From positions 62,001-126,000 of the forward strand of contig WHVA01000160.1 of assembly GCA_015179125.1 (NCBI GenBank): DNA of 64,000 bases, in the 5' to 3' direction. Below, piece after piece: positions 1-64,000 of this stretch. A program made the translations under genes and the position numbers. The notes beneath the pieces were generated by a model. The model made no database searches. It saw only the letters and a list, made by a program, of their open reading frames with translations, and was not told where the DNA came from. Position 1 is the first letter of the stretch; each line of letters begins with the position of its first letter. Source of the DNA: Gautieria morchelliformis. Its lineage: Eukaryota > Basidiomycota > Agaricomycetes > Gomphales > Gomphaceae.

Positions 1-513
1 TAAGCGCTAATTGCGCTTTCCTTCGCAATGGCTAGCCCATTGACGGTATGGAGGGAGCCGCGCAATTTCTTGCGCTTCTTCTTTGGCTGCTCTGCCAGCC
101 GCTGTTCCCGTTCGGGGTCGTATGTCTTCCAGACGGACGAGTCAGACTCCCATCCATCTAAGACACCGTATGCAGAGTCGGAAGGTGCGCTCTGCCCTTC
201 CGTTGTTGTCGTGGTCGGCTTCGGCGCCGACAATCGGGACGCGAGCCCCGATGTTGCGCGCGTTGGCAACGGTGCCGTCGCGCGAGGTGAAGATGGCCCG
301 GCTACTGGGTCTGTGGCCGGGTCATGTCGCGGCCTTTTTGAGGCAGCGTGGACCAGGGTAACCTGGAGCTGGGCTGCACTCAGCTGCTGCTCCAGTTCCT
401 TGATCCTGGCGCGCTCGGTTACGAGCGCGTCGTCGCTGTCCTCGACCGCGCATTCTACCTCCTTGACCTCTTTTTTGAGGTCGTGGACGTCCCGGAGGGG
501 CTCTTCTCGCACG

Positions 514-801
514 TCACGCGCGATGCCCCTTGGGAGCCATCCCCATGGCGTCGCCGATGTCTTCGTCCCGCATCTTGACCTTGCGGGTGCCGGTCGCGGC
601 CATAAGGTGCACGGCGTAGTCCGCGCACGTTGCGAAATCGTCCGGGTGGACGATGGCGAGGGCATCCTCCCATCCCACGATCGTCCAGTGCTCCTGGTCT
701 ATCAGAGCACGGAGAATGTCTGCGGCCCCTTGTCTCGGGGCCGTTGTCCGCGTTGTGGACATTGACGGGTCAACGTCCATCCCATCTTTGGGGGGCATCA
801 T
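514..801 (-). CDS. Additional frame downstream of gypsy integrase
   Basis: A 95-residue frame starts about 120 bp past the integrase. It contains DILRALIDQEHWTIVGWEDA and a charged tail. Further minus-strand coding-like sequence, rich in Glu/Lys and coiled-coil-like, goes on toward base 1. No family is recognised. It may be an accessory frame of the element rather than a host gene, because it sits between integrase and the expected 3' LTR. Confidence 0.4.
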   Translation of the reverse strand: MMPPKDGMDVDPSMSTTRTTAPRQGAADILRALIDQEHWTIVGWEDALAIVHPDDFATCADYAVHLMAATGTRKVKMRDEDIGDAMGMAPKGHRA

Positions 802-924
802 CTTCGTGGGTAGATGATGGTGGTGGTTGCTTCCAAGAAGCGATGCACCCTCGGAAAGATCCGAGGAGAAAATTTAACCGCGCCGTGGCCGGCGCGTCAC
901 GTGGTCTGCACGTGACAGACACAT

Positions 925-2370
925 CTAGCGGCGTCTGGGGAGGTCACGTGGCTTGCCCACCCCCCGAAGCTCTAGATAGCTATCTAGGGCTTCAAGGTCT
1001 TTGCAGGACGACATGGGTTCCAATGTCACGTCGCCTAGGGTCCAACGGACCTGGAACTCCAGGTCCGTCAAGTTTATCCATCGATGTGCCATAATCTCGT
1101 CGACGAGCCACTCCTCATCGTCATTTGCTCCGAAGTCATAAAATGACGTGGCCTCACGATGAGGGAACAATTCGTTGTTGTTAGCCTCGTATCGCCGTAC
1201 GAGGCTGGAATGGAAGACCGGTGAAATGCGATGGCTTTTCAGCTCGTCGGGAAGATCGAGGGTCACCGTTGAGGCGTCGTTGTGAGCCTTGATGACGCGG
1301 TACGGTCCGATGTACCGTGGGACTAGTTTTCTGGCTCTTCCTTTCGGGAGAGTTAGGTTTTGTGTCGAAAGGTAGACGCGGTCGTTAGCCGCGTACCTGT
1401 CGCTCGCCATACGTTTCTTATTTGCGTGAAACGTTTGCGTCACTCGATGCTCTATGATTGCATCGTGTGCCGCCATCAGGTTCCATTTTGCCTGATGTGT
1501 GAACCGGGCCACCCCCTTGAATGGGGTGTCCGCGGCTATGGGGAGGTCTATCCGCGGCATATAGCCGTGGATCAGCTCAAAACGTGCGAACCCTGTGGTC
1601 GCACTGACGTTGCTGTTGAGGGCGACCTCAACCATTGGGCATTTCACTGCCCAATCCTTCTGATCGTTGCTGACGACCGCGCGCAATATCTGGCCGATCG
1701 AGCGGTTTGCCCGCTCGGTTGCTCCATCCTTTTGTGGATGGAAGGCAGTTGACATGAGGAGTTTAGTTCCCATGAGTCGCTGGAGCTCACGCCAGAAGAT
1801 CGACGTGAACTTCGAGTCTCTGTCCGAGACGATGGAGTCAGGAACTCCGTGTAGTCGGATGACCTCTTTCAGAAACAGCCAGGCTACTCCCTTGGCTGAC
1901 ACGCTCGTCGTGGTTGGCACGAGGTGTACGAGCGACGTTAGTCGGTCGATGACTACCATCAGGTAGTCGCAGTCATTGGATTTGGGCAGGGGCCCCATGA
2001 AGTCGATGCCAATCGACTGCCACAGTCTATCGGGAATGGGTAGGCTGTGTAGTAGGCCTTTGGGCCGTTGTGGCCCGGTTTTCGTCATCTGGCACCTCGC
2101 GCATGATGTGCAGAACACTTCTATGTCTGGGTTCATGCCCGGCCACCAATATGCACTTCGAATGGAGTTCGAAGTCTTCAGATGGCCGTAGTGGCCGACT
2201 ATCTGATGTGCCCGATCGATGATAATTTTGATCAGCCTCCTTCCCCTTTGAAGAACAGAGCGGGGGACGGCAATGACATCTCTCTTGAGCTGATTCTTAG
2301 TCCAGATCAGCCCGTCCCGGATCCCAAATCTCGGGTGCACGTCCGGGTGTGCCATGATCTTTGTGAACAT
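925..2370 (-). CDS. Gypsy integrase with C-terminal chromodomain
   Basis: A zinc-binding HHCC head (GHYGHLK, then CTSCARC) is followed by the DDE catalytic core: GIDFMGPL, VSDRDSKF and DGATERANR. Downstream is a GPY/F-type segment (RYIGPYRVIKA). The last 55 residues (VDEIMAHRWIN.., FQVRWTLGD) match a chromodomain, which in chromoviruses directs insertion to marked chromatin. The chromodomain is the basis for calling this a chromovirus. Confidence 0.88.
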   Translation of the reverse strand: MFTKIMAHPDVHPRFGIRDGLIWTKNQLKRDVIAVPRSVLQRGRRLIKIIIDRAHQIVGHYGHLKTSNSIRSAYWWPGMNPDIEVFCTSCARCQMTKTGPQRPKGLLHSLPIPDRLWQSIGIDFMGPLPKSNDCDYLMVVIDRLTSLVHLVPTTTSVSAKGVAWLFLKEVIRLHGVPDSIVSDRDSKFTSIFWRELQRLMGTKLLMSTAFHPQKDGATERANRSIGQILRAVVSNDQKDWAVKCPMVEVALNSNVSATTGFARFELIHGYMPRIDLPIAADTPFKGVARFTHQAKWNLMAAHDAIIEHRVTQTFHANKKRMASDRYAANDRVYLSTQNLTLPKGRARKLVPRYIGPYRVIKAHNDASTVTLDLPDELKSHRISPVFHSSLVRRYEANNNELFPHREATSFYDFGANDDEEWLVDEIMAHRWINLTDLEFQVRWTLGDVTLEPMSSCKDLEALDSYLELRGVGKPRDLPRRR

Positions 2371-4229
2371 GGTGTCCCTGTGGTACCGTCTCGTAAGACC
2401 TTGGACAGGTCTACGCCTTGCTCGATGATCCGGCGCAGGAGTGCGCTGTCATTTCCCGCGGCGATGGCTTTGACGTCATCGTCGTCGTCGCGGGATGCGG
2501 TGACGTTCGCGGGCTCTGGTGAGCCCTCCTTTAATGCGGCGGCTTCCGTTACTCTCGCCTCTGTCTTCTCAGCGAGGCGTTTAGAGTGTCTTGTCGCCGC
2601 TGTTCGCAGCTCAACATACCGGTCGGTGGGCAGTAACTCACCGTCCGGGTCTAAACGCGCATCCGCGTTCACGAAGACGTGGTCTGGGTGATTGTCATCA
2701 CTCGTGTCGCTCTCGTAGTAGCGCGACAGGCAGTCCGCTACCTTGTTCTCTACACCGTCAACGTGAACGGTGTTGAAATTGAATCGGGAGAGAAACTCCC
2801 ACCATCTGACCTGTCGGTCAGACAGGCTCTTTTGGGTCCCGAAGTACTCGAGCCCCTTGTGGTCTGTGACGAGGGTGAACCTTCGCCCCAGCAGTTTGTC
2901 CTCCCATTTCATGAGAGCCTTGAGCACCGCGATCGTTTCGTGCTCGTGAGTCCGGTAGTGTTGCTGAGCAACGCTGAACTTTTTTGACAAGAAGCTGGCT
3001 GGTCGACAAGTGTTCCAGTCAGGACCTTGGCCGTATACCGCACTGACGCCGGCTTTTGACCCGTCGGTGATCACCCAGATCGGCTCTGGGCACCTTGCGT
3101 CTACTGGATGCAGGATCGGGGCCTTACAGGCCAACGCCTTAATGCTTTGCCAGCATTTGTCGAGCAGTGGCGTCCATTCGAATGGACGGTTATTACGCGC
3201 ACAGCCCGATAGCGGGGTGGTATATGCGCTAACATCCGGCATGTAGTGTGCCAGATACTGTACCAGCCCGAGGAAACGCTGGACGTCGTTGAATGTCCGT
3301 GGCCTGCACCACTCGCGGATGCGTTGCATCTTGTCCTCGTCGGCGTGTACCCCTCGGCCATCGATCATATGGCCGAGGCACTCCATTCGGATGGAGTAGA
3401 GGTCCACATTTTTCTTGCTCAGAAAGAGGTGGTTCTTCCTCAGTCTGTCAAAGACAATGTAGAGGTGTTCTTCATGCTCTTGTATTGAGAGCGAGAATAT
3501 GAAGATGTCGTCCATGTATACATGGACGAAGCGACCTATGCAGTCGCGGAAAATGGTTGTCATCAGCCGTTGGAATGTTGATGGGGCGTTACAGTCCCCC
3601 ATCTGTATCACCTGGCTCCTGAAGGTGCCGAGGATCGTGGCAAAGGCTGTCTTTGCTACGTGATCCGGATGGATCCGGATCTGCTCGTATGCTTCTGACA
3701 TATCAAGTTTAGTTCGATATTGGCAGCGAGCCATGTCGCTGCGTATGATATCCTGATCCGGGAAGGGCGTGACGTCCTTCACCATGTTTTTGTTCTGCTG
3801 GCGCAGATCGAAGACGGTTCTCAACATACCATTCTTCTTCGGCACACACAGCATGGGCACTGCCTGCTTCCCTACTGCCGGGATCCACCACTTTGCAGTG
3901 GTGTATCGTTCTATTTTTGCTGACAGTTCCTCTCGGAAGTGTTCGGGGCATTTCGGTAGTCGATACCATGTGTGCTTGTTGGGATCGATGAGGTTGATCT
4001 CATGGTTGATCTCCCGCAGTGGCGGGAGTTCTAATGGAATTCCACTGACTAGGTCAGTGATTCTTTCCATCCATTCCTCGCAGAGGCGAGGAAGGTCATC
4101 ATCCGTGAGGATGATGGTAGTGGTTGGCTTAGAAGCCAGTAGGCGCTGTTGGCGTCTATTAGGTCCCGCGGCGCACGGGCCCGCTTTCTTCTTTCCCATT
4201 GCTTTCACCGTTAGGTGAGAGCGTCTCAC
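2307..4229 (-). CDS. Gypsy reverse transcriptase and RNase H
   Basis: The reverse transcriptase palm is visible: VPKKNGMLRTVFDLR, then FQRLMTTIF, then the catalytic YMDD box. RNase H follows with VITDGSKAG and TDHKGLEYF. Together these convert element RNA to DNA. The order RT then RNase H then integrase distinguishes Ty3/gypsy from Ty1/copia. Confidence 0.9.
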   Translation of the reverse strand: MRRSHLTVKAMGKKKAGPCAAGPNRRQQRLLASKPTTTIILTDDDLPRLCEEWMERITDLVSGIPLELPPLREINHEINLIDPNKHTWYRLPKCPEHFREELSAKIERYTTAKWWIPAVGKQAVPMLCVPKKNGMLRTVFDLRQQNKNMVKDVTPFPDQDIIRSDMARCQYRTKLDMSEAYEQIRIHPDHVAKTAFATILGTFRSQVIQMGDCNAPSTFQRLMTTIFRDCIGRFVHVYMDDIFIFSLSIQEHEEHLYIVFDRLRKNHLFLSKKNVDLYSIRMECLGHMIDGRGVHADEDKMQRIREWCRPRTFNDVQRFLGLVQYLAHYMPDVSAYTTPLSGCARNNRPFEWTPLLDKCWQSIKALACKAPILHPVDARCPEPIWVITDGSKAGVSAVYGQGPDWNTCRPASFLSKKFSVAQQHYRTHEHETIAVLKALMKWEDKLLGRRFTLVTDHKGLEYFGTQKSLSDRQVRWWEFLSRFNFNTVHVDGVENKVADCLSRYYESDTSDDNHPDHVFVNADARLDPDGELLPTDRYVELRTAATRHSKRLAEKTEARVTEAAALKEGSPEPANVTASRDDDDDVKAIAAGNDSALLRRIIEQGVDLSKVLRDGTTGTPCSQRSWHTRTCTRDLGSGTG

Positions 4230-4456
4230 CCTACGACTGTAGGGTGAGTTCGAGGACGAGTCGTCCCGCGACTCGTCCTCCTGGCTTCAATGAGCCAGGT
4301 TCGGCGTTGGCGCTTGGGTGATCCTGCTCACCCGTGGCCCTTTGTCCTCGTTCTTCGATTCATCGTTGTCGAATGAGACCTTGCCCGTGGGGCTCACCTC
4401 GTTTCCCTTGCGAATCGTCCCTGGGCTCGAGAAGTCCAGGGTTATGCCGAATCTCC

Positions 4457-5266
4457 TTAGGAAAGTACCCCTTCGCTGCCGCTATCTAGCAGGCAGTGGG
4501 CTTTTACCCAGTTTATTTCCCAGTACCCCGATAGGGTACGGTTCTCACTACGCGGACGCGTTGGCCACGTTCTGTGCTTGCTTCGGTGGTGATACACCAG
4601 CTCGGCCACCTTGTCTGGCATGACCGATGTGCGTGCCGCCATGACTTTCGTGGCGGTTTCGTCTTCCAGCGCGAATCTGATCGCGCTGGACCTGTAGGTG
4701 GTGTTCTCCACCTCTTCGTCCCATTCATAGTATTGGGACGGCTCTGGGTCCCACTCTTCAGCGGGCGTGTCTCCGTTATCCGGAGTGTCGTTGGGTTTGG
4801 GATCACCCTCCCCTTCTTCATCAATCTGTTGAAGAGAGTTTTGATTGGGATCCGTCTCCGGATCCTCGGCTTCACCGTCATGCCTCACGGCCGCTGTCCT
4901 TATACCGGACCTAAGCCGGGGGCATTCTGCCTTCTTGTGGCCAGGTTGGCCGCATTCAAAGCATGTGGTGTTGCTTTGGCTGCCGCTGGGCCTGTCATTG
5001 GGCCCACCCGACGTTTTCGTCGGTGGGGCAGGTCGCGGGGACGATCCTGACGCTTGAGGTTGTTTAGCTTCAGGCGGGCGTCCAGCTTGTGCTGGGCGTG
5101 GGGGTGGTAACCGTCGACCTGTTCCGCTTCTTGTGAACAGGCTGGGCCTGGTCAGGCCCGTTTGTGTCAATGGCTTGCTCCCTGTGAACCAGGCAGCGCT
5201 TGCCGTTGCTGCTGCGCTTTCTGCGCGGTGCATCCCCATGTTGTATCGGGACGCCTCCTCGATCAT
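4457..5266 (-). CDS. Gypsy nucleocapsid and protease region
   Basis: This block carries one CCHC zinc knuckle (CFECGQPGHKKAEC, near residue 100), which binds element RNA. Near its end is LLDSGSEGVL, the active-site strand of a pepsin-like retroviral protease. It lies between the capsid block and the reverse transcriptase block, as expected for gypsy elements. Confidence 0.75.
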   Translation of the reverse strand: MIEEASRYNMGMHRAESAAATASAAWFTGSKPLTQTGLTRPSLFTRSGTGRRLPPPRPAQAGRPPEAKQPQASGSSPRPAPPTKTSGGPNDRPSGSQSNTTCFECGQPGHKKAECPRLRSGIRTAAVRHDGEAEDPETDPNQNSLQQIDEEGEGDPKPNDTPDNGDTPAEEWDPEPSQYYEWDEEVENTTYRSSAIRFALEDETATKVMAARTSVMPDKVAELVYHHRSKHRTWPTRPRSENRTLSGYWEINWVKAHCLLDSGSEGVLS

Positions 5267-5371
5267 CCGGGCCGTCTCGAAGAGCTGCTCTATTGATCTG
5301 CTCTCGGTATTATAGCCCTGTTTGAGGACCTCGTTGCGCAGCGTTTCGCGCAGCGCCGAAACGAACCGTCT

Positions 5372-7204
5372 CTACTCGTCTGGCGGCTGTATCATACGTG
5401 CCGCGTATTTCGTGAGCTCGTTCAGCATCTCCTGAACGGTTTTCATGCCTTGCATGACCGCGTCGAATTTATTCGATGCGTGATGGTATGTCAGTGTGTG
5501 CAGGAACCTCTTTTGAAGGCCTTGCATCACTGATTCCAGCATCCAGCTGCAGACCTGGTGATCGAAGCGTTCAACGTTTCGAAGGAACCACTCCTGGGCT
5601 TCGCCGGTGAGGCGAGTGCCCACATAGCCGACCTGCGTGTCAATGCTGGTTGGCCCTTGGAGGCAGTTCATTTTTAGCCATCGTAGGATGGCTGCCACGA
5701 AGATTTCAAACTCTTCGAGGTCCGATCCCCCTGCATATGGCTCGGGGTGGGCCAACTTTACGCTGGCCTTCGCTAGCACAGACTTCTCCGGGTCTGTGTC
5801 CGCGGCGTCTGCTAACGCCACGCGGATCATCTGTGTGATCCCGTCGTACGGCTCTATTGGTACGACGTCGGCCTGGTTGGGGATTCCCTGGCCTTCCGTT
5901 GGGGCCATGGATCTCTCGCGCGGTTGTGACACCGCGTGGGGCAGGCTGTTATATGCCCTGATGGGCCCCGGGCCCGGATCGGGCTCGGGGTCGGGAGCAT
6001 TTTGTGCTCTCGGTTCCGGGGGCGTTTGGTGCCTGGTGTCCCCGGTCAGTCCTGCGTTGCGGATCCGTAGCCTGCTGTTGTAAGCAGCGCGCGCTTGCCG
6101 TGCATCCTGTACGGCTTGCATGAGCTGCTCGTCGGGCAGCTGAGCGGTGTGGCTGTGGGCCACCGTCTCTTCGGTGTTCTTGGCTAGTAGCTCGAGTGCC
6201 CGTGTGTGGTGGCGCGCGGCTGCGGCTTCTTTACGCTGCCAGTGCGCGGCTTCGAGCTCTAAGCTTTCGGTCGTCGTTTCAGAGTCAGGCTCTGAGGCGA
6301 CCCGATCCCTAACGATCTGATGGATCGTTTTACGGCTGTCCGTTGGGGCAGCCAGTTGTTCCTGAGGTTTGTTCCCGAACCTTACGTCCTGTTCGACCGG
6401 GACGGCTGGCGGCGGCATTCGCTGCTTGTCTCGCTCTTTTCGGTTCGGGTCGCGACTGCGTTCGTTAGCTGCGGACTGTCGCGAGCTCGGACGAGTTGCG
6501 TCGCATTCCCCGCGTGTGCGGAGTGCTTTCTGGACGTCCTCCAGCGTGGCTGCGTCTTGCAGCCTGACCTCCTCCGCCTGGTGGAGTTCCTTGCTGATTG
6601 CCATTAGGGCGGCGGCGGCGTTGTCAAGTTGCGATGCCAGCTGATAGTGCTTGTGGCACGTCAGCGTACTTCGGTGCAGCGCAGCCTGCACCTGTTTTTT
6701 CAGGGCCTCTGCCGTCTCGTGGTCGATGGCGTGAGCCCTCGAGCTCTTGCGGCTAGAGCTTGAGTATTCCGAGTCCTGACCATCGTCTGGGGCTCGTCTC
6801 TTTTGCCGTCGTCCTCCTTCAGGGACGATCATCGTCGCTCTACTTTGTGAGCGTCGGTTTGAGTCGTGGCTTTGTGCCCGTCTCGACGTTATTGCTCTAC
6901 CGTCTGACGACGGCGAGACTTCTCTGCCCTTTCCTTTGTCTTTGGGCAGGGCGAGATGGGGGGGCGGCGCCGGATCATTGCCCGGTGTCGTCTCTTCTTC
7001 GGCCGCGCTCGACGAGACGTGGTCGGGATTTTCCTCGTCCTCTACTGAGGGGACGAGGGCGGTGAGATCTACGATCTCTCCGTCTTCTATCGTCCTGGTC
7101 TCTTGATCCAGGATAGCGTCAGCTGTCGTGTCGCTGGGCTGCGCCTGGGGGGTGGACCTCGAGCTCGTCGCTCGTGTCCGTCTTCGACTGCGTGGAATCA
7201 TCAC
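5372..7204 (-). CDS. Gypsy gag, capsid region
   Basis: First coding block of the gypsy element, about 610 residues. The N-terminal 300 residues are low-complexity, rich in Arg, Ser, Glu and Pro. The last 150 residues carry a retrotransposon-gag capsid pattern, including AQEWFLRNV near residue 525, typical of the capsid fold that packages element RNA. It belongs to the fossil element and is not a host gene. Confidence 0.8.
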   Translation of the reverse strand: MMIPRSRRRTRATSSRSTPQAQPSDTTADAILDQETRTIEDGEIVDLTALVPSVEDEENPDHVSSSAAEEETTPGNDPAPPPHLALPKDKGKGREVSPSSDGRAITSRRAQSHDSNRRSQSRATMIVPEGGRRQKRRAPDDGQDSEYSSSSRKSSRAHAIDHETAEALKKQVQAALHRSTLTCHKHYQLASQLDNAAAALMAISKELHQAEEVRLQDAATLEDVQKALRTRGECDATRPSSRQSAANERSRDPNRKERDKQRMPPPAVPVEQDVRFGNKPQEQLAAPTDSRKTIHQIVRDRVASEPDSETTTESLELEAAHWQRKEAAAARHHTRALELLAKNTEETVAHSHTAQLPDEQLMQAVQDARQARAAYNSRLRIRNAGLTGDTRHQTPPEPRAQNAPDPEPDPGPGPIRAYNSLPHAVSQPRERSMAPTEGQGIPNQADVVPIEPYDGITQMIRVALADAADTDPEKSVLAKASVKLAHPEPYAGGSDLEEFEIFVAAILRWLKMNCLQGPTSIDTQVGYVGTRLTGEAQEWFLRNVERFDHQVCSWMLESVMQGLQKRFLHTLTYHHASNKFDAVMQGMKTVQEMLNELTKYAARMIQPPDE

Positions 7205-7247
7205 GCTCGCAGCCGACAGTAGAGGGTCTACTGGAGGGTCTCAACAA

Positions 7248-7556
7248 TGTTTAGTCATCAACGCAGCGATCTTTTTCAAGATTGCTTCGAATCCACGATC
7301 GGTTGGTCGCGTGGCGATCAACGGCAGGATAGTTCAAAAAGGTGTAAAGATGTCGATCTTATGCCTTGTATCACAAGGGCACAGCAGAACTTGACCAATA
7401 TGTGGTATTCTGAATGCTACGTAGTGACAGTGTAAGGGTAAGATGCGATGGGGACCGCTAGCCGGTTCCCATGCATAAACTATACAGTGGGTCCCTAAGG
7501 GGCCCACTGGGATTATGTAATAACTAATGTACATGTAGATACACGGGTTATTTACA
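7248..7556 (-). repeat. 5' LTR of the gypsy element (proposed)
   Basis: On the minus strand the segment starts TGTAAATAACC and ends CTAAACA, giving the usual TG..CA ends. It lies between the gag start at 7204 and the point where copia A coding sequence breaks off at 7557. Length is 309 bp. The bases next to it outside the element are gttga (7557-7561), which would be the target duplication if repeated at the unseen end. No convincing tRNA-complementary primer site was found just inside the LTR, so the inner edge is less certain than the outer. Confidence 0.55.
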
Positions 7557-8083
7557 GTTGAACATCGAAATGCTTTGATCTAGCGTGATAAGAAGGGTCT
7601 TTGATGATGGATATCATACCCATGTTGTCGCTTTGAATACACGTGGCGTGTTTCTGCTCGTGGCCAAGGAGGTTTAGTAGGTTCCGTAGCCTTACGGCCT
7701 CCTTTGCAGTGTGGCACGCTGAGGAGTACTCAGCTTCACAGCTGGAAGTAGTTATAGAAGCCTGTTTCTTCGAGCTCCAAGTTATGGCGCCACCTCCTAG
7801 GAAGAACGCGTAGCCCGAGACAGACCTTCTACTGTCAGACTCGGAGGCGTAGTCCGAGTCAGCAGAGCCGGTAAGCGTGATGGACGGGCAGATGCCCCCG
7901 AGAACGAGGCGGTGAGTGCGAGTGGAGTTGACGTATGTGAGGACATGTTTCACAGATGCCCAGGGTTGATCGAGAATTGTGACAGGCAATTTACTGAGAA
8001 CGTGATATCAGGTCACGTGCACATGGAAGTGTACATCATTGACCCTATGGCGGCACGGTAAGGAACGCGGGACATGATAGCGA
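7557..8083 (-). CDS. Copia A pol, last part (RNase H)
   Basis: This stretch holds the end of copia pol: LTGSADSDYASE, WSSKKQASITTSSCEAEY and HARSKHFDVQ are the RNase H signatures of copia elements. It is the part of copia A pol displaced from 13343 by copia B. It ends at the gypsy LTR edge. Confidence 0.85.
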
Positions 8084-8581
8084 TGTTGGGTGCATTTATG
8101 CTCCTGCACCAAAATCAAGCATAATATATCCAATTTGTTGTGTGGCCTTCCAATTTCTTCTCACATTGCTCTTGTATTATGCATCCATTTCTCTGGTTAT
8201 TTTCGAAATTTTCCACTCATTCCTTATCTCTCTATTTCATCTTGTTATTCCTACTTTCACAAGCGGCTGCACCCAGCGGAGTCTGAAATGACTTCGACGC
8301 GCGAGCTCTTGGGCGCTAAAGGGCCGGGTAGTAGTACATGCGCAGTGGAACACATTTCCCCCTCTCTCAGTGACCACTAAATTCACTGAGAGAGGCAAGT
8401 AAATTAGTCTAGTAGTCTTTGCATTTATTAACCTAGAAATGCTCTGTAGTGAATTGATTTCTAGGTAGTGTATAATATATTTATAGTGACCACTAAATTC
8501 ACTGAGAGAGTGAATTGATTTCTAGTCTATTCTTTTGAATAACAAGTCCATACCTACTGCCTATAATTCCTGTCCTCTACA
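8084..8581 (+). repeat. 5' LTR of copia B
   Basis: 498 bp, TG..CA ends. It contains an AT-rich tract with TATAATATATTTATAG near 8470 and two copies of a gtgaccactaaattcactga motif. The first copy is part of a strict hairpin at 8361-8395. Confidence 0.95.
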
Positions 8582-8595
8582 GGGTTATGGGCCCC
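8582..8595 (+). other. Primer-binding site of copia B, containing the gag-pol ATG
   Basis: Directly after the LTR the plus strand reads GGGTTATGGGCCC. It is complementary over 13 bases to GGGCCCAUAACCC, the anticodon stem-loop of initiator Met-tRNA as known in many eukaryotes. The ATG at 8587 used by the long frame is the complement of the CAU anticodon, so primer site and start codon coincide. Confidence 0.75.
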
Positions 8596-11500
8596 GGAGA
8601 CACTTCTGAGAAGCTATTGGGTGTTGAGAAGCTTGCTACTGATGGAAGTAATTGGCCATTGTGGCGAGCTACTCTCATCAGCTATTTCGAGTCCAAAAAT
8701 CTACTCAAGCATGTAGAAGGGAGAGTCACTCGACCTCCTGATCCTCCAGTCATGCCCCCAGGCCATATTCTAACAGAAGCTGAGGAAACTCAGATGGATA
8801 AGGCCGAGGAGAAGCTGGAGAGATACCTTGCTAGAGAAGGACAAGCCAAGACCCAAATCATCGTCTCAGTGTCAGAGTCATTAGCCCTGATGCTACAGAA
8901 GCAGAAGACAGCAAAAGAGACTTGGGATGCACTGGTCAATGAAATGACCAAAAAGCCCAAGATGGTCCTCACCAGCCTGCAGAGACAACTCCGCAGTATG
9001 AGATGTCCTGAGGATGGAGACTTGAGAGATCATTTGGACAAGGCCCAAGACCTATATGCTCGTCTTAATGAGATGGGAGCCAGAGTTTCCGAAGAAGAAT
9101 TCATGGACATCATCCTTGCATCACTTCCACCATCCTATGAGGCAGTCATGAACGCCCTTACCACTTCGCTTGAAGAATGCGGGATGCCATTGGTCCCTGA
9201 TAATATTATTAGGGTACTAAAGGCTCAGTATGACAGGAAGAAAACACTCCCGCAAGAAGAGCAGGTGTTTATTGGTTCATCTACTAAGAAGGACCAGAAG
9301 GGGCAGAAGGCGCATGTATGCACCAACTGCAAAAAGCCTGGACATTCCATCGAAAATTGCTGGGCTAAAGGAGGTGGTAAAGAAGGTCAAGGACCACGTC
9401 AGAAGAAGAAAGCCAAAGGCAAGAAGAAGAAGAAGGGTAAAGCAAAAGCGAATGTTGCCGAAGAAGAGTCTACTTCTGAGGAAAGTGGTGATGGGCATCT
9501 TGCCTTCACCAATTTCGACGAGTGCTCTAATTTCAATTTGAGCACATCCTCAGGAGTTATAGTTATACTCGACACCGGAACGACATCGCATATGACTCCT
9601 CACAAAAATTTATTGAGGAACTACTGTCAATTCTCACAGCCGAGGACTATCCGAGCAGCCAACAAAGGTACCTTTGATGCCTTCGGCTCAGGACTGCTCG
9701 TATTATCCAATAAGGTTGGAGATAGAACAGTAGAAGTCACGTTGCAAGATACATACTATGCACCCAAAATTGCTGCTACCCTCGTCTCGATCGGTCGGTG
9801 CGATGATGCTGGCTACGACATTCGACTCGGTGGCCAGAAATGCACAATATCTAATGCTGCTGGAAAAGTATTGATGCAAGCACCGAAAGTCAATGGCTTA
9901 TATCGACTAGACCTCCAGTCACCAAGTGCTCAAGCCCATATGTGTTTATCTGCCATGGAAATTCATCAAAAGATGGGGCACATCTCGCAGAAGTCCCTAC
10001 AACATCTATTAAATCATGGCATGATATTGGGCATTGAACTGAGCTCCACAGGCGATAGAATTGTCTGTGATGCGTGTATTCAGGCCAAGATTGCGCGCAA
10101 ACCTCTTCCTCGAGAACCCAGAGACCGAACATCAAAATTCGGTGACAGAATTTATTCTGATGTCTGGGGACCTGCAAGACACCTCACGATCGATAAGAAG
10201 TCATATTATGTCTCCTTTATCGATGATTACTCAAGAGAATCGGTGATCTATCTCATGGCGAACAAATCAGAAGCATTCTCAAAGTACAAGCTCTACGAGG
10301 CTTTAATGCTTCGACAGAGAAATGTGCACATCAAGGCACTTGTTTCTGATCGAGGGGGCGAGTATACGAGCTCTGAATTCGAACAGCATCTAGCCAAACA
10401 AGGCACGAAGCATCAGTTGACGGTACACGACACACCAGAGTCCAATGGTGTTGCGGAACGCTTGAACCGAACTCTCACTGAGAGAACTCGTGCCATGCTG
10501 CTAGAATCAGGCCTTCCTAAGATATTATGGGGCTATGCGATACAGCATGCCAATTATCTTAGGAACAGGACGCATACAAGAGCTCTACCAGATAAAACGC
10601 CCTACGAGATGATTCACCATGAAAAACCGAATCTCAAAGACATTCACGCGTGGGGAACTGAAATTTACGTTAAAATCACTCAGGGAGATAAATTGGCAGC
10701 TCGTGCCAAGAGAGCTCGGTGGATAGGAATTTCTGCGCAGAGCCATGGTCATTATGTTTATTGGCCTGACTCGCACAAAGTTTCTGTCGAGCGGAATGTT
10801 GTGTTTGATTCAGAGATGAAGAAGGGAAAGGTCCCAATCATTTCTATTGAGGAATCCAAGCTACCTACGTCTAAAGAAGAGAAGAAGGCCATTCCGGCAT
10901 CAGTGCCTGTGCCCGGTCGCTTAGTCAGCGAAGAGGCAAAGATCGAAGAAATTGATGAAAGTGCACCGGAGGAATATCTTGAAAAGCTGCAACCTATTCA
11001 GGGAGTTGATGACAGACCTAGAGAAGCTGAACCGATAAGGAGAAGCGAAAGGATCCGTCAACAACAAGTGCAGCCGGCCCCATCAGGTCCCGTAACAAGA
11101 TCTCAAACCCAGAGACAAGCTGGCGCACATATGACTACGCTAGCTTACGAGGACGTTGAGGACCATAAAGAAGTTTTATTCGACCAAGAATTATCCTCCG
11201 AGATTGATGGCATCAGTAGCTATGAGTGTGCCATCAGTGCGTTTCTAACCGACGGTCAAAACAATAACAAGGCGCCGGATTTGAGTCAAATTGAACCTAG
11301 CAATGCAGACGAAGCTCTGAATAATCCTATATGGAAGAAATCAATGGACAAAGAGTATGAGGCCCTAATCGACAAGGGAGTGTGGGAACGAGCCAAACCA
11401 CCTCCTGGAGCCAATATTGTCGGTAATAAATGGGTCTACCTTTGGAAGCGTAATCCAGAAGGGAAACCAATAGTACCTAAATCGAGAATGGTCGCCCAAG

Positions 11501-12831
11501 GCTTCACACAGAAGTTTGGAGTCGACTATGATGAGACATACTCACCTGTTGCTCGGTTATCCTCCCTACGGATCATATGCGCCATCGCTGCTAGGAATGA
11601 CTGGCCTATCCATCAAATGGACGTAGACTATGCATACCTCAATGCTACGTTGCCCGAACCTATTTACATGAAGCAGCCGTATGGATATGAGTCTGGAGAC
11701 AAAGGCGAAGTGCTACTTTTGAAGAAAGCACTCTACGGCCTCAAGCAATCTGGAAGAGAATGGTATAAACGTCTAAGTGGTGAATTCCACAAGTTAGGAT
11801 TCACTACGTCAGCCACAGATGGGGCTGTATTTTATAGACGTGGCGGAAAGGGGCATGTGATCATTGCAACAGCTGTGGACGACCTTACCATCACAGCTGA
11901 GAATCAATCAGTCCTGGACGAAGTCAAACGAGATCTTGCTCAGGTCTTCAGTATGAAAGATCTAGGCGAGATTCATTGGCTATTGAATCTCAAAATCGAA
12001 AGAGACTGGCAGAAGAAGACCATTGCAATTTCACAACCTGCATACATCGAGAAGATCATCAAAAAATTTAATCTCGAAGATGCAAAGACTTATGCTACGC
12101 CTCTTGATCCAGCCGTAAAATTATCTAAAGACCAATGTCCTTCTACAGAGAGAGGCAAGAAAGCCATGTCGAAGTTTCCATACAGGCAAGCTATAGGATC
12201 ACTGATGTGGGCGGCTGTAGCCACTCGACCTGACATTGCATTTGCGGTGTCATTACTCTCGCAATTCCTTGAAAATCCAGGTGGCACACACTGGAATGCA
12301 GTCAAACGTGTCTTCAAATATTTGAAAGGCACGAAGCATTACAAGCTCACACTTGGAAGAAATCAAGACGGCTTGATAGGGTATTCAGATGCGGATTGGG
12401 GTTCACAGAGTCATAGGCGTTCGTATTCGGCATACTTATTTCAGATTGATGGAGGCACTGTTTCATGGAGTTGCCAGAAACAGTCGATAGTAGCCCTCTC
12501 ATCAACTGAAGCCGAATTCGTCGCCCTGACCCATGCGGGCAAAGAGGCTCTTTGGATGCGCCATTTTATTTCTGAAATATTCCAACCACTGAACAGACCC
12601 ATCCAAGTTTATTCAGACAATCAATCAGCCATTGCCATCACGTATGGCACCCAACAACACACGAGAACCAAGCACTTCGACATCCGATTATATTTCCTTC
12701 GAGATATAATCAAAAATCAACAAGCCAAGCTCGTTTATTTGCCAACCGAACAAATGTTGGCAGATATCCTCACTAAAGGACTTCCCAGTCCTAGAGTGAA
12801 GATTCTCAACGAGCAAATCGGAATATATTAA
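8587..12831 (+). CDS. Copia B gag-pol polyprotein
   Basis: One open frame of 1414 residues. Gag occupies about residues 1-240. A CCHC knuckle (CTNCKKPGHSIENC) is at 245-258. The protease strand LDTGTTSHMT begins at 328. The integrase zinc head is around 460-500 and the DDE core spans about 525-625 (YSDVWGP, VSDRGGEYTS, NGVAERLN). Reverse transcriptase is around 930-1180 with AVDDLTI at about 1095, and RNase H runs from about 1260 (YSDADWG). Gag and pol share one frame, as in Drosophila copia, so their ratio is presumably set by splicing or processing rather than frameshifting. Confidence 0.95.
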   Translation: MGPGDTSEKLLGVEKLATDGSNWPLWRATLISYFESKNLLKHVEGRVTRPPDPPVMPPGHILTEAEETQMDKAEEKLERYLAREGQAKTQIIVSVSESLALMLQKQKTAKETWDALVNEMTKKPKMVLTSLQRQLRSMRCPEDGDLRDHLDKAQDLYARLNEMGARVSEEEFMDIILASLPPSYEAVMNALTTSLEECGMPLVPDNIIRVLKAQYDRKKTLPQEEQVFIGSSTKKDQKGQKAHVCTNCKKPGHSIENCWAKGGGKEGQGPRQKKKAKGKKKKKGKAKANVAEEESTSEESGDGHLAFTNFDECSNFNLSTSSGVIVILDTGTTSHMTPHKNLLRNYCQFSQPRTIRAANKGTFDAFGSGLLVLSNKVGDRTVEVTLQDTYYAPKIAATLVSIGRCDDAGYDIRLGGQKCTISNAAGKVLMQAPKVNGLYRLDLQSPSAQAHMCLSAMEIHQKMGHISQKSLQHLLNHGMILGIELSSTGDRIVCDACIQAKIARKPLPREPRDRTSKFGDRIYSDVWGPARHLTIDKKSYYVSFIDDYSRESVIYLMANKSEAFSKYKLYEALMLRQRNVHIKALVSDRGGEYTSSEFEQHLAKQGTKHQLTVHDTPESNGVAERLNRTLTERTRAMLLESGLPKILWGYAIQHANYLRNRTHTRALPDKTPYEMIHHEKPNLKDIHAWGTEIYVKITQGDKLAARAKRARWIGISAQSHGHYVYWPDSHKVSVERNVVFDSEMKKGKVPIISIEESKLPTSKEEKKAIPASVPVPGRLVSEEAKIEEIDESAPEEYLEKLQPIQGVDDRPREAEPIRRSERIRQQQVQPAPSGPVTRSQTQRQAGAHMTTLAYEDVEDHKEVLFDQELSSEIDGISSYECAISAFLTDGQNNNKAPDLSQIEPSNADEALNNPIWKKSMDKEYEALIDKGVWERAKPPPGANIVGNKWVYLWKRNPEGKPIVPKSRMVAQGFTQKFGVDYDETYSPVARLSSLRIICAIAARNDWPIHQMDVDYAYLNATLPEPIYMKQPYGYESGDKGEVLLLKKALYGLKQSGREWYKRLSGEFHKLGFTTSATDGAVFYRRGGKGHVIIATAVDDLTITAENQSVLDEVKRDLAQVFSMKDLGEIHWLLNLKIERDWQKKTIAISQPAYIEKIIKKFNLEDAKTYATPLDPAVKLSKDQCPSTERGKKAMSKFPYRQAIGSLMWAAVATRPDIAFAVSLLSQFLENPGGTHWNAVKRVFKYLKGTKHYKLTLGRNQDGLIGYSDADWGSQSHRRSYSAYLFQIDGGTVSWSCQKQSIVALSSTEAEFVALTHAGKEALWMRHFISEIFQPLNRPIQVYSDNQSAIAITYGTQQHTRTKHFDIRLYFLRDIIKNQQAKLVYLPTEQMLADILTKGLPSPRVKILNEQIGIY

Positions 12832-12844
12832 GCTTGAGGGGGCG
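12832..12844 (+). other. Polypurine tract of copia B
   Basis: GCTTGAGGGGGCG lies between the stop of gag-pol and the 3' LTR. This is the usual place and base composition of the plus-strand primer in LTR elements. Confidence 0.6.
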
Positions 12845-13342
12845 TGTTGGGTGCATTTATGCTCCTGCACCAAAATCAAGCATAATATATCCAATTTGTT
12901 GTGTGGCCTTCCAATTTCTTCTCACATTGCTCTTGTATTATGCATCCATTTCTCTGGTTATTTTCGAAATTTTCCACTCATTCCTTATCTCTCTATTTCA
13001 CCTTGTTATTCCTACTTTCACAAGCGGCTGCACCCAGCGGAGTCTGAAATGACTTCGACGCGCGAGCTCTTGGGCGCTAAAGGGCCGGGTAGTAGTACAT
13101 GCGCAGTGGAACACATTTCCCCCTCTCTCAGTGACCACTAAATTCACTGAGAGAGGCAAGTAAATTAGTCTAGTAGTCTTTGCATTTATTAACCTAGAAA
13201 TGCTCTGTAGTGAATTGATTTCTAGGTAGTGTATAATATATTTATAGTGACCACTAAATTCACTGAGAGAGTGAATTGATTTCTAGTCTATTCTTTTGAA
13301 TAACAAGTCCATACCTACTGCCTATAATTCCTGTCCTCTACA
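12845..13342 (+). repeat. 3' LTR of copia B
   Basis: Same length and ends as the 5' copy and essentially identical to it. It follows directly after a purine-rich tract and the end of the gag-pol frame. Identity between the two LTRs is the usual clock for insertion age. Confidence 0.95.
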
Positions 13343-16147
13343 AGCGATCTCCTCTGGACGAGTAGGTGATTGATCGGATGAGAGGGTTTTCGCATCCACG
13401 GTTAGGGGGGTCCAGACAGGGTAGGCGGTGTCAAGGTTGAAGCGCTTGACAATGTAGGCCGTCTGGCTCAGTGAAATGGTTCTCGCGGTTCGGTTGCGCA
13501 CGATCTCGATCCCTAGCATCCAGCGCATATCGCCTAGGTCGGTGATGTCAATTTCAGCTCGTAGATCGTGAATGATCGAGTCCATTTCTGCAACAGTGCT
13601 GGCAGTCGCAGCCATATCATCTGTGTGGATCATGAGGATGGATTTTCCGAGCTTAGTGGAGCGGCTGTAGACACAATGGTCGACGGGATTCCGAACGAAG
13701 TGGTGAGCGACCATCGCTTTGCCTAAGGTTTTATTCCATTGCCGGCCAGATTGTTTAAGGCCGTATAAGCCTTTTCTCAGTCGACACACGTGGTTCTCGT
13801 TGCCCAGGGTGATACTACCCTCAGCCTGCTCCATATAAATCTCCTCATCTAGCTCAGAGTGAAGGAAACCTGTTTTAACCTCCAGTTGGCGTATTTCCCA
13901 GTTGAGAGAGGCGGCTAGGGATAGGACCAGGCGGAAGGATTCCAGGCGAGCAACGGGTGAGAAAGTGTCATGGTAGTCTTGACCTGGAACCTGAGTAAAA
14001 CCTTTTGCGACGATTAGGACTTTTAGCTTGGCCATTTTACCAGATTCGTCGCATTTGATGTGACAGACGGTCTTACTCTTGATAATCTTTTTGCCAGTAG
14101 GAACAGAGCTTCGAGGGACAAGGTCCCATACGTGATGTTTTTGCATGGACTGTAGCTCGGAGTCCATGCCTAGTTGCCACATCGGACCGTTTGGGCCTTT
14201 GAGGGCTTCTGTGAAATATGTGGGGTCCTCGTCCTCATGAACGATGCCGGCAAGTGCCATATCCTCAACGAAGTTAGCCTCGAGGTCAGCGTTCCTTTTT
14301 GCAGCTTGTGCGAGTCGTGCTATGGTGGTAGCAGAAGTGATTTTGGCGACGGCACGCTCGGTGCGGCTGGTGTAGGGAATGTGTCTCATGGCAGCGCCCG
14401 CAGCTGATGGTTTTGGTACACGCAAGGAACGGCGTGGTAGTTGGTCAATCGTGGTCGGTTCAGGAAGATCGGTTTCAACACCCTCCGTTTCACCAGTCTC
14501 ATTTTCAACACCCTCTGGGGCCTCAACCTCCAATTCCTCCTCTGACTCTCCCTCGCCATCCAGTACACCCTCTCCGTGAGGACCCTCAGCTCCCCCTCCA
14601 TCCACGCTGCCATTGTTGTGACTGTAATCCATGTCGTGGTCACTTCCGCTGTCATCGGTTTGGTCTCCGACTACAAGGCCAGGGTGAAGTGGTCGAGGGG
14701 TGTCGTCCTTAGATTCGATGAACGTAACATTCCGAGACATTATGATCTGACCAGTAGTTCGGTTGTAGCACCGGTATGCCTTAGAGTTCAGTGAGTAGCC
14801 AACTAGTATGCACTCAATTGAACGGTTGTAGATCTTCGCGACGTGGCGGTTTTGGATTAGTACGAACGCCCTGCATCCGATTTCTCGTAGATGCGAAACG
14901 TCGGGTTTCTGACACGTCCAGGCCTCATAAGGGGTCTTATTGTTGAGGGCCTTAGTGGGGGTCCTATTTTTGAGGTATACAGCTGTTAGCACACATTCAC
15001 CCCATAGGGTAGGAGGGAGCTTTGCGTCAGATCGGATTGCTTGCGCCCTCGACATGAGAGTACGGGGGCTCCGTTCAACAATGCCGTTCTCGGCGGAGGT
15101 ATATGGTGCTGTAAAGAGGTGTTGTATACCCTGGTTGAGGAGATATCTCTCATATAGCTTAGATGTATATTCGCCACCGTTGTCAGTGACAAATTTCTTG
15201 ACAGCACGACTGGATTGGCGTTCGACCAGCGCTAGCCATTCTGTGAATGCGGTGACGGCGTCACTCTTTTTGGCAAGTAGATAAGTCCAAGTCAGTCTGG
15301 AGTAGTCGTCTATGAAGTTTAGGGCATAGAATTTTCCACCGGCGGGTACATCCTCGGGCCCGGTGATGTCAGAGAATACGATGTCTAGGATACCCTTGGC
15401 TCTCTCACCCTCACATATCTTTGGTACCGACACTTTTGTCTGCTTCCCGAGGATACAATGTTCACAGGTTGGCGGTATGGAAGAGAGGTCGGTAGGCATA
15501 CCTGTAGCCATGCGTTTCTTTGCCATAGCAATGATCGAGGGGTAATTGACATGGCCAAGGCGCCTGTGCCAGGTTTCGAGACTAGCGGGGGCTCTCGCAA
15601 GGTTAGCATAAGCTTGGGCTGATGAGGTTGTCGGGATATGATATAGACCGCCATACACTCTAGTGCCCTTAAGCCTCTCTTCCTTCTGCTGATCATATAC
15701 GTGGCATTGGTCTTTGGAAAAGACCGAGACGTAGTCATCATCGTCACCGAGCTTGCCTACGGACATGAGTCTTATGGTGGCATCGGGGACGTAGAGGACT
15801 TGTCGCAATGTAAGGGATTTTCCGCTTAGCGTAGTCATTTTAACGTCTCCTACACCGATGGCTTTGGCAACGGAACCGTTCATTCCTTTGATGGGACGAG
15901 GTTCGATTTGCACAAGCTTGGTGAAGTCATCTCTGCATGGGGTGCAGTGAATGGATGCGCCGGAATCAAGGAATCGAGGGATGGGACCCATCGACGCGAG
16001 TACTGATTCAGGCGCACCAGCAGTCCCATGTTGATGTGCTAGCCAATCGATACTACATGCGGCGTCAGTTTCTTCCGTACACGCAAAAGACCAGTCGTTC
16101 TCGTAGAGGTGATCATCTTGCTGGTAAAAGGTTATTGGACGGGACAT
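13343..16147 (-). CDS. Copia A pol, first part (protease, integrase, reverse transcriptase)
   Basis: Copia order is clear: protease strand FLDSGASIHC, integrase head and core (WHRRLGHVNY, FVTDNGGEYTS, ENGIVERS), then reverse transcriptase (VKTGFLHSELDEEIYM, MIHTDDMAATAS). An acid-rich linker separates integrase from reverse transcriptase. The frame is cut by insertion of copia B at 13342/13343. Confidence 0.88.
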
Positions 16148-16180
16148 TGCAGACGTAGCGGAGGATGCAATGTTGGCTGA

Positions 16181-17146
16181 TTAAGTTTTAGTCTTAGTCT
16201 CCCCCGCAACGTTGGCATCGGCAGCGAGAGCGGCATCCTTCTCCTTCTTTGCGCGTGCGCGTGGGCCACCACCTTCGTCACCACCACCGGGATCCCAACG
16301 TCTTTCCTTCGAGTGGCCAGGCTTGTTGCAATTCGCACAGGTAACTCTGGAGGAGGGTTTTTTGGCGGTGACAGCAGCGAGGGCTTCCTCAGCAGCGATA
16401 ACCTGATTAGCATGGTGGACTTTAGAGGCCCCGAAACGAAGGCGAGCTTTAAGTCCGTAGAATGTAATGCCGTCCTTGGTAGAAGTGAGGATACCTTCGA
16501 GTTGCTCACGGATCGGGGTAAAGAAGTCGTGGGAGAGGGTGTTCAAGCAGATAATGATCATCCAGTCGTCCTCCTTGATTGGACCGGTGGCAAACATGTC
16601 TTTCATAGTGTGCTCAAGTGCAAGAAGGGTGACGTTGATATCGATGCCTGGGGAGAAACGAGTGGAGAGCGCACATTTGAGTAGCGAGACTTGATGCATC
16701 GGGCCCAGCATAGAGAAGGATTCACGGACTTTGCTCCATGCGGCGGACGCAGTAGTACAGCCAGCTATGACATGGTGGAGTGATGGGTCCATCATTAGCT
16801 GAATGGTGAAGACGAGTGTGGTGTCCTTCGCAATCCAGAGGTCTTTTTTAGACGGTTTGGTGTCAGGAGGGATGGTCGAGCAAGGATCGTGTGCATCAAA
16901 GTATTTCCATAACCCACTAGTAGCAAGAACAGCTTGGGCTTCGCTGGCCCAGGACTCATAGTGTTCACCACCCAGGAGAAGCTTGGACATTTTGGGGCGA
17001 GCCCAGTTCTCAGGGATGAAGGAAGTGATAGAGGACGTCATGAGGCGGAAGGAAAGGAAAAAAACGTTTATATGCGCTGTCAGTGGAGGTAGGGATGACA
17101 GAAAAAGAACGGTCTCGGATATTTCCTGCACGTATGGATGCTTCAC
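16181..17146 (-). CDS. Copia A gag
   Basis: A 321-residue frame whose body matches the UBN2/gag-polypeptide pattern of copia elements: LLGGEHYESWASEAQAVL near residue 55, then a long helical stretch. Its C-terminal part has a CCHC-knuckle region (CANCNKPGHSK) followed by a basic tail. It starts about 25 bp inside the primer-binding site. Confidence 0.8.
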   Translation of the reverse strand: MKHPYVQEISETVLFLSSLPPLTAHINVFFLSFRLMTSSITSFIPENWARPKMSKLLLGGEHYESWASEAQAVLATSGLWKYFDAHDPCSTIPPDTKPSKKDLWIAKDTTLVFTIQLMMDPSLHHVIAGCTTASAAWSKVRESFSMLGPMHQVSLLKCALSTRFSPGIDINVTLLALEHTMKDMFATGPIKEDDWMIIICLNTLSHDFFTPIREQLEGILTSTKDGITFYGLKARLRFGASKVHHANQVIAAEEALAAVTAKKPSSRVTCANCNKPGHSKERRWDPGGGDEGGGPRARAKKEKDAALAADANVAGETKTKT

Positions 17147-17170
17147 AAGGATATTAGGAGTGCAGCGGTA

Positions 17171-17182
17171 GGCCCATAACCT
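17171..17182 (-). other. Primer-binding site of copia A (initiator tRNA half)
   Basis: The plus strand reads GGCCCATAACC, which is the anticodon stem-loop of eukaryotic initiator Met-tRNA (CAU anticodon). The minus strand is therefore complementary to it. Drosophila copia and Ty5-type elements are known to prime from a 5' half of this tRNA cut in the anticodon loop. Confidence 0.7.
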
Positions 17183-17184
17183 AT

Positions 17185-17429
17185 TGGAGTCTGCACTGCA
17201 TTAGGCTCAGACGTTCAGAGTGGCATGAACGACTGTGTATTACCTGCACTGCGTTAGGCTACAGTGCGAGTAAGTAATTGGTAAGATAGGGAAGTACTGA
17301 CTGAGCTTTCTTACCTCAGACGTTCAGAGTGGCATGAACGACTGAGGAGAGAAGCGGAGATGTGGAATCTGAACTATATGGACTCAGTCTGTGTGGGTCC
17401 ATATAGACGAACCACATCGAACTCCAACA
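17185..17429 (-). repeat. 5' LTR of copia A
   Basis: On the minus strand this 245-bp segment starts TGTTGGAG and ends AGACTCCA, so its ends are TG..CA with short inverted symmetry (TGTTGGAGT/ACTCCA). It is placed two bases from a primer-binding site (17171-17182) and upstream of gag. The partner LTR is outside the window, so ends are inferred from the TG..CA rule and the primer site. Confidence 0.6.
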
Positions 17430-17439
17430 CATTCCAGCC

Positions 17440-18090
17440 TTACACCCGTTTGCAGTACCTAAGGTGCGCGTCGGATTTGCTTCCGTTTTAGCGCGCAAAC
17501 TTCGAACAACGATATCTTGCTTGATATCGCTCCGATTCGCTTGAAATTTCATATCTGAAGCTATGTGGACCATAGCTAGGGCATAGAACTAAAAAATCCG
17601 AATAAAACAAGCATTTTTTATTTTGCATTTTGGGTGCTGAGGGGGGAACAATGTCAAGCTTAGCTTACTGTATGTAGTTCAATGCAGGTTTTAATTTTGT
17701 TTGATACTTTGTACTAATGGTGAGAACCCACTACAGGAGAATCTCCAGAAGAGGGTGTCATAGGATTGGAGAGGAAGGGCTTAGCTTCTTCTGACATTGG
17801 ATCAGTGAGATCTGACGGTAGGCGTTCATTCTCGATGTCGGATTTCCTCCTGTGTAGCATAAGCCCCGAAATCTTTCATCCCTTCCGCACCGAGTGCCAA
17901 TGCACCATAAGGCAACTTCGCCGATCCTGACACGTTCTTGAGCTCGGAAACCGCGGGGGCGCACACGTATGCGGTGGGGTGAGGGGCGCGGAGGTGCTGG
18001 GGTGGGCGAGCTGGTATAGGAGGACGGGGTGGTGGGGGAGTGGGCGGCGGCGGGTGCGGGTGCGGGTGTGGGTGCAGGTACGGGTGCAGG
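17440..18090 (-). repeat. Left inverted arm
   Basis: Read on the minus strand this arm matches 26090-26745 on the plus strand at roughly 95 percent by eye. Shared landmarks are the TTACACCCGTTTGCAGTACC end, the tatcttgcttgatatc palindrome, a T/A-rich stretch and the start of the GC-rich array. It begins only 10 bp from the copia A LTR. A conserved coding-like stretch ([27 protein letters not shown]) reads outward in both arms. Confidence 0.85.
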
Positions 18091-18320
18091 TTGTTACGTA
18101 TCGAGATTTCCGCTAAGTCAGAACTGGAAAGGACAGCGGCTTCAACTTATAGGTTGCACCCCCAATGAACTATCGTCCTAAGTATTTCCCCTGCATGGAG
18201 TCCCCTGGGTGTCAAGGTGTGTCGACACCCCCGCACCCTGCTAACCGTATGCCCAGTCTCCTCACGATGAGCTCCGTGTCGTCCATGCTGCAATCGCACC
18301 CGCACCTGCACCCGTACCTG

Positions 18321-18792
18321 TGTTACGACCGTTCATTTCCGACTTCCGACCCTCAGTTCCGCCACACATTCCGCCCCTCCGATATTCCGCAACACATTCC
18401 GCCCCTCCGATATTTCCGACATTCCGCCCCTTGTACATTTCCCTTGTTCTTTCGACTCTATTACTCGGACCCACCGGACCCGCTTCATTGTTCATCAAAA
18501 CCATATATCCGGTCATCCTTGTAGTTCGTTGTCAGATATGTTTTCCCGACCCCTTGTTCTTTGCCATTGTGCTACCTTACCCTGAACCCCCTTGTAGTCC
18601 CATTGTTCCCAATAGTTAGTTCCCACACATTGTCTACTCGACTTCCGCTTCCTCCAGAATTTGCTTAGTACAATACCATTACTTGTTGTTCTGTGCTTTG
18701 TATAAAACCCCCTCATGTATGTCTGTTATTCTGCAATCAGATAATCACCTTCGATACTTGATTTCCTTCGCTCCATCTCCTGTTCTTAGCAC
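18321..18792 (+). repeat. Possible solo LTR
   Basis: The segment starts TGTTACGACCG and could end ..TTAGCACA, with a TATAAAA box near 18700 followed by a short downstream region. That layout resembles a gypsy-type LTR. No target duplication was found and no coding part is near, so this is tentative. Two 31-bp repeats (attccgcccctccgatatt) lie near 18367-18420. A second TGTTACG occurs at 18092. Confidence 0.3.
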
Positions 18793-19348
18793 AGCGAGTC
18801 TAGCAAGATCTCAGTCTCTCCGCCTTCCATCTTCCATGGGGGATACCGGCCCAAACGGCAGCCGGTAGAGGGATGGGAGCGCGGACGTGACACGACTGGG
18901 CTGGCGGCCTTTGAGGCGTGCGAGGGCGTCGCCGCGGTTGGTGTTGCGGTAGCGCGTGGAGGCGTGGGACGTGGCGGTGGTCATCGCGAGGGTGTTGATG
19001 GTAGGAGTGATGGAGCCGCGGTCGGTTGGGGTGCGGGTGGACGACAGGAAGGAACTGCTCGTGCTTGTACGAGTAGAAGGGGCGCTTCAAGTCACAATGG
19101 TGGACTTGTAGTTGGGACGCGTGACAGCCCTTTCAGCGAGGATGTAAAGTAAGCATAAGTAGCAAACTCACCAATAAAAACGGGATAGTGGCCATTCGAC
19201 ACCTGAAAATTACACTTGAGTTGGGGTTCAGCATTGGGAGTAAGGGTGCAAATGCTGTCGCATGATTCATGTCATAGAATTCTTGGTCAGGGTGTGTGTT
19301 TCGGGAACTTCCTTTCTCCTTGTATGTACTACCCACACCATCGCTCAT
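18793..19348. other. Intergenic stretch upstream of the transposase
   Basis: GC-rich sequence to about 19100 has coding-like composition on the minus strand but gives no recognisable protein. The last 200 bp are ordinary AT-richer upstream sequence. No terminal repeat belonging to the transposase alone was seen here. Confidence 0.4.
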
Positions 19349-20554
19349 ATGCCTCGCCCTGGCAACCCTAAACCTGTTCGTCACATGTACAGCAAGGATC
19401 TGCGGGATCGCGTTATACACCAAAAATTCAAGCTCAACAAGAAATCAACCGATATTGCAATTGACCTCGATATGTCACTACGTGTAGTTCAACGCACAAT
19501 CAAACTCTGGCAGGATGTTGGAGACGTCGTGGCAGAGCCAAAGCGGCTATCTCATGGGTCAAAAATGACCTCAGCTCAGAGTGAAGTAAGTAATTCATGT
19601 CTGTGTTTATCTGTAGCTTATTTTATTTTATAACAGTTTCTTCTTGCGCTTCTTGAACGCTCGCCCGATCTTTACCTCGATGACCTTGTCGAAGAGCTAG
19701 AGGTGCAGCATGGTATTTTAGTAAGTATATCAACTGGCTGGAGGACGCTTCGACATCTTGGCTTGCAAAGAAAGAAAGTGAGTCATTAAATCCTCGAAGA
19801 ATGACAACCTTTATATTTGTCTCCAACCCAGCTTTCACGGGCAGCCGCAGAGCGCTGTGAAGCCTCGCGGACTGCTTTCCAGTTTCGTATTGGTAGTGAA
19901 CCACCGGACCGTTTGGGTTTCACAGATGAAAGCGCAATTGACCTTCGCACAACGTATAGACTAATGGGATGGGCTTACAAGGGATGTAGGCCTCGAGTGC
20001 GAGCATGTTTCCAAAGGGGCGAAAGGTAACGATTTGTGCACGGGCCTCCATTATTGTATCGCTAATATCCACTCAGATTTTCAATCCTTCCGGCGCTCTC
20101 ACAAGATGGAATCATCTATAGCCATATCAAATTAGGGGCATACGATGGTCCAGAGTTCCTTGGGTTTCTGAAGGGCCTTTTAGAGGTAATGAACCCTTAC
20201 CCGGCACCACAGAGCGTTCTTGTTATGGATAACTGCGCCATTCACCACATACCTGAGGTCTCACTCTTATGTGCCCAAAGGTTTTTACCATTATAAACTG
20301 GTTTCACTAGTGTCTAATCTTGCATTTGCAGAGGAATCAAACTGATGTATCTTCCGCCATACTCGCCCGATCTCAACCCGATCGAAGAATCATTCTCCTT
20401 CATCAAAGCTCACCTCAGACGTCATGGTGCCGAGTTCCGTGCATGTGTTTCAAGTAAGGAGAGGGCTGAGCTATTCATGTTTCTCTACGAGGCACTGGAT
20501 CGGATTACACGCAGACATGCGCGAGGGTGGATGAAGGACTGTGGCTATCTGTAG
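19349..20554 (+). CDS. DDE transposase, Tc1/mariner-IS630 type, five exons
   Basis: Exons by splice signals: 19349-19585, 19637-19777, 19832-20025, 20077-20280 and 20332-20554, giving about 332 residues. The first exon holds a homeodomain-like helix-turn-helix ([30 protein letters not shown]) that would bind transposon ends. The catalytic triad is complete: [18 protein letters not shown] and [14 protein letters not shown], the usual IS630/mariner DDE boxes. Every junction restores frame, so the gene looks intact. It lies between the two 650-bp inverted arms, whose TA-edged ends fit this superfamily. It could alternatively be a domesticated copy or belong to a smaller element whose ends I could not find. 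Confidence 0.85.
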
Positions 20555-20770
20555 TGCAGTTGTACTACTGTAATGTAATTTTTTTGTTGTCAGAATGTTG
20601 AAAATTATCTGCAATGTGATGGATGATATTGGTAAACAACACTTAGTAGTGCAAAAAGTACTCATTGGCCAATTACGTGCGTCGAGTATCGTAGTATTGT
20701 GATAATTCCTACAGTGGCTACAGGATCTCATAATATTATATGCGTTACATGCAGTCTTTCCCAGCTCATC

Positions 20771-20866
20771 CTCTCTCTTCACCTGTCATTTCCCCCTCCT
20801 CGACTCTCTCTTCACCTGTCATTTCCCCCTCCTCGACTCTCTCTTCACCTGTCATTTCCCCCTCAT
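20771..20866 (-). repeat. 33-bp tandem repeat, about three copies
   Basis: Three near-identical 33-bp units centred on ttcacctgtcatttccccct. On the minus strand they encode an 11-residue repeat (EGEMTGEERVE). They lie in frame with the kinase gene upstream, beyond its first stop. Confidence 0.85.
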
Positions 20867-20993
20867 TAACATAATCCCAACTCTCTGGCAGGTCTGAAAG
20901 AGATTCAAGCCCAATCGTTACATACTGCCTGTATGGCTTGGTGGCCTGTAAAGTGTACTCATCGGCATTCACCTTAACGAAGTCTGGTGTCAG

Positions 20994-23104
20994 TCATTCC
21001 AGAGCAGTCTCCCGAGAAAGCGTTAACCATTGAATCAAGAGTTTGGAGAATGGCTTGAAGCCCGGGGAGAAGTTTTTCACGGCATCCTGTTGCTTTAACC
21101 TATCAAGGAAACTTCCCCTAGCTTGTAACACAGGTAACTCGTCGGAGAGCATCGTTTGACGGTAATTCTGTTCTAGTCGCCCGAGTGCCCCCTTGGTCTC
21201 CAGAATCTCCAGAATCGACCAAAATAAAACCCATATAAACGACTCCAGGTCATCAATTACTTGGTGCACAACTTGCGTTCCAGAGTCCCAAGCAACAATC
21301 AGCGCCTGAGACATGAAAGGCAGCGTACCCTAGAACCATGTAAATCACAAGCCGCACACAGCAACTAAAGACCCACCGAGAGATGCTTTGCTAATTCCCG
21401 CTTCTGATCCATCCAACGAATCGCCTGGTCCCCATCGCATATGAATCCCACACATCTAGTAACTTCTCGAGTCACAGCAAAACTGAAGCAAACATAAAAA
21501 AACGAAAGGACTGATGTGAAAGACGGTACGTACTCTGCCACAGGCGGCCGCTCAGCTTCATCCATCAGCATGACGTTCCCGACGCTTACGTGGTGCAACC
21601 AGCCATTCTTAAACAGCCCAAAATGCCCTGTCAATAACCATTATAGGTAAATCATGTCCGATGCCCTCTTCGTTCACATACCCAACATGGCGTGCACTAT
21701 GCAACGCACGAGCAATGAGGACTTTGTGCAGCTCGCAGTGACGTCCCTCGGGTCTCAAAAACAGATCGCATATGTATTCGTTCGTCAGGCCTAACCCCGG
21801 CGTATGGCTCTGGCGCACACATGGGCCAATACGTTGCGTCATCAGGTATGAGCTTATCCATTCCGTCCTCGACAGGGTATGAGACAAGGATGTCTGGCAC
21901 TCCAAATCCGCCCGATAACGCTCCAAACATTGTGCCTTCTTCGTTATGGGTTTTCAATGGCCATGAATCTTTCAGAATGACAGTGTCCGGCAAGAGAAAA
22001 GATATGCCTCCCTTCAACCTCAACGGTTCTCGACCGTCAGTCTCTTTTCCAGGCTGAGAATGCGGGGGTTGGTGACTTCGTAAGTTATACCGGTGAGTGG
22101 ACGAAGGTTGAGCGGGAGAACCATCGGTGGCAGTTCATCTTCAAACCCAATTGTTAACTACTGGCCCAGATCTCTAAACGTCAAAACGCACCCTTCTTGA
22201 CCAAAAGATACACACGCGTTGCTCGTCCGCGAACGCAACGTCAGTCACAAAGTGTTTTCGAAATCTTGAATATACCCCTCTGGGAATCGCAATGTCTGTG
22301 ATGGTACGAGTAGTATCGATTCCAGCGTGGTTTGTGTCGGTCCAAGAATTAATCCCAACCACTCCGCGGACAAATCCTTTAAAGCCTCCCTCCTTTGAGA
22401 GGTCAAGTTCCGGCGTAACAACCAGACCCATGCGAGAATAAAATCCGAAGCGCACCCCCATCGTTGCGTTGTTGAAATGGATAACAGTGACGAAGAGTCT
22501 ATCCAATCAGTGTGTGAACATACAGCGCGCGTACGTGCTTGACTGCAGGATCAAACCAGGCCAGTTATTCTTCACCTCTATGCAAATTTCAGCCTCGTTC
22601 CATGAGAGCTTCGGCTTCGAGCCTCGGCTCTCACCAACAGACTGACAACCAACAAGGTCTGGTTTTAGGGGGGAGTCTGTGTCAAGTCCTTCAGCCATTT
22701 CCGACCGTTCACGTAAAACTGAAGACCTCGGTGGATATTGCCATTCGGCAGCTTTTGGGAGGAGATGGACAGAATCTTGTTGAGTAACCACTCCAACGGC
22801 GCATAATGAGCGCTTTCTGGACCAGTGCGGCTGGGCCATTCCTTGAAAGTGTCGGTTGGGCTGTCCCAGAACACGCCAGGTTTCAGTTTGGATAGGACAG
22901 CGTCGACAATTTTTTGATCCGCCCGACAGCGCTCTTCAAGCAGAGAATTACTCTGAATATCGCACCGGAGAACTCGCCCTTCATCAGCTTTTTCAAATCA
23001 TCCTGGGTCCGAATGTGTGATTCATGAGATTTACTGGAACTGGCGCTATATGGTGTGCTCGTCATCAACGGAAGCTTGAGAGATTGGGGCGGTGTTGATG
23101 GCAT
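20994..23104 (-). CDS. FunK1-family protein kinase-like gene, catalytic loop altered
   Basis: Multi-exon minus-strand gene of the fungal-specific FunK1 family. Landmarks in order are MPSTPPQSLK at 23104, AEICIEVKNNWPGL (22600 region), GGFKGFVRGVVG, VVKDSWPLKTHNEEGT-like sequence near 21960, HKVLIARALHSARHVGYVNEEG, the catalytic-loop equivalent WLHHVSVGNVML near 21590, GFICDGDQAI near 21440, LPFMSQALIVAW (21310) and DDLESFIWVLFW. In active members the loop reads HRD(I/V)S. Here the Asp is absent, so it is probably catalytically dead or decaying. The junction near 22960 also does not splice cleanly by eye. In-frame sequence continues past the TGA at 20994 to 20766. It lies inside the inverted-arm segment. 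Confidence 0.7.
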
Positions 23105-23412
23105 CTGGAATAACAAATATCGAGAATTAGAGGCAGACAACAAGTAAAGAACTATGTTGTGCGAGTCTGAGAGGCAGAGCTGTTGTCAACATGCGGACAA
23201 GTCACGTGACAAGTGAACCATCTACATTCTTGCGGTGTGTTGGTGGTAGCGGCCTCAAGGTTAAATACCAATAATGTGCCGTGCGCTGCCTCAGACGGTA
23301 CTAAGGCCGCCGATCTCAAATATCCATAATTCTCTAAATTGTTCTTTTTGATGTATATAGTAAATCTAATTATTGTGTCCTACTGGCATAATTCTGCTTG
23401 CCTCCCTCCCTC

Positions 23413-25096
23413 TCACACCTTCTTAGCAAGCTTCCTTATAGCCTTTCTAGCCGCTCCTTTGATGAAATTCGCGTCACCCCATGACATCCCGATGTTGGCC
23501 ATGAGCACATCAGCCGTCACCTCCTTCAGTTCGTTTAGGAAGTAAACGTTGTTTGCTTCAAATTTACCTTTGAATTCGTCAATGTTCCGCCCCCTAGCCT
23601 CAGGCCAATTACGGACATCGTCAAGAAACTCTTCGATGCTTGGGTAAGCGATGTCACCGGGAGTCGCAGGGGTCAACTGTTCCGGTCTCTTGTCAGGATT
23701 GACTGGAGTAACAGGGCGGTTCAGGACCATGTTCTGAGCAAACATTCGATAGTCAATTGGTGGGAACATCATCATAGGAAATGATCCTTGAAGACCCAAT
23801 GCAGCGCCGGGCAGGTTCGCCGTTGACCCTTCATCGGTCTTCTCTTTTTGAATGGAGTCTTTGCGATAATGGAAATCTTCGAAGTGAGCGTTGTTTGGAG
23901 GAACTTTCAGAGTGACCCCGTGAATGTTAGAAACCTAAATTCGCATTATTAGCAGCGAGTAATACATATAAATGCAAAGGTTGTACTCACCAAGGCTGTT
24001 ACCCAGGACTGGAGTTGGCACCATGATAAATGCGTGTGCTCTCCGTTCTTATTCAGTTTGCAGACTTTTGAAGCACATGCCGGTTTGCCACAGTTTGAAT
24101 ACTCTGCCTTCAACGCCTCCATGAAATCCCTTTCCCGTTTTGTCGGTAGGCCATGCTCTTCGATCTCAGATCCTTCAGTGTCAGAATCGGCGTTCAAGTC
24201 CTGAATACGAGCTTTCTTCTTTTTGCCCCTGCCAGCTGCATTTGTCACAGTTTTGTCCCTTTTCCTGGAAAGTGTATGCCGAAGCGATGCGATGTACTAT
24301 AATTCTTATAATATCAGATGCGGCTGCCATGCGAAGTCACACGCACACGTACACTTTCATCCAGAACGATGTCTACTTCCACGCCACTGGCATCGCCCTT
24401 TTTCTTCCTTGCCTGAGCGCCCTTCACATCATCCTTGAGGTTGTCCCAGTCCTCTTCTTTTGCCAGTTTCGAAAGGTGTTTATCTCGCACACCTTTGAGC
24501 CGGTAAGCTAGGTGCGGCATCTTTTTCACTGTTTGATAGCACCCTATCGCTTTGAAGATACGTTCCTCGACCTTCTTGTAACTGACATTGGCAGGAAGCT
24601 TCACACGCTCAACAAACCCTTCGGCTTCAGTGCCGTCCGGAACACGCAAGATAATTACTAGGCCGTGAAATGAGCATCAAATTATAAATGAAAAATATGA
24701 TGGCATACCAGGTTCATCAATATCCTTTACCTGTTTGGGAACTGCCACCTCTACTAACTCTTCAGACTCTGAGTCTCGATTAGGGTCGTTGGGCTCGGCT
24801 TCGGACTCGGATGCACTTTGAGCCGGCTGGGTCTCTTCCTCATATGAAGACCCTGACTCAGATTCTAAGTCTTCAAAAGTTACTTTTTTTGCCGCCTGAC
24901 GTTGCGGTCGAAAAGTGCTAGTAGTTTGAACAGATTCTAAATAACTGGTGAGCTTGAAATAGCATCATTATATATAAACCGACCTTTCCCTGAATTCCCG
25001 CTATGTCAGGTAACAGTTCCTCTGGAGGTTCTTTGACCTTTTTCGTTGCTCGTGTTGACTTGGTGGGGGCTGTCTTTTATTTTTGTTATTTCCCAT
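23413..25096 (-). CDS. Unrecognised Lys/acid-rich protein with possible SAM-like C-terminus
   Basis: Minus-strand multi-exon gene. I infer introns at about 23935-23990, 24265-24350 and 24660-24710 from GT..AG boundaries. The N-terminal part is basic then acidic (KSTRATKKVKEPPEEL; repeated Ser-Glu runs near 24760). The middle has KLPANVSYKKVEERIFKAIG and a basic run RGKKKKARIQDLN. A segment with several Cys and His (CGKPACASKVCKLNKNGEH) may bind zinc. The C-terminus (YPSIEEFLDDVRNW .. NIGMSWGDANFIKGAARKAI) has the length and helix pattern of a SAM domain. No function is known to me. The start at 25096 is provisional; coding-like sequence also lies further upstream. Confidence 0.5.
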
Positions 25097-25348
25097 TGTT
25101 GGTAAGGCAAGTCGAACTTGGTCGGGTTATGCCGATTCATAATAGGCGGCTTGCCGCGCTGCACCATCGACAACACCACGCACCACAGACACTTCAGCCT
25201 CTCTTGGTTCGGCACTCGTCTTCCATATGAACTTGCCCCGGGCTTCGAAGCATCCGCTGACCCTGTTCTTCAATCGCGCCTTTTCGCTTAGCTCCACAGG
25301 CTTGCCGTCAAGTACCAGCAGCTCCCTGTCAACTCCCCCATAACCCCA

Positions 25349-26471
25349 GTGGCCAACTTCCGTGAGTATCCCGCCCGTATTCCTCATACCAGGGTGTCTG
25401 ACCACTCGACTCCCGCAGAGCGCCACGGCCCAGGCACATTCGTGTCCCAGGGCACGTGTACCTGCACCCGCACCCGCCGCCCCGTTCCCCCACCACCCCT
25501 CCTCCTGCACCAGCTCGCCCACCCCAGCACCTCCGCGCCCCTCACCCCGCCACGTACGTGTGCGCCCCCCGCGTCCTTCGCGTCGTCGCCCAACCTGTCC
25601 CCGCACCTGCGCCCGTACCTGCACCCGCACCCGCACCCGCCCCCCCCGCTTCCCCACCACCCCGTCCTCCTACACCAGCTCGCCCACCTCCGCCCCCGCG
25701 TCCTTCGCGTCGCCGCCCAACCTGTCCCTGCACCCGCACCCGCACCTGCGCCCGTACCTGCACCCGCACCCGCACCCACACCCGCACCCGCCGCCGCCCG
25801 CTTCCCCACCACCCCGTCCTCCTACACCAGCTCACCCACCTCCGCCCCCGCGTCCTTCACGTTGCCGCCCAACCCGTCCCTGCGCCCGCACCCGCACCCG
25901 CCGCCGCCCGCTTCCACCACCCCGTCCTCCTACACCAGCTTGCCCACCTCCGCCCCCGCGTCCTTCGCGTTGCCGCCCAACCCATCCCTGCACCCGCACC
26001 TGCACCCGCATCTGCACCCGCATCTGCACCCGTACTTGCACCCGCACCCGTACCTGCACCCGCACCCGCACCCGCACCTGCACCTGCACCCGCACCCACA
26101 CCTGCACCCACACCCGCACCCGCACCCGCACCCACCACCACCCGCTCCCCCACCACCCCGTCCTCCTATACCAGCTCGCCCACCCCAGCACCTCCGCGCC
26201 CCTCACCCCACCGCATACACGTGTGCCCCGGTGGTTTCCGAGCTCAAGAACATGTCAGGATCGGCGAAGTTGCCTTATGGTGCATTGGCACTTGGTGCGG
26301 AAGGGATCAAAGATTTCGGGGCTTATGCTACACAGGAGGAAATCCGACATCGAGAATGAACGCCTACCGTCAGATCTCACTGATCCAATGTCAGAAGAAG
26401 CTAAGCCCTTCCTCTCCAATCCCATGACACCCTCTTCTGGAGATTCTCCTGTAGTGGGTTCTCACCATTAG
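25349..26471 (+). CDS. Pro/His/Arg-rich open reading region, coding status doubtful
   Basis: All three plus-strand frames stay open for over 320 residues here because the DNA is built of CACCCG-like units, so openness alone proves nothing. In favour of coding is the non-repetitive end: [17 protein letters not shown] and [20 protein letters not shown] read outward, and matching stretches are kept in the left arm with mostly conservative changes. No homologue is recognised. Confidence 0.25.
25436..26150. repeat. GC-rich minisatellite of about five units
   Basis: Units start with CCACCACCCCGTCCTCCTAC at about 25490, 25665, 25807, 25916 and 26150, spaced 110-235 bp. Between them are runs of CACCCG hexamers. 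The left inverted arm carries only about 100 bp of the same material, so the array has expanded or contracted after the arms arose. Confidence 0.85.
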
Positions 26472-26745
26472 TACAAAGTAGCAAACAAAATTAAAACCTG
26501 CATTGAACTACATACAGTAAGCTAAGCTTGACAGTGTTCCCCCCTCAGCACCCAAAATGCAAAATAAAAAATGCTTGTTTTATTCGGATTTTTTAGTTCT
26601 ATGCCCTAGCTATGGTCCACATAGCTTCAGATATGAAATTTCAAGCGAATCGGAGCGATATCAAGCAAGATATCGTTGTTCGAAGTTTGCGCGCTAAAAC
26701 GGAAGCAAATCCGACGCGCGCCTTAGGTACTGCAAACGGGTGTAA
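26090..26745 (+). repeat. Right inverted arm
   Basis: Inverted partner of 17440-18090. Sequence similarity stops abruptly at 26745 (..GGGTGTAA), mirroring the stop at 17440, which argues for a real end. On the inner side the similarity fades into the CACCCG-rich array, which is much longer on this side. Confidence 0.85.
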
Positions 26746-27246
26746 ACATTGAACACTTCTAGGAACGTTTGTTTTTGAACTTAAAGAAAGGTTCGCGTCG
26801 ATGGGTCAAAAGCATTTTTGTGAACCTTTTGTGTAGTTCAAATTAGTACTGAAAACAAGTTGTGTATTTTTCCGGACCCCTAAAATGTTCAAATGGGAAC
26901 GGACGTTCCTTGTACAGTAAGTGCATTGGAAACGGAATTTAAGTTCCGATCTTTCCTACAGTGCGGAAGCTCACCGAGAGTATCACCAAGTATATATTAT
27001 CATGCTACGTTATAATATTGCCGCAGTACTACCCAACCGAACGAGGACGAATAACGAAAATGTCGACTTGACGTGTTAAGTAATCGTCTTCGCGCGTTGA
27101 CTCGTCGTCTGAACCTGTCCTCTTAATACTTATGCTTTGGCCTTTTCCACCCTGACAATTGATACTCACCACCAGGCCATCGCTCGTGTCCTGAAAAATT
27201 TGGCCTCTTTACGAATCCTATGACGCACCTCGTCATTTCGCAGCCA
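26746..27246. other. Intergenic stretch beyond the right arm
   Basis: AT-rich sequence between the inverted-arm end and the RRP6 stop codon. A 210-bp piece at 26754-26963 has short imperfect inverted ends (CACTTCTAGG.. and CACTGTAGG..), possibly a decayed MITE. Nothing else was seen. Confidence 0.4.
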
Positions 27247-30240
27247 CTACCGAAATGTGTGGGATTGATTTCCACTTTTCACCTCGCTCATATTTCGCGG
27301 TGGTGCCCCAAAATTGCCATACTGCACACCAGTTTTGGCACCTGCATCAGACGTGAATACGCGTAGCGTGCATCCCGTTGAAGCTGTTACCTTTCTCACG
27401 TCGCTTTTTCGCAGGCGGGGCCACGGGGCCAGGCTCGTCCAGAATATTTGGCGCAGCATCAAAGTCAAACGGCTCCAAAGCCCCCCCTTCACTTTCTGAT
27501 TTCACCTGTTCCTTGCGCTTCTTCGGGTCCGCGGGGTCGGCTGTGACAGGCGAGTCGACCACCTCGGATGTCGCGCCTTTCCTCTTCCGCTTCTTCGGTC
27601 GCTGCCCAACGACAACGATAGTGTCGTCTGCGTTTGGATCCGTTTTCAGGATGGGCTGACGCTGGGCAGGTGGTATATAGGGAATCTCAGCTTGAGCTGC
27701 TGCGTTGAAGTCTTGGTCTGATACTTTGACATAAGGCTCAGAACTTGATATTGCTGTGCCCACACGCTGCGAAACACGATAAGCCGAAAAGGTAAGCGCC
27801 ATGTGTGCAATCTTACCTCCAAAGTAAGCGACGGCGCGAGGACAAGCGTACTGTGGATGCGAGCTACGACGTCACGATACCGCGGGTTGGTCGGCGCAGA
27901 AGCCTGCGTATGCCAAAGGTGTCAAAGTATTCGCCAATTTACGAAAGCTACACGTACAGATCCCTGGAGTGAAGGTCCAAACAGCGAGCTAGACGAGGCT
28001 GAATGTTCAGCCGGAGGTGGCCGTGACAAGGGAAGTGTTTGGCCAAATAGCGCGCTTGACGGTGCAACTTTGGCAGCAGTCGCTATGCCAGAATCTAAGG
28101 ATGAAGCGTCGTCTCTCACACATTTATTCAGAGATGCACTCACGTCTTAATCGGTCCCACAAACCTGCCGCTTCCTCGTTTCCCACATCCACAGCATGCA
28201 CCTCATTGTCCATATCTGTGACGATCATAGGCACGGTTTCGATGGAAGGCTGTAACGCAGCGTGCTTAACCGCGTCCTTGATGACATCAAGAAGCTCAAG
28301 CGATCGGGTCCGCACGACGGGTGGCACGGGGTGAAAAATCCCTAACAGGGCGGGTAGATCCTGTGGCGGATTTTCCGAAAGTCTGAATATGTAATGGTTG
28401 GGTAGCACGTATCTACGTTCACCGATAAATTATCAGAAATGCGGGCTGGGGAGAATGGCAACAACAACACACCTGGTACTTTCGTCCTCACTACGCCCAA
28501 CGTCATCCCTCCACTTGTGCACCGCCTTAAACACGGCAGCTTGCACATCCCCGCCAACACCGGAACTCCTATTCCACTTGCGACTCAGACTGTCCCACCC
28601 GCCAGCACCCGTCCCACCAATTGCATCGTATGTCTCTCTCACGTACGTTCGCAGTGCTGTGTCCGCTGAACGCCTCAGGACACCAAGAAGGGGGGTCTGA
28701 TGTTGGGACTGTGTCTGAGGTGACCGTGGGGCAACGAGGGCGTTGCGCAGGTGGTCATATATATATAGAAGGAAGTGTGTGTCTGACCGGGCATAGACGA
28801 GCATCTCGTCAGGGAGTGGTCTAATGCGCCAATCTGCGAGTTGATACCGCTTATCTGGCGTGAAATCACAAAACATCTCGAGCAATGCAGCCAGGGAATG
28901 TTTGGGAAAGTCTAAGAACAGAGTCAGAGAACAATAAGCGGAGGAAATAACACCGAACCTAGGACTTTAGTGGCATGGTATGTGTCGAAAAGGTTGACAA
29001 CATATAGGTTGAAATCCTGTTGTAGCCACACAATGTCACTCTCTGCGCCATGAAATACCTATGCTAACTGAACAAGGGGTGCTTCACGTATGCGCAAGGT
29101 GAGCGCACCTTGACAATAGCAGGATCTGCAAAAATCTCGTTAAGGCACTCCAATTTTTCTCTGATCTCAGGATCTAAGCAATCTACAATCCAGTCCTGAG
29201 TGCGCGTGGATATTTGCATGAGACACACAAATCCAGCAAAAGACCGGTATGAGTGGTGTTCTAAGTCAACTGCAATCTCAGGTGCCCGTCTCATTGCTTC
29301 AATAAGAGGGGGAAGCTGGGATACGTGTGAGATATATGTCACGGGGGAAGAAGATGCAAGAGGCTCTGGAGGGGTTGGTGAAGAAGGCGGGTTGAGAAGA
29401 TGCATTGGTGGCGTCAGATGCGTGATCTCGTATTGGTATGGATGTGGACTGCATGCCTGTGAGACTGTGTGTGGATTTACGAGATGGAAGCTACCTTGAC
29501 ACAAAACTCTCCGCACTTATACTTTGGCTCAAAGGCACGACCGCATGGTGCTTGCATTTGAGCTTTGGAATCCAAGGTGTTGGTGCATTTGTGTTATCAA
29601 CAGGCGAACGGAAGAGAAGCTGCGGTTTCCGCAGATACGACGCATGTGCTAAAGAGGGATCCAGTCGACCGCGTGGCGCTTTCGTAGCCTACCCTTTGGG
29701 TAAGTGAAATCATGCCATAATACAGAGAATAAGTTGAAGATCGTCACCGTGGTAGATGGCTGCTGCGGATTAATAGGAATCGCAGCAGGCTTGTTTCGCC
29801 CCAATAACACATCCAAGCACGTATCCTATGAAAGACGGATTCGCTTGAAGTATACTATCAACGTGTATGTGACTCACCGTTCGCTCAAGGAGCTGGTCCA
29901 TCACATCGACTACGAGCGAGTGGAACCCATCCACGATATCCTCCTCACTGTCCAGCTTACGCTTCCCTTTGCCCTTTTTACTTCGCGTATTCGACGTACC
30001 TTCGGTACTGTTTCCTGCTTCCGCATACTCTAGCAGTTGTGATGTAATGGACAATATCCGATCCGAACATGTGTCCAAACGTTTACCAAATTTTCTGTCC
30101 AGTGATCGGTGGTAGGAGATGTCCTGGGGCAATCCTATGGCGGCCTTTGTCGCTGAGACAGCGGCTGACTGGAGTAATACTTGATAGGCATCGAATGATG
30201 CGGACGGGGAAGGGATTTCAGGCTCTTCGTCCAAAGCCAT
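27247..30240 (-). CDS. RRP6: Exosome-associated 3'-5' exoribonuclease Rrp6
   Basis: Nuclear exosome exonuclease that trims and degrades RNA from the 3' end. The start [12 protein letters not shown] is at 30240. Exon 1 carries the PMC2NT region (Rrp6 N-terminus, cofactor binding) and ends at a GTGAGT donor near 29878. The DEDD-type exonuclease follows: [14 protein letters not shown] holds the first Asp and Glu (29280 region), [15 protein letters not shown] the second Asp (29030 region) and [13 protein letters not shown] the third with its Tyr (28800 region). An HRDC domain follows ([14 protein letters not shown] .. [16 protein letters not shown]). The C-terminus is Lys/Arg-rich and nuclear-signal-like. 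A last intron at 27365-27411 joins it to the terminal [10 protein letters not shown], a known Rrp6 tail pattern. All catalytic residues are present, so it should be functional. Confidence 0.93.
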
Positions 30241-30535
30241 GTCCAACTGCGAAAATGAAAATGCGATGATGTAATTTTTTGGAAGGGTCACGTGTTCGCG
30301 TAGCTCCCGACCGTGGCCACATCTTCGGCCTCATCAATCATTTTCTTTGTAAAATAAATAATGACTTGGATGACACGAGATTGACAGGTCTCAAATCTTC
30401 CTCTCAGAGACAAAAGATAACACACGAAACATACATAAGTTAGGCAGCTCCCACTGATAATGATTGACACTTGATCGTTTTATTTGCGTTTTATCATGGA
30501 AGTCACTACCGAAAGAGGTTCGACTCTGCGCGTTA

Positions 30536-32247
30536 TCATATTATATCACGATTCTTCCAGTTCAGCTCATATACATCTACGCCAGGAGCCCCTACTGATG
30601 TCTGGGTAGCAGTATCGTACCCCATGCCCGGATTTCCGAGCTCCTCAACGATAGTATGGCGCGCTCGTCTAGACACCACACCAAATGTCGACAGTGTATC
30701 CACATTTCTGAAGGTTAGTGTGTCGATACTCGGTGTGCTAACCCCAAGGACAAGTGCCATGTTCGTCGCGCGGACGTCCAGGAAAAAGCGACATATAATG
30801 CCAAGCTGTAAACTGCATTCGATCCACCATTAGGCATATTCAGCGATTTCATTGGGATCATGGTTGAGTCCAACTCACACTTGCCCGTGCGCGAGCAATA
30901 TGTTGAAATATCGTTGCTGTTCACAGGTCAGTAGCTTCTGAATAAGTGACATCTCAAAAGTGCCAGCGTAACGTACGGGAAGTGCCTGGAATAAGCTCAG
31001 AAGGTATTATTTGGTTTTACAGGTTTCGGAAGTGTGTACCTGATCATTCACAACCATGAGAACAGCCACCATGAGTGCGAAGCTGAAGAACGATTGATTC
31101 AGCGAAATAACGAGTACATTTAGTACCCACCCACCAAAACCTAAGAAATCCTGCCGGTGAAAGAGTTAGTAATACAGCGAACAGCATAGTTCCACCTCAC
31201 CTTGATACAATAAGAGGGATATAAATGATTTCGATGCGTTGCCATTCCATGGCTTAATTCGAGAAATCCCAAAGTGGTACACCGTTACCCCAATGACCGC
31301 GCAGTCGAAGACTAACGCCAATATGCTAGTGAGCAAAACCTCTGAGCCACATACCCATCAATATGATGTTCAGTTCTCGGTCGTATGGCGCATACCTCTT
31401 GAAACACATGATCAATGTCATTAGCGTACCGCGGAATAGGAGATAAGGCTCACAATTGTGAATCTCCTAATGATGTCTGACCACACTTGTGGCCGGCCAC
31501 CTCGAACTATGCATCCAGCGTCAGCTTTAACTTTATCTAACAAAGGGTAACTCCTATACATACCCACCCTGGAATGACTGATATAATCGCCAAGACGGAG
31601 AGCCCAATAAGTGTGGATAAACTACTCTGCGAAATGGCGTATGTCCGCAAGACCAGAATGGCTGCAATCGGGTCAGGACGATTGTTTTGAGTTATGCGAA
31701 GCCAACCCACTTTGGACGCACGTCTGGGCGATAAGGACGGATCCATCGGAGATTTTCAAGATAACAGTACATGCACTGCCAGGAATAAGTGTGCTTGGTT
31801 GTCGGTCCCATTCGGATAAGCAAACTCACTAACATTAGCCGCAGTAACATCAATAACTTATAGCGTAAGTGGAAGTATAACCAACCTACCGTTACAGATG
31901 TTATATTCCAATTATTGAGGGCAAAATAAAAAGTGAGGCTGACTCCCAGACTCAGTCGGGCTACGAGGTATGCGCCTGCACCAAGTCCCATCTTTTTCCC
32001 CCATAAAAGGATGACTTCCCGGGGCAGAGTTATCAAGTAATCGTATCCATATAGCGCTGTGGTTCATCAGCAAGTGGGATACGTAGCGAGGGTGTGTACG
32101 GTTCCTACCAATAGCAGACACGGTCACGTACTGGCGGAGGGTGCTATATAGAATTGGCTTTGGTAAGTTCCAATAGAGAGATACGGAGTTGCATGAACTG
32201 TCGACGTACAATAACCAGACGGCATCAGTGACGTCCAGGGATGACAT
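30536..32247 (-). CDS. DUF6533 seven-helix membrane protein (1)
   Basis: Minus-strand gene of at least six exons starting MSSLDVTDAVWLLY at 32247. The DUF6533 signature is clear across an intron: RQYVTVSAI, then YDYLITLPREVILLWGKK and LGAGAYLVAR. Further hydrophobic segments follow: TLIGLSVLAIISVIPGW (31600), VFDCAVIGVTVYHFG (31290) and a helix near 31070. The tail ends with VYELNWKNRDII at 30536. DUF6533 proteins are common in mushroom-forming fungi and resemble receptors in topology; their function is not established. Three relatives lie further right in this window. Confidence 0.8.
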
Positions 32248-33970
32248 ACTTCAGTAACTTCGCCACTGTTGAACTCGATGCTCAGGGAGCTGATCGAGAG
32301 AAGGTGAGATCTAACGGGCTCCTTCAAGCTTCTACAGCGATCGCCTGGTATCAATGGTCTATCAACACCTCAAAGGGAAACAGCTGAGGTCTATTTATAG
32401 CCCCTCCTCAGACGAGGATAGACTATGAAGGCAAATGTAGCTTCATGAGGATCCTGATGGTGCCTCCCTTCATAGCTTATACCATGTGGGGCCGCTGATA
32501 CGATGTTAATTAACCAGCCACGCCCTATAGGCGAGCTAGGCTGCAGTGCTGTCTTATTAAATTAAAATTGAGAAAACACAGCGCGAAACAAGTCAGTTGC
32601 AGGCAAGGAGACCGGATCAGAAGAATACCGTACCAGCGTACGCGAATATATCTGATCAGACCGCACTTTCCCAGGCTGCACTGCGCGAATCAACTTTGCC
32701 TTGTATTGTGGGTGGAAACGAAATGACTACTAGCGTCAGGTTTATATGGCTTATCCTGAATAAGGCTTGCAGGTTGGCCTGTGTAGCCCGGATGTCATAT
32801 ACTTACTTAGCCGACCCTGGTTATCAGAAGTTTTCCGTTTCGGGTCGACTTCCAATCGCGGGAATCAACCTGTTATACCTTTAGTTGACATAAGCCAATG
32901 GCGCGGGCGAGAGACAAGCAAGGGCGGAGTGCGAAGAGGGGGCCAAGGAAAAGTACAAGGTGATCCTTGTACGTAAGTACTGTATTTATGTAAGGCAGCG
33001 CGGGATGCTCGAACGAAATGCTACGGAATATCACGGATAACTAACACTCAGGCACAACGCTTTATATACCACACATAATCAGTCTAGTCTGTGTTTTTAA
33101 ATTACACATTAGTAGCTCTCCCCGCAGTGGGACAGTGACCTCGGCCAGGGACGTCGGTGGAAAAAATCGTTCGTCTCTGATCTAACCTTAGTAGATCCAA
33201 CCTTGAACCAACATCATATGCATGAGCTAAGTATTGGGGCGGTATGTTCACTAAAATATAGTGGGGAGGAATCCTCGAGGGAGTCGGGGCACAGAGTCCA
33301 CGGTCAGGAACTCCCCCCGCTAGAATATTGCAGGAAGATGGGAGCCCTAATAGGTAGCGAGGAAGAAATTCACCCTTTATTAGATACAAAACATGTAACA
33401 ACCATCGATCACAGACCCCGGCTGAGGTCGAATAAAGGGATAACAATACAAAGCTCGTCCAGACCTGGAGAGTAATTTTCCCATCAGTGTCATTTCTCCC
33501 AGCAATGCTAATATAATGGAGTAGAGTCACCCCAGAATGAACGGTATCCGATGTTTAATGTTACAATAATTGGATCCTTGATCTGAGCTATTGCACCTAT
33601 AGCAAGTTTGTTTGGAAACAGCAGTCGTAACCAATCTTCAAATTTATGTTAATGTGGGTTCGGGCGTGTGATCTTTCTCGCTGATCTGGCCGTGGGGACA
33701 TCGGTGGAGTTGCACCGCGAGGACTGGTATGGTCAACAAGAGAGATCCATTGATCAACCACTGGATCCTGAAGGAGCGTGCACCTATTTTTTTGGGGTAA
33801 GTATGTATTGCTCCGCGTGAGAATAGGATCCACAACATATGACATATATACTTACGGGTGTGAAGACGCGGACCCTCAGAAACAGCGAAGGAGATGTTAG
33901 TTGAGGGTCTCGTTTGGCTCGCGTCAGGTGCATCCACATGCATGATCAGGGCTTGATGAAATCAGGCCAA
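32248..33970. other. Gene-poor stretch
   Basis: No frame is supported. A 142-residue minus-strand frame at 33102-33530 and pieces at 33597-33943 contain nothing recognisable and no clear splice pattern. The first 150 bp are probably the DUF6533 gene promoter. Confidence 0.4.
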
Positions 33971-34432
33971 CTAGCCATCCATCCATCGCATTAAATAATG
34001 CGCATATAACCGGATTAATTCCAGCTCACGATCTCGAGGTACGAGTTTGATGGGGTGACCATACCCTGAGATGCAGTCCACAGGCACGGGAGAAGAAAAT
34101 CTGAGCCATTGAATAACCTTGGCAGGGAGACCACTATCCGAGGACTGACAATTGGGGCTCGACAACGTATGCAGACCACAAATTAACATATCAGGCCAAA
34201 GAACACGATGCAGAAGAAAATCTGCCTCGTGCTGTTGACATCTGAGTGCTGAGATGATACTCGGGTCTGCGAGAGATAAGGCAAATAACAGAGAGGTGTC
34301 ACCTTCGTGAACATGGTGAATACACTGATAGCAAAAATGGGAAAAGTCGGAAACTTCCGTATCTGTTGAGATAAGTGAGCACCAAATTCTTCCTGACGTG
34401 TGCAGTAGTAGTATCAAGACCCATTTCTCCAT
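33971..34432 (-). CDS. Hypothetical protein, weak
   Basis: A 153-residue frame opens with MEKWVLILLLHTSGRIW, a short hydrophobic start that could be a signal peptide, and continues with Cys/His-containing sequence. No family is recognised and neighbouring exons could not be fixed. It may be a decayed gene or chance. Confidence 0.2.
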   Translation of the reverse strand: MEKWVLILLLHTSGRIWCSLISTDTEVSDFSHFCYQCIHHVHEGDTSLLFALSLADPSIISALRCQQHEADFLLHRVLWPDMLICGLHTLSSPNCQSSDSGLPAKVIQWLRFSSPVPVDCISGYGHPIKLVPRDRELELIRLYAHYLMRWMDG

Positions 34433-36513
34433 TGTGCAACGCTGGCGTATCTGATCTCTGGTCCTTGTATGGGGCTCGAGATGTTGTTACTCGCACGTTT
34501 TCGTCTTCTAATGGTTTCCGTCCTCCAATCCTCCGCTTTGGCTACGACACAGGGCTATTTAAAAGAATGATGTATATGAGACTCGAGGAATTGTATGGCA
34601 GCTGCCAGTAGTGTTCATATGGATATAGATGTCCGTCGCTGAGTCATTGTTTTCAAATGATTAGCCGCCCGAATTGCCAAGTTACAAAGCAGCGCGTCGG
34701 TGCTGAGGACAATTTTTGGGCTCAATAAAGTCACGGGCTTCGATGTACGGTAATATCCTAACCGTGGTTCTACTGTTCTACTTCGGTGTCAAGCCCGGTA
34801 GTTTCCGGGCTAACTACTAGGCCCAGGCTTCAATAACTGACTTCTCGTCGGTAGTTGTTCCAAAGGTCACTTTCGCGGACGGCTGAACAAATCTTCAGTG
34901 GTTGGAAAACAACACGACAAATCAATTCGGGGAAAACAAAGGAGAAAGTTCCTGAAGTATCAAAGTGCCAATTGAATGGCATAACTGAATAACATTGAGA
35001 AGGTCACGCACACAGACATATTGACTGATCAGCTGAGCGATTTGAGTAGTTGTGTGCAGTTTCGATTTTAATTTCGCTGCGGGGACCTGATGATTAATTC
35101 CGGCCAGCCAGGCTGTCATGGTACCGGAGGGCTGTGACCAACGTACACATGAGCCACGAACCCGTCGCCTCATTAGTGGAGATTATCATTCTTATTCACC
35201 GGGCACGCTGGAAAATGTTACGATTCACCTTCACCTTTGCGGAGACGGATGTTTACTTACAGTAAGAGCCGCTGCTTCGAAGCACTTTGAGTTAACATTT
35301 GATGAGCCAGTGACACGAGGTTGAATCCCCCCGCTGGTACTGACACTCCTTCGAAATCTAGTAATCGTATTGTATCGAGAACCAGATTTTTGGCAGGCTG
35401 CATGCACTGCTCATGGATGCAAACTTGACGTGCCTGAGCAATGTGACGTGATCACATACAGTATGGGACGGGCTTTGAGTTTGCCTTCGGGACAGTGGTG
35501 GCAGCTGAGGCCCCACCGGGCCCCACCTCCAGCACCTCCAGCACTAAATTGAGGGCAAGAAATTCTGAGCGCTTCATCTCGGGATCTTTAGCCGAGTATA
35601 AGCGATGGTACATGGTATTGGGGAAATCTTATTTGCTTGATAACCTGGAAATAAGCGAGATGGGTGTTCTTCGGAAGACCCGTATCATGCGGCTAACCCA
35701 CACAATTACCGCAGTACTTCTGTCAGACCGAGGCTGAGGCCGAGTGTTACTCCCAGACAAAGTATAGTCGCACCAGAGGCATTGCCTGGCGCAAGCAGTT
35801 GCCCTTCCTCCTGTGCCACATGAACGACCCATGTTGGGACACGGAATTTTCCCAGTCGGGCTGATTGACTATAAGGCAATACCGAAGGCTTTCGAAGCGA
35901 GAAGATACGAATTAAATGCTGATGGTAATTAATAATACAGTGTGCCCTTAAAAACTTGTCGCTTTCGGCCCTCACGATATTGTGATAAGGGCGCACTCGG
36001 TTTGATTCCCAAAAATCGCAACGGCGTGGCCGGAAGTAGCCGCGCGAAGTTGATACTCAGATTGCCTATATAAAAGCAAGCAGCCAACATAATGGACAGA
36101 GAGCGGCAAGATGCACCAAAGGATGCTCCACTATTTCATAGATTTCATATCTTGGCCCGGATGAAGAGAGTGCCCAGACTGGCCTGTACCACTTACAGTA
36201 AGTGCCGTCACTGCGACCTGAATCAGATTTGCCAGTTGCAAACCCATGTTTTCCCTTCAGTTTGGAGGAAACAAAGCCTACACCGTAAGGGTCAAGTTTG
36301 AAGCAAGGTTATCCAAGTGGTGCTCGATGGAGCGCCCACAAAAATATGCGCGGGGAAAAGCGTCGGGCCAATGAGAAATGAGTATTCTGGTCGTGTGACG
36401 GGCTGAAACCTGAAGCGCGCAGGCTGTTGTATGGGACCAAAGAAAGCCGATGTCGAACCTTATAGAACCTTCCCTCGTGGCAAGTCAGATGATAAGCTCT
36501 TCTTCCTTTATTA
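34433..36513. other. Gene-poor stretch
   Basis: Only short frames in all six readings, none with a known motif. Small plus-strand frames at 35118-35324 and 36092-36301 are unsupported. The part just before 36514 serves as upstream region of the next gene. Confidence 0.4.
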
Positions 36514-37725
36514 TTGGGGGCGATAACATATCCAAGGTACGCACCGCTCCCGGGCCCTTGCACAAGCCGTCCTTTTATAATCGCCCAGCTTTTCCGAACC
36601 TTGTTAAAGCACCTGCACCAGCTCCGACCGAGCATAGGCAACCTACCGCCAGGCATGCACACCCTCCCGCACAATGGCCGATGTAACACGCACACGCGCA
36701 GCTATTCCACTCCAAATGTCACGGTCAACCCGCGCAACCGCAAAAACTCCTCTACTGCGCACCAGCTACTATGCATCAACACTCACAACCTCCATCTCGC
36801 GGCGCCGCCTGTTGTTGACCTCACACGGCTCGACTCACCGTCCCTGGCATCCTTCACGCCCTACAGCGAGAGCATCGACTCGCAAGGTCCTGCGCAGGGT
36901 TCGCTGCGTGCTCACATACACGTGCGCTCCCAGTCTCTCTTGTCGATACCCCAAAGTGCGACAATTCTAGACCCAGATACTGGTATCGCAGGCATTGCAA
37001 TGCCCACATCGCGACAGCGCCTTCACCGGTTTTCCCTGTTCGAGTTTAGCTCTACAGCAGGGTACCCCCCAACTTCTCCTACCTTGAACCAGGAGGAGAA
37101 GGGGAACTCGTGCTCGAGCTCTCCGCCGTCCTCGCCCTCCTTGTCGATTCCATCCATATCGCGTACACACTCGACGACCGCGTCCAGCTCGCTCCCGCGG
37201 ACACCTCCACTACCCCTTAGCCCGCTCTCTGCACGCCGCAATTCAAAGTTGCCTGGGAAAAAGATGAACCCCGAGACACTGCCTGGTTTTAGAGGGCGTA
37301 AACGCACTCCATCATTGCCTATGCCGCCTACCCACCGAAAACGTGACCCTTCGCCTTCGCGTAACCGTGTGCGCGAGCGTACCTTCTCAGGGTTTGACCC
37401 TAATTACACATCGTGGCTTGACCGGCTTGATAGTAGAACAAGGTCCCGCTCGCCCGCTTGCACGCCACACACTCCACACTCAACCCCACCATCGTCTCCT
37501 CTATCACTCACTGCCCTCGAGTCCTCCTCGAAATTCATGCGCACAGTGGCAATATGCGACGTTTGTGGCGCGTCTGGCGCGGACTTCCCGCGTTGTCCTG
37601 CCCGTGGCTGCGGTAGTGCCTGGTGCTCGAGGGCGTGTCGGATGGCGGCAAGAAAGGAAGCCGGGGCCGGCGAAACCGGTATTCGCGGGCACGGCTGTAA
37701 AGGAAAGCGCGCCGGGGGGTATTAA
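36514..37725 (+). CDS. MYND-type zinc-finger protein with long disordered N-terminus
   Basis: A 403-residue frame without obvious introns. About 330 residues are Ser/Pro/Thr/Arg-rich and probably disordered, with RS/SP motifs (SRTRSRSPAC, KRDPSPSRNRVRE) typical of phosphorylated nuclear proteins. Residues about 350-400 hold a Cys/His cluster: CDVCGASG, then FPRCPARGCGSAWCSRAC and a final HGC. The spacing fits a MYND or zf-HIT-like finger, which usually binds proline-rich partner peptides. The start is uncertain because several upstream and internal ATGs exist. Specific role unknown. Confidence 0.65.
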   Translation: MGAITYPRYAPLPGPCTSRPFIIAQLFRTLLKHLHQLRPSIGNLPPGMHTLPHNGRCNTHTRSYSTPNVTVNPRNRKNSSTAHQLLCINTHNLHLAAPPVVDLTRLDSPSLASFTPYSESIDSQGPAQGSLRAHIHVRSQSLLSIPQSATILDPDTGIAGIAMPTSRQRLHRFSLFEFSSTAGYPPTSPTLNQEEKGNSCSSSPPSSPSLSIPSISRTHSTTASSSLPRTPPLPLSPLSARRNSKLPGKKMNPETLPGFRGRKRTPSLPMPPTHRKRDPSPSRNRVRERTFSGFDPNYTSWLDRLDSRTRSRSPACTPHTPHSTPPSSPLSLTALESSSKFMRTVAICDVCGASGADFPRCPARGCGSAWCSRACRMAARKEAGAGETGIRGHGCKGKRAGGY

Positions 37726-40141
37726 TGGATCCGGAAAGCGAAGAGGGTACTCGGAGGACGTGAGCGTGAGCGGGCGTGGAAGGAGGGGGTGGAAGATATG
37801 CACCCGAGCAAGCTCGTGCGCATGCCAAAAAACCGGTTTTGACACGGCCGTACTATAACGACTGACAAGACCGACCCTGATATCCTTGTTATCTACGCAA
37901 TGCTTCGTGTTGAATCGTCCCTTATACGCTCACAATGTTATTATGATTTTATGACCAATAATTGAACGCTGGAGCTCCCGGGTGTATGCATGTACCGAAC
38001 GTACTGAGGGCTTACCACGTGATTTATTGAAATATTGGTACTGGCGGCATGGTGTGATTATTAAAGATAGCAAGTCGTTGAAGCTTGAAGTCGCGCACGA
38101 TTAATCGACCTAGAATACGTATAAGACGAGAATTGGCACGATTGGTTGGTTCCCCTGTTGGACAGTAAAGTAAAACGTATGGGTACTGAGATATTCCTTC
38201 TCGGAGCATCTTGGTCTCCACATGCGCCTAGTGGAGGCTGGCCGCGGATGACATATCACGATCGCTTCAGTGGCAGCGTTGGTTCTTCCGAGCAGAGCTG
38301 TCCCCCAAAACGTGTTGTGGTTCGTGACATATATCACCACTACATTGACGCGTCAATTGCGGTCAGTGGATTGGAAGACAAACGGTGTTTCCATAGTTGT
38401 GAATATAAAGGCCTGGACAAGCGTACTGGGCGTCTGGTACGGGTATATGCGGCTCATGTAACGGCGATTACAACCATCTGTTCAGATTCATCAAGTCGTG
38501 CTGCTCTGGGAGAAGGTTGTTTGGATGCCATATTGGGTATAGTGGCCCCAAGAAACAACTGGGACCATAAGTACTACTGGCGTTGAAGCCGCCCAGAAGA
38601 GTCTTGAAAGAAAGCTATAATATGCTTAGCGTTGCAAACCATACGCGGCAGGCATTTGAAAGATTACTTGGTTGATCGCGGGGAAACTGACTCGGAGTCG
38701 GAGCAGCCAAACATGTGGACTCATGTGGATTCTGACTCAGCCGAGTTTTTCCGAGTTTTTCTCAAACATGTACTGCATGGTGCAGTTTCCATGATAAATC
38801 GAATCGGTTCATCGGAAAGGAACAGAGCATTAGCACAAACACAAGCTCAACTCGGCTCCACCCACAGAGATGCGTAGTATAACATGGTCACAAGCTTTGC
38901 CATCAACTTTTATGGAACCTTCTATATTACTAGGTATAAGTACCCAGAAATGGACGTCTATAACCTCTTCTTGCCACAGGACTAATAACACCCGTCACTC
39001 CTCAGTTCGTGGAACGGCTTGGACATTGATGTACGGTCCGACGAGGTCTTGGACGGAAACTGTACATCACCATTGGTTGGCGCTCTTCCCTGAACTCACC
39101 TGCTGACGACCCCCTCGCCACTCTCCGCTAATAAGGCATACATTCCATGGCAGGACTTCTTCCTCAACATTGGGCTTCTTCCAGCCTCATTTCGACCCTG
39201 ATCGCTTCACATTCTTATCTTATGCTCTATCAGATCTAGGAAGGTCCGGACGTTGGTTGACCGTTGAGTTCAAGTTGAGCCCCCGATACCCGAGTGTTTA
39301 TATACTAGCAGCCTCGTGAAGTTTGAGCTTGCCAGTGTGGTCTACCCCACAGACACAGATCGGGTCGTAGTAATCAGAAGGACGTGGTGCGGAACTGTGT
39401 CGTCAGCGATCTGCAGGTCCACAACACGGGGACTTGTTAATCCGGGTCCAAGCTCCCTGTATTCGTGAACCACATTGCTTCGTTACCCTTCAAGCTTGGT
39501 AAGCCCATGTTTGACACCTCGCCGGTGATTCATACCGGAACCGGCTGGATCTCGGAAGCTGGGTGTAATTGGTAACTCACTCAGGAGCCGTTGTAGGGTA
39601 TATATTTCCCACTGTGTTACAGATCAGCCTGGGATGAGTACGCCAAGTGCACGCCGTGATCCTTATCATTATGCACATTTGTCAGCTGACTTGAAGTGTT
39701 CTAGGTCAACAAGCTTTCTCCCTTAACCCTTGGATTACAGGAGCTATGGTCTTTGAGTCCTGGAAATGTAATTTGACAATCATCAAATGACACCCAAGCC
39801 TCGAAAGGTATGAATCAATGCGTGACGAACAATAACCGCGACGGTCCCCCAAAGATGAATCGAGGCTCGCACGGTCGCAGTACAAAGTTACGAAGCTTTT
39901 GTCGTTCAAACTGAGCCAAAGCGAATCGCCGCTTGTAAAAATCATATGTAACTATGTCAAAACTGAACATTCACGCTTGCGTGATAAAAAAGGGTATTAT
40001 CGAGCTTGTGCTCAACTCGACTGACGCCAAATGCCATAAAATCACGTGACCAAAATCAAAGTGAGGTTGATCTTCAAGCCGCCAGCTTCAAGCTCCAAGT
40101 GTCGAGCTTCAGGCTCCCAGTGTCATAGCCTATCACAAGAG
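37726..40141. other. Gene-poor stretch with decayed coding-like pieces
   Basis: Between about 38870 and 39700 short plus-strand pieces look protein-like in shifting frames (for example FAINFYGTFYI, FFQPHFDPDRFTF and LGKPMFDTSPVIHTGTGW), suggesting an old gene now broken. I could not assign a family. A 146-residue frame at 38146-38586 is unsupported. The rest shows nothing. Confidence 0.35.
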
Positions 40142-42036
40142 ATGCCTCAATTTACCACAAATCGCACTCTAATAAATCCACATTTCGAGGGCTATAAGCT
40201 CAGCTTTACACCTTCGCCACATTTACAGCAGTTCCCACTCGTTCAGCGGGCCACGCAGTCGCGCACGGGTATCAATGCACGGGGATTTCAGGAGGTCGCA
40301 AGCCGAGTGCGCCATAATCACTTGGCAGTGGGTAAGGACAGCGCCATGTATGTCGCAGAGGACGGGAGTGTCGTTCTTATTCGCTTGGACGGAGGTCAGT
40401 CAGATGTGAATAAGGGGCTGGTGCGCCAGAAAACCATGTATTTCATTGTAGCCCTCTGTCTGATGATCACACCAAGTAGGATGGAATTTCTCTGCGTGTT
40501 GTGTTTCAGTTGCCGGAGTATGTGCTTGATCCTACGCGTGTGCATGCGGAATATCCTGCTGCTGCGTGTCTTTCGCAGGATATGTGGCTAGTGACTGATG
40601 GGCATGGGATGGCATTTCTCATCCGCATACCTGATGATATGTCACCGGCACATGTTATAGCTTCATGGGAGCTTTTGGTAAGCAATGCAGCAATACCGGC
40701 TCCATTCCAGCTACACGCTGCTGCGATTGTGGCGCCTCATCTTGCTATCGCGATTCTCTCTTCCGCGGCACCCTCTGCCAATGAACCCTCTTCCTCCAAA
40801 AACAAAGAGCAGTCCATGTTCGACATCTGGGCTGTGCGTGTCCCCTTGTCGGACCCTTCAGCTTCCGCTACTGCTCCATTCGAGGTGGCCTGGCGTCGTC
40901 GAGGTACAAACATACCCCTTTCTGTGGAGTACGTACCAGTGCGCAAAGCATTTGTCCTCATTGGTGGCTCTTCTTATCACGACATCGCCTCGCAACCTGT
41001 ACAGCCATATGACCCAGCACCAGATGAGCTTGTACCAATCCCACGCGCTGGAGACAATGTGGACATGTCTATCGCGACCCCACCTCCCTATTCTTGGACT
41101 CAAACTGAAGACACAGTCACGGTTGCTTTTGCGCTACCCGGAGCGACACCTAAAACGAATGTGCACGCCATTTTTGGGAGCGGTACATTATCCCTCCGCG
41201 TTGGTTCTCCGCCACTTCCACAGCCGCTATATACTGATGCCCCATTATGGGACGTAATACACCCCGCTTCCAGTCTGTGGACTTGGGAACGTGGCACCGC
41301 GACCACTGCCGGACTGCTTACCGTGCATCTCGATAAGGCCCACCCAGGGACGCGGTGGAGTCACGTTTTCGCACAAGGATTCGAAGTCCACGAGGTCTCG
41401 GAGACGCTTGACCCCTCTGAACTCGCCAGTATCAGGGAGACACTTGACAAATACACGGCATCGCTCCAAGAAGGTGCGAGCGACCTTGGACACGGCGTCC
41501 CTAGTCTTGCCGAGGGTGAACGGGACGATGAGGTGGATTCAAGCGTCGGTCACTCGGTTTTACTCACATGGGTGGGGAACGATGGCAGCGTCTGCGGTCC
41601 TGCGGATGATTCACCAGCGGTGGTGCTGTCGCTTACATTGCCTGGTGTGAAAGACACCTTATCACTGGTGGCCAAAAATGACGTTGACGGACCGCTGTAC
41701 ACTCTCGACGATGCAGGGTTGGCGTGGAAGCACGTGGCGACGTATCCTGCCCTTGCATTCGTGCTCGCTTCCAAACGTGACACACGGTTTACGTTTCATG
41801 TCTCTTCCACAGCTGTGCTTGCGTTCGACAGCGGTGCGCGTAATAATGGTGGGGGTAATGTCTACATTTACCGCGGGTGTGGGCCTGGCGACAAATGGGC
41901 AAAACAAGGTGTTTTCCAGCAGTCGCCTGAAGCAGGTGCTCTCCTGGGTGTTGGAACTGTATCTTCGAAAGAGGGACAACGCGTTTTACTATGTTTGACT
42001 GAACGCATGCTAGCTGTTTGTCGTGGGGTGTTCTAA
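40142..42036 (+). CDS. NUDCD1: NudC domain-containing protein 1 (NUDCD1) homologue
   Basis: Two exons, 40142-40405 and 40510-42036, join in frame (GGQSD to LPEYVLDP) to give about 596 residues. The N-terminal half is beta-propeller-like (MWLVTDGHGMAFLI, VAWRRRGTNIPLSVEY). A CS (p23/NudC-like) domain lies in the middle: YSWTQTEDTVTVAFALPG then VHAIFGSGTLSLRV, followed by LWDVIHPASSLWTWERG. The C-terminal half resumes beta-rich sequence ending ERMLAVCRGVF. This order matches NUDCD1, an HSP90 co-chaperone-type protein. Start chosen at MPQFTTNRT because upstream residues look untranslated. Confidence 0.9.
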
Positions 42037-42283
42037 GGATGCGGTTTGACTGAAACCATGAGTAAATAGTGGAAATAGGTATCATGTAGTAGTTACAGTA
42101 AGATCACCGTGACATCCAACACCATTGAGAGAACGAAACCGAACGACCGGAGGCACGAAAGGCAGACTCAGCCTGATACGAAAAGATGAGATCAACAACA
42201 ACAACCAACGCCCAGTGTAGCAATTGGAAGAATGTGAGAGGCAAGGTACGCATAGGACACATGCAGAAGATATAATACAGGAT

Positions 42284-44501
42284 TTAACCCATTTTGAACG
42301 GGCTTTCGCTGGCGTCCATTAGCCCTTCGACCTTGACTGCCCCACTTGGCTCATCCCCTGAAGGCGGCTGCGGGATGAGTTGAGGTTGTTCCTCATTCGA
42401 CTTTGAGTCCAACGGCGGCAACGGCGCTTCGCCCTGTTTCAGATTCTTGTTTTCCACCTCGGAAAGAATCCGTTGGATAGCAGTCGACTCTGCTTCATCA
42501 GGCTCACTGACGTCCATATCGCCATCCCGTTCGAATTGACGTGAGCTTCCGCCCGCCTCCAGATGATTCATCCCATCTCTCTCCTCCTCAAGCTGCGCCA
42601 AAAGGAACTTGGTCACATCTTCTTTTGATCTTCTTAAGGAATTCAGGAACGATGAAGATGCACCGATGTCTTCGTCACTCTCGTCTTCATCGCTGTCATA
42701 CCGTTCAAATTCGAGTGCGTTGTCTTCGTTCTCGTTGCCGCCAGGATGAAAAGATATGGGTCCGTTAGCGAATGCGCGTGCAAGACCACCCAACCCTCCC
42801 GCGGGAATCCGTATACCGGCGCCATTGGGCTCGTCAAAGTTTCTCTGTGCCCCCGCCATCCCCCTCCGCATAGGGGAGAAGACCTGCGGAAGTGACACTG
42901 GGGTATCGTACCCATACTGTTGAGCGACACGATCCTTGACCCAGGCATACCATTCTTCCTTGCTTCGTCCATTAAGAAGTGCAATGACGACGACCGTCAT
43001 GTTGTCGCTTCCAATCCCGGTAGTACTAGGTGGTGGGGGGGCAAGACACATGTCCATCAGTGATTCGCAGATTTCTGTCAGCTCCAAGCCGTCGTGGATC
43101 AGTCGCCGAACAGAGTCTACGACTTGCTGAGAAGACAGGCAGTCCCAGATGCCTATCCGCCAGATGATGAGTGGTGGTACGTAATAGGACGAGACAGACG
43201 TACCATCACAAGCAAGGACGAGAAACTCATCCTCATCCGTCAGTTCATGCACAATGATGTCAGGATTTGCCGTGATGATTTGCCGCTCAGGTGCCAAGGC
43301 GTAGTTTTTCTTGAACTCGAAGTCACCGATTGCACGCGAAAGTGCCAGATTTCCTACATAGATTGGAATCACCGCTGCGGAGGCAGAGACCAGCCATCGT
43401 ACCATTAACACGACCATACTCTATGTATCCACCTGCTGCTGTAATTCGTGAGACCTCCGCTACACAGGCCTCAGTCACGGCTTATCTTATTCGACACCTG
43501 ATACAACTTACTCTCGTTCTGTGGTTTGTGGTCGTAGCTGAGGGGTTTTGCTTCTCCTTTGACGCTGATGATAGACCTTGAGTCGCCAGCATTAGCCTAA
43601 TTAGGCGCCTCACTCAGTAAGTTCTGTAAAGGGGGAGCGCATAGTAATAGCACGCACCACGTATAATTTACGGTCAGAAGTAAGCAGCGCTGCTACTGCT
43701 GTACATCCGGAAGGGTCATGAAAGAATGATGGATCTGGAGGACACGCATGACGACGGAGCTCGAACACGATGGTTTTAAAAACTAAATGAAATACCAGCT
43801 CGTATATCCTCGTCTGTGCCCAAGAAAGCTTTCTTTAATGCTGCATCGTAATGTTTTTCATGATACGCCCGCTCGGCTGTAAGGCGCTTGTGTACATTTC
43901 GTCCAGCAAAGCGGGCAACGGTCGCGCCTGCACATTGCTAACATGTAACGTTGAATAAACAGCAAGCCGAGCAGACGCACCACCATGACCATCGTACACT
44001 GCAAAAAAGGCGTTCTTATCCGGTAACCCCTCCTCGTCTAAGTCGAGGATGGTCGCGTGCGCGTCCTCCATGGCTTGAAAGCGGACATAAACAAGTCAGG
44101 ATGGTAGTAAAGTAGATTTAGTATGCGATAGAAATGTGGCTTGGATAGATAAGATGATGAGGAGCATCAGCTTGGGAATACATGTTTTGAAGATTTGGGA
44201 GTGTGATCATATGATCACATGTGCATACCAGGACCATGCAGTCCGACCTGGGGTAGCCAGAGACGCATAAAGGAAAGCAACTTACAGATCCTCCACCCTT
44301 GCATTTCCGAAACGCCATAAATATACCGCTCATCCTCACCAGTGTTTGTATGTTTCTGCGTCACTATGAAAATTGCATGAGGGACAACCCAACAACGATG
44401 GAACGTCATACATACCGGGACTAGATAGTGTTTGACCCTGGTAAAGATGGTGAATTAATAGCTCACTCAAAGGACACTGCGAGCGAAATAAAACTCGCCA
44501 T
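42284..44501 (-). CDS. PP2C-type Ser/Thr protein phosphatase
   Basis: Mg/Mn-dependent phosphatase of the fungal Ptc2/Ptc3 type. Early exons give GQTLSSP, then HTNTGEDERYIYGVSEMQGWR, then MEDAHATILDLDEEG and AVYDGHGG (the first metal-binding Asp residues). The main exon (43417 down) carries LALSRAIGDFEFK, DEFLVLACDG and GSDNMTVVVIAL, the remaining metal-site motifs. About 180 acidic, Ser-rich residues follow the catalytic domain, a plausible regulatory tail. An in-frame ATG at 44501 is taken provisionally; an intron just before GQTLSSP makes the true start uncertain. Likely counteracts stress or cell-cycle kinases, judged from the yeast family. Confidence 0.88.
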
Positions 44502-44813
44502 GGCTTAGGAGCGGAAGGACGGACGGGCGTTGTCACCGAGGAGGACAGCGAAGGGGAAGAAGTCTGACAATGATGATTACAGCGAACTTGAAAGCCGCAG
44601 TTACAAGAGACCTGTCCAGGCGGATGTACCTTGTGCTGTACAAACAAATTATTGCGCTCGATGAGAGTTAGAGCGATGAAATTGTTTACACTTGTTTGAC
44701 GTTGCCGGCCCTTGCCGCCAGAAAGCCTCAAATTGCATTGGCGTCAAAAACACAGCGCGCAGCATTGAGCCTGGATCCCTGACATTTATATTCCGGTGTA
44801 CGCGAGGCGTGGT

Positions 44814-46335
44814 CTATGCATACTTTCCGTTTCCAGTAGCGAAATTGTTCCCAACCTTCCCCAAAAGGAATTCACCGTACACAATCTGCTTATACTTCTT
44901 TCGCGGTACTGCCTCTTTCGACTCGGACTCGGGACGCCGTTCCTTGTCTCCTTGCAGTACACGTAATGCGGCTGGGAGGGGTTCGACCATTGCATCAAAG
45001 TTGGGCTCAAAGAAAAACGGAATACTGCGATGCGCCTGAGTATTCTCCGCATGGCATGCTTGTAGAGGAAAGTCACTTACGACACCCTGATGGTATGGAG
45101 ATAAGCTTACTATAAAGGTGCTGCCTCAAACATGCGAAGACCAACCTGTAGTTAGAACCTCGGTGGATCACTCTATGAAGCGTGCTCTTATACAGGCCGC
45201 TCGTCCAAGTCTCCCACACTTCGAGTGTATAAATCGGCACTGAAATTGAGTCAACAGTACATAGACTCACTTTCGCCTATGTTACACACAACGCATCCTG
45301 GTATGGGGTCGGCGTTGATCCATGTCCCCCGACTTAGTGATGTCGTCGGCTTGCCCTGTACATATACCTGCAGCGCAGAAGGTGTGGGATCGGCGTACAG
45401 AAATCTGCTGCCAGATGAAGAGTCATGCTGCTAAGCCAGGCCATTAATACATACGTCAGGCAGCCATAATCCCTGGTATCTCATTACCAGTGAGAAGGTG
45501 ACAAGAAAGCAGAGGCGTGCACAAACTTATGTGCACCACATGAAATGCCATCATGATCTTCGGGAAGTGGCGGATATCCTAAGCAAAGGGCGTATGTTTC
45601 AGAGAGAACGTGTCTGCACAGGTGAGCATGCAGCACCTATCACACGCATTACCCAGAAACTATCATCCACTCTCGAGCGGAGGTCCTGCCACTCTGTCGA
45701 AGTCATTCCTAGTCCTACGCTCAAACTTCGTCACGCGACGTCAAGGGCATGTCAGTTCTGTGTCCCTTCATCGCCAAGATAGGGGAGAACATACGCCTCC
45801 ATGACGACGAGGCCAAGAGCCTTCATTTTCTCTATCCACCGTTCGTACTTGCGCCTGAAATCAAGGACAGAGGGCCACTGGTTACTGCCCCATAACGGCT
45901 TTGTTTTGTCCGGAGTTTCGACAGGCCGATAGAAGTCCAGACCCTCGTGATTATCCGCTTTGCCGGCCGTAACGTTTTCGTGTAGCCGTGCGTACCCTGG
46001 AATTTTCCAAAGCAAAAGGAAAAAAATATGACATCCCAGTAATTCGAGCATAGAAGGGAGAATCCACCTCGAGCGTGATCCTCCTTCTCCAGAGATAACT
46101 TGTCCTTCTCAGCCTGGGGGAGTGCGAAAAATTCGCGTGCGAGTCGCAGTAGTTCGTCTGTCTCACTTGCGTTCACGTAGGAAGAGATATCCAAGTAGAA
46201 AAATCCGTAATTCACGCAAGCGTTGTGCAAGGCAGCAGATGTATCTTGTCTGAGTTTCACGGAAGGGGCGTCGGAGACAGTAGAGAAATACGGCGCTATA
46301 GATATGACTGGAAGGGTGAATTCTGCATTGTCCAT
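44814..46335 (-). CDS. 2-oxoglutarate/Fe(II)-dependent dioxygenase, isopenicillin-N-synthase fold
   Basis: Minus-strand gene of seven or so exons starting MDNAEFTLPVISIAP (46335). The DIOX_N part includes NACVNYGFFYLDI and AREFFALPQAEKDKL, then HEGLDFYRPV. The 2OG-Fe(II) core reads across introns: EWQDLRSRVDDSFWVMRVIG, GYPPLPEDHDGISCGAHKDYG with the HxD pair, then FLYADPTPSALQVYV and GLYKSTLHRVIHRG with the distal His and Arg. The tail ends NNFATGNGKYA at 44814. All iron ligands are present. The substrate cannot be told; the family includes gibberellin and flavonoid oxidases and many fungal secondary-metabolism enzymes, but no cluster genes surround it. Confidence 0.88.
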
Positions 46336-46706
46336 ACTGAGGGGACGTTTCTCAGATTGTGCAGATTAGACTCGGAGATGTGGAAAGCAGCGTCAAGGGT
46401 CAACCCATCGTCACCGTCCGTGACCACGTGGCACTGTGTGACACTGGCGACGGCTTTCTTTTATAGAAAAATTGTTGTGAGCCTTCACTCTGACGATGCT
46501 TAGCTCTACGGCGGTTCGGCTCTATTGGAAGACCAGAAGCTTGATCTCATTTGACATGTCTCGTGGCCATCTGCAAGGTTTCTAGTCATGTTTTACGGAC
46601 CGTCACCGGCCGTGTCCCGGTCCAACCCTAGTGTACTTAAGCTGGGCCTACACAACTATTTGGTAGGGCATCGAACGCTCTGTAGCCTGAAACCTGCATA
46701 ATATCC
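46336..46706. other. Divergent promoter region
   Basis: 370 bp separate the starts of the oxygenase (minus) and the alpha-galactosidase (plus). No coding sequence is seen. The two genes may share upstream control, but no specific site is recognised. Confidence 0.5.
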
Positions 46707-49210
46707 ATGATGATCCCGATTTCATTCATCGCCGGAGTATTGTTTTTACTTTCCCACCTCCAAAGGTGCCCTGCGTTGAGCAATGGGCTTGCCAGGACTC
46801 CGCCTTTAGGATTTAATGGATATAATGTTTTCTCGTAAGTTGATCTGAGTTAATTGGTCTCCACGACTTGAAACTATTCCACAAAGGTGTGAAGGCACAG
46901 AGACAGCATATAAAGCGGCGGCGCAAAGCCTCATCTCACTCGGCCTTCTTGAAGCAGGTTACAACAGGCTGAACATGTGCGGCATCTTTGATTTTCATGT
47001 CACTCAGAATGATTCTTTAGCCAATTTACGCTCACAGAGACTGCGGTTGGCAAGCCATCAACAGAACATCCGATGGAACCTTTGCCTGGAACTCCACGCG
47101 TTATCCTTCCGGCATCCCTTTTCTGTCGAACTTCGTCCATGGCCTAGGGCTGGAATTTGGACTTTATAGCGATGCGTACGTGAGACATTCCATATGATCT
47201 TCACCATTTATATATCGGGCTCTGCTTTGCCCACCATTATGGCAGAGGTTTCTTTGCATGTGACGACGTCGGCGGAACGGCGCACTTTATCGGAAGCCTG
47301 GGTTTTGAAGAATCAGACGCAAAGACCTTTGCCTCATGGGGAGCTGATTATCTCAAGTCTAGCTATCCGTTCCTTTCATTCCACCATTGCCATAGATGGG
47401 ACTGACGTCTGTCCCAAGATATGACAATTGTTATGCGTGAGTAAATACTCCTCCTGTAACAGTTGGAAGCTTAGTTACGATGCGGTTTTCACAGAGTCTC
47501 TCCCACCGACTTCGTGAATCCCAACCCCCCGATCGATCTTAAGGTCAGTGCCCTATTACGCAGTTTTGTTACCCCGAGCTTTATGGATAGTCGTTTAATT
47601 TAACGTGCATAGCCGCATTATACGGCCATGGCCAATGCTCTGGCAACAGTTCAGCGTCCCATCGTCTTTTCGATTTGTGAATGGGGTGTACAGGAAAGTG
47701 ACATATACTTACCTTCCCATCATATACACCTTATGTAACTGTTTCTCATTTGATTCAGGATCCTGCACGCTGGGCTCCATCCATAGGCAATTCATACCGT
47801 ATCGCGTATGGAGCTCATATGACAGCTTTAGCATCCGTTTTATATATATCGTGACATCTTGTTGGCAGGAACGACATTGGACCGCCAGCTTCGTTCGATA
47901 ACCTATTTCGCATTATCAACCAGGTCGTGCCAATTACTGGATTCGCAGGTCCTGGTGCTTGGAACGACTTGGACCTCTTGGAAGTTAGAAGTGCAGTTAT
48001 CGTCTCATTTTCATTTATTGACTACTTTAAGAATAGGTCGGAAACCCTGGGCTTACAGTAGACGAGCAGAAAACTCACTTTGCGTTCTGGGCCGCCGCAA
48101 AGTAAGCATTTTCGGTGGTATACACTGTCCCCGTTTAATTGGTACTAATTGTTATTTCACTTTAGATCTCCCTTGCTTGTGTCTACCAACTTGACAAATC
48201 CCTCGAATACAACGCTCAGTATTCTGAAAAATATGAATCTCCTCGCTATCAATGTGCGTTTAGGTTGCTGTTGCGTTGAGGACGTTGCTAACGCGTTCTT
48301 AATTTTTAGCAAGACTCTCTAGGAATATCAATAGGGTTCAAGCGTCGGTACGCGAATGACCATGACGTGTGGGCTGGGCCGCTTTCAGATGGGTCGACAG
48401 TTGTCAGTACGTTGAGACGATTCTCCAGACTTGTCCGAATTAATATTGATCACGCTGTGTCTACCTACGTATAGTCGTGATCAACATGCAAACGAACGCC
48501 AGAACTATCACCTTTAACCTTTTTGATGCAGGGTTCATATCGGCAAAGGTTACCGATCTCTGGACAGGCGCATCCGTAGGGAACTCGAACACTTCGTATG
48601 GCTTTAAATTCCATCGCGACATGACCAATTTATTTGCTGAGATATTGATTTTATCCCGCAGATACACAACGCAGATAGCAGCACACGGATCGCTCGCTTT
48701 AAAGCTCACCGATGGTGTCCGAGCCCAGGAACCATCGTTCACTTTCTACCCTGCCTCATCTCCAAGTAATGTCCTCGCTGGTGGAGCATCTACCCGGGTT
48801 GTCAACAACACTGCCACAGTCGTCGATTTCATTGGTAAAGGTGGGACCCTGACCTTCCAGAACGTGAGCGGTGGGACGACTGGCGGGTCCAAGCTTATAT
48901 CAGTTGATTATATCAATGCCGACATAGCGTTCACGAACACAGCGTGCTCTAATTGTAGAAACGCTTTTGTGAGTGTAAATGGAGCCACCGCAGTGCAGGC
49001 GCAGTTCCCTCTTTCTGGCCAGGTGAGATTTCCTGTTGGTAGCCTTCACGATGGCAGATTTAAGTGAAGATGCCGCAGAGTTGGGATATCTTATATTCTG
49101 GGTATCTCCTTGAGGTAGCCGGATTTAGACCCGGGACCATAAATTCGGTGGAGTTCTCGAATCCGAGTGCTTTTGCGCCGGACATTTTGCGTATCGGTGT
49201 CGCAACGTAG
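46707..49210 (+). CDS. Secreted GH27 alpha-galactosidase with C-terminal CBM35-like domain
   Basis: At least 12 short exons. Start MMIPISFIAGVLFLLSHL is a signal peptide, then LARTPPLGFNGYN opens the GH27 barrel. The nucleophile lies in WGADYLKYDNCYA (split by an intron near 47360-47420) and the acid/base in GAWNDLDLLEV (47970). Further barrel motifs are NRTSDGTFAWNSTRYPSGIP, FSICEWG and AAAKSPLLVSTNL. A beta-sandwich follows (DVWAGPLSDGSTV, DLWTGASVG). The last 130 residues (VVDFIGKGGTLTFQNV, ADIAFTNTACSNC .. FAPDILRIGVAT) resemble a CBM35. It should cleave terminal alpha-1,6-galactose from galactomannan or raffinose sugars outside the cell. All junctions I checked restore frame, so it looks functional. 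Confidence 0.92.
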
Positions 49211-49662
49211 GCAGGCACAATCCGTATAGACTTGTTTGAAGCATAATATGCAAGTGTCGATGCATCAGATAGGTTGGAAATATGAAATACATGCTTTACG
49301 TAAAGAAACAGCTCTTACAGAACTTCTGTGTCAGAACTATTCAAGTTAACCACCGCCTCCATAAAGTCCCTGGCTAACCTGGGGCATGCATGTGTTGTAA
49401 ATCTGTTTGAGCAATAATAGAATGTTTGCGACGGTTTCTGTTTTTCAGAGGAATAGAGATGCAGCGAGAGGGGGGGGGATACCGACGTGATAGTGCGAGG
49501 GTACGAACACGTGAGCATATACATATAGACTACTTGGTATTTGTAATTCATCGTTGGGTATTGCGGTGACTCGACGCATCTCGCAAACTCAAAAACCTCA
49601 ACAGTTCCTCAGTTCAATACTGCTGGCTCCTTCGTGGGCACGCTTCGAGATGCAGGTCATGG
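49211..49662. other. Convergent intergenic region
   Basis: Lies between the stop codons of the alpha-galactosidase and the second DUF6533 gene. No coding or RNA feature was seen. A G-tract (ggggggg) occurs near 49472. Confidence 0.5.
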
Positions 49663-51201
49663 TTAAATTGGCAAGCTATCTGAATTGGATGTCAGACTCA
49701 CTCCTTCCCGTTCCTGTTCGTGACGCCAGCGTTGTCGTAGCCGGATCGTAAAATGGAATAAGTTGACGGCGAGACAGGGCCAGGTTACTCTGGGCGAATA
49801 TACAGCGTTCGCGTCACTTCGAAAGAGGTACAAGAGAGAATGTGCTCGTACGATGAAACCAGTGCGAGTAACCAGATCTATAATAAGAGATAGCTTCAAT
49901 GTCAGGACATAAGTGCGACCTGTAACATGTAAGGACTTACCGGGACAGAAATAGCAAGTATTAAGTTGACTGCACGGATTCCTTGGTGGTTGCTTAGCCA
50001 TTGCGCATTGAAATATAAACCGAAAGCAATTACCGGCTGCAATCTGTTAAATGTTTTGTTTTGAGGTGAGTTGATATCATGGTGCATGGTGCAGAGTGCA
50101 ACATAGGGAAAAGGACTCGCAAGGAAGTAATCTACGCCGTCTTTGTACAGTTTGTGTACAAGGGAGGCTTGCTCTCGTTCTTGGGCGAAGGCATTGTAAC
50201 ATATAAACCCAACCATCACGACATCGACAAATACCTGGGCAGTAATGAACATAATAAACCAGTAGATGCGAACATAGGCGTACGTAAGCAGCCCAAGGAA
50301 CTGCCAAAAGTGTATTGTGTCCCTGGAGCCAGCATATATCCAGTAAGGCATCGCGGGTAACTATCCGCGGGGATTTAATACAAACACAGTATAAAGTAGA
50401 TAGTTCCAATTCACCTGATATGCTGGGATATGCAATGACTAGGCTAGCAATTGTGATCCCGGTAGCAGTAAGGAACAGGGCTGCGAGGGCGAGGAGGACT
50501 TTGAGATTTCTGTTCCATATGGTGGACACATGGAGTACGGCGAGTACTGTGTGATATGTGAGTACAATGCAGCAGCGTTACATAAAGTTGCAATGCCGTA
50601 CCGTCTGCAATAGCACCACATAGAACGGAGAGAAGAGCAAACGGGGGAACTAAGTGTTTGCAACTGAACTTTGGATCAATGGAAGGTGACCTTCCATCAG
50701 ACGAACTCACACCTGTTAAATGGGGTCCATGATTATCATCATGAGCTATGAGAACAAATTCATGTGAAGACTCGCTGTATCGGTGAGTTCCGCCCCATTC
50801 CCGGACGTAGCTGCAAGGGCGGCTGTAATGAGACCGAGCGAACGAATTTTGGATAGATACACACAATATGACCCAAGGGTGGTGTATATAAGGGCGCAAT
50901 ACCGATAGACCAGGACCCCGAACTTTGGGACGCTATTGGGGGCATTCCAAACGAGCTCAACCTCATCCTGGATATTTAGGAAATAATCGAAGAACGTCCA
51001 AGCGCATATTGCCACTGAAATTGTTATCAGATATTTGGTGTAGAGAGGGTCTCACAGCGCACCTCTCAAGTAGCGAATGAGGAAGAAACGGCTGACACGG
51101 TTTTCAAGAGTCTGTAGCGTTTAGGAGTGATTAACCTCAACGTCTACATCGGGTCTACGAGCACTTTCAATGAGAGCTGTGGACGCTGAAAGGAACATCA
51201 T
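49663..51201 (-). CDS. DUF6533 seven-helix membrane protein (2)
   Basis: Start MMFLSASTALIESA at 51201. A spliced join gives YTKYLITISVAICAWTFFDY and then FLNIQDEVELVWNA, the DUF6533 signature. Later helices are LVPPFALLSVLCGAIAD, LKVLLALAALFLTATG with IASLVIAYP, a helix near 50250 (FVDVVMVGFICYNAFA) and VNLILAISVPVS near 49970. The C-terminal tail is charged: RLRQRWRHEQEREGVSL, ending SDSLPI at 49663. Introns are short and regular. Function unknown; topology is receptor-like. Sequence is well diverged from copies 3 and 4. Confidence 0.8.
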
Positions 51202-51575
51202 TTATCGGTGCTGCCGCGAGAGTCGCGATCTGTGTCTTGATTGGGAAGGATGCAAGTCATCAGAGGTGATGATGAAGGATAATTAAATCTATCGAGATGT
51301 CTTCTCCGTGCTTTACCAGCCGTAATTACGGCCAAGACAGTAAATTTGTTGCGAACCTGCATGCATATATTAGCTAGCACGTATCCAGAGCAACGGAATA
51401 GTAATGACTCTGAGAGGTCCATACGCGCGCTCCTGGGGCAAGCCAGATAGGCAAGACTATGGTGGATGCGGTGCCTTGAGGTTGAACGACCGTGGCGGTC
51501 CGCGGCCGACGTCATACCGATCAAGGTGACCACGAGCGTCACAGACTCACAGTCTGCACACGCTCCGAACGTACG
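51202..51575. other. Divergent intergenic region
   Basis: 374 bp between the starts of DUF6533 gene 2 (minus) and the DCAF4-like gene (plus). No supported frame or site was seen. Confidence 0.4.
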
Positions 51576-53332
51576 ATGCGCTCCTTGCCTGGCTTTTACT
51601 TTGATACTGCCCGACAAAGATACTTTCCAGAATCTTCGCGTCCCAAAACAATTCCAACTGCGGCGACACCAGCTCGTCCTAAACAGACTTTGCGGTCACG
51701 ACACCAGAAAGGCCACACGCCATTGAATATCAATGCGTCGATTGTACAGACTCAAAGATCATACTCGAAGTCCACGAGGGATAAAACCCAGCAGTGGGTG
51801 TATTCGTGATATTATACACCGCCGTCCTGACACACTTCTAGCTCTGTAATATCGCAACAGATAGCATCTACCTCCTCTAGCTTTCCTATGCCTGTACCAA
51901 TCGTGTATGATGCACCAATCACCTCACTGTGTGTAAGTGATTTTGTGTAATTAGTGGAGAGAAATAGGTCATATGCGTTGCAAAGATATCCCGAGCCACA
52001 CCCGAACATGACCAGGCACGGAGGACTGTATCTGTAGGGGACCGCCAAGGTTTTTGTTATGCAAATATAAGCGACCTTGTTTTGGCAGACAATCATCTCT
52101 TCTCAGAAGTTTGTCGTGATTTTCTTGTCAGGGCTAGGACATAACACTGAGTCACAATGGCTAAACTGCAGATTACTTCAATACAAGCATCTAATGAAAT
52201 AGTAGTGTGAGTGTTGTACCGTATACCGTAATATCAATCAGTAGGGTACCACGCTGATATTCACATCAGCTACACATCTTTTGGACCTGCCCCCAGAATC
52301 CTCATACGCAAAGTCTCTTCCCAAGAGTGTGTTTCTGCCAGTATATCCGTGCTTTGCTTATCAAGTCGATTTAGAGCATGTATTTTAAGACCTTCATATG
52401 TTCGTTCGCGCTCAGTCGTCACCGAACATTATCACATATTTTATTACAGTTGCACGATGTTCGAGCTTCCCAACTTCAAGATCGTTCCCTCACGCTGGGT
52501 TAGTAAGTTTATGAATTCAGTCAAAACTAACATCAAATGTAATTTAGGTATGCAAGGCAGGGCCCTACACATCATCGACATAGATAACCCACGATCCACA
52601 AGCTCATTTATAACCCACAGCGATGTGTTTTCATTACACCGCGACCATGTACGTGGGTGATTAGGTACATCCGGCCTTGTTTAATGTTTATACCCAGAAC
52701 GATGTTTGGACAGGTGCACGAAACGGCGTTGTGCAACTGTTTGATTTAAGAACAAGCCAAGAGCAGAGTGCGTTAGGTGGAAGATCCAAATACGCGTCAG
52801 TGGCGCATTTACGACGAATCCGTGAATACCATTTGCTCGTCGCGGCGACAGACGGTTCCGTGAGTTCTCACTGGATGCGACATGTATATAGCTAAACTTG
52901 TATTAGCTCGACATGTTCGACGTTCGGATGGTTCGACGAGCCAAACTCGGATCTGCGGCTGCTCTGCCGATCCAATCATTCGATGGGCATGCGAATGCGC
53001 CATTTCGCCTGGTAATATATGTTTACTTTCTATTCCAAAATGCACTGAGCATGTTCTCAAACACTAAGGGGCTCGCAGTGGATCAACTGGACGAATTTCT
53101 CTTTGCGGCAGGTGACGATAGCATGATTCGCGCATGGTCACTTCGCACGGGCCAAAGGCTACAGCCGCCGCTCACAACAGATTGGAGTGGACTTCTTACT
53201 AGACAGTTCGCTTCCCCCGTGCGTGCAATGCAGGTCTCGTCTGATGGTCATATGGGCACGCTTTGGGTCGCTTCTGGGTCTGAACTCGAATGCTTCGAGT
53301 TAGGTAAACGAAGATCCCCGGACCTGTCATGA
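51576..53332 (+). CDS. DCAF4: DCAF4/WDR21-like WD40 protein
   Basis: Starts MRSLPGFYFDTARQRYFPE at 51576, the N-terminal motif of WDR21/DCAF4 proteins. After a Lys/Arg-rich stretch, several introns lead through IVYDAPITSLC (51900), FKIVPSRW (52480) and WD40 blades: TGARNGVVQLFDLRT (52710), a blade near 52920 (MFDVRMV) and LDEFLFAAGDDSMIRAWSLRT (53090). The end is WVASGSELECFELGKR before the stop at 53332. DCAF4 family proteins are substrate receptors of CUL4-DDB1 ubiquitin ligases. Exact exon borders in the 51.8-52.5 kb part are not resolved. Confidence 0.75.
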
Positions 53333-53339
53333 CGGGTGT

Positions 53340-55400
53340 GACTATACCGTACTACCATGCCTGTAGTGTCTTGCTTTTGTTACGTTTATTGGGCTGTGTT
53401 TGGACGCACCGTGTTTTGCTCCTAGATGCTTGACATCAACCCCGAGCTACGATTACATTATTTTACACTATATCCTTCCTCAGCTCGAGGTCTCTATTGG
53501 CTTTTCGTCTCGGAAATCTGCTACCTCCGTATTAAACCCAAGGAGTCGTGTCGCGTCTGATTGGGTACAGAAGAGGCCTCCGGTCCGCACGATCCCGACT
53601 CTGCATCAGTGACACCGATGTCGGTTGAACTGTTTGAGGGGAGGGCCGGTCCCTTCTCCAGGCTGCGCAGACGAAATATAAATCGGCTGAGCGTGATGGT
53701 CGACATTGGCCATGATATGCTAGTATTATTTGTGAGCTTATTTGCGGTCTCTGGGTATTTTTTCCAGCTTCTCACCAGAGCCCCAGAAGATAAAGTCGAC
53801 TGTTGAATGTTGAGAAAATCAAGCTACAGGCGCGGAGGCCTGGATGATGATGTCAACAATTTCCTATTTCGGGGAATTTTTCCACAAACCGGCCAGTATC
53901 TGTGCCATGTTAGTTTTTCTCCTGCGAGCTTCACTTTGTTGTACAGACCAGAAAAGCAACAACACCGTCCCGATATAATGCCACAGTAAAGGCAGTCTGT
54001 TCGGCCCGAGGTCGTGCATATGCATTCCAGCCAGACAAAGATAAGACCAGACCGTCAAAGACCATCTACCAGAAGAGTTTTAGCGACAATCAGTGGCACC
54101 TGCCACACAGTCAAGGTGCATTCTCAGGGTAGACACCCACCCCCGGAACCCATACTCCGACTATCACTAGGTCTCTGTTACCCAAGGGGAGACATATGTT
54201 GATATATGGCACGAAAGCCATCGTTGCTGCAGTAGGCATTGGAGTTGAGCCCTAAAAAATCAATAACGCAACATACCAACAAGTTTTGTTGACACAGTCA
54301 CGGTAGATATAGTTGCAGCTGAAAATGTAATGAAAAACGAGAGAAGGCAAATAACCAATATAAAACGTTGGCGCCCCCAGAGAACAGATACTCGCAGCAT
54401 AATGAGAGCATCCGCGATTCCCATTGAAAAAATGGACAGGGCGGCTACTGTGGCCGCCGCATGTTTACAGCTGAATTGAGCATTATTTGGGTTTGGAATG
54501 AGGGGTCAGAGAAACAGACGACTGAGAGCCAGATTGTTAGCTATATCTAACAGCAGGGTGAAAGTCTGACCAACTTACGTTGTCCTGCCCAGGCAAAATT
54601 CCACCTGCCAGAACTACGTGCTAGGTCAGCTCTGGATAAGTAATGCACACCAGATGGACACTAACGATGATTGATAATGGTAAGACCGACAACTGCAGAA
54701 TATCGATACGAGAGGAAAAAAACTCGCGCTAGCTTTCCGCGTCCCTTCTGCGCCCAGATAAACTCGACCTCCTGCCTTAACGAGTTCTTAGGTGGCAGCC
54801 ACTATTGTTAACTTGCACACCTGAGGGAAAGAGGCCAGGTGTTCCAGGAGTAAAACAATGTATACCGATGCTACAATATTGAGAGCTCAACGTGACGGCA
54901 TTCACTTGCTTGGTATATCACGACACGCACCTATCACATATCGGGCACTATAGAAAATTCTGATTTCGTCGATTCCTGGGGAAGATAGGGTGCCATAATT
55001 GACAGGCGTGCTCATGTAAACGAACGGTGAGCAGAGAGAGAGTAAACGACCAAACGTTGCAAGATGGTGAGAAGCGCTAGTTGTATCAAGACTGTCTCCC
55101 TCTGATTCGTACGGTTAGGCAAAGCAACCTGGGGAAGCAACTTGGAAAGAAGCAAGAAGATATCCAGAAGCAGTAGGATCCGCTGAAAGCTATCGAGGCC
55201 TGGTAGGAAGTGAGATGGGTTAGCCCAGATATATAGTATGGCATACTTATTCCGATCGTGTGAGGCCGACTAGCCGGTGGAAGTGACCATGATTGATACA
55301 TGATGGACAAGCGTGGCTACCACAGTCAGATCTGCCATACTGACGCCAATTCGGAGGGTTGCCGCCGGTATATTCACTTCCAATATATGCAACCCCCATG
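53340..55400 (-). repeat. Segmental duplication, copy a
   Basis: Direct tandem partner of 56745-58920. Shared runs include the region 53345-53480 (ctgtgtttggacgcac, ttttgctcctagatgctt), the DUF6533 coding part, the TGCACACCTG..GAGGCCA stretch near 54820, and the distal stretch around 55300 (actgacgccaa..ggagg). Similarity is interrupted by many differences, so the duplication is not recent. Confidence 0.75.
53521..54960 (-). CDS. DUF6533 seven-helix membrane protein (3), tandem copy a
   Basis: Minus-strand gene, partly resolved. A spliced join near 54830 gives VYIVLLLEHLASFPQ then EVEFIWAQKGRGK, the DUF6533 signature. Further pieces are LRVSVLWGRQRFILVICLL (54390) and an amphipathic end SRFIFRLRSLEKGPALP, with the stop at 53521. 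Order and intron positions mirror copy b. I could not find a clean start, and the middle exons are hard to join, so it may be decayed. Receptor-like topology; function unknown. Confidence 0.55.
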
Positions 55401-56744
55401 TCAAATTCATCGGAAGTAAGATAGGCATTCATGCTTGGCAATGTGCAGGCAAATATTTCCAGAAAGCAAGGGGGAGGATCATTTTGGACTGATAGTTGTG
55501 GTACTAGAAACATCAACATGACTCAAATCAACTGAAACCTTGATGCTGTGAGGCGCTCAGTGTGTGTGTATTTAACAGATATGTCGATCTGTGGACCTAG
55601 ATCAAGACCAGAATATCAGCCGACCTCTAACAGCACACGTATACCGCTTTCTCTTGGTCTCGTCCAAGAGAACGCATAGATTCAACTAGCTACGATGAGA
55701 TCGGTATCAGCCTACCGTAATGTATCGCAGATATATGATGAACCTGACCCTCACTATAGGTACGAGTAGCCAACAGACGTGATAGATCATCCGAATATTC
55801 TACAGCCAACTTGAGCCATAAGGTAACAGCTTCCGTAATTTACTTGATTGGAAACCATGCGACTAAGCGGTCGAGCCCAGTCGAATGATTCGCCCAGGAG
55901 CCTTAATGTCGTTCAGATGTCAATGACCAGCCTTTCCCTTAATGCAGTTGACGGCACGAGCTCCGCTGTGTAAGTAAAGGACGAGGTAAATAAAGTAAAT
56001 ACGAACACGTCTGAAAAGGCCGTTGAGCAGCGGCGTCCAATATTTTTTCTTGTGCCAGAATGTGGAACTGCGGAAAATAGTTGAGTGCTGAAGTGGTAAA
56101 AGATGACGCATTGATGATCCGCCAAGAAACATTCGTGTGGATAGCGACACTTTTGTCGTTAGCGGGGACAGTACCTCCACATCTCGCAATGAAGGTACTT
56201 AGTACGGTCATCAGGCAGTATATGTACGTATTATTTTTGGTTCCGCGATCACGAGCTCAAAGCCGGTAAATCTGGCGACATAAGTACATCACCACGTTCG
56301 GTCGCACCTTGCTTCTCTTCTTAACATGAACCTACAACTATATATGTAGCTCACACACACACGCAGTCTCTTGTGGTTGAACTTGCTTGCCGGAAAATCT
56401 GAAACTCCGCATATGATCTGGCCTTATAGGAATCAGGATGATTTTTCACCATGATATGTGTCGTCAGGTATCAGCAGGAACGGCCTGGTGATGCATACCA
56501 GGCCTATGCAGACCCGATACATGGTGCTTTAGACCGAAAGATTGCCTGATAACTTTTGCAGGACTTTCAAAATATAGTCTAATTTTCATCTCAAAGTCGC
56601 ATTCATGGGATGTTGCCGGGTTTTATAAATTGGATGGCCTTTAAGATATCTCCGATGCAATGATATGTGCATGGTCTGACTTTATCCCTTGAATGTCGCG
56701 CCTCTGCTATGAGCCGGAGTTGTATGTGCCTGCAGCTATAGATG
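54961..56744. other. Gene-poor spacer between the tandem copies
   Basis: Upstream part of duplication copy a plus unique sequence. Short minus-strand frames at 55913-56211 overlap in three readings and show no known motif. A TATA-like stretch (ggatccg..tatatagtatgg) lies near 55240. Confidence 0.4.
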
Positions 56745-58920
56745 TGACTATACCATAAGTACTACAATTCCTGTAGTCATTTGCTTTTGTTGCGTTCCTT
56801 GAGTTGTGTTTGACGGACGCACAGTAGTTTTCTCCTAGATGCTTCGCATTGCAACCCAGAGCTACGACTACACCATTTACGCTACTTCCCCTCTCAGCAT
56901 TGCTCGCTTTCTGCCACCGTTAAGATTCCCGCTGCCTTTGTGCCTCGAAAATCTGCTACCTCCGGATTCACCCACCCCTCGGAGTCATGGTGCGCCTGAC
57001 TGTATGAAGAAGAGGGCCCCAGTGTATTGCACGGTTCCGCATCTGTATCGGTGTATTGGAGATTCATATCGTACGAGCTGGCCGACGAAAGTGTTGGTCC
57101 TTTCTCGAGGCTGTGCAAAGAAAATATAAATCGGCTGAGCGTGACAGTTGAGATTGGCCATGCGATGCTAGCGGTGACGTGTGGGTCCAACAATGCGTTT
57201 AAGGATATTATATGGTTGCTCACAACATCCCTATAAGGAAAAAATGTGGGGATAAGATCGACAAAATCACGTTGAGGATGCGCAGGCCTGGATGAGGATG
57301 TCAACAATTTTGATATATGTCATGGTACCCTTTACAAACCAGCGAGGATCTGGGATGCAGGGTTAGTTTTTCTCTGAGGTTCACTTGACTGTCATACAGA
57401 CCAAGAAGACAACAACACCGTCACGATATAATGCCGTAGTTAAGGCAGTCTCTTGAGTTCGAGGTCGTGCACATGCATTCCATGCAGTCAAAGACAATAC
57501 CAGACAGTCAAAGGCCATCTATCAAGAGAATTTAGGAACAGCCAATGGTACCTGCCACAAGTCAGGGAAAAATCTCAGAGTAGTTACCCACCCCCGGAAC
57601 CCAGACTCCGATGACTGCTCGGGGACTCATATCCCAACCGGGCACACACATACGAAATTCTGGTATGAAGGTTGTGCCTGCTGTGGCAAGCATTGGCGCA
57701 CAAAAGCTATGGACAATAAGTATGGCAACATACCATCCAGTCGTATCCCGGTGAGTACCGCGCATATAATCGTAATCGAATATGTAACAAGAAAGGCGAG
57801 AAAGAATGTGACCAGTATGGAACGCTGGCGATCCCAGAGAACAGATACTCGCAGCATGACGAGAGCATCCGCGATGCCAATTGAAAAAGCGGGTAGAGCA
57901 GCCAAAGTGGCCACTGCTTGTTTACAACTGAAGTGAGTGAAACATTAGTCGAGTTCTGCAAGGCAAGGCAGAAAACAGACAACTGATGAGGCGGCTTGTC
58001 AGCTATAACCTACGTGGGAACTTTTTTAAGTACTCACGTTATCATCCAAAGGGCCAGGGAAACCCGCCGCAACTGCATCTAGTCAGCTCTGAATAATGCA
58101 AGCTGCATGAACGCTTACTATGACCGAGAAGAGTGAATCCAGCAACTGCGGAATAGCGATACAAGAGAAAAATAATTCGGGGGAATTTTCCGGGCGCCGC
58201 CCTTCGAGCCCAGATGAACTCGACCTCCTGCACCAAGGAGTTCATAGATGGCCGTCAATATTAAGAATCCTGCACACCTGCGGAAAAGAGGCCAAGTGCT
58301 CCAGGAGTATGACAATATATGTCGCTGCTACAATACGGGAGCTTACAGTAAGATCAATTCTTCGACTTCCAGACCATATTACGCACCGGTTACATAGCGA
58401 AATGGATACAAAGAGGCGGCTTGGTTTACGGGGAGGGGGGACGTCCCCATGCTTGCTCGTGCAACGAGTGGTGGGTAGAGAAAGAGTACATAACAACGAT
58501 ATGCCCCAGGATCAACGAGAAGCACTAGAATACGCACACAGACCCCGCCCCCTCTGATCCGCGCGCAGGGCTATATAAGGCGACAAGGCCAATTCAAAAA
58601 GAAGCTGGAGGTAGCAAGCTCTCAAGAAGCGCAGGATGGCATTGTACGTTATTGACGCCATCTTGAAGTAGTTGCGCCGGCGAGTAATATATTACTGTCG
58701 GACAGACTAGCGAGTTGGCGTGAGATGCTCATTGACTAGTCGGAAGCAGTTCAAGGAAGAGAGATGGATCCGTGTAAGTATGGATCGTGTGAGTTCGACT
58801 AGCTATAACGGAGCATGCCCCGTCGTCACAGCGCTTACATACTGACGCCAACTATATGCATTGGAGGGCTGCCGTCGGGACTTGCCTCCCCATGTCAGAT
58901 CAGAAGCAGATAGGTACATA
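56745..58920 (-). repeat. Segmental duplication, copy b
   Basis: Direct partner of 53340-55400, about 3.4 kb downstream. Both copies hold one DUF6533 gene in the same orientation, with matching flanks on both sides. Unequal crossing-over or local duplication would explain it. Confidence 0.75.
56894..58500 (-). CDS. DUF6533 seven-helix membrane protein (4), tandem copy b
   Basis: Exon 1 includes RIVAATYIVILLEHLASFPQ, joined across a 50-bp intron to EVEFIWARRAAPGKFPRIIF near 58210, the DUF6533 signature. Next come AALPAFSIGIADALVMLRV with SVLWDRQRSILVTFFLAF (57850), a segment GTTFIPEFRMCVPGWDMSP (57650), and the C-terminal SRFIFSLHSLEKGPTL leading to a Ser-rich tail ending VAESEQC at 56894. 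The start lies around 58450-58500 but is not fixed. Compared with copy a it has a longer tail. Function unknown. Confidence 0.6.
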
Positions 58921-60293
58921 ATATCACATTTTGTTTTAGAAAACAGCAATAGACTTTTTGCTTAAAACATTAATTTCTGCAAATCATGGATTTGAGGAAT
59001 CATTTTAGCCCATGCAGTATGGAAAGTCACCCACTAGCACCACGGGAATGCAGTTCTTTGATATACTGGACCATCGTAGAATATTTGTTGTACATTATCA
59101 TCCGGTCCGTAGCTCTTGCTGCATCACCGACGTTCTCAGTGAATGGATCTGCGCCCAATCGGACCCCTGCAAGGACGGTTAGATATATACGAGTGAGGCA
59201 TCGTATTGAATGATAATATGTGAGTGTACGCTTTGATGGTTGCTTCTTGTTCCTCTTTCTCAGATGTCGTTTCATTTTGCCTTTCCACTTCATCGCCCAA
59301 TATTCTTTTGCGGCCTCCCACTGCTTTTCCTTTTTTTTCTCTTGGCTTCTTTTCCTACCTCTTTTTTGGCTTGTTCCGCCTGTTCTGCCCTCATATCTTA
59401 CATTTCACGTCTTCCTCTCACCCCCTCCTGACCCCACAGCCCTAACCGCCCTCCCCACATGCAGGTCTGCATTGCGCAATCCTCTCCCTCTCTCAAGGGT
59501 AAATGCTGCGGCACAGTATCGCTCCACTCCGAGCTCCCCAAACTCGCACCATATAAACTCGCGCCTTCTTGTATCCATCCTCCCACCCCCTTCTCATTTT
59601 TCCTGCACTGCTTCATCGCACTGTCGGACCTAGTCTACCTAACGCTGAGTACAAGTCGACCCTTCATCATCCCGCCCAGCTTCAAGTTCACCTTCGAACA
59701 CTGCAGTGGCTTGCTTTCAGAGTGTTGGTCCAGTAGTTGGTTCTAACAGCGCAAACACATTACTTATGTAGCACGCCATATCCCCTAGGCATCAAGTTGC
59801 ACGCACCGCTAGCAACGCCCCGACCATATTATATGTTGCTGCTCGCAGCAAACAAATCGTTATATCAGATTCCGGCACGCCTAACTGTGCATAACCGACC
59901 TGCCAACCACACCACACACAAAATATTTTCAAATGTTCTCTCATGTCTTCGCTGCCACCTTAAATTGCATCCATCTTGCTAATAGCACTTCCACTCGCCT
60001 CTTGCGAAGCCTCCACGACGACAATGTCGCGACTGAAGTGGTAGACTGTACTAAGGCGTCATACCCCCATGCAGGTAGACGATTCGGGCACCGATCTGAT
60101 TCACAAGGGCTGCTGTGAGACTTGCGCTTTTGAGACTTTATATGGCAGGCTATGAATCCGCTATTGAGAGAAGGAACCTACACACGTAGTTGACTGGAAT
60201 AACTCCAGGTAAGCACAAGTAAACGAACCAAACGTGAATTGCGACAACATCCACACCAAGATGACTTAGGACAATGACTGCTACAGTACTGTG
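58921..60293. other. Gene-poor, pyrimidine-rich region
   Basis: 59220-59640 is strongly C/T-rich on the plus strand and gives long Phe/Leu/Ser-rich frames in several readings at once, which is a composition effect. A TATA-like catataaa and the pyrimidine tracts could be a promoter, but no following gene is evident. Nothing else is supported. Confidence 0.35.
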
Positions 60294-60732
60294 CTACTTG
60301 GACTTCTTCTCGCCGCCAGACTGCGTGAAACCTCCTCCTTTGCCGTTATCATAGTTGGCATAGTCTTTGCCATTGTTATAATCTGTTTGTGCAAGATAAG
60401 TTCCGCTGGGAAAATTCAAGATGGGAGGAGGATAAACGCACAAGTAGATCCATCCGGGTTGGAATAATAGTAGGACCCATCAGTGTTACTTTATCCGATG
60501 TGTTATTTTCAACATGCAAAGATGTGAAAGCTTGCAAGGGCACACCTGTAATGATAGCTGTTTGAGTTGGCAGCAGATGAGCCGTAGTCTCGAGAGCAGT
60601 AATGATTGCCCTAAGGACGATGTGGTCAGTGGACAGCTACTTATACTTAGCCTGTATCGAATAAAAGCTTACCTGGTGGTTCGTCCCCGAGCTGGTAATT
60701 TTGTAAGACTCGGTGTTAGAATTGTCTGACAT
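60294..60732 (-). CDS. Small Tyr/Asn/Gly-rich protein, four exons
   Basis: Too short per exon to stand out, but splice signals give a clean product of about 86 residues. It starts MSDNSNTESYKITSSGTNHQ, then GNHYCSRDYGSSAANSNSYH, then SNTDGSYYYSNPDGSTYYNN, and ends NGKGGGFTQSGGEKKSK. Introns have GT..AG ends and lengths of about 60 bp and restore frame at each join. The composition and short Tyr-Ser/Asn-Pro-Asp-Gly repeats resemble small hypothetical proteins common in mushroom genomes; function unknown. No signal peptide is seen, so it is probably intracellular and disordered. Confidence 0.6.
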
Positions 60733-61539
60733 TCTGAAGCTGAATGGCAGAAAGATTAGGGTAGTGGCACAAAGTCACGACAATGAAAAGAGTACAGTTA
60801 CTTATAGGTCGAAGTAGGTTTAGAGCACTGGGGTTGATTCGATAGTGAGCGCTAGTGAGCACTGGCGACGTTGCTGCCTTAAATACATGGAGTTCTTATC
60901 TAATAATATCTCTCCCCATTGTCTGCCCGACACCTTGTTTCCTCATCCTTTGTCCACCGTATCGCAAACTGTATTGTAGGGGACGCGTCATCCCACCGAA
61001 GTGTCGCCAAGCACGAATTCCCAACAACAGTCGCGCTGTAGATCACTGTGGGTAGTCAACCCAATGAATCCTATTGGGTGGACCCACTGAGGATTCAGTA
61101 TATATACCATTATAGCTAGTGTAAATACCAATAGAACCCGTTGAAAATTCAATGAATCGGTTTCAGTGGAAAAAGTTTCGTTTCAATGAGTTGGTTTCAG
61201 GGGTTGACTCATGTGTATTCAGGGATCCTACAACGGAAGACCAATGGATTGAACCAGGCATTTCAATTCGACGACAACTGGGTTCCCATGAAATAGTCAC
61301 TTACGACCCCGTGGTTCTATCACCACATTTCAGAGATGCAGCAACTGAATGCCCCATTATTTCAAGTCATAAATCAATATATACAAGGGAAAATACAGAT
61401 GAAACATAAGGTGAAAATCATTGAAATACTGCTTTTCAATCCATGAAACCTGGGAACGGTGTGCATCTGTGCTTGGCGATGCAAGACATGAGAGCAATCC
61501 AAGACACAAGAAAAAGTAGATGACCTGCATAACAGCTGG
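60733..61539. other. Intergenic region with foldback-like sequence
   Basis: From about 61060 to 61350 the DNA has repeated short motifs (ttcaatga, ttcagtgg, acccactga) shared with the loop of the palindrome at 62661-63469, suggesting a diverged relative of that element. No gene is supported. Confidence 0.4.
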
Positions 61540-62362
61540 TACCAAAAAGAGAAACAGAATCAGTCGCGGCTGGCAACCCCTGCTGTCGGCCGCACGCACC
61601 TGACTCATGCTCAATGATAGCTACCTTGGGGGATTCCGCCAGCTCGTACGCCGCATCCAATCCTCCGGCACAACGTGTCCGAGTCCACAATCAGGATAAG
61701 CTCGCCCACACGTATGGCGCGCCCGTTCGCTGCCCACGGCATCCACCACCGCCCGATCTCCTCAAACATCTCCTCGACCACCAGGTGCAGTGTGCGCTCC
61801 TTGAGGTTGAGCCTCACATCCGCAGCCGTCAGCGCACTGCTCGACGTCGTCGTCGTGAGCACGGTCGCACCTGAGCATGCCGAGTTCGAGCTCGTGCCCA
61901 CACCCGCACCCGCTGCCGCGACTCAGGCTGCTCCAGCTGAGGTGAGGCGCAAAATCATCTTGATGTCATGGTGTAGATGAAATGACGCTGTGGGCCGAGT
62001 CCATGTAAGGTGGCGCTGTACTAGTAGGGCTACGAGTGGAGCATGCCGCGCTGTTTGGCAGTGCACCTTGTCTTTGTCAAGCAGTGTGAGCCTGTTGCGT
62101 CCATCACATCACTTGACTTACGAAAGCCCAAGATGGTCTATACAGTAAGCAGCAAGTAGTGTGACCCCTGGAAACAAACAAGCGGACCCTCGGGCCATCC
62201 ATCTGAGATATCCACGGGCTGGTGGCATGACTCGGAGACAAGGGAAACGGAGAAGTGGAGCGCGGCTGCGGGAGCATACAGATATTCGGGCAGCGGCGAG
62301 TTGAGGGGCTGACTGTGGTGGCGATGGCGAGAGTGAAGGATGAAGAGCGCGCATACATTCAT
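61540..62362 (-). pseudogene. Decayed family-2 glycosyltransferase
   Basis: Minus-strand remnants of a fungal processive-type GT2 enzyme. One part (about 62140-62340) reads PLNSPLPEYLYAPAAALHFS, SESCHQPVDISDGWPEGPLV. A second (61690-61880) reads NLKERTLHLVVEEMFEEIG and RVGELILIVDSDT, the latter holding the catalytic DxD. The frame then shifts, losing several bases, and resumes as DAAYELAESPKVAIIEHES, where a GT..AG intron leads to VMQVIYFF before similarity ends. The frame shift next to DSDT and the missing C-terminal half show it is dead. Family assignment rests on memory of the motif order. Confidence 0.55.
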
Positions 62363-62660
62363 TCTTGCATTAGTCAGCCAGGTTAACTTGTACTCCGACT
62401 CGTCCTGTGCCTTTCGCCTTCCACCGGAAATTGATTATCTTGCCTACTAGGTATTAGCGCAACTCGCGATCATACCCCAGACACTTGCACTAGTACTTAG
62501 TTGACTTCTGGAGATTGATCATGATTAGATAAAAAAAAAATCTCATTCGTCATTTGGACTTTGCAATTTTTCCTGTACCTAAATTTCAGTACAAGTCGGT
62601 ACTGTAATTTAGCTGTAGTGCAAGCGGAACTGAAATATAGTGCTTATTCTTTCTACAGTG

Positions 62661-63469
62661 TATACTTAGTGCTGTATCTCAAAAGCAGTTGTCACTTGGG
62701 GCCACAGTAGCATTCCCGCACCTCAAGCATGTAAACTTCAGTATATTTGCCCAGAAATATATATATTAATTCACTGGATTTCACGAGTGCTCCATGAGCT
62801 ATCTTGAAAAATTTTAAGTGTGCGAACAACGGCAATCCAGGCCTTCGAGCACTGAAATTCTCATGATAATTATATTGAATATGTAGTTCCTATGGCACAG
62901 AAACTAAGTGACAAAGCCACTGAAAATTCTACTGGTCCAACCACTTGAATAATTTCATTGGTTTTTTCTAGGAAAACCAGTAAGCTCAAATTTCATTGGT
63001 TTGTTTCAATGGGGGCCATTTCAATGATGTACCCACTGAAAACAGAAACCCCGTGGGTAAACCCACTAGGTTTCAATGGATTCACTATCCACAGTGCACG
63101 AAACAAACCAATGAAATTTGAGCTTACTGGTTTTCCTAGAAAAAACCAATGAAATTATTCAAGTGGTTGGACCAGTAGAATTTTCAGTGGCTTTGTCACT
63201 TAGTTTCTGTGCCATAGGAACTACATATTCAATATAATTATCATGAGAATTTCAGTGCTCGAAGGCCTGGATTGCCGTTGTTCGCACACTTAAAATTTTT
63301 CAAGATAGCTCATGGAGCACTCAGTGAAATCCAGTGAATTAATATATATATTTATGGGCAAATATACTGAAGTTTCCATATATGTATCAATGAATTTCCA
63401 TGCTTGAGGTGCCGGAATGCTACTGCGGCCCCAAGTGACAACTGCTTTTGAGATACAGCACTAAGTATA
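62661..63469. repeat. 809-bp foldback (MITE-like) palindrome
   Basis: Left arm 62661-63007 and right arm 63100-63469 are inverted copies separated by a 92-bp loop. The arms are nearly identical; the right one has about 20 extra bases near 63380. Ends read TATACTTAGTGCTG and its complement, compatible with a TA target site as used by Tc1/mariner-type elements. It encodes nothing. It probably moved with a transposase supplied elsewhere. Confidence 0.9.
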
Positions 63470-63497
63470 GACTCTAAGTGTGAAAAGACTCCTACTA

Positions 63498-64000
63498 CTA
63501 GTCCGCCTCCATTCCATCCCTGCCCCGATCATCTTCGAACACAGTCCGCATGTAGTCACCACTTCGATCAATGATGCCCCACCGTGAGTCACTCACGTGG
63601 ACCCGACCTATGGCACATTGAATGGCATTAAGGTTGATGAATATAGATGGGTTTGTCCTCTCATAGGACACTATGGACGTGGCAGCGTCTCCACCCTGGG
63701 GGTTGCTCTGGCAAGTGTGAATGTGTGCTATCAAGTAAGTTGTTTCCTGATCAAGTCCTATGGCACGGGATGGAGTACACCTGAGCGCAAATTCAAACTG
63801 CCCGTAGAAAATTTGAGCTTCATATTCTGGTAGACGGCGCCGATTTCGAGTGTTCTTGTCAACGAGAAGTGTATGCTAGCATAGGCCTAGCTGAGTGAAA
63901 GAAACTGTGCCAGGAGAAATAGTACCAACACACCTTAATGAATGATTTATCCTGAGCACCTGAGGGCAATTTGCTACTGCCGCGAATGACATTGCTACCG
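63498..64000 (-). CDS. 3' end of an unrecognised gene, running off the window
   Basis: Minus-strand coding sequence of at least 120 residues: RRRLPEYEAQIFYGQFEF, then LDQETTYLIAHIHTCQSN, then TNPSIFINLNAIQCAIGR and RWGIIDRSGDYMRTVF, ending DRGRDGMEAD with the stop at 63498. The text is strongly protein-like, and the pattern of an Asn-Leu-Asn strand followed by a WGIIDRSG turn recalls uncharacterised proteins frequent in mushroom genomes, some next to transposons. An intron probably lies near 63880-63940. The function is unknown and the N-terminus is outside the window. Confidence 0.5.

What the first reader, a model, noticed from the sequence alone, without database searches (positions are those of the whole stretch)
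17440..26745. A 9.3-kb segment with long inverted ends, an intact DDE transposase and unrelated passenger genes
Seen: inverted arms of about 650 bp whose similarity stops sharply at both outer ends (TTACACCC / GGGTGTAA, TA at each edge), enclosing a complete Tc1/mariner-IS630 type transposase, a FunK1-type kinase and an unrecognised charged protein. Known: elements of this superfamily are normally 1-3 kb with short ends and carry only the transposase. Inferred: this may be an oversized cargo-carrying member. The alternative is that two copies of a dispersed repeat happen to face each other.
Basis: partly seen in the sequence, partly recalled or inferred. Interest (0 to 1): 0.72.

Follow-up and report, generated by a model that had tools for sequence, protein, structure and literature searches.

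The report
Fungal jumping gene carrying a kinase
This stretch is one of roughly a hundred copies of a large fungal jumping gene that carries, besides its own mobility enzyme, a fungus-specific protein kinase and an unknown charged protein, which suggests that jumping genes can multiply a kinase family usually treated as ordinary host genes.

Summary
The window element (17440-26745) is bounded by 652-bp inverted arms, 96% alike. It belongs to a family in the same 122-Mb genome: 265 outer-end matches (reversed control 0), 106 transposase, 96 FunK1 and 99 charged-protein markers. Seventeen other inward-facing pairs were read; all share the window's interior, two of them with large deletions. Of 100 listed ends, 78 have an element gene inward within 9 kb, 0 outward. 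Paralogous empty sites read TTAA where filled sites read T-TA-[CACCC...GGGTG]-TA-A; 129 of 131 exact ends have T before the TA. The transposase is IS630-family, DD34E, free of stops, indels and splice changes in 7 of 18 copies. So this is a real multi-gene IS630/Tc1/mariner-type transposon with long ends and a TTAA target, not a chance pair of repeats. The kinase is frameshifted in the window copy but keeps HRD in 14 of 18 copies. Oxytricha TBE elements are a precedent for a kinase gene in this superfamily. What the kinase and charged protein do is inferred. New variant of a known kind.

The parts
17440..18091 (+). left terminal inverted repeat (outer T-TA belongs to the target; element proper starts about 17443 with CACCC)
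   Evidence: 96% complementary to 26094-26745; 265 genome matches of the outer 25-mer
18092..18835 (.). stretch largely specific to this copy: an insertion, partly shared with the C360 copy, plus a 137-bp piece of the element in inverted orientation (about 18184-18320)
19349..20554 (+). IS630-family DD34E transposase, 332 aa, exons 19349-19585, 19637-19777, 19832-20025, 20077-20280, 20332-20554; D158, D242, E277
   Evidence: DDE_3 PF13358 2.2e-26; NCBIfam transpos_IS630 146.7 bits, cut-off 100; spacing 34; GT/AG introns, no stop
20766..23104 (-). FunK1-type fungal protein kinase gene (about 2.3 kb, several exons, borders not settled), frameshifted in this copy; C-terminal 33-bp coding repeats at 20771-20864
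   Evidence: PF17667 on pieces of the C610 copy: 28.7 and 24.6 bits over the cut-off 24.1, a third piece 20.6 below it; up to 39.9 bits in an element copy (C535); frame differences; tandem repeat
23413..25096 (-). charged protein gene, at least 4 exons (23416-23934 the last), family unknown; start codon inferred
   Evidence: open frames; no Pfam, only chance-level PDB matches; last exon free of indels and stops in 11 of the 16 copies that hold it
25460..26155 (.). C-rich tandem repeats (GCACCC-type, 108/152-bp units) next to and overlapping the right arm; variable between copies
26094..26745 (-). right terminal inverted repeat (outer TA-A belongs to the target; element proper ends about 26742)

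Best explanation
The segment is one copy of an autonomous DNA transposon family of the IS630/Tc1/mariner type, about 8-10 kb long and present in about 100 copies in this fungal genome. Shown: long inverted ends, a DD34E IS630-family transposase, and a FunK1 kinase gene and a charged-protein gene convergent with it that are constant parts of the unit; insertion at TTAA. Inferred: the transposase binds the long ends, cuts the element out and inserts it into the TA of TTAA with duplication of TA (cut and paste). Inferred and less certain: the kinase and the charged protein act for the element, most likely by controlling transposase or the host repair or silencing that limits it, and are not neutral passengers. 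Sub-confidences: mobile multi-gene unit 0.97; moved by its own IS630-type transposase with TA duplication 0.88; the two extra genes useful to the element 0.55.
For: Unit: 265 ends against 106/96/99 interior markers; order and strand kept (transposase-FunK1 77 of the 100 listed, FunK1-charged 74 of 96, transposase-charged 59 of 100; a FunK1 marker on the opposite strand within 7 kb of the transposase marker 1 of 100); 18 complete pairs including the window's. Ends: 78/100 with a gene inward, 0/100 outward. Target: joined C158 flanks match 6 distinct fetched places, 4 reading exactly TTAA, one TTAA plus an extra A, one with a 2-base gap that still reads TTAA; joined C671 flanks match 10 places, 10 of 10 TTAA; T before TA in 129 of 131, the two others G, as a TTAC target would give. 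Enzyme. Recent: outer 430 nt of the two arms 94.7-99.5% alike in 17 of 18 copies (C360, with an interrupted end, 80.1%). Selection: variants carried by at most 2 copies have N/S 282/114, equal to the neutral expectation of about 2.5; variants shared by 3 or more copies 30/25 (Fisher p = 0.019), pooled over the three genes.
Against: 22 of 100 listed ends have no interior marker inward within 9 kb; some are at contig ends, the others were not read and may be deleted, rearranged or single arms. On C981 two ends face each other 21 kb apart with two transposase markers between them, so not each facing pair is one simple element; it was not read. The selection signal is not significant for any gene alone (charged p = 0.057, transposase 0.13, kinase 0.63), and two pieces go the other way among shared variants (one charged exon 5/1, the last kinase piece 7/2). 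C158 lacks the charged gene and C226 the charged gene and the first part of the kinase, yet both have good ends; if the deletions came before insertion, the extra genes are not needed in cis. A no-duplication reading (ACACCC...GGGTGT between TT and AA) fits the empty sites equally well by letters alone. No transposition was observed.
Confidence: 0.82

Rival explanations
1. The FunK1 kinase and charged protein are passengers captured once by an ancestor and carried along by descent, without use to the element.
For: Private variants in all three genes pooled behave neutrally; the window kinase is broken; internally deleted copies exist; the kinase alone shows no significant constraint; a diverged IS630-type transposase of the genome (C551, L064) shows no kinase tail in the roughly 770 bp behind it (one locus).
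Against: Kinase and charged markers are present about as often as the transposase's (96 and 99 against 106); HRD kept in 14 of 18 copies; shared variants are poor in amino-acid changes when pooled; the element kinase is only 24-57% alike, over short stretches and with E-values up to 1, to 6 other FunK1 loci of the genome, so it is not a recent capture of one of those six.
Confidence: 0.38
2. The unit is moved by something other than its IS630-type gene, for example an unrecognised enzyme in the charged protein, with a piggyBac-like TTAA habit.
For: Nearly strict TTAA target; the charged protein is unassigned.
Against: Filled sites read TTA...TAA and not TTAA...TTAA; the TA centre is what IS630/Tc1/mariner enzymes use (PMC2170065, abstract and passages); the two deleted copies without the charged gene keep the transposase.
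Confidence: 0.07
3. Two copies of a dispersed repeat face each other by chance.
For: 22 of 100 listed ends lack an interior marker inward within 9 kb.
Against: Same interior in 18 of 18 pairs read, two of them with deletions; 16 of 16 close listed pairs inward; 0 of 100 ends with a gene outward.
Confidence: 0.01

Closest known systems
IS630/Tc1/mariner superfamily (bacterial IS630, ISY100; eukaryotic Tc1/mariner)
   Same: IS630-family DDE transposase with DD34E spacing, inverted ends, TA centre of the target. ISY100 inserts almost only into TA and duplicates it (PMC2170065, abstract and passages). That IS630 prefers TA in CTAG I saw only as the title of a cited paper in its reference list; that is another four-base target with a TA centre.
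   Different: 8-10 kb, 650-bp ends, two further genes, TTAA-type edge in 129 of 131 exact ends.
Telomere-bearing elements (TBE) of the ciliate Oxytricha
   Different: Ciliate; telomeric repeats in the ends; ANT target duplication; about 4 kb by the paper's copy number and total length. Whether the kinases are related was not tested.
piggyBac
   Same: TTAA target (recalled).
   Different: The whole TTAA is duplicated there (recalled); here the edges read TTA...TAA and the transposase is IS630-type.
FunK1 kinase family (PF17667)
   Same: Pfam match over the cut-off; HRDxS active site, with the serine described for FunK1 (PMC3203195, passages).
   Different: Carried by a transposon; only 24-57% alike over short stretches to 6 other FunK1 loci of the genome.

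Membership tests
IS630/Tc1/mariner superfamily | DDE/D transposase of this superfamily | tested here: met
   DDE_3 2.2e-26; NF033545 transpos_IS630 146.7 bits, cut-off 100; DD34E
IS630/Tc1/mariner superfamily | terminal inverted repeats | tested here: met
   18 pairs
IS630/Tc1/mariner superfamily | insertion at TA with TA duplicated | tested here: met
   empty TTAA against filled T-TA-...-TA-A; G instead of T at 2 of 131 ends. A no-duplication reading is not formally excluded.
IS630/Tc1/mariner superfamily | cut-and-paste by its own transposase | not testable with these tools
   needs an excision or integration assay
TBE (Oxytricha) | telomeric repeats at the ends and ANT target duplication | tested here: not met
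   ends TTACACCC..., target TTAA; TBE features
piggyBac | TTAA duplicated on both sides | tested here: not met
   18 of 18 pairs read TTAC...GTAA at the edges
FunK1 kinase | PF17667 match with catalytic HRD and FunK1 serine | tested here: met
   28.7 and 24.6 bits, cut-off 24.1, third piece 20.6; strings HRD[VI]S in 14 of 18 copies and DG[DN]QA in 13 of 18; HRD not in the window copy
Starship (fungal giant cargo elements) | tyrosine-recombinase captain gene at one end | not tested
   No specific search was made; the long inverted ends and IS630 enzyme already place it elsewhere.

The most novel reading that the evidence does not exclude
FunK1 kinases are, at least in part, transposon genes: an IS630-type element uses its own kinase (and a charged partner) to control transposition or to disarm host silencing, in parallel with the kinase gene of ciliate TBE elements, and part of the puzzling FunK1 expansions in complex fungi comes from such elements.
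Probability: 0.25. Interest if true: 0.82.

Novelty: new variant of a known kind. Interest (0 to 1): 0.6.

Why it matters
FunK1 is called one of the least understood expanded fungal kinase families, hypothesised to be tied to multicellularity and expanded lineage by lineage (PMC6001611 and PMC3203195, passages). In this genome 96 FunK1 marker copies belong to the element against 43 other FunK1 loci found by profile (the two counts use different methods, and a few of the 43 may be element fragments). Counting FunK1 genes in fungal genomes without masking this kind of element may therefore mistake transposon copy number for gene-family expansion. It also gives a second case, beside ciliate TBE elements, of a kinase as a constant gene of an IS630/Tc1/mariner transposon, which makes the role of such kinases testable.

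Tried and rejected
Chance facing repeats: rejected. Individually captured cargo that varies from copy to copy: rejected for the 18 pairs read, because the interior is the same apart from insertions, inversions and deletions. Structure of the charged protein: two exons folded without an alignment, mean pLDDT 44.7 and 56.5, too poor to search with; no fold search was made. Sequence searches for it: nothing in Pfam, only chance-level PDB hits. Empty site of the window copy itself: the joined flanks gave no place spanning the junction; the left flank is the edge of a multi-copy repeat next to a Ty1/copia-like gene, the right flank has other relatives, so uninformative. Joined flanks of the 18 copies against the 64 sequences held then: only C158 and C671 gave matches spanning the junction. 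Second transposase-binding site in the arms: a 17-nt repeat 367 nt apart (82%) may be chance. Second FunK1 multi-copy unit: no DDE_3 match listed on C305, C332, C207, C257 or C482 (listing incomplete), so not shown to be of this kind. Literature: 10 searches; none listed a FunK1-carrying transposon by title or start of abstract; five papers were opened for passages, the other hits were not.

Not done: host not identified (fungal by FunK1, introns and retroelements; no marker gene tested); no other strain or fungus could be searched; exact kinase exon borders were not settled; the C981 pair and the 22 ends without an inward marker were not read.

Full report
Check of the observation. The arms 17440-18091 and 26094-26745 are 652 nt long and 96% complementary, and their outer ends read TTACACCC and GGGTGTAA. 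The outer 25-mer with up to 3 mismatches occurs 133 times forward and 132 times reverse in the window's own genome (122 Mb, 1113 contigs); the reversed control pattern occurs 0 times. Only 100 of these 265 places are listed by the tool, all of them perfect matches.

A family of whole elements. Among the 100 listed ends, neighbours closer than 25 kb form 16 pairs, the window's included, and all 16 face inward. I read 17 pairs besides the window's in full (partners of C360 and C1045 came). All have the same outer ends, apart from single changes in C360 and C1045, lengths are 5.2 to 14.5 kb, and all share the window's interior 18835-25130 at about 94-98% identity in their long matches (a few short or rearranged stretches are lower). 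C158 and C226 are internally deleted: C158 lacks the charged gene, C226 the charged gene and the first part of the kinase gene. C233 and C360 have inverted inner segments. Longer copies carry insertions. On C981 two ends face each other 21 kb apart with two transposase and two FunK1 markers between them; this one was not read and is probably not a single element.

Copy numbers of three interior 26-30-mers with up to 3 mismatches are 106 (transposase), 96 (FunK1) and 99 (charged protein), controls 0. On the listed places (100 of 106 transposase, 96 of 96, 99 of 99, and 100 of 265 ends), the transposase marker has a FunK1 marker 0.3-3 kb downstream in the same orientation in 77 of 100, the charged marker 2.5-7 kb away in 59 of 100, and FunK1 has the charged marker 1.8-6 kb away in 74 of 96. 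78 of 100 ends have an element gene inward within 9 kb, and 0 of 100 outward. The 22 without one include several at contig ends (C400 position 45, C629 position 44, C71 position 12457 of 12951) and C141, whose element is 14.5 kb long; the rest were not read and may be deleted or single ends. The two arms are nearly alike within a copy (94.7-99.5% over 430 nt in 17 of 18; 80.1% in C360, whose right arm is interrupted), so most copies are young or the arms are kept alike.

Target site. Fifty-nine fetched outer flanks show no consensus beyond a mild preference for A and T. Flank comparison revealed uninterrupted relatives of targets with TTAA at the junction (L013 for C158, computed; L049 for C671 and, one side only, L020 for the L038 end, read from the printed flanks). 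A fuller comparison of joined flanks of the 18 copies with the 64 sequences held then found 6 distinct places for C158 (4 exactly TTAA, one TTAA with an extra A, one with a 2-base gap that still reads TTAA) and 10 places for C671, all TTAA; the other 16 joined flanks had no match spanning the junction. My query held TTAA, but the letters I count are the subjects' own. The inner 24-mer occurs 131 times exactly; only two of these lack T in front, both with G. So insertion is at TTAA with rare exceptions, and the simplest reading is that TA is duplicated and the flanking T and A are target. The window copy's own site gave no empty relative: its left flank is the edge of a multi-copy repeat.

Genes. 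The transposase has 332 aa in five exons with GT/AG introns (19349-20554), matches DDE_3 (2.2e-26) and the NCBIfam IS630 model (146.7 bits, cut-off 100), and has D158, D242 and E277 with 34 residues between the last two. It is free of stops, indels and splice-site changes in 7 of 18 copies, the window's among them; 6 of these 7 also show all three catalytic motif strings, C1045 lacking one. In C321, C360, C433 and C233 part of the reading is missing from the pile-up because of insertions or inversions. A relative at C551, 49% alike counting intron columns, has introns at the same two places in the part read and no kinase tail in the next 770 bp or so.

The kinase runs on the minus strand from about 23104 to 20766. 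Pieces of the C610 copy match PF17667 (28.7 and 24.6 bits, over the cut-off of 24.1; a third piece 20.6), and a six-frame hit in an element copy reaches 39.9 bits (C535). The string VILKDSW (lysine motif) is found in 18 of 18 copies, HRD[VI]S in 14 of 18 and DG[DN]QA in 13 of 18; the window copy lacks HRD and also lacks a base that most copies have at five places in the gene. Sequencing error cannot be told from decay. The charged protein (23413-25096, minus strand) has 16% K+R and 14% D+E over the 370 aa that I spliced and no known relative in the libraries searched. Exon borders of kinase and charged gene are my reading of open frames and splice motifs.

Selection. Over 333 transposase, 445 charged and 285 kinase codons, variants found in at most 2 of 18 copies show 282 amino-acid to 114 silent changes, the neutral ratio; variants in 3 or more copies show 30 to 25 (Fisher p = 0.019). 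By gene: transposase 9/7 (p = 0.13), charged 8/9 (p = 0.057), kinase 13/9 (p = 0.63); one charged exon (5/1) and the last kinase piece (7/2) run against the trend. Copies therefore drift after insertion, while the lineages that spread look constrained as a whole; for the kinase alone this is not shown. Copies share ancestry, so these tests are rough.

How it most likely works. The IS630-type protein recognises the long ends, cuts at CACCC and inserts at the TA of TTAA. This is inferred from homology: bacterial ISY100 of this family inserts almost only at TA with TA duplicated (PMC2170065, abstract and passages). The extra genes are constant parts of the unit. I think it slightly more likely than not that they serve the element, by controlling the transposase or host repair and silencing, but nothing here shows it.

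Comparison with the known. It is a member of the IS630/Tc1/mariner superfamily by enzyme, ends and target. [quoted passage not shown] It is not piggyBac, because TTAA is not duplicated. FunK1 has been described as a fungus-specific kinase family with lineage-specific expansions and a hypothesised link to multicellularity (PMC3203195 and PMC6001611, passages). Ten literature searches listed no FunK1-bearing transposon by title or start of abstract; the library lacks most subscription papers and repeat databases were not searched, so a catalogued repeat entry may exist.

Genome context. Profile search finds 118 FunK1 matches, which I cluster into 79 loci: 36 in the element (most element copies are not among the matches), 13 in a second multi-copy unit, 30 others, of which a few may be fragments. 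By DNA marker the element alone has 96 FunK1 copies. Taking 96 against 43, about two thirds of the FunK1 loci seen here are transposon-borne; how many of them are intact was not counted beyond the 18 copies read.

Noticed in passing
L063 (G000 C305:18000-22500): A second multi-copy FunK1 unit: 13 places including itself, the others 89-96% alike over 1.2-4.5 kb, without a listed DDE_3 match on five of its contigs (listing incomplete). Its mode of spread is unknown.
   Followed up: partly
L064 (G000 C551:75250-76750): A diverged IS630-type transposase (49% identical counting intron columns) with introns at the same two places in the part read and no kinase tail in the next 770 bp or so.
   Followed up: partly
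window 925-17430: Stack of retroelements next to the transposon: Ty3/gypsy-like ORFs 925-7240 (-), two Ty1/copia-like polyproteins 8539-12831 (+) and 13322-17200 (-) (named by recalled motifs), and the edge of a multi-copy repeat, probably an LTR, ending about 17430, 9 bp from the transposon.
   Followed up: no
C156:69661-78488 and C448:385973-395611: Two copies of the element sit in nearly identical flanks, either a duplicated locus or two insertions at one site of a repeat.
   Followed up: no
C981:1125-22127: Two ends face each other 21 kb apart with two transposase and two FunK1 markers pointing inward: perhaps two elements head to head or an inverted duplication.
   Followed up: no
window 20771-20864: Perfect 33-bp tandem repeats coding an acidic repeat at the C-terminus of the kinase; the region differs in length between copies.
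   Followed up: no
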